Virus record (IMG/VR): IMGVR_UViG_3300021960_000148 | Coordinates: 1-44,762 of that record | Reading direction: 5' to 3' (one strand) | Origin: a virus | DNA: 44,762 nucleotides | Part shown: positions 1 to 44,762 of the stretch, piece after piece | Layout: each line of letters starts with the position of its first letter | Position numbering within the stretch: the stretch's first letter is position 1 | Position numbers and translations under genes: made by a program | The notes under the pieces: generated by a model | The model's database searches: none | What the model saw: only the letters and a program-made list of their open reading frames with translations | What the model was told of the DNA's origin: nothing

Positions 1-14
1 ATCAGGAGATCAAG

Positions 15-1394
15 ATGGAAAATCAAAACATCGACTTGGAAGCTTTTGCAAAGAAGGTAGCTGAAGATACAGCTGCTAAGATTGCTATGAAGCAAGCCGA
101 GCAAAAAGCAGCTGATGAAGCAGAAGCAAAGGCAGTAGCCGACGCAGAAGTTGAAAAGGCACAGGCTGTTGAAGCCGAAGAAATCCGTGTTAAAACTGGC
201 GTACAAACTGGCGTTGAAGCCCTTATGGCAGACGTTGAAGCTAAGCTAGCTGAAAAAGACGCAAAAATGGACGAAGTACTTAAGCAGTACAAGTCTGAGT
301 TGGAAGAGAAAAGCGAAGAAATCACTAAAATGCGTGAGTCTAAGCGTGTATTCTCAGATCGTTCAGATGACTTAAACACTGTCTCTAAGTGGGGCAAAGA
401 GTTTATGAACGCACACCTTCTTGGTGTAATGACCGGTAAGGGCCTTGAAGGCACTGCATATGGTCGTGACATTATTGAAAAAGCCGGTGTAACTTATGCT
501 TCTGCACAGCCTAACATTGCTACTGAAGTATCTGGTCAAATCGAGAAAGAAATCATGCGTGAGTTGAAACTTGCACGTGCTTTCCGTGAAATTCAGATTA
601 ATTCACAAGCACAAGTATTGCCAATTCAGCAAGACACTGGTTTGGCTACCTTCCAAACTGGAGCTGCTACAGCTGGTAACTTGCAAACTCGCGGTGGGGC
701 TGCTCCATCTCCAGCACAGGTAACATTGAAAGCGTTCCGCTTGATCTCTACCACTCTTATGGATAACCATGTAGATGAAGAGATTCTTATCAATCTAATG
801 CCTATGCTAGTTGAGTCAGTAGCACGTTCACACGCTCGCGCAGTTGACGACGCTATCTTGAACCACGATGCAACAGGTTCTGACGACTTCAGTGGTTTGA
901 TTAAGACAGCTGGAAACAACATCTTTGATACTTCAGTATCCGCTGCAGCACTTGCAACTACTTCAGTAGATGCAGCTGACTTCTTGGGTGCTCGTAAGAT
1001 GATGGGTAAGTATGGTATGATGCCTGAAGAACTCGTGTATGTTATTTCACAGAAGCGTTACTACGATCTAATCGCAGATACTGCTTTTGCTGACATTACA
1101 GACGTAGGTTCTGATGTTGCTACTAAGCTCACTGGTCAAGTTGGTGCAATCTACGGAACTCCTGTAATTGTATCTGATAACTTTGGCGCAGAAGCTGATA
1201 ATGCTTGTGTTGGCCTTGCAGTCAACATTCGTAACTTTGCTATCCCACGCCTACGTGGTGTGAATGTAGAGCAAGACTACGAAGTAATGAACCAGCGTAA
1301 CGTTATCGTTGCTACTCAGTCACTTGGCTTTAACCAGCTAGTTGCTGACACTGCAACTGACGTATCAGTAGTTCGACTTAACGCAGTAGCGTAA
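15..1394 (+). CDS. Major capsid protein, HK97 fold, with N-terminal scaffold-like domain
   Basis: Builds the icosahedral head shell. The 459-aa product has two parts. Residues 1 to about 110 are Ala/Glu/Lys-rich and predicted coiled coil, like the delta (scaffolding) domain of HK97 gp5 that the maturation protease removes. The rest resembles an HK97-fold capsid protein, with an N-arm (KWGKEFMNAHLLG), an E-loop-like stretch (residues 190-250), and a C-terminal half with RSHARAVDDAILNHD, an SGLI segment and a GTPVIVSDN strand. The start is supported by AGGAGA eight bases upstream. It heads the connector and tail genes, as is normal. Cleavage near residues 107-115 is inferred from the end of the coiled coil, not seen. 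The protease gene is presumably upstream of the window. Confidence 0.9.
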   Translation: MENQNIDLEAFAKKVAEDTAAKIAMKQAEQKAADEAEAKAVADAEVEKAQAVEAEEIRVKTGVQTGVEALMADVEAKLAEKDAKMDEVLKQYKSELEEKSEEITKMRESKRVFSDRSDDLNTVSKWGKEFMNAHLLGVMTGKGLEGTAYGRDIIEKAGVTYASAQPNIATEVSGQIEKEIMRELKLARAFREIQINSQAQVLPIQQDTGLATFQTGAATAGNLQTRGGAAPSPAQVTLKAFRLISTTLMDNHVDEEILINLMPMLVESVARSHARAVDDAILNHDATGSDDFSGLIKTAGNNIFDTSVSAAALATTSVDAADFLGARKMMGKYGMMPEELVYVISQKRYYDLIADTAFADITDVGSDVATKLTGQVGAIYGTPVIVSDNFGAEADNACVGLAVNIRNFAIPRLRGVNVEQDYEVMNQRNVIVATQSLGFNQLVADTATDVSVVRLNAVA

Positions 1395-1414
1395 TAGCTA
1401 AGCTATAGAAACGA

Positions 1415-1441
1415 GGGGGAGTTCGTCTCCCCTAAGTTTTT
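1415..1441 (+). terminator. Intrinsic terminator after the capsid gene
   Basis: A G-rich arm (1416-1421) pairs with CTCCCC (1427-1432) around a TTCGT loop and is followed by AAGTTTTT. It lies 20 bases after the capsid stop codon. Because the connector gene follows directly without a clear promoter, it probably attenuates rather than ends transcription, which would leave capsid mRNA in excess. Confidence 0.75.
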
Positions 1442-1460
1442 ACTAATGGACTTATAGAAT

Positions 1461-2042
1461 ATGGCAGATTTAATTACAATAGATGATTATAAGACCGCTA
1501 GAGGAATTTCTTCTATAAAAGAAGATTTAAAACTTTCTCCGCTTATACCTTCTGTGAGTCAATTAGTAAAAACTTATTGTGGTAATAGTATATTAGACTA
1601 TTATTCAACCAATAAAGTAGAGACATTTAATATTGGGTGGAATACTCATGTAGTGCAGCTTACAGAAAGCCCCGTTAATACAATAGTTTCTGTAGAGAAA
1701 AGAGATTCCGTTTCAGAAAGTTACAGCACCGTGCCATCAACAGACTATTATCTAGACCAAGCGACGGATAGTGTACTATATGTAACGGGATCTACCTACA
1801 AAAACTGGCCTCTAGGGGCGGGAGCAATTAAAGTTACCTATACTGCAGGGTATTCAACTTGCCCCGCAGATTTAAGGTTAGCAGTAATAGATTTGATTAC
1901 TTACTACCTAAAAGAAGAGCACAGAGAAACAAGAACTTTAGGAGGAGCAAGCATTCAAAATCCTAGCTCTACCAGTTTAAATGATAATGTTGGTTTTCCA
2001 GACCATATTAAGCGAGTCTTAGACTTGTATAAAAACTTTTAA
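1461..2042 (+). CDS. Head-tail connector (gp6/gp15-like adaptor)
   Basis: 193 aa. It resembles the HK97 gp6 / SPP1 gp15 adaptor family that docks under the portal. An N-terminal helical part (MADLITIDDYKTARG, then PLIPSVSQLVKTYCGNSI) leads to a beta-rich centre with the typical WPLGAGAIKVTYTAGY strand and a C-terminal helix (LRLAVIDLITYYLKEEHRET). Position right after the capsid gene supports the call. The ribosome binding site is weak, so translation may depend on read-through from the capsid transcript. The stop TAA shares a base with the next start (TAATG). Confidence 0.75.
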   Translation: MADLITIDDYKTARGISSIKEDLKLSPLIPSVSQLVKTYCGNSILDYYSTNKVETFNIGWNTHVVQLTESPVNTIVSVEKRDSVSESYSTVPSTDYYLDQATDSVLYVTGSTYKNWPLGAGAIKVTYTAGYSTCPADLRLAVIDLITYYLKEEHRETRTLGGASIQNPSSTSLNDNVGFPDHIKRVLDLYKNF

Positions 2043-3454
2043 TGAGTAGTGCTAGCTTACTGGCTTTCCTAAATAGACTCGATAAAGAGATGGAAAGAGA
2101 TGTCGAGGATTATAGAACAGCAGTGGGAAACAGGAAGTATACTACTCTTACTCATAAAAACCATAAGATACGAGCAGCTGTAAATCTTTTAATTAATTTA
2201 AATAATACTGCAGACTTTGATAAACAAGGGAATCAACTTAAAGGAACAGATAATGCCTATATATCTCCTAAAGATCTTAACAAGCGAATAAAAGATTTAA
2301 CTGAACATCTCAGGACTATATTCTCTAACTATGCATCTACCAAGTCCGATGTACATTATAAAAAGATCCGAGCGGGATGTTCTGTTATCTTTGAAGTACA
2401 TATAAATAAAGACGGCGCTCTTAGACGTAACTATGGTCAAATACAAGTTTTGTATAGAGTAGCATTAAATGACTGGTATACGGACCTTTTAGAGGCCTTA
2501 GGAAGACCTCAGGGTTTAAGAAGAAAAAGCGGAAGCAGTAATAAGATACACACCATTTCTGCGGCAGGAGGTGTTTTTAACTTAACTCATGAAGGAGGAA
2601 GTAACGTATTGCATCAAATGAATGATGCCGTATATGGGGCCTTAGATGCCACATATGGTGATGCTAGCGATATGTCAAAGATAGATAGCGAGTTAAAAAG
2701 ATACCTAGATACTAAAGATTATAAAACATTTCTCGAAATCACAAAAAATGGTAGGCTCGGAAAAGTAGATGTAAGTATTTCTAGTGCTTTACTTAATGCT
2801 CAACAAGGCGCGGGAAAACTGGAACAAGGACTAGCTGCTAGGCTGCAGGTGGCGTTAAAAAATGCTATAGCAAAGTTAGATGTAACTAATTTGGACGGTT
2901 CAGATAGCTTAGAAACCTCTTATCGAAAAAAGTCGATAAAAGCAGTAACAGACCCTTTTAAAGCCATAAAAGGAGCAAAAGTAACAGTAGAAAATACTAA
3001 GATAGAGGAAAATACTAAACCTGCAAAGATATCAAGGACTTCTAAAGCAACTGCTGTATCAATGGGGTCCAAATCTTTAGGAAGAAAAAAACAAGTAAGA
3101 AAAAATAAAAGAAAATCTTCGCCTTCAAGGAGTACTATGAATGTTAAATTTTTAATAGGCATATTTAATCAGGAGCTTCCTACTACAGTAGCTAATAATA
3201 TGGGAAATCCAAGACTTAACTTTCAAACAGGAAGATTTTCTAGAAGTGTTACAGTTTTAGATATTGCACAAACAAGACAGGGTTTTCCAAGTGTAGGATA
3301 CACCTACCAAAAAAATCCTTATCAAGTTTTTGAAAATAGTAGTGGATCAAGGTTTTCTAGTACTGAAAGAGATCCTAGAGCTTTAGTAGATGTTTCTATT
3401 AGAGAGATTGCCGCAAAATACGGTATCGGAAGACTTTATACTAGGAGATTATAA
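2042..3454 (+). CDS. Virion structural protein, probable neck / head-closure component
   Basis: 470 aa, translationally coupled to the connector by a one-base overlap. I do not recognise residues 1-330, which are mainly helical and charged. A strongly basic linker (about residues 335-365, with RKKQVRKNKRKSS) separates them from a C-terminal domain of about 105 aa (VANNMGNPRLNFQTGRFSRS ... ERDPRALVDVSIREIA). That domain looks like an element seen in neck or tail-completion proteins of marine phages. By position it corresponds to the head-closure or tail-completion slot (HK97 gp7/gp10, lambda FII/Z). Family members in that slot are usually 100-200 aa, so the long N-terminal part is odd. Role is inferred from position; a minor capsid protein is an alternative. 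Confidence 0.5.
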   Translation: MSSASLLAFLNRLDKEMERDVEDYRTAVGNRKYTTLTHKNHKIRAAVNLLINLNNTADFDKQGNQLKGTDNAYISPKDLNKRIKDLTEHLRTIFSNYASTKSDVHYKKIRAGCSVIFEVHINKDGALRRNYGQIQVLYRVALNDWYTDLLEALGRPQGLRRKSGSSNKIHTISAAGGVFNLTHEGGSNVLHQMNDAVYGALDATYGDASDMSKIDSELKRYLDTKDYKTFLEITKNGRLGKVDVSISSALLNAQQGAGKLEQGLAARLQVALKNAIAKLDVTNLDGSDSLETSYRKKSIKAVTDPFKAIKGAKVTVENTKIEENTKPAKISRTSKATAVSMGSKSLGRKKQVRKNKRKSSPSRSTMNVKFLIGIFNQELPTTVANNMGNPRLNFQTGRFSRSVTVLDIAQTRQGFPSVGYTYQKNPYQVFENSSGSRFSSTERDPRALVDVSIREIAAKYGIGRLYTRRL

Positions 3455-3909
3455 TGGCTAATGAAAGAGTTTATACATCTCGCAGAGCAAACATAGTAAA
3501 TGCGTTAGTTGAACAATTTAAGGGTATAAATGGTTCCGGTAAAATGATTACGGATGTATCCGACAATGTTCATCCTTTTCTTAAGTTTTGGGATGAAATA
3601 GAGGATTTTCCGGCCCTACATATTAATGCAGGAAGCGAGTCTAGAGATTATCAAGCGGGCGGGTTTAAAGACAGGTTTCTTTCTTTAACTGTTAGATGTT
3701 ATGTAAACGAAGAAAATGCTCAAGACGCTCTAAACGCTCTAATGGAAGACGTAGAAACAGTAGTCGAAGAAAACTCAAGACTACAATATAGAGATAGACT
3801 AAGCGCTACTCACTATACACAACAAATCACGGTCGTTAGTATTGATACTGACGAAGGTGTACTAGAGCCTCTAGGCGTAGGTGAAATTGCTTTAGAGGTT
3901 CGATATTAG
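3454..3909 (+). CDS. Tail terminator / tail completion protein (gpU-like)
   Basis: 151 aa. It starts on a one-base overlap with the previous stop, with GGAG upstream. The alpha-beta pattern fits the lambda gpU / tail-terminator fold: an N-terminal helix (RRANIVNALVEQFKGI), a central strand ending in LSLTVRCYVNEEN, a helix (AQDALNALMEDVETVVEEN) and final strands closing with GVLEPLGVGEIALEVRY. The length is usual for the family. Such proteins cap the tube at its final length and mate with the neck; the place just before the tube gene agrees. Confidence 0.7.
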   Translation: MANERVYTSRRANIVNALVEQFKGINGSGKMITDVSDNVHPFLKFWDEIEDFPALHINAGSESRDYQAGGFKDRFLSLTVRCYVNEENAQDALNALMEDVETVVEENSRLQYRDRLSATHYTQQITVVSIDTDEGVLEPLGVGEIALEVRY

Positions 3910-3971
3910 AAAATACTTGCAAGAACAAACGTTCACGTTCAAGTCTTTTCAAGGAACATAGGAGAAAAACT

Positions 3972-5444
3972 ATGGCACAACAACTATATTTTAGTCGCGA
4001 CTCGAAGATGTTTATCGAGTTTAAAGGTTATGTTTGGGAGGTACCGGTCTTAGACGGGTTTAGTTTCTCTCAATCTACCAACTCAAGTGAGATTACTCTC
4101 GCAGAGATGGAATCCTCTACAGGTGCATCAAGGCGGGGACGAAAAGCATTTAACGATTCTTTATCTCCTGGTGAGTGGTCGTGCTCAACGTACGTACGAC
4201 CTTTTAAAGCCGCAGCAGGAAGCACTGTGGGCACTGCGGATTTATCCGCAAAAGTACACGCAGTAGAAGAACTACTATGGGCCTTAATGATGGGTGCAGA
4301 TGATTATACTAATGATCTTAGCACTAACGGAGTAAGTTTCTTTGAGAATTCAACTGCAATTCCTATCGCAGATACCGTCCAGGGAGAAACATATGAAATT
4401 GTAGCTGTGGGTACGACCGCTAACTGGACGGACATAGGAGCTAGTGCAGCTACCACTGGAATAATTTTTACCAAAACTGCTACTGCCGTTGTGAATACAG
4501 CAGCAGACGCAACTTGTAAGCGTATAGTAAATAAGCCAACAACTACTGAAAGCAGATTTTCTTTCCACGCTTCTAACTCGTCTACTTTTGAGCCTGCAAA
4601 CCTGTACTTTGTAATTGGTGATTCAGATCGTAAAGTTATGAAGCTAAAGGATATTACCGTTAATGAAGCTACTCTTGATTTTGATATCGATGGTATTGCT
4701 ACTATTAATTGGTCAGGAAACTCTAATGACGTAATTGATTTTGGAGCAAATACCTATACCGCAGCAGCGATTGAGAGTACCGGCAAAGCTATAGGAGACG
4801 TTCTTTTAGATAGCTCAGAAAACTTTAGACTATATGTCCATACAGCAGAAGGCGCTGTCACTCCTTATATCAATGAAGCTATTGATAGTACTGACAACTT
4901 TATTCGTAATCGTTTAACTCAGTTGACAATTACTACTACAGCTAATACTGTTAATTCTTCAAGTGTTGTCACAGCTTATGGAACTGCGGACCCAGACAAG
5001 GATGGAACTGAAGAACTAGAAACTAGTTATGACTTGACATTAACAGGCGGAAGTATTAGTATTTCAAATAACGTAACTTACATTACTCCAGAAGTTTTAG
5101 GTACTGTAAACGTACCTATTGGTCATGTTACAGGTACTCGTACAGTTTCAGGCTCTTTCACGTGTTATTTAACAAGTGACAGCAATAGTGATAAAGACTC
5201 TTCTGCTTTTTATGATGATTTAAGAAGTATTACCAATGTGGTAACAAACTCTTTGAATCTTACTTTTAAGGTCGGAGGAACTACTAGTACTGCACCACGT
5301 TTGGAAGTAAATATGCCTAACTGTCATATTGAAATTCCTACACACTCAATCGAAGATGTAATTTCACTAGAAAGTAACTTTAACGCACTTCCTAGCACAA
5401 TTGATAATACAGATGAAGTTACGGTTAAGTATCTCGCATCTTAA
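3972..5444 (+). CDS. Major tail tube protein (large, with inserted beta domain)
   Basis: 490 aa with AGGAGA upstream. The N-terminus (YFSRDSKMFIEFKGYVWEVP, then DGFSFSQS) and the C-terminus (LEVNMPNCHIEIPTHSIEDV and NALPSTI) match the general pattern of phage tube proteins, whose C-terminal strand forms the ring. Residues about 136-180 carry a separate motif (GETYEIVAVGTTANWTDIGA) that also occurs in the hub and giant fibre of this phage. It was probably inserted as a surface decoration domain. The protein is about twice the size of a minimal tube protein. It is followed at once by a strong terminator, in keeping with an abundant product. The next gene is a likely paralogue, so which one forms the main tube is not certain. 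Confidence 0.7.
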   Translation: MAQQLYFSRDSKMFIEFKGYVWEVPVLDGFSFSQSTNSSEITLAEMESSTGASRRGRKAFNDSLSPGEWSCSTYVRPFKAAAGSTVGTADLSAKVHAVEELLWALMMGADDYTNDLSTNGVSFFENSTAIPIADTVQGETYEIVAVGTTANWTDIGASAATTGIIFTKTATAVVNTAADATCKRIVNKPTTTESRFSFHASNSSTFEPANLYFVIGDSDRKVMKLKDITVNEATLDFDIDGIATINWSGNSNDVIDFGANTYTAAAIESTGKAIGDVLLDSSENFRLYVHTAEGAVTPYINEAIDSTDNFIRNRLTQLTITTTANTVNSSSVVTAYGTADPDKDGTEELETSYDLTLTGGSISISNNVTYITPEVLGTVNVPIGHVTGTRTVSGSFTCYLTSDSNSDKDSSAFYDDLRSITNVVTNSLNLTFKVGGTTSTAPRLEVNMPNCHIEIPTHSIEDVISLESNFNALPSTIDNTDEVTVKYLAS

Positions 5445-5462
5445 AATTATCTGATTTAGTTT

Positions 5463-5487
5463 AAAAGGGGCTTAGGCCCCTTTTTTA
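5463..5487 (+). terminator. Strong intrinsic terminator after the tube gene
   Basis: A perfect 9-bp stem (AAAAGGGGC / GCCCCTTTT) with a TTAG loop runs into six T residues. It ends the capsid-to-tube transcript 19 bases after the stop codon and directly precedes a promoter. Confidence 0.92.
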
Positions 5488-5509
5488 TTATACCTAGCAA
5501 AAATAGTTC

Positions 5510-5538
5510 TTGACTTTTATTCTCCTATGAACTATACT
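5510..5538 (+). promoter_or_regulatory. Sigma70-type promoter, late promoter copy 1
   Basis: TTGACT (5510-5515), a 17-base spacer and TATACT (5533-5538), preceded by AAAAATAGTTC. The same upstream block, spacing and an internal TCCTAT recur at 20703-20742. The likely start near 5545 gives a ~39-base leader containing a small hairpin (GAGAG 5555-5559 / CTCTC 5564-5568) and an AAAGAGA ribosome site. It should drive the second tube gene, the chaperones, the tape measure and the tip. Confidence 0.85.
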
Positions 5539-5583
5539 ATACATTAGTCAAAGTGAGAGCTACCTCTCTTAAAGAGAAAAAAT

Positions 5584-6471
5584 ATGCCAAGCTATAATTT
5601 TAAAAGAGAGTCCCAAGTATTTATAGTAAGCGGAGGGCTCAGGTATAAATTAGACGTACAGGACATATCTTTTAGTCAAACATTTAGTGAGCAAAGTTAT
5701 CCAGTTAAAACTCTTCACGCACAGAATGATGTATTTGAAGGTAGTATTATAAACAAAGCTAACGCCGCTACTTTTTCTTTTACTATACCGGCTATCACAG
5801 AGGCAGATTTTGAAATAGTAAGAGATAAATTATTAGATGCTGGCTCTTTTGACTTATATATTAAAACTTCAGCAGATACGTTTAAACTTGAAACCGCTGT
5901 AATTACAAATGGAAGTTTCGGAATTGAGAGATCTCGACCCCTGAGTATACAGATTCAAGGAGAAGCGTCAAAGCTTACTCGAGGAGCAGCTCTGGCAGGA
6001 ACACTTCAAAATAGAAGTGCTGCTATGTCTTATACAGTACCTAGAGTTTCTATAACTTTAAATAGTACTCTACTAGACGGTGTAACTAGTGTAGCTATGG
6101 AATTACAGAATGATATTTCATGGACGCCCTACACTACTGTACATAACGCTCTGACAGTTACAAATGCCTCAAATACTATGTATCCAAATGCATTTGTTCT
6201 TTCTAAAAAAATACTCTCCGGTTCGATTACTCAATATCTTACAGATGCTACTGTATCTAATACATTAGACTGGGATACAGACGCGAGTCTGACTATAAGT
6301 GCAGGAAATGGTCTGGCAAGCCCTAATTTTAGAGGTTTTTCATTTGGGCCAGCAACCTGTAGTTTTACTAATCGGGTTAATACTGGAACGGTATATACTC
6401 AAAACTATGACTGGAGAATGGTAGAAAATGTCTCTAGTTTAGCAACAAAACTTAATTATATAACTGACTGA
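5584..6471 (+). CDS. Second tail-tube-like protein (paralogue of the preceding tube protein)
   Basis: 295 aa. Its N-terminus (NFKRESQVFIVSGGLRYKLD, then DISFSQTFSEQSYP) parallels that of the 3972-5444 product (YFSRDSKMFIEFKG ... GFSFSQS). Its C-terminus ends with another tube-like beta region. The length is closer to a standard tube protein. It may form the distal tube, a tube-to-tip adaptor, or a minor tube ring. It is the first gene of the transcript from the 5510-5538 promoter and directly precedes the chaperone genes, where the main tube gene usually lies. Paralogy is judged by eye from short N-terminal motifs. Confidence 0.6.
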   Translation: MPSYNFKRESQVFIVSGGLRYKLDVQDISFSQTFSEQSYPVKTLHAQNDVFEGSIINKANAATFSFTIPAITEADFEIVRDKLLDAGSFDLYIKTSADTFKLETAVITNGSFGIERSRPLSIQIQGEASKLTRGAALAGTLQNRSAAMSYTVPRVSITLNSTLLDGVTSVAMELQNDISWTPYTTVHNALTVTNASNTMYPNAFVLSKKILSGSITQYLTDATVSNTLDWDTDASLTISAGNGLASPNFRGFSFGPATCSFTNRVNTGTVYTQNYDWRMVENVSSLATKLNYITD

Positions 6472-6485
6472 GGAGGTCAATATAA

Positions 6486-6938
6486 ATGGAACTAAAAAAA
6501 CTAATGGTGGATACAAAATCTATATGGATAGATTTCCCCGGACTAGAAAATTTTCAAATAGAAGTGTCAAACCTTTCTAGAAAAGAATTAACAGGTTTAA
6601 GAAAAAGATGTACTTCTAATAAGTTTGATCGTAAATCTAGACAGATTGTAGAAAATTTAGATGAGGACAAATTTGTTAAAGAGTTTGCAAAAGCAACTAT
6701 TCAAAACTGGAAAGGTCTTACAATTGCACACTTAGAGACTCTAATTCTTATTGATACAGATAATCAAGATCCTGCAGCTGAGGTAGACTACTCGGAAGAA
6801 AATGCAGAAATTCTTGTTACAAATTCAACTGAATTCGATACATGGCTCAATGAGGTAGTCTTTGATTTAGAAAACTTTCGTAGTAAAGGAAAAACAGAAA
6901 GCCCTAGAAAGGTTGGAAAAGCTATTTCAGAATCTTGA
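6486..6938 (+). CDS. Tail assembly chaperone, G-like
   Basis: 150 aa with AGGAGG a few bases upstream. Sits between tube and tape measure, the fixed place of lambda gpG-type chaperones that keep the tape measure soluble during tail assembly. The small acidic alpha-beta protein (MELKKLMVDTKSIWIDFPG ... LSRKELTGLRKRCTS) fits this class. Its 3' end overlaps the next open frame, the usual arrangement for a programmed frameshift producing a G-T fusion. Function rests mainly on context. Confidence 0.65.
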   Translation: MELKKLMVDTKSIWIDFPGLENFQIEVSNLSRKELTGLRKRCTSNKFDRKSRQIVENLDEDKFVKEFAKATIQNWKGLTIAHLETLILIDTDNQDPAAEVDYSEENAEILVTNSTEFDTWLNEVVFDLENFRSKGKTESPRKVGKAISES

Positions 6939-7266
6939 TACGGGTATGACTCGTGATAAATATTTCACGATGATGGAACAGTTAGATAAAGAACCTAAAG
7001 ACTCAGAAATTCCTCCCGATTGGGAGGATCTTCCAGATGAAATGGTATATGCAATAAATACCTTTAATACTTTAGGGGATAGAGTATACCCAGATATAGG
7101 CTTTGTAGGAAAAGACTATACTAATTTAAATACTTATATAGAAATTTACGGAATTGAGGATAGAGGGTTCTTCTTAGAAGTACTGCAGTTTCTTGATTCA
7201 AGAGCTATCAAAAAGTCCCAGGAACAACTTAAAAGGGAGCACGATAAGCTAAAGAGAAAAAAATAG
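6913..7266 (+). CDS. Tail assembly chaperone, T-like frameshift partner
   Basis: Up to 117 aa; the frame is open from 6871 (stop TAG at 6868-6870) and overlaps the G-like gene by 68 bases. Relative to that gene it is in the +1 (equivalently -2) frame. The listed start is a TTG without a ribosome site, and the ATG at 6946 also lacks one. Expression by frameshifting from the upstream gene, giving a ~260-aa fusion, therefore seems more likely than independent initiation. Candidate +1 slip sites are AAAA at 6891-6894 and AAAG at 6918-6921. The product is charged and helical with a Lys-rich C-terminus (REHDKLKRKK), as expected for a tape-measure-binding T domain. Confidence 0.6.
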   Translation: MEKLFQNLDTGMTRDKYFTMMEQLDKEPKDSEIPPDWEDLPDEMVYAINTFNTLGDRVYPDIGFVGKDYTNLNTYIEIYGIEDRGFFLEVLQFLDSRAIKKSQEQLKREHDKLKRKK

Positions 7267-10200
7267 TGGCTAACGACGTTAAATTAACTATTAGAGTATC
7301 AGACAATGGCTCCCTTGATGTTGTTCAGAAAAAAGCAAAAGCAGCTGCTGATTCGCTTGGCGGTTTAGGCAAGGCTCAAAGAAAAGCTGGAGATGCTGCC
7401 GATCATTATCAAAAGAGACAAAAAGGAGTAGGTCAAGCAGGTCTTAGCAGTGCCAAATCTTTTTCAAAAATGACTACTGGTATTTCTGGAGGACTCGTTC
7501 CCGCCTATGCTACTTTAGCCGCTAATGTATTTGCTGTTACTGCTGCTTTTGGCGCTCTTCAACGTGCCCAAGCCACAGCACAATTAGAAGAAGGTCTAAA
7601 AATAGTAGGTCAAGCAGCCGGACAAAACCTTCCTTATGTAGCTTCTCAAATAAAAGATATCACAGGTGCTGCGGTATCCATGAAACAAGCCATGGAATCC
7701 ACTGCTTTAGCAATAAGTGCAGGATTTTCAACAAAACAATTAAAAGAGTTAACCAAAGTCGCAAAAGGGGCATCCTTAGCACTTGGCAGAGACATGGGAG
7801 ATGCTTTAACTCGACTAACAAAAGGTACGGCAAAATTAGAACCTGAAATTCTGGATGAATTAGGTATTCTTGTGCGGTTAGACGAAGCAAGCCAAAAGTA
7901 TGCGGATGCAAACGGAAAGGCAGTAGATAGTTTAACCCGGTTTGAAAAGCAACAAGCTTTTTTGAATGCCACTATTGAGCAAGGCAAGAAAAAGTTTGAT
8001 CTTATAGCAGAGTCTGTAGAAGCAAACCCTTATGATAAACTTGCAGCTAGCTTTGCAGACTTAAGTAAAATACTTTTACAACTTGTAGGTAATGTATTAG
8101 AACCTTTAGTCTCTCTTTTAGCTAAAAACCCTGTTGCTTTGTTTGGTGTTTTAACTATGTTTGGTTCTACTATTATTAAATCCATTCTTCCTGCTGTTTC
8201 CGATCTGGCAGCAAAACAAAAAGAAATTGCATCGCAAGCAGCTGTAATGGCTAAAAAAGCCTCTACTGTTATTTCCACAAAGTACAAAGAAGCACAGACT
8301 GCTGTCAAAAAACTAGATTTTTCTATCTCCCCTAAATATGTACAGTCATTAGAAAAGCAATTCAAATCTGGAAAAATCTCGGCAGAAGAGCTCAAAAAAT
8401 CAATCACTACTTTAAAAATATCAGAAACCCAAAGAAACAAGCAAAATAAAAAATACAGTGGAGAAGCCTTAGCAAATTACAAGCTAGAAACTGCAGCTAT
8501 AGTTGAACAGAGGCTGGCTATGGAGGGCTTAGCAGCAGCAGATAAACAAAAATATACTAAAGGAGCCGCATCTGCAGAAGCAAGAAAAGGGAGTAATGTA
8601 AAAGGTATTACAGCCCGTGGTTTTTCTGAGATGGAAAAAACAACTGGCGTACTCGATAAACTCGCCGTAGCCTATAAGTATGCCGGTCTACAGATGCAAG
8701 GGTTGACTGATAAACACAATAAAGGAGTAAAAGGACTTGCACGACTTCAGGTAGGTTTTAAAGCAGCTGCAGGAGCAGCTATGCTACTGGGCTCTGCCCT
8801 ACTAAACATGATACCTTATATAGGTCAACTCCTGTTTGTTATCAGTCTTTTATGGCCTTACTTGGAGAAATTTTTCGGTAAGGGCGCGGTTGCAAAAGCA
8901 GCTGACGAAGTAAGTAAGTCTATGGAAAATACTTCTAAAATAACTGCACAACTAACCGTAAAACTAGGAGATTTAAGCTCTGCTGAAGAAAAATACATGG
9001 CAACACTTAAAGTACGCTCAGGTTTAATGGAACAAATTAGATCGGGTATGGCGAAAATTGAAGAAACCGCAGAAATTGAAAGAGCGACAAAACTTATAGA
9101 ACTAAAAACCAGACAGCAGAAGGCAGAGCAAGATGTAATTAATATGCAAAAGAAAGGTATTTTTACTGCTGAAGTAATAGCTCAAATGCAAAAGGTAGCT
9201 ACAGAGGCAAGCGCTGCTTATACAGCAATGGAAGAAGAAAAGGTTACAGTGTCAAACGAAGTAATCAAGGGTATGTTAAAAGAGCAAGTAATTCGTATGA
9301 AGGTCGGAGAGGGTGCTATATATTACGCTGAAGAAATACTGCTATTAGAGAACGAAATAAAAGCTTTAAAAGATGGGAAAAGTCAGACAAAAGAACAGCT
9401 TGAAGACCTTGACAAGAGGCTTGAAAGAACTACACACATATTTCAAGAAACAGAGGGAGTGATAGGAGCCTATGCGGAACTAGGCCGACTAAGCAGGAAA
9501 AACGCAGCTAAAGCACGAGCTGAGGGTAAAGAAGAAATCGATGCTCTTGATGCTATTATTAAAGGGACAGAGAGACTAGGGAAGTTAGGTGCAGGAGACA
9601 AGAAAATCGCTGTAAATGAAGCTGATGTAAAAGCTCTTGATAACATGGGAAAAGCTTTAGGTGTATCCGATAGTTTTTCAGGAAGTTTAAAAGAAAAAGC
9701 AGTAGAAACCAAAAGATTATATGAAGAGCACTTAGATGTTTTAGCAGAGCAACCTGCAATAACCAAAGTACATCTTGCTTTAGCCTCAGAACTAGGACAA
9801 GTATCAAAAAATAATGCCGCATTAAAACAAGCAGAGCTAGATGCCTCTTTAAGCGCTTTAGAAAGCGAGAAAAAACGCTTAAAATCTGCCTATGCTATAA
9901 AATTAGCAAAAGCAGGTAACGATGAAAACGCACAGTCTGTAAAAAAAGCTGCAGCTGAGTTGCTTGTTATAGAACAAAAAATTGCAGCAACTGACGATGA
10001 TGGTTTTAAAGTTGGAATAGCTAGACTTAATCAAGAAAAACAACTGCTTGGCTTTACTGATAAAATACTCGCTTCGCAACAAAAACTTAATAGTATTAAA
10101 ACTGCTTCTGCACGAAGATCTTTAGAACTGTTAAAAGCCCAACAAGGTCTTTCTATTAGTGCGGCAGATGAACTGCAGCTACTCAGAGACAGGAAGAAAC

Positions 10201-12032
10201 TTGAAAATGAAAAAAACGAGGAAGGCAAAACTTTAAAAGAGCAAAAAGAAACAGCAGCTTTAGATCGTATACGGATTGAGTTTGATTTATTAAATCTTCA
10301 GTTTGCACTAGAAAAATCAAAAATAGAAAGACTAATAGAAGAGGATAAGTTGAGCGGCAAAGCTGCTGAGACCGCTCTTGACACTATTGATAAACTACGA
10401 GGAGGGGTATCCGGCGCAAAAACATTAGCTGTAGAAGTGAAAAAAGCTGAATTTGCTGATAAAGATGCGGAAGATACAAATAAAGAAGCTTTGTTAGGGT
10501 TAAAAATAGCCAAAGAAGCAAGAAAATTAGAGTTAGACCAAATAGATCTTAAAATACAAAACGCAGAGAGGCTTGGAGATAGACAACGGGTTCTTGACTT
10601 AAGAGACGAGCAACACAAAAAAATAATAACGCAACTTGAAAAAGAAAGAGGTGAGCTGGTAGAAGGCTCCGCTACTTATGAGTATGATCTGGCGCTAAAA
10701 ACATTAGAAATTGAGAAACAAAGACTAGCTAAGAGAAAAGAAGATAGAGCCGCTCAAATAGCGACTATAGATAAATTTGCATCAGCTACTGGATCTGCCA
10801 CGGTAGCCCAAGGAGCTAAAAATTCTCTGGCTCGTGCTGACAGGGCTGCAAATATAGCAAGCCTGGATGCCGAAGCAAAAAAAGACGGTCTTTCTGACGA
10901 AGACAGAGCCGCGAAAGTGCGAGCTGTAGATGCAGCAAAAAAATCAAATATGATCGCAACAAGAGAAGAAGCCTCTTTGTCTATGAATGCACTAGCCGAA
11001 GATCTAAGAGCTATAGGACCTGAAGGAGAGTTAATGGCCCTTACTTTGGATGGCATTGCTAGTTTAAATACTGCTTTCACTTTGTTAGGTGAAGATGGTG
11101 GAAGCGCTCTTGATAAAGTGAAAGGAGGTCTTGCAGTCGTAGGTGCAATACTTACTATGGGTTCGCAGATCCAGAAGCAGGCTTCTGCAGAAAAAATTAA
11201 AGCAATTGATTCAGAAATAGCAGCAGAGAAAAATCGAGACGGTAAATCCGCCGCCTCAGTAGCAAAATTAAAATCTTTAGAAAAGAAAAAAGACGCTGCT
11301 GCACGTAAATCTTTTGAAACACAAAAGAAAATGAAGATGGCACAAACAGTTGTTGCTACAGCAACCGGTGCTATAGAGGCTTACGCCACAGGAATGTCTA
11401 TAGGGGGTGCAGCAGGGCCAGTTGTAGGTGCAATGTTAGCAGGTCTTGTTATTGCAATGGGAGCAAAAAGTCTTGCAACTATTGCCAGTACTTCTTATCA
11501 AGGAGGGGGCAGTTCAGGAGCAGGAGGAGCCGGAGCGGGTGCGGCCACCAGTATTTCTATGGGCAATAGAAAAAGCAGTGCAGACATGGCTAAATCACAA
11601 AGCGCCGCTGGAGAATTAGCATATTTTAGAGGTCAAGATGGCACAGGCGGAGCCGAAAACTTTAAACCAGCCTTTAGCGGTGCCAAGTATAGAGGTGCCG
11701 GAGGCAATGTAGGTTTTGTTGTAGGAGAAAGAGGTCCTGAGCTATTTGTACCTGAAACCCCGGGAAGAGTAGTTGCTAACGATGATATCGGCGAAGGCAA
11801 TGTACAAGCTATAACTTTCAATATTAATACTGTAGATGCCACAGGCGTGGAAGAACTACTAGTTGAACAAAGAGGTAATATTATAGGTATGTTAAGAGAT
11901 GCGTCTAATTCTTACGGGGAACCCTTTATGGAGAAAGTAGATACTTCTTCAATGACACCAACTCAAGGGGCCGGACTATTTGGTGGCGGTATAGAACGTG
12001 CATACGGAAGCAAGACTTTTAAAAGAAGATAA
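7266..12032 (+). CDS. Tape measure protein
   Basis: 1588 aa, starting with GTG that overlaps the previous TAG by one base. It sets tail length and is later ejected. The sequence is mostly long charged helices rich in Ala/Lys/Glu. Hydrophobic segments lie near residues 75-100, 268-312, 501-535 and 1380-1408, typical for tape measures that insert into the host membrane. A Gly-rich stretch near 1413-1440 precedes a globular end containing VGERGPELFVPETPGRV, a motif common at tape-measure C-termini. At about 0.15 nm per residue it would span a tail of roughly 240 nm (inferred). I see no lysozyme or peptidase motif. Confidence 0.92.
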   Translation: MANDVKLTIRVSDNGSLDVVQKKAKAAADSLGGLGKAQRKAGDAADHYQKRQKGVGQAGLSSAKSFSKMTTGISGGLVPAYATLAANVFAVTAAFGALQRAQATAQLEEGLKIVGQAAGQNLPYVASQIKDITGAAVSMKQAMESTALAISAGFSTKQLKELTKVAKGASLALGRDMGDALTRLTKGTAKLEPEILDELGILVRLDEASQKYADANGKAVDSLTRFEKQQAFLNATIEQGKKKFDLIAESVEANPYDKLAASFADLSKILLQLVGNVLEPLVSLLAKNPVALFGVLTMFGSTIIKSILPAVSDLAAKQKEIASQAAVMAKKASTVISTKYKEAQTAVKKLDFSISPKYVQSLEKQFKSGKISAEELKKSITTLKISETQRNKQNKKYSGEALANYKLETAAIVEQRLAMEGLAAADKQKYTKGAASAEARKGSNVKGITARGFSEMEKTTGVLDKLAVAYKYAGLQMQGLTDKHNKGVKGLARLQVGFKAAAGAAMLLGSALLNMIPYIGQLLFVISLLWPYLEKFFGKGAVAKAADEVSKSMENTSKITAQLTVKLGDLSSAEEKYMATLKVRSGLMEQIRSGMAKIEETAEIERATKLIELKTRQQKAEQDVINMQKKGIFTAEVIAQMQKVATEASAAYTAMEEEKVTVSNEVIKGMLKEQVIRMKVGEGAIYYAEEILLLENEIKALKDGKSQTKEQLEDLDKRLERTTHIFQETEGVIGAYAELGRLSRKNAAKARAEGKEEIDALDAIIKGTERLGKLGAGDKKIAVNEADVKALDNMGKALGVSDSFSGSLKEKAVETKRLYEEHLDVLAEQPAITKVHLALASELGQVSKNNAALKQAELDASLSALESEKKRLKSAYAIKLAKAGNDENAQSVKKAAAELLVIEQKIAATDDDGFKVGIARLNQEKQLLGFTDKILASQQKLNSIKTASARRSLELLKAQQGLSISAADELQLLRDRKKLENEKNEEGKTLKEQKETAALDRIRIEFDLLNLQFALEKSKIERLIEEDKLSGKAAETALDTIDKLRGGVSGAKTLAVEVKKAEFADKDAEDTNKEALLGLKIAKEARKLELDQIDLKIQNAERLGDRQRVLDLRDEQHKKIITQLEKERGELVEGSATYEYDLALKTLEIEKQRLAKRKEDRAAQIATIDKFASATGSATVAQGAKNSLARADRAANIASLDAEAKKDGLSDEDRAAKVRAVDAAKKSNMIATREEASLSMNALAEDLRAIGPEGELMALTLDGIASLNTAFTLLGEDGGSALDKVKGGLAVVGAILTMGSQIQKQASAEKIKAIDSEIAAEKNRDGKSAASVAKLKSLEKKKDAAARKSFETQKKMKMAQTVVATATGAIEAYATGMSIGGAAGPVVGAMLAGLVIAMGAKSLATIASTSYQGGGSSGAGGAGAGAATSISMGNRKSSADMAKSQSAAGELAYFRGQDGTGGAENFKPAFSGAKYRGAGGNVGFVVGERGPELFVPETPGRVVANDDIGEGNVQAITFNINTVDATGVEELLVEQRGNIIGMLRDASNSYGEPFMEKVDTSSMTPTQGAGLFGGGIERAYGSKTFKRR

Positions 12033-12047
12033 AGGCAGGAGACAATA

Positions 12048-12809
12048 ATGGCAGCATTTACAAATTTTCAGGATGTTCTTCCCGACCCCAATAATAGTAT
12101 TGGGGAAGCGGGACAAGTAGCTGGGACAGCAGGCCCTGGCTATGCTTCCGTAAGACTATCCTCTGAAAACAGCACTATGAGAACTAGAACAAATTCTGGG
12201 CGTCTTATTTCCAGAGCTATAGGTTATCACTTATGGAAAATATCTATTGAATATAACCCCATGACCAGAGAGGATTTTCAAAGAATTTATAATTTTTTAA
12301 TTCATAAACGAGGGGGCTTAACACCTTTTTTTGTTTCTTTACCTCAATACCGTATTCCTCAAGACAGTGCTTTTGCAGATTTTATTGGCACAGTGGGCAC
12401 AAAAAGTATAAATACTAGTGGAGCTTTATTGGCAGGTACTACTTCCGCAATTGTAAGTAATGAAAATAGTCTTTATAACGTACCTACCCATAGCCACCCT
12501 AAACCAGGTGACTTATTTAATATTGATGGGGCAAATTCTAATCATAAAAAAGCTTATATGGTTACAAGAGTAGAACTTAAAGATGATTATCATACAGCAT
12601 CAGGCTCGCCCATAAATGACAGTGATGGTCTTGATAATCAAGTACGTATTCATTTCACTCCCGGACTAGCAAAAGCAGTGGCGAACGACGAAGACTTTCG
12701 TTTCTACAATCCTTTGATAAAAGTAATACTTTCTAGTGATATACAAGAGTATTCTCTAGGTACTAATGGTTTATATAAATTTGGATTACAGTTGGAGGAA
12801 GTACAATGA
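12048..12809 (+). CDS. Distal tail protein / minor tail protein (gpM or Dit-like)
   Basis: 253 aa with CAGGAGA upstream. It follows the tape measure and overlaps the hub gene by ATGA, the slot of lambda gpM/gpL or Dit. These beta-rich proteins form the ring between tube and tip. The N-terminal half contains SGRLISRAIGYHLWKISIEY and FLIHKRGGLTPFFVSLPQYR, in line with distal-tail beta-sandwich domains that wrap the tube end. The C-terminal strand (NGLYKFGLQLEEVQ) ends the fold. A separate module at residues 115-220 (His-rich PTHSHPKPGDLF) may be an insertion like the galectin-like arm of Dit proteins, but I cannot assign it. Confidence 0.65.
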   Translation: MAAFTNFQDVLPDPNNSIGEAGQVAGTAGPGYASVRLSSENSTMRTRTNSGRLISRAIGYHLWKISIEYNPMTREDFQRIYNFLIHKRGGLTPFFVSLPQYRIPQDSAFADFIGTVGTKSINTSGALLAGTTSAIVSNENSLYNVPTHSHPKPGDLFNIDGANSNHKKAYMVTRVELKDDYHTASGSPINDSDGLDNQVRIHFTPGLAKAVANDEDFRFYNPLIKVILSSDIQEYSLGTNGLYKFGLQLEEVQ

Positions 12810-15800
12810 CATTAAGGACTTTAGGGTCAAGCCTTTCTGCTGATAGTGATATAAAAGCTTCTTTACTTAAAAATGATGCTTTCGTATATGCTCATCTAGT
12901 AAAAATTGAAAAAGCAGTAAAAACTGTAACAGGAGACAACTCTCGTAAGGCTAGTGACTATGCTTACATTACAGATTCTGGTTTTGATATAGATTTTGAT
13001 GATGGTTCTACAGATGGAAGTGGTGCTGCTAATGGCTCCCGTACATATTTTGCTAACAAACTAATTAGTACTGGAAGTATCTCAGAAACTATAGAAGCTA
13101 GAGCCTCCTCTATTAGTATACAGCTTTCTGCTGCTGCTTTAAATACTGAAACAAATATAGATTTTACAACGACTTCTTCTTCTATAATTACTGATGTTGA
13201 TTTAGTAGATGCGGGTTTTGCAGAAGGTGATAAAATCCAACTCACAGTAACAGGCGCCGGAAACGCAACTACTCACAGTGGTAATTATTATACTATAAAA
13301 TCTTTTACAAACAACAATAAAACAGCAGTAATTGATACTACTTTATTAGCCTCTGCTTCAGATTTAACAGCAATAGCTACTGAAAGAGAGGGGAAAATAA
13401 CATTTTCTTCTGAAGAGGTAATAGGCTTACTCAATCCCAAAGAAAACAATACTACTTATGCAGGGTATATAAATAGAGATGTAAAAGTTTACAAAGCCCA
13501 TATTCAACCCGACACTGGTATAATAATCGGATCTCCTTTTTTGCTATTCAAAGGTATAATAGCCTCTTCAAAAATTGTTGAAAACCCTTTAAAATCTTCA
13601 GTAATAACTTGGGTTATTAATAGTCATTGGGGAGACTTCGTAAATGTAAATGGCAGATTAACTTCAGACCAACATCACAGAGCTTTAGATGGTGGAGGTA
13701 TACCAGATATCTCAGCACTTGATAGAAAAGAATATGCAGATGATCTAGGGTTCTTACATTCAGAACAAGCAATAAATTTAGTATCTATATATCAAGCTAA
13801 AGAAACGCGAACTAGGCTAGAAAAAAAGAAAAAGCTTTTCGGCCTTATAAAAAAATATACTAATGTAGAGTATGAAGTAGAGGTTGATAGAGAGGTAGAT
13901 CTTAGATTTAATCTAGATGCAAAACATCTACCTGTAGTTTATGGTGTTCAAAAATTAAGTAGTTTTCCCGTATTTGTAGATACTTTAAAAACTGATGCAA
14001 AAAAAGTGTACGTAGCCTATGCAATATGTGAAGGAGAAATAGCTGGTTTATATGATATTTATTTTGACGATACGTCAAGTATATGTGTAGATAAAAATGA
14101 TAACGAAGCTAGATCTACTCAGACTTCCGAAAATACTATAGACGTATTATGCAGAGGTCGAATGGATAGAGGGGACGTACTAGGTTCTACACCTGTGCTG
14201 GATCAGAACAATTTAATAGAGTTTACTCCGGATGAAGAGATGGAAGCCTACATTGATTCTCTGGGAGAAACACAGCAGTTTGCTCAAGAGATCAACCTTA
14301 ATAGAATTCAAAGTACTTTTGGTATTAACGTAACAAATGTTTTAACTGGAGCAGGTATATCCCATGAAAAAGGGCACGTTATAACTACTCCTATAGATGC
14401 CCGGATTGTATTTCATGCAGGTAAAAGAGGACAAGTTGCAGATTCTTTACTAGTATCAATAGCACAAGCTAATAATTTTAAAATTCAAAGTGACTACTAT
14501 GATAAAGCAGAAGAATACTGGGGCAGAAATCACAGACTTTTAGACACAGCTTATGTAGTGGTGGAATATACAATAGGAGAAGGAGAAACTGAAATACCTT
14601 CTTTAGATTTTGTAGTTAGAGGTAAGATACTAGAATGCTATAATTATGACTTTGCATATCAAGATGATCCTTCTCAGACTTCTGCTGATATTTCTAATTT
14701 TAATATAGGTGATGAAGTAGAAACTGTTTATACGGCTCTAGATTCGACTATTTTAAGTAGTGTAGTAATTGAAGACATATACACTTTTAAAGATGAAACA
14801 GGAACTGATACTCATAGAGTGAAATTTAAGTCTAAGCCTAATTTAAGTTTTCCTAATTTTTATATGAAAAAGGGGGCGCATAAATATTACTTACAAACCT
14901 ATGACCATGTCATAGTATCAGGCACAGTAGCTGAAAAATTAGAGGCAGACTTGGACAGCGCAGGAGCAGGAACAACTAAAGGTATAAAAGTAACTGTTAC
15001 ATCTCCCTCAGGAGACGGCCAATCAGTAGCTGATGCTTTGCAAGACGCTGATCTAGCAAGCTTTAATTTTTCTGGCAGTGGTCTCTTCCACAGGCTTTTA
15101 AGACAGGCTATTAGTCGTCTTAATTTAAAAATCCAAACAACGGATAATGCAGGAGAACTAGATAATTTAGGTTCTTTTTCTTCCACAGATTTCAATAACT
15201 CAGATTTGGGAAAAATAGTACTCAAAGACGTAGTTAAGCTAGCTTCTGGATCCAGTAGTACAACTGATGCCTATGTAGGAAAAATTTTAGAACTAACTAA
15301 AGTTGAAGAAGGTGTACCCTATGTACAAGAAAGAAAAATTATATCGTATAACGGTACCACGAAAGTAGCTAAAGTAAATTTCGCTTTTGATCCGGGTTAT
15401 ATACCTGATGATACGTATACATACAAAATTAAAAATAATGGAGATAAAAGAGTAAGTATTAATCCCGCAATGCAATTATTAGATTATATATCTAATAAAA
15501 GGTATGGTCGAGGCTTAAGCGTCGAAAACGATATAGATTTAGAAGGTTTTCAGTTAGCAGCCCGAGACTGCGATACTACTTCAGATATTACCACATCTAT
15601 CAGTAGCAGTACTAATGTTGTCGCTGATGATGTTTATAAGTATAGCAATAGTGCGGGAAAAACTTTATGGCAGGGTACCGTAAAAAACATTGCTTCTAAA
15701 AATAGTTTAAATGAAGTAACTTGGAAAGACGTAATAGGAAAGCTTGGACAAAAATGGCATGATTGGAAAACTTATCAAATAGGGGATATTGTATGGTACA

Positions 15801-18800
15801 ATGGTTCCGTATATGAAAAGACTGTTAGTGCAGGATTAATACCTACCGATTTTAGTGCTGGAATATCTACTGTTTCCTCGCTGGCGCTTACAAAAGTATC
15901 CGGAAATGCTTCTTCTCCAACATCTCTTTCACTAACATTAGGGGGTACAACAGCCATGACCCCTGAAGGCAATCCTATAGTTAGAAAATTTTCAGAAAGC
16001 TCTTATCTTAGTGGCTATTCTTTGTATGATTGTGATGAGGTAAAATACTGGAAGTATTTAGGTTGGGAAAGTCAGAATCAACGACATGTTACTAGGCATC
16101 AGACAAATGCGGTAATTAATACCAATACTTCTGTTTTTGATAACATTAATAGTATGTTAGCACAGTTTAACGGTATGTTAAGATACTCAGGAGGTTTGTA
16201 CAGCTTAGAAATTGCAGGAGCTTCACCAGATTCTTTAGATACTGTTACAGTGGACGGTACCGTATATACTCCTAGCGTAATAGAAGAAGAGGATATAATT
16301 GGTAGTATTAATGTTGAAGACGCAGGTCAAAAAGGTACTTTTAATACTGTATCTGTTTCTATAAAAGACCCTCAAAATAGATATGAAGACAGGTCTGTAA
16401 CTCTTTTTAATTCTACTTATTTAAAAGATGATAAAAATATTCCAAAGAAAGGAGACATTAGAACCCCTCATATTACTAATTATTTCAACGGACGTATTAA
16501 TGCAAAACAATACCTAGAGCGTTCAAGGTATGGTTTAAGTATTAATTTTACTATGGCACCTAAAGGTTTGCTTCTTCTTGCGGGAGAAATAATTAAAATT
16601 AACTATCCGCGATTTGGGTGGGTTAATAAAGAATTTAGAATTTCTAACTTAAACTTTAAAAAAGACTGTTTAGTTCAGGTAAGCGCTGAAGAACATCACA
16701 ACGAAGCTTTTTTACTTCAAGAAACTAACAGAGACGCCACTCTTAAAGGTGCAGAAAGCGGACGAGCTCCTACAGCCCTGCCCTCTAAGCCTACAAGTTT
16801 ATATGCAACAGATAATAATCGAGGAGGCATTAGTTTATCGTGGGCAAATTCTGCTAACTTTAATGCAGCTACACACTCTGTTCAGATATGGAGAAACGAT
16901 AATGCAAATTTTGCAAGCCAAACTATATCAGCCGGCAGCTTTGTAGTGGGTCAAACATACACTATTGAAACAGTGGGCGACACAGATTTTCAAGCAATAG
17001 GAGCCTCAGCAGATACAGTAGGCGTTGTATTTACCGCCACAGGGGCGGGATCAGGGTCAGGAGAGGCAGCCTCCGCCTCAGCACATTTAGTAGGCACTAC
17101 AAAAACAGATACTCATATAGATCAAATTATAGACGAGGGTCAAACAACCCGGTATTATTGGATACGTTATGCTGTAGTAGGAAATACACTAGGAAACAAT
17201 ACAGTTGCATTAAAAGAAAGATTTTCTCAGTACGAGCCTCTTTCTTCCAACAACGGAATTTCGGGAATATCAGACGGTTCAATAGATGGTTTAAGCGTTA
17301 ACCTAACTAATGATAATGTATCTGTACAATGTGACCCAGACGGTACAAACCCTAATTTTTCTAACACAGGTACAACTATTAGAGCTTTTGTGGGTACCAC
17401 ACCTCTATCTAATGATCAAGATTCTCCTCATGATAACTCTTCTTTTAGAGTTTGGACTGCCGCTAGTGGGGTAACACCTGCAACAACTAATACTATTGGC
17501 ACTTACACTTTTACCAAAGGAAATATTACGGCCATGCCCGGAGATACCGGGAAAATAACATACAATATTGTAATAAAAAGTAGTATAGGTACTGAAACTA
17601 CTCTTCAAAAAGTACAAACTTTCACAAAAGCAAAACAAGGATCAACCGGTGTCAATACAGCAGTAGTTTATGCATACAGAAGGTCCTCTACAGCATTAAG
17701 TGAAACAGTCAAACCTTCTACTACTAGAACGTGGACTTTTGCAGATGCTAATTTTAGCGATTCTAACGGTGCTACTACTATTGATTTAGGAAATCAATTT
17801 GAATCTGAAATACCTGAAGGGGAAGATCCTTTATATGCTTGTACAGCTATAGCTTCTTCAATAGCAACTACTGATGACGTAACCTCTACTGACTGGTCAT
17901 CCCCTCAACTTATAGGTGCTTCAGGTGTCAATACAGCAGTAGTTTATGCATACAGAAGGTCCTCTACAGTTCTGACAACAGAAAAGCCCACTACATCTGC
18001 AACATGGACTTTTGCAGATGCTAATTTTAAAAATGCTAGTGGTACTGTTATCACCGCTCTAGGAAATGACTTTCACTCTGAAATACCCAGCGGCACAGAC
18101 CCACTATATGTCTGTACAGCCCTGGCATCCTCAGCAGAGTCTACAGATTCTGTAGTTACTGCAGACTGGTCCGCAGCACAACAAATGTCAGCAAGCGGAG
18201 AGAATGGAAGTAATACAGCAGTAGTTTATGCATACAGAAGGTCTTCTACAGCATTAGGAACTGGAACAAGCGATAAGCCTTCTACATCTGCAACATGGAC
18301 TTTTGCAGATGCTAATTTTAAAAATGCTAGTGGTACTGTTATCACCGCTCTAGGAAATGACTTTCACTCTGTAATACCTAGTGGTACGGATGAAATATAC
18401 GCTTGTACAGCTATCGCAACTTCTCAAGCTGCCACAGATTCTGTAGTTGCTGCAGATTGGACAGACGCCCAACTGCTAGTTCCTAAAGGAGCGAATGGTC
18501 TACCTGGAGAAGGCACAAATACAGCAGTAGTTTATGCATATAGGAGGTCTTCCACAGCATTAGGAACTGGAGCAAGCGATAAGCCTTCTACATCTGCAAC
18601 ATGGACTTTTGCAGATGCTACTTTTAAAAATGCTAGTGGTACTGTTATCACTGCTCTAGGAAATGACTTTCATTCTGTAATACCTAGCGGTACGGATAAT
18701 CTCTATATTTGTACAGCTATAGCTTCTTCAACAGAGTCTACAGATTCTGTAGTTGCTGCAGATTGGACATCACCTCAGGTCATTTCAGCTAATGGGACTT

Positions 18801-19441
18801 CGGGAACTAATTCAGCAGTAGTTTTTGCTTATAGAAGATCTAGCTCGGCCCTAACAACAGAAAAACCTGATACTGCTAGGACTTATACTTTTGCAGATGG
18901 TACATTTAACAATACTGATCTAGGGAATAGTTTTACGTCTAACTTGCCAAGTGGTACTGCAAGCCTTTATGCTTGCACAGCTGTTGCAGCTTCCACAGGT
19001 ACTACAGATGAAGTAGCTGTAGCAGATTGGTCTTCTCCTCAAGTTATAGCTGTTCAGGGAGCAGACGGAGCAGACGGAGCAGACGGAGCTAGTGGAATTA
19101 CAACTCAAAATTCTTATCCCTACATGGGATGGAGTTCAGGAGATAACGCAACTACTTGGGTACCTTCAGGTACTTTAGATTCTACTGTCGCGTTTAGAAA
19201 CGGAGGTACTGTTGTGGGAGATGTGACTATTCGAGGCACATTAGATACTTCAACAGGAAATGTTAGTCTTGCAGAAGTTGGAGGAGAAGACACAACTGAT
19301 GATATTACGGTAACATATTCAGGGCAAAACTCTGACTCCGCCTCCGCCACGGTAGCTTTAAGAAATTCGGCAGATACTGCCACATTAGCGGAAGCAACTG
19401 TAATAGCAGTTGCATTAAATCTAGGTAATTTAGGTAAATAA
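12806..19441 (+). CDS. J-like tail hub / host specificity protein
   Basis: 2211 aa with GGAGG upstream. The N-terminal half resembles the gp27-like hub of lambda gpJ proteins: LPVVYGVQKLSSFPVFVD near residue 375, a charged RTRLEKKKKLFG loop near 333, and later YGLSINFTMAPKGLLLLAGE, typical of hub domains. A fibronectin-III-like domain (PTSLYATDNNRGGISLSW) is at about 1327-1365. The motif GQTYTIETVGDTDFQAIGAS follows at 1375-1425. Five tandem ~95-aa repeats occupy about 1616-2083, ending in a collagen-like GADGADGADGAS, and a beta-rich tip closes the protein. It forms the tail tip and probably contacts the host or carries the fibres. Confidence 0.88.
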   Translation: MTLRTLGSSLSADSDIKASLLKNDAFVYAHLVKIEKAVKTVTGDNSRKASDYAYITDSGFDIDFDDGSTDGSGAANGSRTYFANKLISTGSISETIEARASSISIQLSAAALNTETNIDFTTTSSSIITDVDLVDAGFAEGDKIQLTVTGAGNATTHSGNYYTIKSFTNNNKTAVIDTTLLASASDLTAIATEREGKITFSSEEVIGLLNPKENNTTYAGYINRDVKVYKAHIQPDTGIIIGSPFLLFKGIIASSKIVENPLKSSVITWVINSHWGDFVNVNGRLTSDQHHRALDGGGIPDISALDRKEYADDLGFLHSEQAINLVSIYQAKETRTRLEKKKKLFGLIKKYTNVEYEVEVDREVDLRFNLDAKHLPVVYGVQKLSSFPVFVDTLKTDAKKVYVAYAICEGEIAGLYDIYFDDTSSICVDKNDNEARSTQTSENTIDVLCRGRMDRGDVLGSTPVLDQNNLIEFTPDEEMEAYIDSLGETQQFAQEINLNRIQSTFGINVTNVLTGAGISHEKGHVITTPIDARIVFHAGKRGQVADSLLVSIAQANNFKIQSDYYDKAEEYWGRNHRLLDTAYVVVEYTIGEGETEIPSLDFVVRGKILECYNYDFAYQDDPSQTSADISNFNIGDEVETVYTALDSTILSSVVIEDIYTFKDETGTDTHRVKFKSKPNLSFPNFYMKKGAHKYYLQTYDHVIVSGTVAEKLEADLDSAGAGTTKGIKVTVTSPSGDGQSVADALQDADLASFNFSGSGLFHRLLRQAISRLNLKIQTTDNAGELDNLGSFSSTDFNNSDLGKIVLKDVVKLASGSSSTTDAYVGKILELTKVEEGVPYVQERKIISYNGTTKVAKVNFAFDPGYIPDDTYTYKIKNNGDKRVSINPAMQLLDYISNKRYGRGLSVENDIDLEGFQLAARDCDTTSDITTSISSSTNVVADDVYKYSNSAGKTLWQGTVKNIASKNSLNEVTWKDVIGKLGQKWHDWKTYQIGDIVWYNGSVYEKTVSAGLIPTDFSAGISTVSSLALTKVSGNASSPTSLSLTLGGTTAMTPEGNPIVRKFSESSYLSGYSLYDCDEVKYWKYLGWESQNQRHVTRHQTNAVINTNTSVFDNINSMLAQFNGMLRYSGGLYSLEIAGASPDSLDTVTVDGTVYTPSVIEEEDIIGSINVEDAGQKGTFNTVSVSIKDPQNRYEDRSVTLFNSTYLKDDKNIPKKGDIRTPHITNYFNGRINAKQYLERSRYGLSINFTMAPKGLLLLAGEIIKINYPRFGWVNKEFRISNLNFKKDCLVQVSAEEHHNEAFLLQETNRDATLKGAESGRAPTALPSKPTSLYATDNNRGGISLSWANSANFNAATHSVQIWRNDNANFASQTISAGSFVVGQTYTIETVGDTDFQAIGASADTVGVVFTATGAGSGSGEAASASAHLVGTTKTDTHIDQIIDEGQTTRYYWIRYAVVGNTLGNNTVALKERFSQYEPLSSNNGISGISDGSIDGLSVNLTNDNVSVQCDPDGTNPNFSNTGTTIRAFVGTTPLSNDQDSPHDNSSFRVWTAASGVTPATTNTIGTYTFTKGNITAMPGDTGKITYNIVIKSSIGTETTLQKVQTFTKAKQGSTGVNTAVVYAYRRSSTALSETVKPSTTRTWTFADANFSDSNGATTIDLGNQFESEIPEGEDPLYACTAIASSIATTDDVTSTDWSSPQLIGASGVNTAVVYAYRRSSTVLTTEKPTTSATWTFADANFKNASGTVITALGNDFHSEIPSGTDPLYVCTALASSAESTDSVVTADWSAAQQMSASGENGSNTAVVYAYRRSSTALGTGTSDKPSTSATWTFADANFKNASGTVITALGNDFHSVIPSGTDEIYACTAIATSQAATDSVVAADWTDAQLLVPKGANGLPGEGTNTAVVYAYRRSSTALGTGASDKPSTSATWTFADATFKNASGTVITALGNDFHSVIPSGTDNLYICTAIASSTESTDSVVAADWTSPQVISANGTSGTNSAVVFAYRRSSSALTTEKPDTARTYTFADGTFNNTDLGNSFTSNLPSGTASLYACTAVAASTGTTDEVAVADWSSPQVIAVQGADGADGADGASGITTQNSYPYMGWSSGDNATTWVPSGTLDSTVAFRNGGTVVGDVTIRGTLDTSTGNVSLAEVGGEDTTDDITVTYSGQNSDSASATVALRNSADTATLAEATVIAVALNLGNLGK
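17651..19054 (+). repeat. Five tandem ~276-306 bp repeats inside the hub gene
   Basis: Units start at about 17651, 17927, 18209, 18515 and 18806. Each begins NTAVVYAYRRSS, continues TWTFADANF and ends LYACTAIASS ... DWSSPQ. Units 2, 3 and 4 share long almost identical DNA around FKNASGTVITALGNDFHS, so they duplicated recently; units 1 and 5 are more diverged. Linkers between units vary in length and are Gly-rich. Confidence 0.9.
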
Positions 19442-19443
19442 CA

Positions 19444-20058
19444 ATGGATAATACATGCAGGGTTTATGGCCCGAACTTATATAGCAGAACTCTTTTAGAT
19501 ACGGACGTAGAACATGTAAAACGAATACTTTATGACTGGGAGGATTGGCCTTTAACAGATGAAAAAGCGGAATCTTTAACAAAATCATGGGTTAGAAAAG
19601 CAAAGTTCTGGCAAGCTCCTTTTTTCGAAGGCATGCCACGACAAGAATATACATTTCTGTTTTGTTTAAAGAGCAATGATCTTCCCGTATGTTTAGATAG
19701 AAGCTCTCAGTATGGCACTACTGCAGAGCATCTTTTATTAGCAACATGCCCTGATCATAGATTGAAAGGATATTCCCAAGAAGTTAGTATACTAACGGAA
19801 ATATGTGCGTGGGATATCCATGGTATGACAAAAAGCACAGTAAAACAAGGAGTAGGAAGGAAAACTATAGGATCTAAAAACCCTCGGTTTAGTAAGGAGG
19901 GAACTATATCACGTAGTTCAAATAGATACATGCAAAATGATTATTTGGAAACAGTGCTTACTTTAGAAGAATGGACCGCTTTTAAAAACTCCAGTCTTTA
20001 TTCTGAGTGGCTTATTGATTATACATTTTATCCAACTTATCCCGGAGACCCTTTATGA
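19444..20058 (+). CDS. GNAT-like protein of unknown role, paralogue 1
   Basis: 204 aa. I do not recognise it firmly. The layout suggests a GNAT acetyltransferase-type fold: an N-terminal strand and helix (YSRTLLDTDVEHVKRILYDW) and a strand followed by LLATCPDHRLKGYSQE. The latter resembles the motif A loop (R-x-x-G-x-G/A) with the last Gly/Ala replaced by Ser, so catalysis is doubtful. It starts two bases after the hub stop, overlaps the next gene by ATGA, and shares the opening pattern (GPN.Y.R) with it. It lies between the hub and the fibres, so it may be a virion-associated adaptor, or an enzyme that modifies a fibre or host surface component. Confidence 0.4.
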   Translation: MDNTCRVYGPNLYSRTLLDTDVEHVKRILYDWEDWPLTDEKAESLTKSWVRKAKFWQAPFFEGMPRQEYTFLFCLKSNDLPVCLDRSSQYGTTAEHLLLATCPDHRLKGYSQEVSILTEICAWDIHGMTKSTVKQGVGRKTIGSKNPRFSKEGTISRSSNRYMQNDYLETVLTLEEWTAFKNSSLYSEWLIDYTFYPTYPGDPL

Positions 20059-20654
20059 GCCTAGAATTTATTAGAGGACCAAATGTATACTATCGAGAGA
20101 CAATTCCCTCTGACTTAGAAGATGTAAAAAATGCGCTTGTAGATTGGGAGCAGTTTCCTTTAAGTCTTGACAGAACAAAAAATTATTTAAAAGGACTTTT
20201 ATTTGGTTTACGATACATTGAAAGACCTTATAGTGATACTATTCAATGTAGGGAAATTTTAACAGCTTGCAAAGTTTCTGATGATAGCTTTATTGGGGTA
20301 ACTCAATATACTGTTTATCCAGGAAAAATTGTAGATATACTATTGAACGCAGGACTGCCCTCTATACGAGGCACAGGATTAATGAACGAAGCAGCTCTTT
20401 TAAGAGATGCAGCAATATTAACAGAACTTGGTTGTACCTCTTATACTACAAAACTTGATGCAAAGTTTATACCTAATTTAAGGCCTTATCAAACATTAGA
20501 AAGTACAGATTTTAGTTCAAGAGTAGACAGAGACCTGAGAACAGTTAAAGTTATAAAATCTGACTATGATATTTGGAGAGCCAACAATTCTACAAGTATT
20601 CCTAGCTATACTTATTCCGGAAATGATTATGTTGCACCTCATCTAAGAGATTAA
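20055..20654 (+). CDS. GNAT-like protein of unknown role, paralogue 2
   Basis: 199 aa, coupled to the preceding gene by an ATGA overlap. It shares that gene's architecture: IRGPNVYYRETIPSDLEDVK (compare VYGPNLYSRTLLDTDVEHVK), then a WE.(F/W)PL segment at about residues 35-41. Its candidate motif A loop is LPSIRGTGLMNEAALLRDA. That is closer to an acyl-CoA-binding loop than in paralogue 1 but still not canonical. No signal peptide or membrane segment. A tandem duplication is the simplest origin. Fold assignment is by eye, and a structural, non-enzymatic role remains possible. Confidence 0.4.
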   Translation: MSLEFIRGPNVYYRETIPSDLEDVKNALVDWEQFPLSLDRTKNYLKGLLFGLRYIERPYSDTIQCREILTACKVSDDSFIGVTQYTVYPGKIVDILLNAGLPSIRGTGLMNEAALLRDAAILTELGCTSYTTKLDAKFIPNLRPYQTLESTDFSSRVDRDLRTVKVIKSDYDIWRANNSTSIPSYTYSGNDYVAPHLRD

Positions 20655-20713
20655 TTTAGTACTATCTTCTTATACTAAGTATGCTTTCTTTAATAACCTT
20701 TTAAAAATAGTTC

Positions 20714-20742
20714 TTGACTACGAATGTCCTATTTGCTATAAT
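20714..20742 (+). promoter_or_regulatory. Sigma70-type promoter, late promoter copy 2
   Basis: TTGACT (20714-20719), a 17-base spacer and a perfect TATAAT (20737-20742), again preceded by AAAAATAGTTC and with TCCTAT at the same place in the spacer as copy 1. The likely start near 20749 leaves only about 13 bases before the ATG at 20762, with GGAGA as ribosome site. It should drive the adaptor and fibre genes. Confidence 0.87.
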
Positions 20743-20761
20743 TTCACAATGGAGAGATTTA

Positions 20762-21106
20762 ATGAGTGCAGCCACATATAACCTATCTATAGATCAAGGA
20801 ACGACTTTTGCCCTTGACTTAACTGTTAAAGAAGCCGGAGTCGTTAAAGATTTAACTGGCTACCAAGCTAGGGCCCAGCTGCGCAGGACTAAGTCTGCAG
20901 CAACTGCTGCTGCTTCGTTCACATGCAGCGTCTTAATTCCAGCTTCACAAGGAAAAGTAAAGATGGAACTATCTGCATCTCAATCCGATGCCATAGATTC
21001 CGGTCTTTATTTTTATGATTTAGAAATTTTCACAGCATCTGATGTAATAGTGAAAAGGCTTATCGAAGGACAAATTGTTTTAAGCCAGAGCATTACGAGA
21101 GATTAA
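20762..21106 (+). CDS. Small tail-associated beta-sandwich protein
   Basis: 114 aa. I take ATG 20762 as the start because GGAGAG lies just upstream, and because the longer in-frame TTG at 20714 is the -35 box of the promoter. The sequence (YNLSIDQGTTFALDLTVKEA, DLTGYQARAQLRR, GLYFYDLEIFTASDVIVKRL, EGQIVLS) fits a common small phage tail family with an Ig-like or baseplate-upper-protein-like beta sandwich. It is found beside fibre genes in many phages. First gene of the fibre transcript and directly abutting the next gene. Exact function unknown; an attachment or adaptor role for fibres is inferred. Confidence 0.6.
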   Translation: MSAATYNLSIDQGTTFALDLTVKEAGVVKDLTGYQARAQLRRTKSAATAAASFTCSVLIPASQGKVKMELSASQSDAIDSGLYFYDLEIFTASDVIVKRLIEGQIVLSQSITRD

Positions 21107-21514
21107 ATGGCGGTAACTAATCTAATTGAAATAACAGAAGAAGTTATTGATATAACTGTAAATAATGCTACAGATATTACTATAGATCTTCTAACTGACA
21201 ACGTTCAAATTGAAATTAATAATCTTGCTGTTCCTTCTATATTATCGGCCGCCACCTCTATTTCTTTTGGGGGGCATGCAGGCATGGAAGCAGATACTGT
21301 ACAAGATGCCATAATAGAGTTAGCAGATAATGCCTTTAAGCAAGACACTACTCCTCAGGGCCCTGAAGTAGACGAAGGAGACACCTGGTATGATATGGAT
21401 GATAATCAATTCAAAGTTTATAGAGAGACTGCTCCCACTGTGTTCGAATGGGTACCTATAATGTTAGGTAATATTTCAGTAGATTCCGATACACTTGACG
21501 CAGGGTCCTTTTAA
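21107..21514 (+). CDS. Small fibre-associated adaptor protein
   Basis: 135 aa, starting on the base after the previous stop. The N-terminal part is beta-strand and Asn/Thr/Ile-rich (ITEEVIDITVNNATDITIDL). The centre (AATSISFGGHAGMEADTVQD) resembles fibre shaft boundaries. The C-terminal part contains GDTWYDMDDNQFKVYRET, a form of the GxxWwdss...yvyy...Wve module that recurs in this phage's fibres. It is probably a short fibre or an adaptor in the same assembly. No catalytic motif. Confidence 0.5.
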   Translation: MAVTNLIEITEEVIDITVNNATDITIDLLTDNVQIEINNLAVPSILSAATSISFGGHAGMEADTVQDAIIELADNAFKQDTTPQGPEVDEGDTWYDMDDNQFKVYRETAPTVFEWVPIMLGNISVDSDTLDAGSF

Positions 21515-21537
21515 AAGGGCTATAACGGAGAAGCTAA

Positions 21538-23349
21538 ATGGCTCAAACAATTAAAATCAAACGCAGTAGTACTACTGCGGCACCCGGGTCACTTACAGCA
21601 GGTGAATTAGCTTACTCCGATAATAGTGATAAGCTATTTATAGGCGCTCCCGCGGATAACGCTATTACAGTAATAGGTGGAAAACTATATACTGATATGC
21701 TCGACCATGTTGCAGGAACTCTCACCGCAAGTAGTGCAGTTATTGTAGATGCAGATAGTAAGATTGATAAAATACTTACAGGTTTTGTACGTATTAATAA
21801 TACGACTAATCAAATAGATACCTCGGCAGGTAATTTAGTTGTAAACCCTTTTGCCAGTCTTGTAATTAAAACAGGTACAGTTGACTTAACCACTCAAGCC
21901 ACCGAATTCAAATTAATAGAAAACTCTGCTACCGCTGGAACTTTTGCAACAGCCTCTCATACTTATCTTACTTTCGATACTACAAACTCAGCACAGCTTA
22001 TTAAATTCGGTAAACAAGTAGAATTTTCAGGTGAATATACTTTACCAACTACGGACGGCACTGCAGAGCAAGCCCTTGTCACAGATGGTTCAGGCACTGT
22101 AAGTTTTACAACCGTACCTAAAGTCCTTACTGTGAACGCCACAGATGATAGTACTACAGCCGATGTAGACCTTTTAGCAGATGACTTAAACTTTGCAGGT
22201 AGCGAAGGCTTAGACATTACTGTTGCTAAATCAGGCACAGATGTTACTCTTACAATTACAGCTGAAGATTCTACTGCAACTAATAAAGGTGTTGTAATTA
22301 TAGATTCTGGGGAAGGTGTTAATGTAAGTTACTCTTCAGGAACTGCCACAATTTCAGGAGAAGACGCTTCCGCAACTAATAAAGGTATAGCATCTTTTGA
22401 CATCACTGATTTTACAGTTGCAACAGGAGTTGTAACTTTAAACGCAATCACATTAGGTACTTCTGCCCTTAACCCGGGAGCTACTACAAGCTCTATTGCA
22501 GGTCTACAGCAATTAGACGTAGATAATGTACGTATAGATACAAATACAGTATCTACTACAGACACTAACGGAGATTTAATACTTGAACCTAATGGTACAG
22601 GCACTGTCAAAGTACCTACCGGATATAAAAATAGAGTCGGATTCAGCACAAATTCTTTAGCTACAAAAGAGTACGTTGACGCAGTAAAACAAGCTCTTAG
22701 TGTGAAAGATGCAGTAAGAGCTGCAACTACTGCTAGTATTTCGGCCACTTATAATAATGGTGCAGGAACTCTTACAAATTCAGGGTCACATGCAGCTTTT
22801 TCTATAGATGGAGTATCTTTAGTAGCTGAAGATCGTGTACTTATAAAAGATCAAACTGCCGGAGAAGAAAACGGTATTTATGAGGTAACCACAGTTGGAG
22901 ACGCCTCAACAGCTTGGGTACTTACTCGAGCAGCCGATGCAAATATTGCTGAAGAACTTTTGGGGGGTACTTTTACTTTTGTAACAGAGGGTTCTGTACA
23001 ACAAGATAACGGTTATATATTCACTCATGATTCTGTTCCTACTTTAGGAACTACGGCTTTAACCATAACTCAATTTTCATCTGCAGGTATAGTCACTGCA
23101 GGAGATGGTCTTGGCAAGACAGGTAATGATTTATTCTTAAACGATGACAATATTACTCTTGAGATTTCTTCAGATAACGTACGTATTAAAGGAATTTCTT
23201 CAACAGCAGTGGGCGACCTGCTTATAGGTGCAGCTTCTAATGCTGGATACACACGTCTTGTCAAACCTACTTCCGATACCGCACTACTTACTATGGGTAC
23301 AGCAGGCACAGCCTCTTGGACTACAACTCTAGACGGCGGAACTTTCTAA
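21538..23349 (+). CDS. Tail fibre protein with MAQTIKIKRSS anchor
   Basis: 603 aa, with CGGAGA upstream. The N-terminus (MAQTIKIKRSSTTAAPGSLT, then GELAYSDNSDKLFIG) is a widespread phage fibre attachment motif. The shaft includes repeated SATNKG segments and an NLVVNPFASLV block. It also has a well-known fibre module with TKEYVDAVKQ, VRAATTASI, LIKDQTAGEENGIYEVTTVG and LTRAADAN. The C-terminus (LLTMGTAGTASWTTTLDGGTF) is short, with no chaperone domain, so this may be a stalk or collar fibre rather than a receptor-binding end. It shares its anchor with the 100-aa protein that follows. Confidence 0.75.
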   Translation: MAQTIKIKRSSTTAAPGSLTAGELAYSDNSDKLFIGAPADNAITVIGGKLYTDMLDHVAGTLTASSAVIVDADSKIDKILTGFVRINNTTNQIDTSAGNLVVNPFASLVIKTGTVDLTTQATEFKLIENSATAGTFATASHTYLTFDTTNSAQLIKFGKQVEFSGEYTLPTTDGTAEQALVTDGSGTVSFTTVPKVLTVNATDDSTTADVDLLADDLNFAGSEGLDITVAKSGTDVTLTITAEDSTATNKGVVIIDSGEGVNVSYSSGTATISGEDASATNKGIASFDITDFTVATGVVTLNAITLGTSALNPGATTSSIAGLQQLDVDNVRIDTNTVSTTDTNGDLILEPNGTGTVKVPTGYKNRVGFSTNSLATKEYVDAVKQALSVKDAVRAATTASISATYNNGAGTLTNSGSHAAFSIDGVSLVAEDRVLIKDQTAGEENGIYEVTTVGDASTAWVLTRAADANIAEELLGGTFTFVTEGSVQQDNGYIFTHDSVPTLGTTALTITQFSSAGIVTAGDGLGKTGNDLFLNDDNITLEISSDNVRIKGISSTAVGDLLIGAASNAGYTRLVKPTSDTALLTMGTAGTASWTTTLDGGTF

Positions 23350-23366
23350 AAATTAAAATAACCTCT

Positions 23367-23380
23367 TGCGTATATACGCA
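23367..23380. other. 14-bp perfect palindrome upstream of a small fibre gene
   Basis: TGCGTATATACGCA is self-complementary and lies 19 bases before the next ATG, just before GGAGG. It could be a regulator site or a small hairpin. No promoter is visible beside it. Confidence 0.4.
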
Positions 23381-23398
23381 TAGTATTGGAGGAGCCAA

Positions 23399-23701
23399 AT
23401 GGCACAAACTATCAAATTAAAGCGTTCTTCTACTACGGGGAACGTTCCTACTACTTCACAACTCGATCTTGGCGAACTCGCTATTAATACCGCTGATGGA
23501 AAAATGTTCATTAAAAAGGATGTTAGTGGTACGGAGTCTATTGTCGAGATAAACGAAGTACGTCCCGGAGCCATAAACTTCACTGTGTCTACTACAGCCC
23601 CTTCTAATCCTGAGGTTGGTGATATGTGGAAAGATTCTGCAAACTTAAAAACTTTTGTACGCTATTCAAATGGCGGTAGCCCTCTTTGGATAGAGATTTA
23701 G
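23399..23701 (+). CDS. Short fibre-anchor protein (MAQTIKLKRSS family)
   Basis: 100 aa with TTGGAGGAG upstream. It keeps the MAQTIKLKRSSTT anchor of the 603-aa fibre, then LDLGELAINTADGKMFIKKD, then a C-terminal module (TTAPSNPEVGDMWKDSANLK ... SPLWIEI) of the same type as the GQLWWDSS modules of the large fibres. It looks like a fibre reduced to anchor plus one module. It may act as an adaptor, or it may be the N-terminal part of a fibre that has been split from its shaft. The next gene starts ten bases after its stop. Confidence 0.6.
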   Translation: MAQTIKLKRSSTTGNVPTTSQLDLGELAINTADGKMFIKKDVSGTESIVEINEVRPGAINFTVSTTAPSNPEVGDMWKDSANLKTFVRYSNGGSPLWIEI

Positions 23702-23711
23702 GAGCACGTAA

Positions 23712-26700
23712 ATGTCAGAATATATTTTTCCCTCAAATCCCTCTAATGGCGATACAGTAACCGTTTCAGGTATTACATACACTTGGAATTCTTCACCGGG
23801 TTACTGGACTAACAATGTAGTTGGGGAACAGCTTTTATCCGTAGGTGCAGATACAGGTACAGACGACACTATTAATGTAGGGGTTGATACTTTAAACTTT
23901 GAAGGTGGTACGGGTGTAACTACAACTGTAACTAACAATAACATAAAAATCGATGCAAGTCCGGCACCCGTAGCTTTCTCTGTAGGTGCAGATACAGGTA
24001 CAGATGATAGCATTACTCCCGGTACTGATACTTTAAACTTTGAAGGTGGTACGGGTGTAACTACAACTGTAACTAATAATAACATAAAAATCGATGCGAG
24101 TCCAGCACCCGTAGCTTTTTCTGTAGGTGCAGATACAGGCACAGACGATAACGTCACTCCCGGTACTGATACCTTAAACTTTGAAGGTGGTACGGGTGTA
24201 ACTACAACTGTAAGTAATAATAATATAAGAATCGACGCGAATCCAGCGCCCGTGGCTTTCTCTGTAGGTGCAGATACAGGTACAGACGATAGCATCACTC
24301 CCGGTACTGATACCTTAAACTTTGAAGGTGGTACGGGTGTAACTACAACTGTAACTAACAATAACATAAAAATCGATGCGAATCCAGCACCCGTAGCTTT
24401 CTCTGTAGGGGCAAATCTAGGTACAGACGATAGCATTACTCCGGGCACTGATACTTTAAACTTTGAAGGCGGCACAGGTGTAGTCACAACCGTAAGTAAT
24501 AATAATATAAAAATCGATTTAGCAAGTGATTTTTTATCTAATAGCAGTTCTTCTTTAGTAGCCACAAGTATAGTTAGTGGCACCGCGTATGTTATTAAAA
24601 CTCTAGGGAATACTAACTGGACTTCGTTAGGTGCTACTGCAATAACAGTTTCTTCAGTTAGTAGTTTGTCAGAAGGCACAGAATATATAATTAAATCTTT
24701 AGGCTCCACTACTACCCAAACGTGGACCTCTATGGGTGCAGATACTAATCCTGCTGTTGGCGAAATATTTGTAGGAGCAAGTGTAGATCTTGGTTCAGGA
24801 AGTGGTGAAGTTTACGAAACCGCTTTTACAGCAACTTCTAATGGTTCTGGAACCGGAACTATAATGAAAAATGCCAACCATTTTATAACTTTTATGGATG
24901 CTTCTAATGGTTCTAACTCCCTTCTTTCTAGCAGTAGTTTAACTTATAATCCCGGAACGGGGTATCTTCAGGCAGGCAATCTTCAAGGTAGTTTTTTTGG
25001 AGAGTTTGCAGGTACTGTTAAAGGTACCTTTATTGGTGGTTTAGGAGCTGATGTTGCAGCAGCCAAATTAGACGTAACTGAAAGAAATGGTTCTGTTGAA
25101 ACCGACGATATGTATTTTATAATGGGCGATGGATTTTCAGGCGTTAGAGCTGTAGAATCCATGTCTAATATAAAATATACTCATTCTACAACCAATATAG
25201 AAGTTCCTGGTCTTACAGACGGTACTGCGGTTCTTAAAGGTGGTAGGCTTACGGGTGCAGTAACAGGTAATGTAACAGGTAATGTAACAGGTAATGTAAC
25301 AGGCTATGTAATAGGCGATGTTAGAGCAAGCGACGCCTCTGTCATGCTTGACTCTAGTGCTAAAACATTCACGGGCGATCTTACGGGTAATGTAACAGGT
25401 AATGTAGTAGGTAATGTAGTAGGTGCTGTAGCAGGTAATGTAGTAGGTAATATAGTAGGGGATGTTAAAGCAAGCGACTCCTCTGTCATGGTTGATTCTA
25501 GCGCTAAAACATTCACGGGTAATTTAACAGGGAATGTACTCGGGGATCTCACAGGCGATGTATATGCCAGTAATGGTACTAGTAAAATTTTAGAAGCTGG
25601 TACTGATGGAACAAATGCAATTTTTACAGGTACTGTAGATGGTACGGTTACAACTGCTGAAAATGTTGTTGTAGTTGCTAATGAAACCGAAGATGCTAAT
25701 TTATATCTTTTAATGTCGGACGGTATAAGCACTCAAGAGGCTATAGAGGCTAGTTCAACTCTACGCTTTAATCCTAGTACAGATGTTTTAACTATTGATA
25801 CTCTTAACACCACTAAAGGGCTTCTAGAACTAGCGACTAGTAATATTTCTGAAGATGTTGTTGATATAGGTCTTTATGGCTACTATGATAACGGTATTAG
25901 TGTAGTATTAAGCGTTTCATTAACAAATGGAGGTTCCGGATATACCTCTGCCCCTGCTGTTTCATTTAGCGGTGGTGGAGGTTCGGGAGCTTCAGGTACT
26001 GTTTCATTAACAAATGGGGCAGTAACTAGTTTTAATCTAACCTCTAAAGGATCCGGGTATACATCAGCTCCTACAATAACTATAGCATCTCCCACAACTA
26101 CATCTTTTGGTTTTTCATCCGGTAGCTTAGAAAGAATTGTAATAACGAATATAAGTCAGCAAGGAAACGCTAACGGCACGGACATTTCTATTAACGGAGG
26201 AGCGACGGCGACTGCAAATATAACTTCAAATAAAGTTGTATCTGCGACTATTACAAATGCAGGGTCTGGCTATACTACAGCTCCTGATATTAATTTTTAT
26301 AACTTTTATTCTTCTCCGGGACCTCAGGGATATGGGATCGTAGGTGTAGAACTACCTACTGATAAAATTTATATAGGTACTACACAATTTACTTTACTTA
26401 ACGAAGGAGATAAATTAACTTATAATGGCGGTAGTAGCCCTATAGGCGGTTTAACCAATAATACTGATTATTATGTACGTAGTAAAACTACAGAAGTTGG
26501 CGGGGGTTATATTCAATTATCAGCAACTTCTGGTGGTTCGACTATTAATCTAACAAGTCTAGGAGGCTCTAGCCATACTTTTTCATATACAGCCGCTACT
26601 GCAACTGCCTCTATATCTACCAATGTTTACAGCGGACTATTTCGAGATGCTAGCGCGAATAAGTGGAAGTTATTTAAAGATAGTCAAGTAAAGCCTGATA

Positions 26701-29700
26701 CTACTGTTGATACTACAGATTCTCATTATACAACGGATACTTTAGTAGCAAATACGGAAGGCAATGTAACCGGTAATCTCATAGGTGATATATACGCTAG
26801 TAATACTACTAGTAAGATACTAGAATCTGGCACTGATGGAACAAATGCTACTTTTACAGGTGACGTAACAGGTGACGTAACAGGTGACGTAACAGGTGAC
26901 GTAACAGGTAATATTGGAGGCACAACCGGTACATTTACAGGGGCCGTAAGTTTTGGCTCATTAACAGATAGTGGCGAAAGCATTACTATAACTAAATTTG
27001 TTGATGAAGCGGATGGCATTAGTAGTAACGACAATGATACTACCATACCAACATCAGCGGCAATTAAAAATTATGTTGACGGAGCAACTGTAGCCCCCGT
27101 TTTAGCTGTAGCTGCTACTACTGGTACCACCAATATAACAGTAGGTACAGATACTCTTACAATAACTGGAGGTACTGGTATAGATAGCTCTATTACCGGA
27201 AATACTGCTACATTGAGTATCTCATCTAATATGTTACAATTTGGAGCAGATACAGGTACCGCTTTTTATAGAAATTTCGGAAGTCTTTTAAATGTTATAG
27301 GTACAAGTAATGAAATAGAAACTTCAGTTTCTAGTAATCAAATACAAGTAGGGCTTCCTAATGATGTTACTATTGGTAATAACTTAATAGTATCTGGCAA
27401 CTTAACAGTAAGTGGAACGCAGACAATTATTAACTCTAATACAGTTAATATTGGGGATAATATTATTGTACTTAACTCTGATGAGACAGGCACACCCTCA
27501 CAGAATGCAGGTATAGAGATTGAAAGAGGTACTTCTTCAAATAGAAGTCTTCTATGGATGGAAGGTACGGACTACTGGCAATTTGATGGTTCTGCAAGCG
27601 TGTATGCTTCCAAGTTCATAGGAGATTTAGCTGGTGATGTATACGCTAGTAATGGTACTAGTAAAATTTTAGAGTCTGGTACCGACGGAACAGATGCAAC
27701 TTTTACAGGTACTTCTTCAAACAGTAGTAATATTGCTACTACAGTTGATACTACTACGGACGATGTATTTTATCCTATTTTTGTAGACGGTACTACAGGA
27801 TCAGAAGCTCCTATGGTAGATACTGGGTTAAATTATAATCCCGGTACCGGTACTATGTCTGCTACAAATTTCTCCGGAAATATTAGTGGTAGTGCTACAA
27901 CTGCTTCTGGAGTTACAATTACAGAAAATAGTACAGAAGATGCAACTCATTATTTAACTTTTGTAAATGGAACAACCTCGACAAGAGCCGTACGCGTTGA
28001 TAGTGCTCTTACTTTTAATCCTTACGATGATGAGGTTACTGCATCAGGTTCTTTCGTAGGTGCTTCTTTTGTAAAAAGTGGTGGAGCTTCTACATCTTTC
28101 TTAATGGCCGATGGAACTACTACGGACGTAAGTAGTGGCAAATATGCAATAAGTATAACTGGAGATGCCGGCACTCTTGAAGGGTCAAATAAAGCATTTT
28201 ATACAAACGCAAGCAATATTAATGCAGGTACATTAGCAAATACGTATTTACCTGATTTAGTAGTTGATGATTTTGCAGATGCAGCTATTCAAGTAAGCTC
28301 TGAGTCTTTTAGTGACTCAGATACAGTACTAATGACAGCAAAAGCAATTGCTGATAAAATTGAAGACTATGGATACTCAACTACTGTAGGTACTGTAACA
28401 AGTGTTACTGCAGGAAATGGTTTAGATATTGGAGGTACTGGCACTGCTCCTTCTTTGTCAGTTGACCTAAATAATTTAACAGCCTCAGCAGTAGATGGGT
28501 CGGCAGATAGTCTTGCATTTATAAATGATACCGACAATACAAGCAAAAAAGTAAGTATTGTAAATTTTCTAGCCGATATAGCGGGAGCAGGTCTATCTCA
28601 ATCGGGAGGTCAGCTTACTACAGCGGGCTCTTTAAATGTAGCTAGTTTTAATACTGCAGCGATTCAAGAGTCTACCGAATCCTTTAGTGACTCAGATACA
28701 GTATTAATGACGGCTAAAGCGATTGCTGATAAAATTGAAGACTATGGATACTCAACTACTGCAGGTACTATAACAGGTGTTACTGCGGGAACTGGTTTAA
28801 CTGGGGGCGGAACCTCGGGCACTATTACAATAAACGTAGATGATTTAACAACTAATGAATTACACGCTGACAGCCTACAATTAGGCACAGAGTCCTTTGC
28901 AGATAACGATACTACACTAATGACTTCTGCTGCTATTAAAGATTTCGTTCAAGACGCGTTCAATCATAGTAATCACACAGGAGCCTCCGTAGCTCTTAAT
29001 GGTGATACTTTAGAAATTACTAACCTTGCATCTACAAACTTGAGTCTTACAGATTCTGGTGATGCAAACAGTACTCATTATATTACTATGACCAGTGGAG
29101 CTACGGGATCTCAAACTGTTAAAACAGACGCAGGTTTAACATATAATGCTAGTACCAATACTCTTACTGGAGGCGAATTTGTTGGTGGAGGTTCTGGGCT
29201 TACAGGTTTAACCAGTGGTCAAATTCCTAATAATTCAGCAAATACAACAGGATCTGCAGCCAGTTTAACAAATGCTAAGAATTTTAGTATTGCTGGAGAT
29301 ATAACTGCTTCTACTATATCTTTTAATGGTACCGGTCACGTTGCCTTACAATCTACATTAGCAACTGTTAATAGTAATGTAGGACAACATGGTAGCACAA
29401 CTACTATACCTGTAATTACTGTCGATGCAAAAGGAAGAATTACAGCAGCTTCTACAGCAAACATAGGAAACACGTGGACTATAGAAGATGGTTATCAAGG
29501 TGGCCCAACTGTGGTTAACTACTCTGTAGCGCAGGGCGAAAAATTAAAAATTACAGGGTCTAACGGCATTACCAGTATTATGACAAGTGCGGGCAGTACC
29601 AGGACCTTAGATATTGCTTTAGGCACATCAGGAGTAACCGCAAATAGTTACGGAAGTTCTACTCTTATACCTCAAATAACCGTAGATGCATACGGAAGAA

Positions 29701-32198
29701 TCACTGCTATTACTACAAACGCTATTGATCATGCTGCCGCGGGAGCTACAGCAGGTACTACAGCAAAAGGCCTCTCGTCTTTTAACTCCTCTCATTTCAG
29801 CATCACTAGCGGTTTCGTTTCTCTAGCAGGTAATATAAGTAATACCCAGTTAAGTAACCCGAGTATTACAATAACAGACAGTGAAAGTACTCCTAACACC
29901 TCAACCGTAAATTTAGGCGAAACTATTACTTTTGCAGGGACAGCCAACGAAGTAACTGTACTAGAGAACAACAAAACAGTCACTATGGGTCTTCCCGACG
30001 ATGTAACTATAACAGGCAATCTTACTGTAAACGGTACAACAACTACTATAAATACTACAAACATGGTAGTCGCAGATAGTTTAATAGAACTTTCTAACGG
30101 TACCACGGGGTCTCCCGCAAATGATGCAGGTATAGTAATAGAAAGAGGGGACTCTGATAATGCGTTCTTTGGCTGGGACGAAAGCGCAGATAAATTTACT
30201 CTAGGAACAGGTACTTTTACAGGTGCAAGTACAGGTAATCTATCGTTTACTACAGGCACTCTTGCAGCAAATATAACTGGTGATGTAACCGGTGATGTAA
30301 CCGGTGATGTAACCGGTGATGTATATGCTAGTAATGGTACTAGTAAAATTTTAGAAGCCGGTACTGACGGTACAAATGCTTTATTTACAGGTGGAGCCTC
30401 TAAAGTATTACACGAAGCAGAAAATAGTGATAATGCAAACTACTATATACCCTTCTTTTCCACTCAGACAAGTACTACAGGCTCCGTCCCTAAAACAGAT
30501 AGTGATTTAAAATATAATCCTTCTACAGGTAGAATTACGGCAGGCAATATACAAGGAAATCTTTTTGGTAATGTTACAGGTAACGTTACTGGTAATATTA
30601 CGGGTAATGTTAGCGGTTCGATCACTGGAACTGTATCAGGAAACGCAGGTTCAGCTTCGGTTTTACAGACTCCTAGAAGTATCTATATTGGGACCGGTTA
30701 TGTGTCTTTTGATGGAAGTGCAAATGTAGATTTGACAGAGGCCATGGAAGACGCTGTAGGAGCAATGTTCGCTAGTAATACTGAAAATGGTTCAACAATT
30801 ACATACGATGATACAGACGGTACTTTAGATATTACAACTACCGCTCTTTATAATGGTACTAGTAAAAAATTAGAAGCCACTAGCACAGGTTTAGAAGTAT
30901 TTGGACATATTTTACCAGATACTACTGAAACATACGATTTAGGTTCTCCTACAAAAAGATTTCGAAAAGGTTATTTCGACGCAGGCACAATCTACTTAGG
31001 AACACAAGAACTAACCGCGGATAGCTCAGGTATTACAGTTTCAGGAGATTTTACTGCTAATAACATCACAGGTACTCTTACAGGTAATGTTACAGGTAAT
31101 GCAAGTGGTACAGCTAACTCTCTTACTACTGCTAGAAATATCACCGTAGGTTCTGGAGTTCATCACTCTTTTGATGGCTCTGCAGATATAGATTTAACAG
31201 AAGCTATACAAGATGTAGTAGGAGCAATGTTTAGCAGTAATACTGAAACAGGAATTACTGTGACCTACCAAGACTCTGACGGCACTATAGATTTAGTCGC
31301 TGGTGGCGGTAGTTCAGGAGCTACTATAGATATAGGTACTTCAGCTCCTAGCAGCCCTTCAGCAGGACAATTGTGGTGGGATTCAAGTGAATTAACTCCG
31401 TATGTGTACTACAACGATGGTAGTAGTTCTCAGTGGGTTCAATTTGTATCAAGTAGCTCTTCTGGAAATTCAGTAGTTTCTGTAAGTACTTCTGCGCCTA
31501 GTGGACCTACACCTGGCCAACTATGGTGGGATTCAAGCGATCTAACTCCTTATGTGTACTACAACGATGGTGGTAGTTCGCAGTGGGTTGAATTCGTTTC
31601 AGGCGGAGGCGGAGGAAGCAGTACTTCTTTAGTAACAGTTGGTACTTCAGCTCCTAGCAGCCCTTCAGCAGGGCAACTATGGTGGGACTCAAGTGATTTC
31701 ACTCCGTATGTGTACTACAACGATGGTACCAGCTCTCAATGGGTAGAATTTTCTCCGGGAGGGCAATCTAACGCATATACAATGCCTTCAAACATAGGTA
31801 CAGCGGGCCAAGTATTAAGAGTACCTGCTTCAGGAACTGTACTTGAGTGGGTAGACCCTCCAGGCACTGGAGTAGAAACAATACGACAAGATGGTACAAT
31901 AAGTGTAAATACTGGAACACAACGCTGGTATGTACCTGCAAATGTAGTTATTACAAAAATAGTAGCTAGAGTAAATACAGCCCCTACTGGAGCTTCAATG
32001 AATCTTACGCTTAACAAAGTTTCCGGAGGTACGACAACAACCACAACAATGTCTATTGCAGATGGCGCTAACAAGGCAGAAAATAATTCGCCCAGTTTAT
32101 CTTTGAATTATGATGATTATCTAACTGTAGATGTAACTCAAATTGGTTCAACACAGGCAGGACAAGACTTACAACTTATAATTAGTTATACATATTAG
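23712..32198 (+). CDS. Giant mosaic tail fibre (2828 aa)
   Basis: Largest gene here; TAGGAG precedes the ATG. The N-terminal anchor (PSNGDTVTVSGITYTWN) matches the five downstream fibres. In order: five 47-aa repeats (about 44-275); a nested copy of the GxxYxIxxLGxTxW domain (282-386); GNVTG ladders, likely beta-helical, near 515-600, 1050 and 2190; GSGYTSAP repeats near 740-860; and recurrent YASNGTSKIL and LTVSGTQTIINS / LTVNGTTTTINT blocks. Two SDTVLMTAKAIADKIEDYG blocks, three GQLWWDSS(D/E) modules (2537-2682) and a terminal beta domain (about 2735-2828) complete it. No S74 domain is seen. It is probably a trimeric long fibre with a receptor-binding tip; length and trimerisation are inferred. 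Confidence 0.85.
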   Translation: MSEYIFPSNPSNGDTVTVSGITYTWNSSPGYWTNNVVGEQLLSVGADTGTDDTINVGVDTLNFEGGTGVTTTVTNNNIKIDASPAPVAFSVGADTGTDDSITPGTDTLNFEGGTGVTTTVTNNNIKIDASPAPVAFSVGADTGTDDNVTPGTDTLNFEGGTGVTTTVSNNNIRIDANPAPVAFSVGADTGTDDSITPGTDTLNFEGGTGVTTTVTNNNIKIDANPAPVAFSVGANLGTDDSITPGTDTLNFEGGTGVVTTVSNNNIKIDLASDFLSNSSSSLVATSIVSGTAYVIKTLGNTNWTSLGATAITVSSVSSLSEGTEYIIKSLGSTTTQTWTSMGADTNPAVGEIFVGASVDLGSGSGEVYETAFTATSNGSGTGTIMKNANHFITFMDASNGSNSLLSSSSLTYNPGTGYLQAGNLQGSFFGEFAGTVKGTFIGGLGADVAAAKLDVTERNGSVETDDMYFIMGDGFSGVRAVESMSNIKYTHSTTNIEVPGLTDGTAVLKGGRLTGAVTGNVTGNVTGNVTGYVIGDVRASDASVMLDSSAKTFTGDLTGNVTGNVVGNVVGAVAGNVVGNIVGDVKASDSSVMVDSSAKTFTGNLTGNVLGDLTGDVYASNGTSKILEAGTDGTNAIFTGTVDGTVTTAENVVVVANETEDANLYLLMSDGISTQEAIEASSTLRFNPSTDVLTIDTLNTTKGLLELATSNISEDVVDIGLYGYYDNGISVVLSVSLTNGGSGYTSAPAVSFSGGGGSGASGTVSLTNGAVTSFNLTSKGSGYTSAPTITIASPTTTSFGFSSGSLERIVITNISQQGNANGTDISINGGATATANITSNKVVSATITNAGSGYTTAPDINFYNFYSSPGPQGYGIVGVELPTDKIYIGTTQFTLLNEGDKLTYNGGSSPIGGLTNNTDYYVRSKTTEVGGGYIQLSATSGGSTINLTSLGGSSHTFSYTAATATASISTNVYSGLFRDASANKWKLFKDSQVKPDTTVDTTDSHYTTDTLVANTEGNVTGNLIGDIYASNTTSKILESGTDGTNATFTGDVTGDVTGDVTGDVTGNIGGTTGTFTGAVSFGSLTDSGESITITKFVDEADGISSNDNDTTIPTSAAIKNYVDGATVAPVLAVAATTGTTNITVGTDTLTITGGTGIDSSITGNTATLSISSNMLQFGADTGTAFYRNFGSLLNVIGTSNEIETSVSSNQIQVGLPNDVTIGNNLIVSGNLTVSGTQTIINSNTVNIGDNIIVLNSDETGTPSQNAGIEIERGTSSNRSLLWMEGTDYWQFDGSASVYASKFIGDLAGDVYASNGTSKILESGTDGTDATFTGTSSNSSNIATTVDTTTDDVFYPIFVDGTTGSEAPMVDTGLNYNPGTGTMSATNFSGNISGSATTASGVTITENSTEDATHYLTFVNGTTSTRAVRVDSALTFNPYDDEVTASGSFVGASFVKSGGASTSFLMADGTTTDVSSGKYAISITGDAGTLEGSNKAFYTNASNINAGTLANTYLPDLVVDDFADAAIQVSSESFSDSDTVLMTAKAIADKIEDYGYSTTVGTVTSVTAGNGLDIGGTGTAPSLSVDLNNLTASAVDGSADSLAFINDTDNTSKKVSIVNFLADIAGAGLSQSGGQLTTAGSLNVASFNTAAIQESTESFSDSDTVLMTAKAIADKIEDYGYSTTAGTITGVTAGTGLTGGGTSGTITINVDDLTTNELHADSLQLGTESFADNDTTLMTSAAIKDFVQDAFNHSNHTGASVALNGDTLEITNLASTNLSLTDSGDANSTHYITMTSGATGSQTVKTDAGLTYNASTNTLTGGEFVGGGSGLTGLTSGQIPNNSANTTGSAASLTNAKNFSIAGDITASTISFNGTGHVALQSTLATVNSNVGQHGSTTTIPVITVDAKGRITAASTANIGNTWTIEDGYQGGPTVVNYSVAQGEKLKITGSNGITSIMTSAGSTRTLDIALGTSGVTANSYGSSTLIPQITVDAYGRITAITTNAIDHAAAGATAGTTAKGLSSFNSSHFSITSGFVSLAGNISNTQLSNPSITITDSESTPNTSTVNLGETITFAGTANEVTVLENNKTVTMGLPDDVTITGNLTVNGTTTTINTTNMVVADSLIELSNGTTGSPANDAGIVIERGDSDNAFFGWDESADKFTLGTGTFTGASTGNLSFTTGTLAANITGDVTGDVTGDVTGDVYASNGTSKILEAGTDGTNALFTGGASKVLHEAENSDNANYYIPFFSTQTSTTGSVPKTDSDLKYNPSTGRITAGNIQGNLFGNVTGNVTGNITGNVSGSITGTVSGNAGSASVLQTPRSIYIGTGYVSFDGSANVDLTEAMEDAVGAMFASNTENGSTITYDDTDGTLDITTTALYNGTSKKLEATSTGLEVFGHILPDTTETYDLGSPTKRFRKGYFDAGTIYLGTQELTADSSGITVSGDFTANNITGTLTGNVTGNASGTANSLTTARNITVGSGVHHSFDGSADIDLTEAIQDVVGAMFSSNTETGITVTYQDSDGTIDLVAGGGSSGATIDIGTSAPSSPSAGQLWWDSSELTPYVYYNDGSSSQWVQFVSSSSSGNSVVSVSTSAPSGPTPGQLWWDSSDLTPYVYYNDGGSSQWVEFVSGGGGGSSTSLVTVGTSAPSSPSAGQLWWDSSDFTPYVYYNDGTSSQWVEFSPGGQSNAYTMPSNIGTAGQVLRVPASGTVLEWVDPPGTGVETIRQDGTISVNTGTQRWYVPANVVITKIVARVNTAPTGASMNLTLNKVSGGTTTTTTMSIADGANKAENNSPSLSLNYDDYLTVDVTQIGSTQAGQDLQLIISYTY
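23841..24530 (+). repeat. Five tandem 141-bp repeats in the giant fibre gene
   Basis: GTAGGTGCAGATACAGG or a close variant starts at 23841, 23982, 24123, 24264 and 24405, an exact 141-base period. Each unit encodes SVGADTGTDDSITPGTDTLN followed by FEGGTGVTTTVTNNNIKID. The high DNA identity points to recent expansion. Confidence 0.93.
25260..25307 (+). repeat. 12-bp tandem repeat (VTGN ladder)
   Basis: Unit GTAACAGGTAAT three times exactly, then a fourth unit with two changes, inside the giant fibre gene. It encodes VTGNVTGN, a probable beta-helix rung; looser copies continue to about 25455. Confidence 0.85.
26856..26903 (+). repeat. 12-bp tandem repeat (TGDV ladder)
   Basis: Four exact copies of ACAGGTGACGTA in the giant fibre gene, encoding TGDVTGDV. 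Confidence 0.88.
30276..30323 (+). repeat. 12-bp tandem repeat (TGDV ladder, second site)
   Basis: Four copies of AC(C/T)GGTGATGTA in the giant fibre gene. They encode the same TGDV rung as at 26856 but with different codons, so this ladder expanded separately. Confidence 0.85.
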
Positions 32199-32219
32199 AC
32201 TTACAAGGAGACTAAAAAA

Positions 32220-34811
32220 ATGACCGCAATTAATTTTACAAATTCACCTTCTAACGGAGATACTACTACAGTAGCAGGAGTAACGTATACTTATAATTCT
32301 ACCACTAGCAGGTGGGAAATTACTAGTGGTAGCGGCGGAGGTGGTAGTGCTATAGAAGTAGGAATTACCGCACCCTCTACACCTGCTGCGGGGCAGCTAT
32401 GGTGGGATTCAAGCGAGTTCACTCCTTATATCTATTATACAGATACTGACAGCTCGCAGTGGGTTGAATTTTCTCCTGGAGCAGGTGGTGGAGGTGGTAG
32501 TGCTATAGAAGTAGGAACTACCGCACCATCTACACCTGCTGCAGGTCAACTGTGGTGGGACTCAAGTGATTTCACTCCTTATATATACTATACAGATAGT
32601 ACTGGTTCCCAATGGGTTGAATTTTCACCTGGAGATACTGGCAGCGGAGGTGCAGCCGTAGAAGTGGGTACAGCAGCTCCTGGAAGCCCTTCAGCAGGTC
32701 AATTATGGTGGGACTCAAGTGATTTTACTCCTTATGTATACTATAACGATGGCACCAGTTCACAATGGGTTGAATTTGTAGCAACTTCTCAAACCTCAGG
32801 ATCCGCAGCTACATTGACTACTGCTAGAAATATAGGCGGAGTGTCTTTTGATGGGTCCGCTGATATTATACCCAATATAGTAACGGATACCACGCCTCAG
32901 TTAGGGGGCCCTTTGGATGTTAATGGTCAGGATATTGTAACTATAAGTAATGGAGATATAGATTTAGATCCAAATGGCTCAGGTGTTGTAGTGTTTAAAG
33001 GAAATGCGACGAAAGGTTCTGGACAATTTAAGCTTAACTGCGAAAATAATTCACATGGTATAACTATAAAAGGACCTCCTCATAGTGCTGGTGCAAGTTA
33101 TACTCTAACTTTGCCAGATGACGATGGTACTGCGGATCAAGTTCTAAAAACAGATGGATCAGGTGCTTTAAGTTGGGGAGATCAGGGAGGAGTAGCAACT
33201 TATGCAACTATAGCTCTTCTAGTTGCTGCTACGGGAATGACTACCTCGGACTTGGCATTTGTAACTGCAAATAATAATCTTTATCTATATACAGGTACAG
33301 GTTGGTTTAAAGTAGCTACTGTGGAAAATAACTCTCCTACTGCTATTACTGGAGTAGGGGCTACTACTAGTTTGGCGGACGACGGGACTGCTACAGTTAT
33401 TACAGCAGTCTCTACAGACCCAGAAGGTTTTCCACTTACATGGTCTTATTCTGTCACTACGGGTTCTTTGACCAATGGAGGAGGGGCGACTGCTACAGTC
33501 TCTCAGGCTGATAACGTATTTACTATTACTCCTACAACTACTGAAGCATACGCGGGGTCTTTTTCTATTACTTTTAGTGCTACTGATGGAACTAATGCTG
33601 TTACCGCGATAAGTGCTTTTACATTACAATTTAATTATGATTGGGCTAATACCTCTCAGCAACAAAGAATAATAGCATCAGATGGCGCCCAAAACTGGGG
33701 TTTTGGTAATGCAGTAAGCATAGACGGTGAGACACTTGTTGTAAGTGCCTACGGCTCAACAGTCAGCTACCAAGCTAGTTCGGGTTCCGCGTATGTCTGG
33801 ACTCGTTCTGGCACTACTTGGACTCAGCAACAAAAATTAACAGCAGGCGATTATGCGGCTGGCGACTGGTTCGGAACATCAATAGATATGGAAGGAGATA
33901 CAATAATAGTAGGAGCACCCGAGGAAGACGCTGCAGCAGATCGTGCGGGTGCAGCATATATTTTTACTCGTTCCGGTACTACATGGTCTCAACAAGCCAA
34001 AATAACAGCATCAGATGCACAGGCTAGTGACCTATTCGGAATAGACGTAGCTATATCTGGAAATACAGTAGTAGTAGGAGCTTATTGGGAGGATACCGGA
34101 GGAAGCGCCGCGGGTGCAGCATATGTCTTTACCCGTTCCGGCACTACTTGGTCTCAACAACAAAAACTACAAGCATCAAACGCAGGGGCCAATGATCAGT
34201 TCGGAGGTGCAGTAGATATAGACGGAGATACAATAGTAGTAGGAGCCATATATGAAGATACAGGATTCACAAATACGGGTACAGCATACGTCTTTACTCG
34301 TTCTGGTACTACTTGGACTCAGCAACAAATGCTACAAGCATCAGATGCAGCGCAATATGACGAACTAGGATGGTCAGTAGCAATATCAGGAGATACAATA
34401 GCAGCAGGTGCCAGGTTTGAAGATACAGCAGACAACAATGCAGGTGCAGCATATATATTTACTCGCTCTGGCACTACATGGTCTCAGCAAGCTAAATTAA
34501 CAGCATCAGATGGGTATGACACTGATTATTTTGGGATAGGTCTGGCATTAGATGGAAATACAGTAGTAGTAGCGGCCTCACATGAAGATACTACTACATC
34601 TGATTCAGGTGCAGCATATGTCTTTACCCGTTCCGGCACTACTTGGTCTCAAGATAAAAAACTAAAAGCATCTAGTCCAAAGCAGGATGGGGCTTTAGGC
34701 GGCTACAACGGCAAGGGCATAGCTCTGGAAGATGATACAATTGTTTGTGGACAGCCAGGCGGCGACAGTACCAACGGCGGTGCGGCTGATATCTTCGTAG
34801 GTCCTTCATAA
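32220..34811 (+). CDS. Fibre-like adhesin with FG-GAP beta-propeller head, copy 1
   Basis: 863 aa; AAGGAGA upstream. Order: anchor (SPSNGDTTTVAGVTYTYNST), three GQLWWDSS modules (about 44-188), a TTARNIGGVSFDGSADI joint, a DLDPNGSGVVVFKG block shared with the 36795 gene, a YLYTGTGWFKVATV joint, an Ig-like domain (about 372-475, DPEGFPLTWSYSVT), then a head from about 480. The head has seven repeats of the type QQQKLTASD..FG..VAI.GDTIVVGA..ED..AAYVFTRSGTTW. They match FG-GAP_2 repeats, and seven units are enough for one closed propeller; the last unit ends without TRSGTTW, as expected for ring closure. It is probably a receptor- or glycan-binding fibre. No enzymatic residues recognised. Confidence 0.8.
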   Translation: MTAINFTNSPSNGDTTTVAGVTYTYNSTTSRWEITSGSGGGGSAIEVGITAPSTPAAGQLWWDSSEFTPYIYYTDTDSSQWVEFSPGAGGGGGSAIEVGTTAPSTPAAGQLWWDSSDFTPYIYYTDSTGSQWVEFSPGDTGSGGAAVEVGTAAPGSPSAGQLWWDSSDFTPYVYYNDGTSSQWVEFVATSQTSGSAATLTTARNIGGVSFDGSADIIPNIVTDTTPQLGGPLDVNGQDIVTISNGDIDLDPNGSGVVVFKGNATKGSGQFKLNCENNSHGITIKGPPHSAGASYTLTLPDDDGTADQVLKTDGSGALSWGDQGGVATYATIALLVAATGMTTSDLAFVTANNNLYLYTGTGWFKVATVENNSPTAITGVGATTSLADDGTATVITAVSTDPEGFPLTWSYSVTTGSLTNGGGATATVSQADNVFTITPTTTEAYAGSFSITFSATDGTNAVTAISAFTLQFNYDWANTSQQQRIIASDGAQNWGFGNAVSIDGETLVVSAYGSTVSYQASSGSAYVWTRSGTTWTQQQKLTAGDYAAGDWFGTSIDMEGDTIIVGAPEEDAAADRAGAAYIFTRSGTTWSQQAKITASDAQASDLFGIDVAISGNTVVVGAYWEDTGGSAAGAAYVFTRSGTTWSQQQKLQASNAGANDQFGGAVDIDGDTIVVGAIYEDTGFTNTGTAYVFTRSGTTWTQQQMLQASDAAQYDELGWSVAISGDTIAAGARFEDTADNNAGAAYIFTRSGTTWSQQAKLTASDGYDTDYFGIGLALDGNTVVVAASHEDTTTSDSGAAYVFTRSGTTWSQDKKLKASSPKQDGALGGYNGKGIALEDDTIVCGQPGGDSTNGGAADIFVGPS

Positions 34812-34816
34812 TAGTT

Positions 34817-34853
34817 TTAAAAACAAGCAAAGGAGTAAAAAATGACAGCAATT
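34817..34853 (+). repeat. Shared fibre-gene leader repeat, copy 1
   Basis: TTAAAAACAAGCAAAGGAGT, then AAAAAATGACAGCAATT, spanning the ribosome site and first codons of the 34842 gene. The same block precedes three other fibre genes, so duplication units included their own translation signal. Confidence 0.9.
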
Positions 34854-36764
34854 AATTTAGCAGACTCTCCCTCTAATGGGGATACGGCCACGGTAAATGG
34901 AGCTACTTATACATATAATTCTAGTAATACTAGGTGGGAAGTTACAGCAGGCGCCGGAAGTAGTTTAACAACAGAACAAGTTCAGGATATTGTAGGAGAC
35001 CAGTTAACTACTAATGGTTCTCACACAGGTATTTCGTTCGCATATGATGATAGTGGAGACGCAGCTATAGACGCTACTATAGGTACTTTGAATCAAAATA
35101 CTACGGGATCTGCCGCTACGTTAACTACTCCTAGAGAGATAAATGGAGTTGCATTTAACGGGTCCGCAGATATAACTATACCCGCAGGAAATACTGTATA
35201 TGCAACTATGGCCCTTCTAGTAGCCGCTACGGGAATGTCTACTGGAGACATGGCATATGTAACTGCAAATAATAATCTTTATCTATATACAGGTAGTGGT
35301 TGGTTTAAAGTAGCCACTGTGGAAAATAACTCCCCTAGTGCTATTACGGGGGTAGGGTCTACTACTACCTTAGCTAGTGACGGTACTGCTACAGTTATTA
35401 CAGCGGTCTCTACAGACCCAGAAGGTTTCCCACTTACATGGTCTTATGCGGTCACTACGGGTTCTTTGACCAATGGAGGAGGAGCAAGTGCCACAGTCTC
35501 TCAGGCTGATAACGTATTTACTATCACTCCTACTACTAATAGTTCTTATGCAGGGACTTTTTCTATTACTTTTAGTGCTACTGATGGAACTAATGCTGTT
35601 ACCGCTGTAAGTGCTTTTACATTAGCATTTACAGTTGATTGGACTAGCACTACCCAACAAACTATATTATTAGCTCCTTCTGGAGATAGAGATGCTGATG
35701 ATAATTTTGGTACCTCTTGTGCGATAGACGGAAATACTGCTATTGTAGGAGCATATGGTGAACAAGCAGCATATGTCTTTACCCGCTCTGGTACTACTTG
35801 GACTCAGCAACAAAAATTAACAGGAGATGATTCAGGAAGTTCTTGGTATGGCTGGTCCTGTCATATAGACGGAGATACTGCCGTAGTAGGAGCGTATCTT
35901 AATGATATAGGATCAGATGTACAACGAGGTGCAGCTTTTGTATATACTCGTTCTGGCACTACATGGTCTTTGCAGCAAAAACTTATTAAAAGCGGTACTA
36001 CTGCTGAATATGATAGATTCGGAGAAGACGTTTATATAGATGGTGATAACATAATTGTAGGAGCTAGAGGTGTTGATAGTTATAAAGGAGCAGCTTATGT
36101 TTTTACTCGTTCAGGCACTACATGGACTCAACAGCAGGAATTACAAGCCTCCGATGCCGCCGCTAATGATTCGGGCGCGATGGCCGTTGCAATATCCGGA
36201 AACTATGCGGTTTATGGAGCCCCTTATGATGATGATACTGCTACTAATACTGGTTCCGCACATGTATGGATTAGATCAGGAACTACATGGACTCATCAGC
36301 AAAAATTAACAGCTTCTGATGCGGCTCAAAACGATAAGTTCGGACTGGAGAGTGTTGATATAGATGGAGACACAATCGTAGTAGGTGCATACAATGAAAA
36401 TGGTAGTGCAGGTTCCGTATATGCTTTTACTCGCTCAGGTACTACATGGTCTCAGCAACAAAAAATAGTAGCGTCTGATTCGACGGGATATGGTTATTTT
36501 GGTTCTAAATGTAGAATAAAAGGAGATTATCTTGTTGTGGGCTCTAATAATCTAAATAGTAGTAGGGGTGCTGTATATTTCTTTACTCGCTCTGGCACCA
36601 CATGGTCTCAGTCTAAAAAAATGATAGATAGTAGTTCTGCTGAGAATGATAATTTAGGGATTTGGGTAGGAATGTCAGGAAATACAGTCATCGCAGGAGC
36701 TAGAGGTGTTGATGATGGGTCTACCAACAATAGCGGAGCGGCCTACGTATTTGTAGGTGGATAA
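34842..36764 (+). CDS. Fibre-like adhesin with FG-GAP beta-propeller head, copy 2
   Basis: 640 aa, lacking the GQLWWDSS modules of copy 1. After the anchor (SPSNGDTATVNGATYTYNSS) come LTTEQVQDIVGDQLTTNGSH and a TTPREINGVAFNGSADITI joint. Then follow YLYTGSGWFKVATV (about 127-167), the Ig-like domain (168-268) and a seven-repeat FG-GAP head (272-640). Loops between strands differ widely from the other copies; for example the first blade is shortened to AIVGAYGEQAAYVFTRSG, and one FG is replaced by GAMAVAISGNY. Conserved stalk with diverged head suggests selection on binding specificity. Expression depends on the upstream fibre transcript plus its own strong AAAGGAGT site. Confidence 0.8.
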   Translation: MTAINLADSPSNGDTATVNGATYTYNSSNTRWEVTAGAGSSLTTEQVQDIVGDQLTTNGSHTGISFAYDDSGDAAIDATIGTLNQNTTGSAATLTTPREINGVAFNGSADITIPAGNTVYATMALLVAATGMSTGDMAYVTANNNLYLYTGSGWFKVATVENNSPSAITGVGSTTTLASDGTATVITAVSTDPEGFPLTWSYAVTTGSLTNGGGASATVSQADNVFTITPTTNSSYAGTFSITFSATDGTNAVTAVSAFTLAFTVDWTSTTQQTILLAPSGDRDADDNFGTSCAIDGNTAIVGAYGEQAAYVFTRSGTTWTQQQKLTGDDSGSSWYGWSCHIDGDTAVVGAYLNDIGSDVQRGAAFVYTRSGTTWSLQQKLIKSGTTAEYDRFGEDVYIDGDNIIVGARGVDSYKGAAYVFTRSGTTWTQQQELQASDAAANDSGAMAVAISGNYAVYGAPYDDDTATNTGSAHVWIRSGTTWTHQQKLTASDAAQNDKFGLESVDIDGDTIVVGAYNENGSAGSVYAFTRSGTTWSQQQKIVASDSTGYGYFGSKCRIKGDYLVVGSNNLNSSRGAVYFFTRSGTTWSQSKKMIDSSSAENDNLGIWVGMSGNTVIAGARGVDDGSTNNSGAAYVFVGG

Positions 36765-36769
36765 AATTA

Positions 36770-36806
36770 TTAAAAACAAGCAAAGGAGTAAAAAATGACA
36801 GCAATT
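36770..36806 (+). repeat. Shared fibre-gene leader repeat, copy 2
   Basis: Same 37-base block as at 34817, apart from one change in the start-region codons, before the S74 fibre gene. Confidence 0.9.
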
Positions 36807-38333
36807 GATTTAACAAATTCACCCTCTAACGGAACTACCGCTACTGTAGATGGTCGTACGTATACTTATAACTCTACTACTAGTAGGTGGGAGCTCGCGA
36901 GCTCTAGTTCTGCCAGCAGTTTATCAACAGAGCAAGTACAAGATATTGTAGGAGCTCAATTAGTTACTAATGGCTCTCATACAGGCATTTCGTTTGCGTA
37001 TGATGATAGTGGAGACGCAGCTATAGATGCTACTGTAGGAACTCTAAATCAAAATACTACAGGATCTGCGGCCACTCTAACTACTCCTAGAAATATAGGT
37101 GGAGTAGCTTTTGATGGCTCCGCTGATATTAATCTACCTGGTGTTAATGCTGCAGGAACTCAAAATACTACAGGATCTGCAACTACTCTAACTACTCCTA
37201 GAAATATAGGTGGAGTAGCTTTTGATGGCTCCGCGGATATTATACCCAATATAGTAACTGATACTACTCCTCAGTTAGGGGGTCCTTTGGATGTTAATGG
37301 TCAGGATATTGTAACTGTAAGTAATGGAGATATAGATTTAGATCCAAATGGTTCCGGTGTTGTAGCATTTAAAGGAAATGCAACCAAGGGTGCGGGTCAA
37401 TTTAAGTTAAACTGTGAAAATAACTCGCATGGAATAACTATTAAGGGACCTCCACATAGTGCTAGTGCTTCTTACACTTTAACATTACCTAACAATGACG
37501 GAGATGCTAATCAAGTTTTGAAAACAGATGGTTCTGGTGTATTAAGTTGGACTACGCCTGCAGCTGCAGGAGCCAGTTCGATTGACGATCTGTCAGATGC
37601 CGTGTATAACTCTACGGCACTTAGTCTTTTTCTTGGAGCAAATGCGGGCGCGGCCGTCACAAATAGTGCCAATGCAAACGTTGCAGTAGGCGTGAATGCA
37701 GGAGATAGTATTACATCTGCTAATATGAATGTACTGTTAGGTTATAACGCAGGTAATGCAATAACTACAGGCTCTAAGAACATTGTAATCGGAGGACAGG
37801 CATATAATACTACTAGTTCTAACGGCAGCCATAATATACTTATAGGCTATAATGCTGAAGCAACCAGTACTTCAACAAATAATGAGATGACAATAGGTAC
37901 TGCGTCAGGGGATGGCTTAATAAATAATGTAAGAATTCCTGGCGTCGATTTTACTATGAATACCACTGCTTTACATTATGGGGCAGAAATTAGAGCAGAC
38001 GGAGACGTAGTAGCTTACTATTCTTCAGATGAGAGACTGAAAGAAAATGTGCAAATAATTTCTAATGCTGTTAGTAAAGTACAACAGATTCGTGGAGTAA
38101 CTTTTGATTGGAAGGATGAATACTTAAAATCTCAAGGTGGAGAAGACGATTATTTTCATAGAAAGCATGATAGTGGTGTAATTGCACAGGACGTTGAAAA
38201 AGTACTACCTGAGTTAGTTGCAGAGCGAAAAGATGGTACAAAAGCAGTAAGATATGAAAAATTGGTCGCTGTATTAATAGAGGCCGTAAAAGAACTTAAA
38301 CAAGAAATAGAAAACCTAAAAGGAGAAAAATAA
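36795..38333 (+). CDS. Tail fibre with head-like repeats and C-terminal S74 self-cleaving chaperone
   Basis: 512 aa. It has the array anchor (SPSNGTTATVDGRTYTYNST) and the TGSAATLTTPRNIGGVAFDG joint twice. It also carries the DLDPNGSGVVAFKG block shared with the 32220 gene. From about residue 275 it has YadA-head-like repeats (LFLGANAGAAV, VAVGVNAGDSI, VLLGYNAGNAI, ILIGYNAEATS). The C-terminus is an S74 intramolecular chaperone: SSDERLKENV at 410-419, with Ser411 and Lys416 matching the Ser/Lys pair of endosialidase chaperones, then GVIAQDVEKVLPELV and a final helix YEKLVAVLIEAVKELKQEIE. By analogy the chaperone trimerises the fibre, then cuts itself off before Ser411. It is the only array member without a propeller. 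Confidence 0.85.
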   Translation: MTAIDLTNSPSNGTTATVDGRTYTYNSTTSRWELASSSSASSLSTEQVQDIVGAQLVTNGSHTGISFAYDDSGDAAIDATVGTLNQNTTGSAATLTTPRNIGGVAFDGSADINLPGVNAAGTQNTTGSATTLTTPRNIGGVAFDGSADIIPNIVTDTTPQLGGPLDVNGQDIVTVSNGDIDLDPNGSGVVAFKGNATKGAGQFKLNCENNSHGITIKGPPHSASASYTLTLPNNDGDANQVLKTDGSGVLSWTTPAAAGASSIDDLSDAVYNSTALSLFLGANAGAAVTNSANANVAVGVNAGDSITSANMNVLLGYNAGNAITTGSKNIVIGGQAYNTTSSNGSHNILIGYNAEATSTSTNNEMTIGTASGDGLINNVRIPGVDFTMNTTALHYGAEIRADGDVVAYYSSDERLKENVQIISNAVSKVQQIRGVTFDWKDEYLKSQGGEDDYFHRKHDSGVIAQDVEKVLPELVAERKDGTKAVRYEKLVAVLIEAVKELKQEIENLKGEK

Positions 38334-38956
38334 TGGCTTTGATATCTTCTGGTCAGCTAAAATTTAGTGAAATACAAACCGAATTTGGCGGAGAAAATCC
38401 TATAGCCTTTTCGGAATACTATGGAGGAGGTACTATTCTTGGTCTGTCTGCAGGAAACAGTGGTAGAGTCATTACTAATATTCCTTTAACGGGTAAAATA
38501 AAAATGTCTAACTTCCATGGGTCGGCAAAAGGAACTGCATCTAGTTCCTCCGCGGATGTAACTATTAGTATCACTGCAGCAGGTAGCACGACGACTACTC
38601 ACGGCTATAGGAATGATGGAACAACTCTTGGAAGTATCGCCAGTGGTAGTGCCACTGCATATGATGGAGCAACTATAAAAGCATTGAGAGCAGTGATGAA
38701 CGTGGACTTAAAACTTAATACCGTAATATCAAGAGGTTTTGTAGTAGTGCTTTCAGGAACTAGAGCCCAAGATTTTTTTACTTCTATAGATGTAGGAAGC
38801 CAGAACCTTACCTCCTCGTTCGGAGTAGGAGGAGGTACGCACACTCAAAGCGGAGGAAATACTACATGGAGTTGGACTCCTTATATTCCCTATAATACAG
38901 GTTTAGCGGCCTGGGTAAGCTCTTCAAACGATAAGGACGTGGATTTTAATGAATAA
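38333..38956 (+). CDS. Virion structural protein of the MALxSSGQI-type family
   Basis: 207 aa, overlapping the previous stop by one base (TAATG), with AAAGGAGA upstream. The N-terminal 60 residues (ISSGQLKFSEIQTEFGGENP, FSEYYGGGT, IPLTGKIKMSNFHGS) match a module common in fibre or baseplate-associated proteins of marine phages. The remainder (residues 65-207) is beta-rich, Ser/Thr/Gly-rich and ends WSWTPYIPYNTGLAAWVSS. I do not recognise that half. It probably associates with the S74 fibre encoded just upstream. Confidence 0.6.
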   Translation: MALISSGQLKFSEIQTEFGGENPIAFSEYYGGGTILGLSAGNSGRVITNIPLTGKIKMSNFHGSAKGTASSSSADVTISITAAGSTTTTHGYRNDGTTLGSIASGSATAYDGATIKALRAVMNVDLKLNTVISRGFVVVLSGTRAQDFFTSIDVGSQNLTSSFGVGGGTHTQSGGNTTWSWTPYIPYNTGLAAWVSSSNDKDVDFNE

Positions 38957-39461
38957 TTATACTATAGATATTATAGACAAAGTTCGTAATGATGATTTTA
39001 ATATTGTATGGGAAGGGTGTAAAGAAGATGCTATGTCCGAAAGTGTTTTTTCTTGGAGTGAATTTAATGCAACCACGGAGGAAGAAAAAAAAGAAACAGC
39101 ACTAACTCTTTTTCGCTCCTTTGCTTCAGATCCCGAAAGAACGGTTCTTAGAGTAGGAGAGGGCGCTAGATGTTTAGCCTTGTGTGCAGGTACTATTCAA
39201 GGAACAAATTTTGAATGGAGTATGTGGCTAGCCGGTTCAGATGCACAAAATAGCAAGGCTTGGATCTATGCGGACGAGTTTCAGCTAATAAGAGCGTTGA
39301 ATAGACAAACTATGGGAACAACTACGGATACTTTTAATATGCTAAAGGGAGATACTGTAGCGAGGAGAAATGTTCAAGGTCTAATTAATGCGAACAAGTT
39401 TTCACTTGTAGAAGAAACTACTAAATCTGATAACGTAATTAGCATAAAAGTAACATTTTAA
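38949..39461 (+). CDS. Hypothetical 170-aa protein in the fibre array
   Basis: It overlaps the end of the preceding gene by eight bases, so it is probably translated by coupling. An alpha-beta, Cys/Trp-containing protein without repeats, unlike its neighbours. N-terminal NYTIDIIDKVRNDDFNIVWE, a central strand pair (CLALCAGTIQGTNFEWSMWL), then AWIYADEFQLIRALNRQ and a C-terminal RRNVQGLINANKFSLVEE. The tail end is reminiscent of the last helix and strand of GNAT proteins, but no acyl-CoA loop is visible. It could be a fibre chaperone, given that small non-repetitive proteins beside fibre genes often are. Function unknown. Confidence 0.5.
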   Translation: MNNYTIDIIDKVRNDDFNIVWEGCKEDAMSESVFSWSEFNATTEEEKKETALTLFRSFASDPERTVLRVGEGARCLALCAGTIQGTNFEWSMWLAGSDAQNSKAWIYADEFQLIRALNRQTMGTTTDTFNMLKGDTVARRNVQGLINANKFSLVEETTKSDNVISIKVTF

Positions 39462-39485
39462 AAAATAAAAATAGTAATTACTTTA

Positions 39486-39522
39486 TTAAAAACAAGCAAA
39501 GGAGTAAAAAATGACAGCAATT
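39486..39522 (+). repeat. Shared fibre-gene leader repeat, copy 3
   Basis: Same block as at 34817, before the 39511 gene. It is preceded by an AT-rich stretch (39462-39485) with no recognisable promoter. Confidence 0.9.
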
Positions 39523-41547
39523 AATTTAACAAATTCACCCTCTAATGGAGACACTGCTACTGTAGGAAGTCTTACATATACTTATAACTCCACTACTAGT
39601 AGGTGGGAACTTGGCAGTCCCAGCGGTAGTGGGGCGCTATCTAATGAACAAGTGCAGGACTTAGCAGGAGCTCAATTAGCTACTAATGGTTCTCACACAG
39701 GTATTTCGTTCGCGTATGATGACAGCGGAGACGGAGCTATAGATGCTACTGTAGGAACTCTAAATCAAAATACTACAGGATCTGCAGCTACTCTAACTAC
39801 TCCTAGAAATATAGGTGGAGTTGCATTTAACGGGTCCGCGGATATTAATCTACCTGGTGTTAATGCTGCAGGAACTCAAAATACCACGGGATCTGCCGTT
39901 ACATTAACGACTCCTAGAGAGATAAATGGAGTTGCATTTAATGGATCTGCAGATATTACGGTACCTGCAGGCGGAGTAACAGTCTATGCAACTATGGCAC
40001 TTTTAGTAGCTGTTACTGGTATGTCTGCAGGAAATATGGCGTTTGTAACTGCGAACAATAATTTGTATATGTATACAGGCAGTGGTTGGTTTAAAGTAGC
40101 TACTGTGGAAAATAATTCTCCTAGTGCTATTACTGGAGTTGCTTCTGCTACTACCTTAGCTAGTGATGGTACTGCTACAGTTATTACAGCGGTCTCTACA
40201 GACCCAGAAGGTTTCCCACTTACATGGTCTTATGCAGTCACTACGGGCTCTTTGACGAATGGAGGAGGAGCGACTGCTACAGTCTCTCAGGCTGATAACG
40301 TATTTACTATCACTCCTACAACTACTGAAGCATATGCGGGAACTTTTTCTATTACTTTTAGTGCTACTGATGGAACTAATGCTGTTACCGCTGCGAGTGC
40401 TTTTACATTAGCATTTGCATATGATTGGACTACTGCTGCTCAACAACAAAAATTAACAGGATCGACCACAACTGGTGATAGTTATGGGTACAACGTACAT
40501 ATAGACGGAGATACAGCTATTGTAGGTGCCCGATTTGAAAACACTGCACAGGGTGCAGCATACATTTATACTCGTTCTGGCACTACATGGTCTCAGCAAC
40601 AAAAGTTAACAGCATCAGATGCACAAAATAGTGATCGATTTGGATGCGACGTAGAAATAGACGGAGATACAGTAGTAATAGGATCCATGCTTGATGACAC
40701 GCAGAGAGGTGCAGCATATGTCTTTACTCGATCTGGTACTACATGGTCTCAGCAACAAAAGTTAGTAGCATCAACTCGAACTGACTACGATCAGTTTGGT
40801 GAAGCTGTAGCTATAAACGGAGATACAATTGTTGTAGGTGCCCTTTTTGAGGATAGTGGAGGAAGCAATTCTGGTACAGCCTATGTCTTTACTCGATCTG
40901 GTACTACATGGTCTCAACAACAAAAGCTAGTAGCATCAGATGCAGCAGCTAATGATCAGTTTGGAAGCAACGTAGCTATAGCCGGGGATACAATTGTTGT
41001 AGGAGCTCTTTATGAAGACGCTGGAGGAAGCAATGCGGGTGCAGCATATGTCTTTACTCGATCTGGTACTACATGGTCTCAGCAACAAAAGCTAGTAGCA
41101 TCAGATGCAGCGGCTGATGACCGGTTTGGAAGCTCATCAAGCATAGATGGAGATACAATCGTTGTGGGTGCAGTTAATGAAAATAGTCAGGCGGGTTCAG
41201 CATATGTCTTTACTCGATCTGGTACTACATGGTCTCAGCAACAAAAAATAGTAGCGTCTGATGCAGGAGCCCATGACTGGTTCGGAATAGACGTTGATAT
41301 AGAAGAGGATACAGTTGTTGTAGGAGCCTACGGTGACGATTCTGGAACTACTCAAAATGGTGAAGGTGCAGCATATATCTTTACTCGTTCTGGCACTACA
41401 TGGACTCAGGATAAAAAAATAGTATCATCAACTAGATCAACCAATGCTTATTTTGGGTACCATGTAGCTCTGCAAGATAATTCAATTATTGTAGGAGCCT
41501 GGGGTGAAACTAGCCAGACTGGTGCAGCATATGTCTTTACCGTATGA
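39511..41547 (+). CDS. Fibre-like adhesin with FG-GAP beta-propeller head, copy 3
   Basis: 678 aa. Anchor (SPSNGDTATVGSLTYTYNST), LSNEQVQDLAGAQLATNGSH, then both joint variants (TTPRNIGGVAFNGSADINL and TTPREINGVAFNGSADITV), YMYTGSGWFKVATV, the Ig-like domain (about 206-305) and seven FG-GAP repeats (310-678). Its blades are the most regular of the four copies: units 3-6 keep QQQK(L/I)VAS with little variation, and units 3 and 4 are close in DNA too. This suggests recent blade duplication or homogenisation. The last unit ends AAYVFTV without the TRSGTTW strand, as expected for a closed ring. Confidence 0.82.
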   Translation: MTAINLTNSPSNGDTATVGSLTYTYNSTTSRWELGSPSGSGALSNEQVQDLAGAQLATNGSHTGISFAYDDSGDGAIDATVGTLNQNTTGSAATLTTPRNIGGVAFNGSADINLPGVNAAGTQNTTGSAVTLTTPREINGVAFNGSADITVPAGGVTVYATMALLVAVTGMSAGNMAFVTANNNLYMYTGSGWFKVATVENNSPSAITGVASATTLASDGTATVITAVSTDPEGFPLTWSYAVTTGSLTNGGGATATVSQADNVFTITPTTTEAYAGTFSITFSATDGTNAVTAASAFTLAFAYDWTTAAQQQKLTGSTTTGDSYGYNVHIDGDTAIVGARFENTAQGAAYIYTRSGTTWSQQQKLTASDAQNSDRFGCDVEIDGDTVVIGSMLDDTQRGAAYVFTRSGTTWSQQQKLVASTRTDYDQFGEAVAINGDTIVVGALFEDSGGSNSGTAYVFTRSGTTWSQQQKLVASDAAANDQFGSNVAIAGDTIVVGALYEDAGGSNAGAAYVFTRSGTTWSQQQKLVASDAAADDRFGSSSSIDGDTIVVGAVNENSQAGSAYVFTRSGTTWSQQQKIVASDAGAHDWFGIDVDIEEDTVVVGAYGDDSGTTQNGEGAAYIFTRSGTTWTQDKKIVSSTRSTNAYFGYHVALQDNSIIVGAWGETSQTGAAYVFTV

Positions 41548-41555
41548 TAATAATT

Positions 41556-41591
41556 TTAAAAGAAGCAAAGGAGTAAAAAATGACAGCAATT
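41556..41591 (+). repeat. Shared fibre-gene leader repeat, copy 4
   Basis: TTAAAAGAAGCAAAGGAGTA variant of the block at 34817, with a small change in the A-rich part, before the last array gene. Confidence 0.87.
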
Positions 41592-43580
41592 GATTTAACA
41601 AATTCAAATACTGCTACTGTAGATGGTCGTACGTATACTTATAATTCTACTACTAGCAGGTGGGAGATTACCACGGGTAATAGTGCCGGCTTAACAACAG
41701 AGCAAGTACAAGATGTCATAGCTGCTCAATTAGCTACTAATGGTTCTCACACAGGTATTTCGTTCGCGTATGATGACAGCGGAGATGGAGCCATAGATGC
41801 TACTATAGGTACTCTAAATCAAAACACTACAGGAACCGCTGCTACATTAACTACTCCTAGAAGCATAGGAGGACCTTCATTTGATGGCTCCGCGGATATT
41901 AATCTACCTGGTGTCAATACTACAGGAAATCAAAATACTAGTGGTACTGCTGCTACATTAGCTACTCCTAGGGAGATAAATGGAGTTGCCTTTGATGGGT
42001 CTGCAGATATTACCATACAGGGAGGTGATCCTACAATTTATGCAACGATGGCTCTTCTAGTAGCTGCTACGGGAATGTCTGCTGGTGATATGGCGTTTGT
42101 AAGTGCAAATAATAATCTTTATCTATATACAGGTACGGGTTGGTTTAAAGTAGCTACTGTGGAAAATAACTCTCCTAGTGCTATTACAGGAGTTGCTGCT
42201 GCTACTACTTTGGCTGATGACGGGACTGCTACAGTTATTACAGCGGTCTCTACAGACCCAGAAGGTTTTCCACTTACATGGTCTTATGCAGTCACTACAG
42301 GCTCTTTGACCAATGGAGGAGGGGCGACTGCTACAGTCTCTCAGGCTGATAACGTATTTACTATTACTCCTACAACTACCGAAGCATACGCGGGTACGTT
42401 CTCTATTACTTTTAGTGCTACAGACGGTGTTAATGGTGCTGTTACTGCTGCGAGCGCTTTTACATTAGTATTTACAGTTGATTGGTCTTCTATAAGTCAA
42501 CAACAAAAAATTATTGGTGGCGGTGCTACTGCGGTGGCTATTGACGGTAATACAGCCGCATTCTCAGATTGGAGTAATTCACAAGTCAAAATTTATACTC
42601 GCTCTGGTACTACATGGTCTCTAGAGGATACAGTGACAGTAACAGGTGGAAACAGTCAATACATAGGTGATAATGATAATATTAGAATATCAGGAGATAC
42701 TATTGTTGCAGGTGCTTCTCGTTATGACACTAGTAACCCCTACTCCAGTAATGAGGGTTGCGCTTATGTTTTTACTCGCTCTGGTACTACATGGTCTCAG
42801 CAAGCGTTATTAACAGCGTCAGATGCAGGGCCTAGTGATTATTTTGGAACTTCGGTAGATATAGATGGTGATAGTATTATAGTAGGGGCTCCGGAGTGGG
42901 ATCAAGGAAGTAACTATAATGTTGGCTCTGTATATATCTTTACTCGCTCTGGTACTACATGGTCTCAGCAGCAAAGGATTAATCCTACTTCACAGTACGG
43001 CGATGAAGCCGGTTCGGGGGTAGGGATATCAGGGGATACAATTGTTATAGGGGGCGATGAAGCGGGGGCCAGTCAATACGCAAATACTGGTAGAGCCTGG
43101 GTATATGTTCGTTCAGGAACCTCCTGGTCCTTTCAATCTACTTTAATACCTTCAGATGTGAGTACTACTCCGAACAACGCAACCAAGTTTGGTAAGTCTG
43201 TTGCTATTGATGAGGATACAATTGTGGTGGGCGCATGGGAAAATGATACAGTTTATGTTTTTACCCGTTCCGGAACCACATGGACTGAAGAACAAAAAAT
43301 TAAGCCAGGGTACGGTTCTGGAGAAGATTTTGGATGGTCAGTAGCTATAGATGGAGACGATATAATTATAGGTGTAAGAGAGTATGATACTTCCGGATTT
43401 GTTCATGATGGCGGCGCAAATATATACCAAAGATCTGGAACCACATGGTCAAGTGAAAGCTTTCTTACGTCATCAGATAAACAAAATAGTGGAAAATTTG
43501 GGTACTCTGTAGCTATTTCCGGAAGTACAGTAATTGTAGCAGCTTCTGGTGAAGGCGATTCATATATTTGGGCTGCTTAA
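41580..43580 (+). CDS. Fibre-like adhesin with FG-GAP beta-propeller head, copy 4
   Basis: 666 aa, last gene of the fibre transcript. The anchor lacks the SPSNGD segment (goes from DLTNSNTATV to DGRTYTYNSTTSRWE), an in-frame loss of about five codons compared with its sisters. Then come the EQVQDVIAAQLATNGSHTG block, two joint motifs (TTPRSIGGPSFDG, ATPREINGVAFDG), YLYTGTGWFKVATV, the Ig-like domain with an extra GA codon pair (DGVNGAVTAAS), and seven FG-GAP units (about 308-666). The head is the most diverged: blade 1 is trimmed and the others have unusual loops (ASRYDTSNPYSSNEGCAYVF). It ends SYIWAA just before a terminator. Confidence 0.8.
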   Translation: MTAIDLTNSNTATVDGRTYTYNSTTSRWEITTGNSAGLTTEQVQDVIAAQLATNGSHTGISFAYDDSGDGAIDATIGTLNQNTTGTAATLTTPRSIGGPSFDGSADINLPGVNTTGNQNTSGTAATLATPREINGVAFDGSADITIQGGDPTIYATMALLVAATGMSAGDMAFVSANNNLYLYTGTGWFKVATVENNSPSAITGVAAATTLADDGTATVITAVSTDPEGFPLTWSYAVTTGSLTNGGGATATVSQADNVFTITPTTTEAYAGTFSITFSATDGVNGAVTAASAFTLVFTVDWSSISQQQKIIGGGATAVAIDGNTAAFSDWSNSQVKIYTRSGTTWSLEDTVTVTGGNSQYIGDNDNIRISGDTIVAGASRYDTSNPYSSNEGCAYVFTRSGTTWSQQALLTASDAGPSDYFGTSVDIDGDSIIVGAPEWDQGSNYNVGSVYIFTRSGTTWSQQQRINPTSQYGDEAGSGVGISGDTIVIGGDEAGASQYANTGRAWVYVRSGTSWSFQSTLIPSDVSTTPNNATKFGKSVAIDEDTIVVGAWENDTVYVFTRSGTTWTEEQKIKPGYGSGEDFGWSVAIDGDDIIIGVREYDTSGFVHDGGANIYQRSGTTWSSESFLTSSDKQNSGKFGYSVAISGSTVIVAASGEGDSYIWAA

Positions 43581-43583
43581 ATA

Positions 43584-43612
43584 AAAAGACCCCCGAAAAA
43601 GGGGGGTCTTTT
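43584..43612. terminator. Bidirectional terminator between convergent operons
   Basis: A perfect 11-bp stem (AAAAGACCCCC / GGGGGTCTTTT) with a GAAAAAG loop. The T run on each strand lets it serve both the fibre operon and the - strand operon, whose last gene stops at 43618. Confidence 0.95.
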
Positions 43613-43617
43613 ACAGC

Positions 43618-43869
43618 TTACTCTTCTTCTACAGGCTCAAATTCAGGTTCTTCAGGCTTTTCAAAGTCCTCTACCAACATATTGACAAATGCTTCTTTTG
43701 CAACTTTAATTTGATGTAATTTAGCATTGTGTTGTTTTTCTTGGCTTTCTAAATCTTGAATCTGTGCAACGTAGTACTTTTGCGTAGCATTAAGTTCTGC
43801 TATAGGTTTTTGTACTCCGTTTATAGAAACTGAAGGTTCTTCCTGTTCAGTAGTATTTTCTGTCGTCAT
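43618..43869 (-). CDS. DUF6447-like small coiled-coil protein
   Basis: 83 aa, AAGGAC upstream of the ATG. The N-terminus is acidic; a strand (VSINGVQKPIAEL) leads into a coiled coil (QKYYVAQIQDLESQEKQHNA, then KLHQIKVAKEAFVNML), and the C-terminus is Glu/Pro-rich. This pattern fits the DUF6447 family, known from marine phages, with no assigned function. It follows the reductase by 15 bases and is the last gene of that operon. Confidence 0.6.
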   Translation of the reverse strand: MTTENTTEQEEPSVSINGVQKPIAELNATQKYYVAQIQDLESQEKQHNAKLHQIKVAKEAFVNMLVEDFEKPEEPEFEPVEEE

Positions 43870-43884
43870 TATAATGTCCTTGTA

Positions 43885-44762
43885 TTATACAATTTCACAT
43901 GCTCCACCCACGCAGGCAAGCTCTTGTGATCCGGTTGTGTTGTCTTCTTTTTCGAATTGAGATAGCTCTTCCCAATCCACGTTTTGTGGCATAGCCGCCA
44001 CTAGGCTTTCATATTGACTTTCATCAATATCTTCATAAGGGGCTTGTTGATATACGTGGTCACTAGTCGGTAATAGACTAATGCCTGAACATAAATCAAA
44101 GTTATCCCATATCCATTGTGCTACCTTAAAATACTCACTATCAGTGTAGTATACGGTTACACTCGGCTTGTGTTCACACCAATGATTTTGGTATGTTTTC
44201 CACAAAGCTAGCTGTTCCATAGCTCCCACTTCTTTCACACAAGTACTAGACTCGGGTGCCTTTACTGGAAAACTAAATACCACAGAAGAGGGCGACATAA
44301 CGTCTTGCTCTACTGGGAATCCTGCTTGTTCCATATAGACTGCAAGTGGATCTTTTTTGTCTGAACGTACTCTGCGAATGTAATGCTTAGAAAAGCGAGG
44401 GTGAATGCCGGAAGCAGAGTCAACAAGCTGAGAAACAGTCCCACTAGGCTTAACACAAGTAATAGCTGCAGAAGCATTAACCCCAAGTTTTTCAGCCCAC
44501 TCTTTATTAGTTTGAATACTAACATTTCGCATCTCCTCTAACCATGCTGCAAGTTCGGGATTGTTAGCATCTCCCAGAACTGCATGATCCATAATACCTG
44601 TTAAACTTACGCCTAACAGAGCCTCTTCTTCAGTATTGCGCTTCCAACGCACCCGCAGATACCTAAAATCAGTAAGAGTAGACTGTAGAGTACCAATAAT
44701 GGTAGCTTTACGAACTTTCTCTTTTAAAGTTTCAAGCGTATCATCTGCACGCACAACTACTT
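43885..44762 (-). CDS. nrdJ: Class II (adenosylcobalamin-dependent) ribonucleotide reductase, C-terminal part
   Basis: Partial: the frame stays open to the window edge, so only the last ~292 residues are seen. The full enzyme, about 700 aa in the monomeric family, reduces ribonucleotides to deoxyribonucleotides for phage DNA synthesis, using a B12 radical and host thioredoxin. Family marks seen: GVSLTGIMD, ITCVKPSGTVSQLVDSASGI followed by HPRFSKHYIRRVRSD, and a C-terminal Cys-x4-Cys (CVGGAC). That tail matches the shuttle cysteine pair of the monomeric Lactobacillus-type enzyme. It is convergent to the structural genes, so it belongs to the nucleotide-metabolism side of the genome. Confidence 0.92.
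   Translation of the reverse strand, partial: VVVRADDTLETLKEKVRKATIIGTLQSTLTDFRYLRVRWKRNTEEEALLGVSLTGIMDHAVLGDANNPELAAWLEEMRNVSIQTNKEWAEKLGVNASAAITCVKPSGTVSQLVDSASGIHPRFSKHYIRRVRSDKKDPLAVYMEQAGFPVEQDVMSPSSVVFSFPVKAPESSTCVKEVGAMEQLALWKTYQNHWCEHKPSVTVYYTDSEYFKVAQWIWDNFDLCSGISLLPTSDHVYQQAPYEDIDESQYESLVAAMPQNVDWEELSQFEKEDNTTGSQELACVGGACEIV

Follow-up and report, generated by a model that had tools for sequence, protein, structure and literature searches.

A probable receptor-binding fibre array with predicted seven-bladed FG-GAP_2 propeller heads in an uncultivated T5-like phage

Introduction

The L-shaped fibre pb1 of bacteriophage T5 carries a Peptidase_S74-type tip. Receptor-binding proteins headed by a beta-propeller are also known from phages, namely the phi11 receptor-binding protein, PRD1 P2, and phiKZ gp131C; in the phi11 protein and in the endosialidase tailspikes the propeller is mounted on a stem, and the last blade of the phi11 propeller is closed by an N-terminal strand (PMC4901313). 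In a literature search whose scope left most subscription journals outside, we found no paper joining FG-GAP with phage and tail fiber, a giant-virus paper only for FG-GAP with phage and virion, and no account of shared-stem arrays of propellers with interchangeable heads; FG-GAP goes unmentioned in a paper on the Schizotequatroviruses, a group of large Vibrio phages with a broad host range.

Here we analyzed the whole 44,762-base virus record IMGVR_UViG_3300021960_000148 (hereafter the window), the source of which is best read as a marine, tailed, uncultivated, T5-like siphovirus. From the evidence below, we consider it likely that the region studied is the receptor-binding fibre array of this phage, with exchangeable heads that include FG-GAP_2 propellers.

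Results

The window encodes a T5-type major tail protein, a tape measure protein, and a distal tail protein, followed by the fibres, a hairpin, and a ribonucleotide reductase. The fibre genes are thus encoded among tail genes and have a fibre-type N-terminal region, which places them with tail fibres, and their PHROG tail-fibre matches are located in the N-terminal halves of the proteins. A terminator-like hairpin (GACCCCC..GGGGGGTC followed by a T run; 43588..43612, plus strand), seen in the sequence, closes the array before a gene that converges on it (43885-44754) and encodes the C-terminal portion of a B12-dependent ribonucleotide reductase. The closest relatives of this reductase are Roseobacter phage enzymes; we rejected a host assignment from it, because the best matches (Roseobacter and other phages) reach only 57% amino acid identity, a distance too great to name a host. 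A megablast search of positions 1-12000 of the window against deposited phages returned no relatives.

The original prediction had placed four propeller-headed fibre genes at 32220, 34842, 39511, and 41580, and open reading frames are indeed present at 32220-34811, 34842-36764, 39511-41547, and 41580-43580, all on the plus strand. We call them A (863 amino acids), B (640), D (678, identified from its ORF, repeats, and an AlphaFold2 model), and E (666). Their cadherin/Ig-like stems lie at 33195..33638 (A), 35193..35636 (B), 39979..40422 (D), and 42033..42479 (E), and their propeller heads of seven units each at 33639..34808, 35637..36761, 40423..41544, and 42480..43577, respectively, that of E being the most divergent. 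The four genes are not consecutive, as had been supposed, since fibre C (36795..38333, plus strand, 512 amino acids) and two unrelated ORFs stand between B and D. Fibre C has the same anchor as the other fibres and a PHROG tail-fibre match, and a Peptidase_S74 tip (Pfam E = 3.5e-16) replaces the propeller. The two ORFs (38333..38956 and 38949..39461, plus strand) have no significant Pfam match; in two IMG/VR loci, L024 and L025, few genes of the region are better conserved than these, and they are possible candidates for assembly factors. The predicted common anchor and Ig stalk held in that an anchor and a cadherin/Ig-like stalk are shared, but the N-terminal half of A is longer than and different from those of the other fibres. 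It includes, between the anchor and the fibre region, a tandem series of three W-rich repeats, each some 45 residues long (EVGTTAPSTPAAGQLWWDSSDFTPYIYY...; 32346-32790), which recur near the C terminus of a 2828-amino-acid fibre at 23712-32198.

A repeated ribosome-binding leader, 37 bases long including the first codons, precedes B (TTAAAAACAAGCAAAGGAGTAAAAAATGACAGCAATT; 34817..34853, plus strand) and recurs in the same form before C (36770..36806) and D (39486..39522) and before the E gene of a close relative, L001; the leader before E in the window (41555..41591, like the others on the plus strand) is slightly different. Such tandem, near-identical leaders and stems would favor recombination, as expected if the array were a reservoir for recombinational switching from which one or a few paralogues are incorporated or expressed at once. 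We regard this as quite improbable, however, because all copies are intact, lie on one strand, and have their own ribosome-binding sites, the terminator-like hairpin stands at the end only, and related phages have mixed arrays that are likewise intact.

We next consider the heads. Splitting the proteins at RSGT[TS]W gave exactly seven units in all four genes, in agreement with the original prediction, and each gene's final unit ends with the AAYVF-type strand, also as predicted. A search with the Pfam FG-GAP_2 profile (PF14312), which had been suggested as a check, matched A, B, D, and E with 7, 7, 7, and 6 units and E-values of 3.9e-107, 6.9e-80, 6.5e-114, and 5.6e-50, respectively, all scoring far over the curated cut-off of 23 bits; a six-frame search of the record likewise found 27 units. 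That Pfam finds six units in E can be put down to its degenerate first unit, which has 43 residues and no FG motif. We also counted units in the complete ORFs of IMG/VR loci, which had been retrieved with the D protein and with alignments of stem and head. Among these, 64 non-redundant runs had exactly seven units, one had fourteen, and none had 8-13, so that seven is not a chance number; 52 of the 64 ended no more than 12 residues from the C terminus. A protein of locus L004 (468-3518) has fourteen units in two separate runs of seven and is likely a double propeller. Runs of one to six units were rejected as propellers with fewer blades, since most such heads match the seven-unit length and merely score poorly.

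Bacterial FG-GAP_2 proteins also have mostly seven or fourteen units and share, in the best segment, up to 57% identity with the D head. This similarity would fit phage propellers that imitate FG-GAP_2 surface proteins of bacteria and attach to host adhesins capable of self-association, an explanation that we find very improbable given that the nearest bacterial relatives are scattered over many phyla.

We then modeled the fold by single-chain AlphaFold2 with an input alignment of window and locus sequences. The E head was modeled with a mean pLDDT of 86 and a pTM of 0.90, and in the full-length D model the head was mostly above pLDDT 90, while the anchor, linker, and stem were mostly below 50. 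The D and E heads each contain 28 strands (7 x 4), beginning with a single d, followed by six sets of abcd and a terminal abc. In this order the terminal abc takes its d from the first strand, which supports the predicted closure of the final blade by the QQQK strand at the start of the head. A closed propeller of seven blades, as originally proposed, is thus predicted for D and E by modeling, and for A and B by unit count alone. The best solved structures matched by Foldseek were integrin alpha propellers (E 1.4e-14), and VIA-align superposed a predicted head on an integrin-alpha propeller from end to end (Z 40.3, rmsd 2.9, 338 of 369 residues); a sequence profile search also matched integrins (E 1.6e-8). 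Viral predicted structures with a matching fold include those of deposited phages and giant viruses. Taking the models together, the heads are predicted to be integrin-alpha-type seven-bladed propellers. The integrin calcium motif (PMC3123361) was searched as Dx[DN]xDG in heads A, B, D, and E without a match, and calcium-binding integrin blades were rejected on that ground.

According to the predicted strand order, the da and bc loops lie on one face of the propeller and the ab and cd loops on the other; both ends of the head are on the ab/cd face, which would be the face of the stem junction. Mean identity among the four paralogues was 0.25 at da/bc positions versus 0.81 at ab/cd positions, and the trend was repeated in relatives from a syntenic phage, L002, and in a separate set from locus L006. 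This asymmetry in the models suggests that the da/bc face is an outward, variable binding face. In most propellers loops are more variable than strands, which counts against reading the asymmetry as a binding signal.

The stem was compared with the heads at the sequence level. It comprises about 148 residues and matches Pfam Cadherin_5 in all nine members examined and Big_9 in six of them (best E 1.6e-6), with a weak Collagen_trimer match in three. Between paralogues of the window, the stems are 85-89% identical in pairwise DNA comparison versus 53-67% for the heads. Stem identity was 0.87 within the window phage, 0.92 within L002, and 0.76 between the two phages; the corresponding head values were 0.59, 0.69, and 0.62, and divergence at fourfold sites agreed with this pattern. 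L001 is 99-100% identical to the window from the head of E through the reductase, 93-97% identical in most of the stem half of E, and 54-75% identical just upstream of 41562, at the position of D. These patterns fit an exchange of heads through the shared stem and leader, and gene conversion of the stem would look alike. Recent shuffling of blades among the paralogues was rejected, as exact matches of at least 49 nucleotides sit in the stem and linker and none in the heads.

The best-conserved part of the region in L024 is the C-terminal portion of C (91% amino acid identity) with the next two ORFs (73 and 82%), and the surrounding fibres bear other heads in place of the propellers, a pattern that likewise fits head exchange. 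Together with the shared anchor and maturation-type S74 tip of C, this agrees with a view of the propellers as virion decorations that adhere weakly and in a general way to surfaces or polysaccharide, specific recognition being left to fibre C and the 2828-amino-acid fibre. The strong divergence of the paralogous heads points instead to specific recognition, as do the lectin-type heads borne by the same stem, and we judge the decoration model unlikely.

How widely the stem and its heads occur was examined in IMG/VR. The stem search yielded 116 confirmed stretches, 80 of which were kept, and the C-terminal parts of stem genes from all fetched loci fell into 24 clusters. The FG-GAP type had 61 members, a share inflated because the FG-GAP head also served to fetch loci, and the Laminin_G_3 type had 41; smaller clusters included glycine-rich, SGL-like, and unknown domains. 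The propeller is one among many head types borne by the stem, which occurs in contigs of siphoviruses as well as myoviruses. The Laminin_G_3 (concanavalin-like) head, of about 650 amino acids, is the second commonest on the stem, occurring in L054 (9881-12412) and in about 40 other stem genes. Two or more stem genes, often with unlike heads, were found in 35 of 96 loci, some of which are overlapping or near-identical contigs. A contractile-sheath gene is present in eight of 27 larger records that contain the stem, FG-GAP heads, or both, L006 with its different fibre anchor being one of the eight, and two of the 27 have a T5-type tail protein. Stem and propeller were found together in IMG/VR relatives, and the stem was nearly absent from deposited phages, with one weak match among 50,697 records.

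Two further kinds of FG-GAP gene were observed in viral contigs. A T4-like myovirus contig (L006 236-13648 and L041 1-2977) has at least six tandem seven-unit FG-GAP genes; the L006 fibres are built on an unrelated coiled-coil anchor and encoded upstream of the tail sheath and tube genes, making this an independent FG-GAP fibre array. In L007, L008, and L009, a 618-amino-acid FG-GAP ORF has an N-terminal signal-peptide-like segment, unlike the fibre type.

Discussion

We propose that, from the N terminus onward, A, B, D, and E each comprise an anchor, a region of fibre repeats, the conserved cadherin/Ig-like stem, and, as the C-terminal head, a propeller of seven blades. The propeller would be joined to the stem by its conserved face, so that the variable d-a and b-c loops make up the opposite, outward face, and judging from the predicted topology these loops most likely touch host surface molecules. 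Stem and leader appear to be homogenized within a phage, in contrast to the heads, which diverge or undergo exchange; because of this difference, it is probable that heads are swapped by recombination through these common sequences, which would alter adsorption specificity. For the propeller fibres, we infer the virion location, the outward binding face, receptor binding, and recombinational exchange from these comparisons and models. More tentatively, and with rather more doubt than confidence, the stem could belong to a modular adhesin kit spread across uncultivated siphoviruses and myoviruses, in which a constant cadherin-like stem carries at least two dozen kinds of head and several are displayed together, so that one particle might recognize several targets.

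In uncultivated phages, where receptor-binding heads usually escape recognition, the stem offers a sequence handle by which to find them, and its near-absence from deposited phages suggests how much of the repertoire culture collections miss. The pattern of constant stem and variable head makes recombinational change of adsorption specificity testable, and the integrin-like heads supply a defined candidate binding face.

The array had been described as an unusual receptor-binding repertoire, which is only partly right, since propeller-headed receptor-binding proteins are known and FG-GAP proteins are annotated in a few deposited phages. The phi11 receptor-binding protein, PRD1 P2, phiKZ gp131C, and the endosialidases differ from the window heads in blade number or family, and no common-stem arrays are described for them (PMC4901313). 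Vibrio phage nt-1 and cyanophages S-TIM5 and S-MbCM6 also have an FG-GAP_2 propeller, with seven units in nt-1 and S-TIM5, but as single genes or as one domain of a giant protein, and none has the stem of the window. Because the nt-1 protein is encoded away from the tail genes and lacks an anchor of the window type, a phage FG-GAP propeller need not be a fibre tip.

With respect to T5 pb1, fibre C is likewise S74-tipped and encoded in a T5-like tail operon, whereas the propeller fibres have no S74 domain. The integrin alpha propeller matches the whole predicted head in fold and strand register (Z about 40) with detectable profile similarity, although the window heads lack its calcium motif and the window fibres, by Pfam scan, lack the thigh and calf domains. 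Bacterial FG-GAP_2 proteins share the repeat and the preference for seven or fourteen units; in the window, in contrast, the heads form fusions with anchors and stems of phage fibres, as paralogues within a tail operon.
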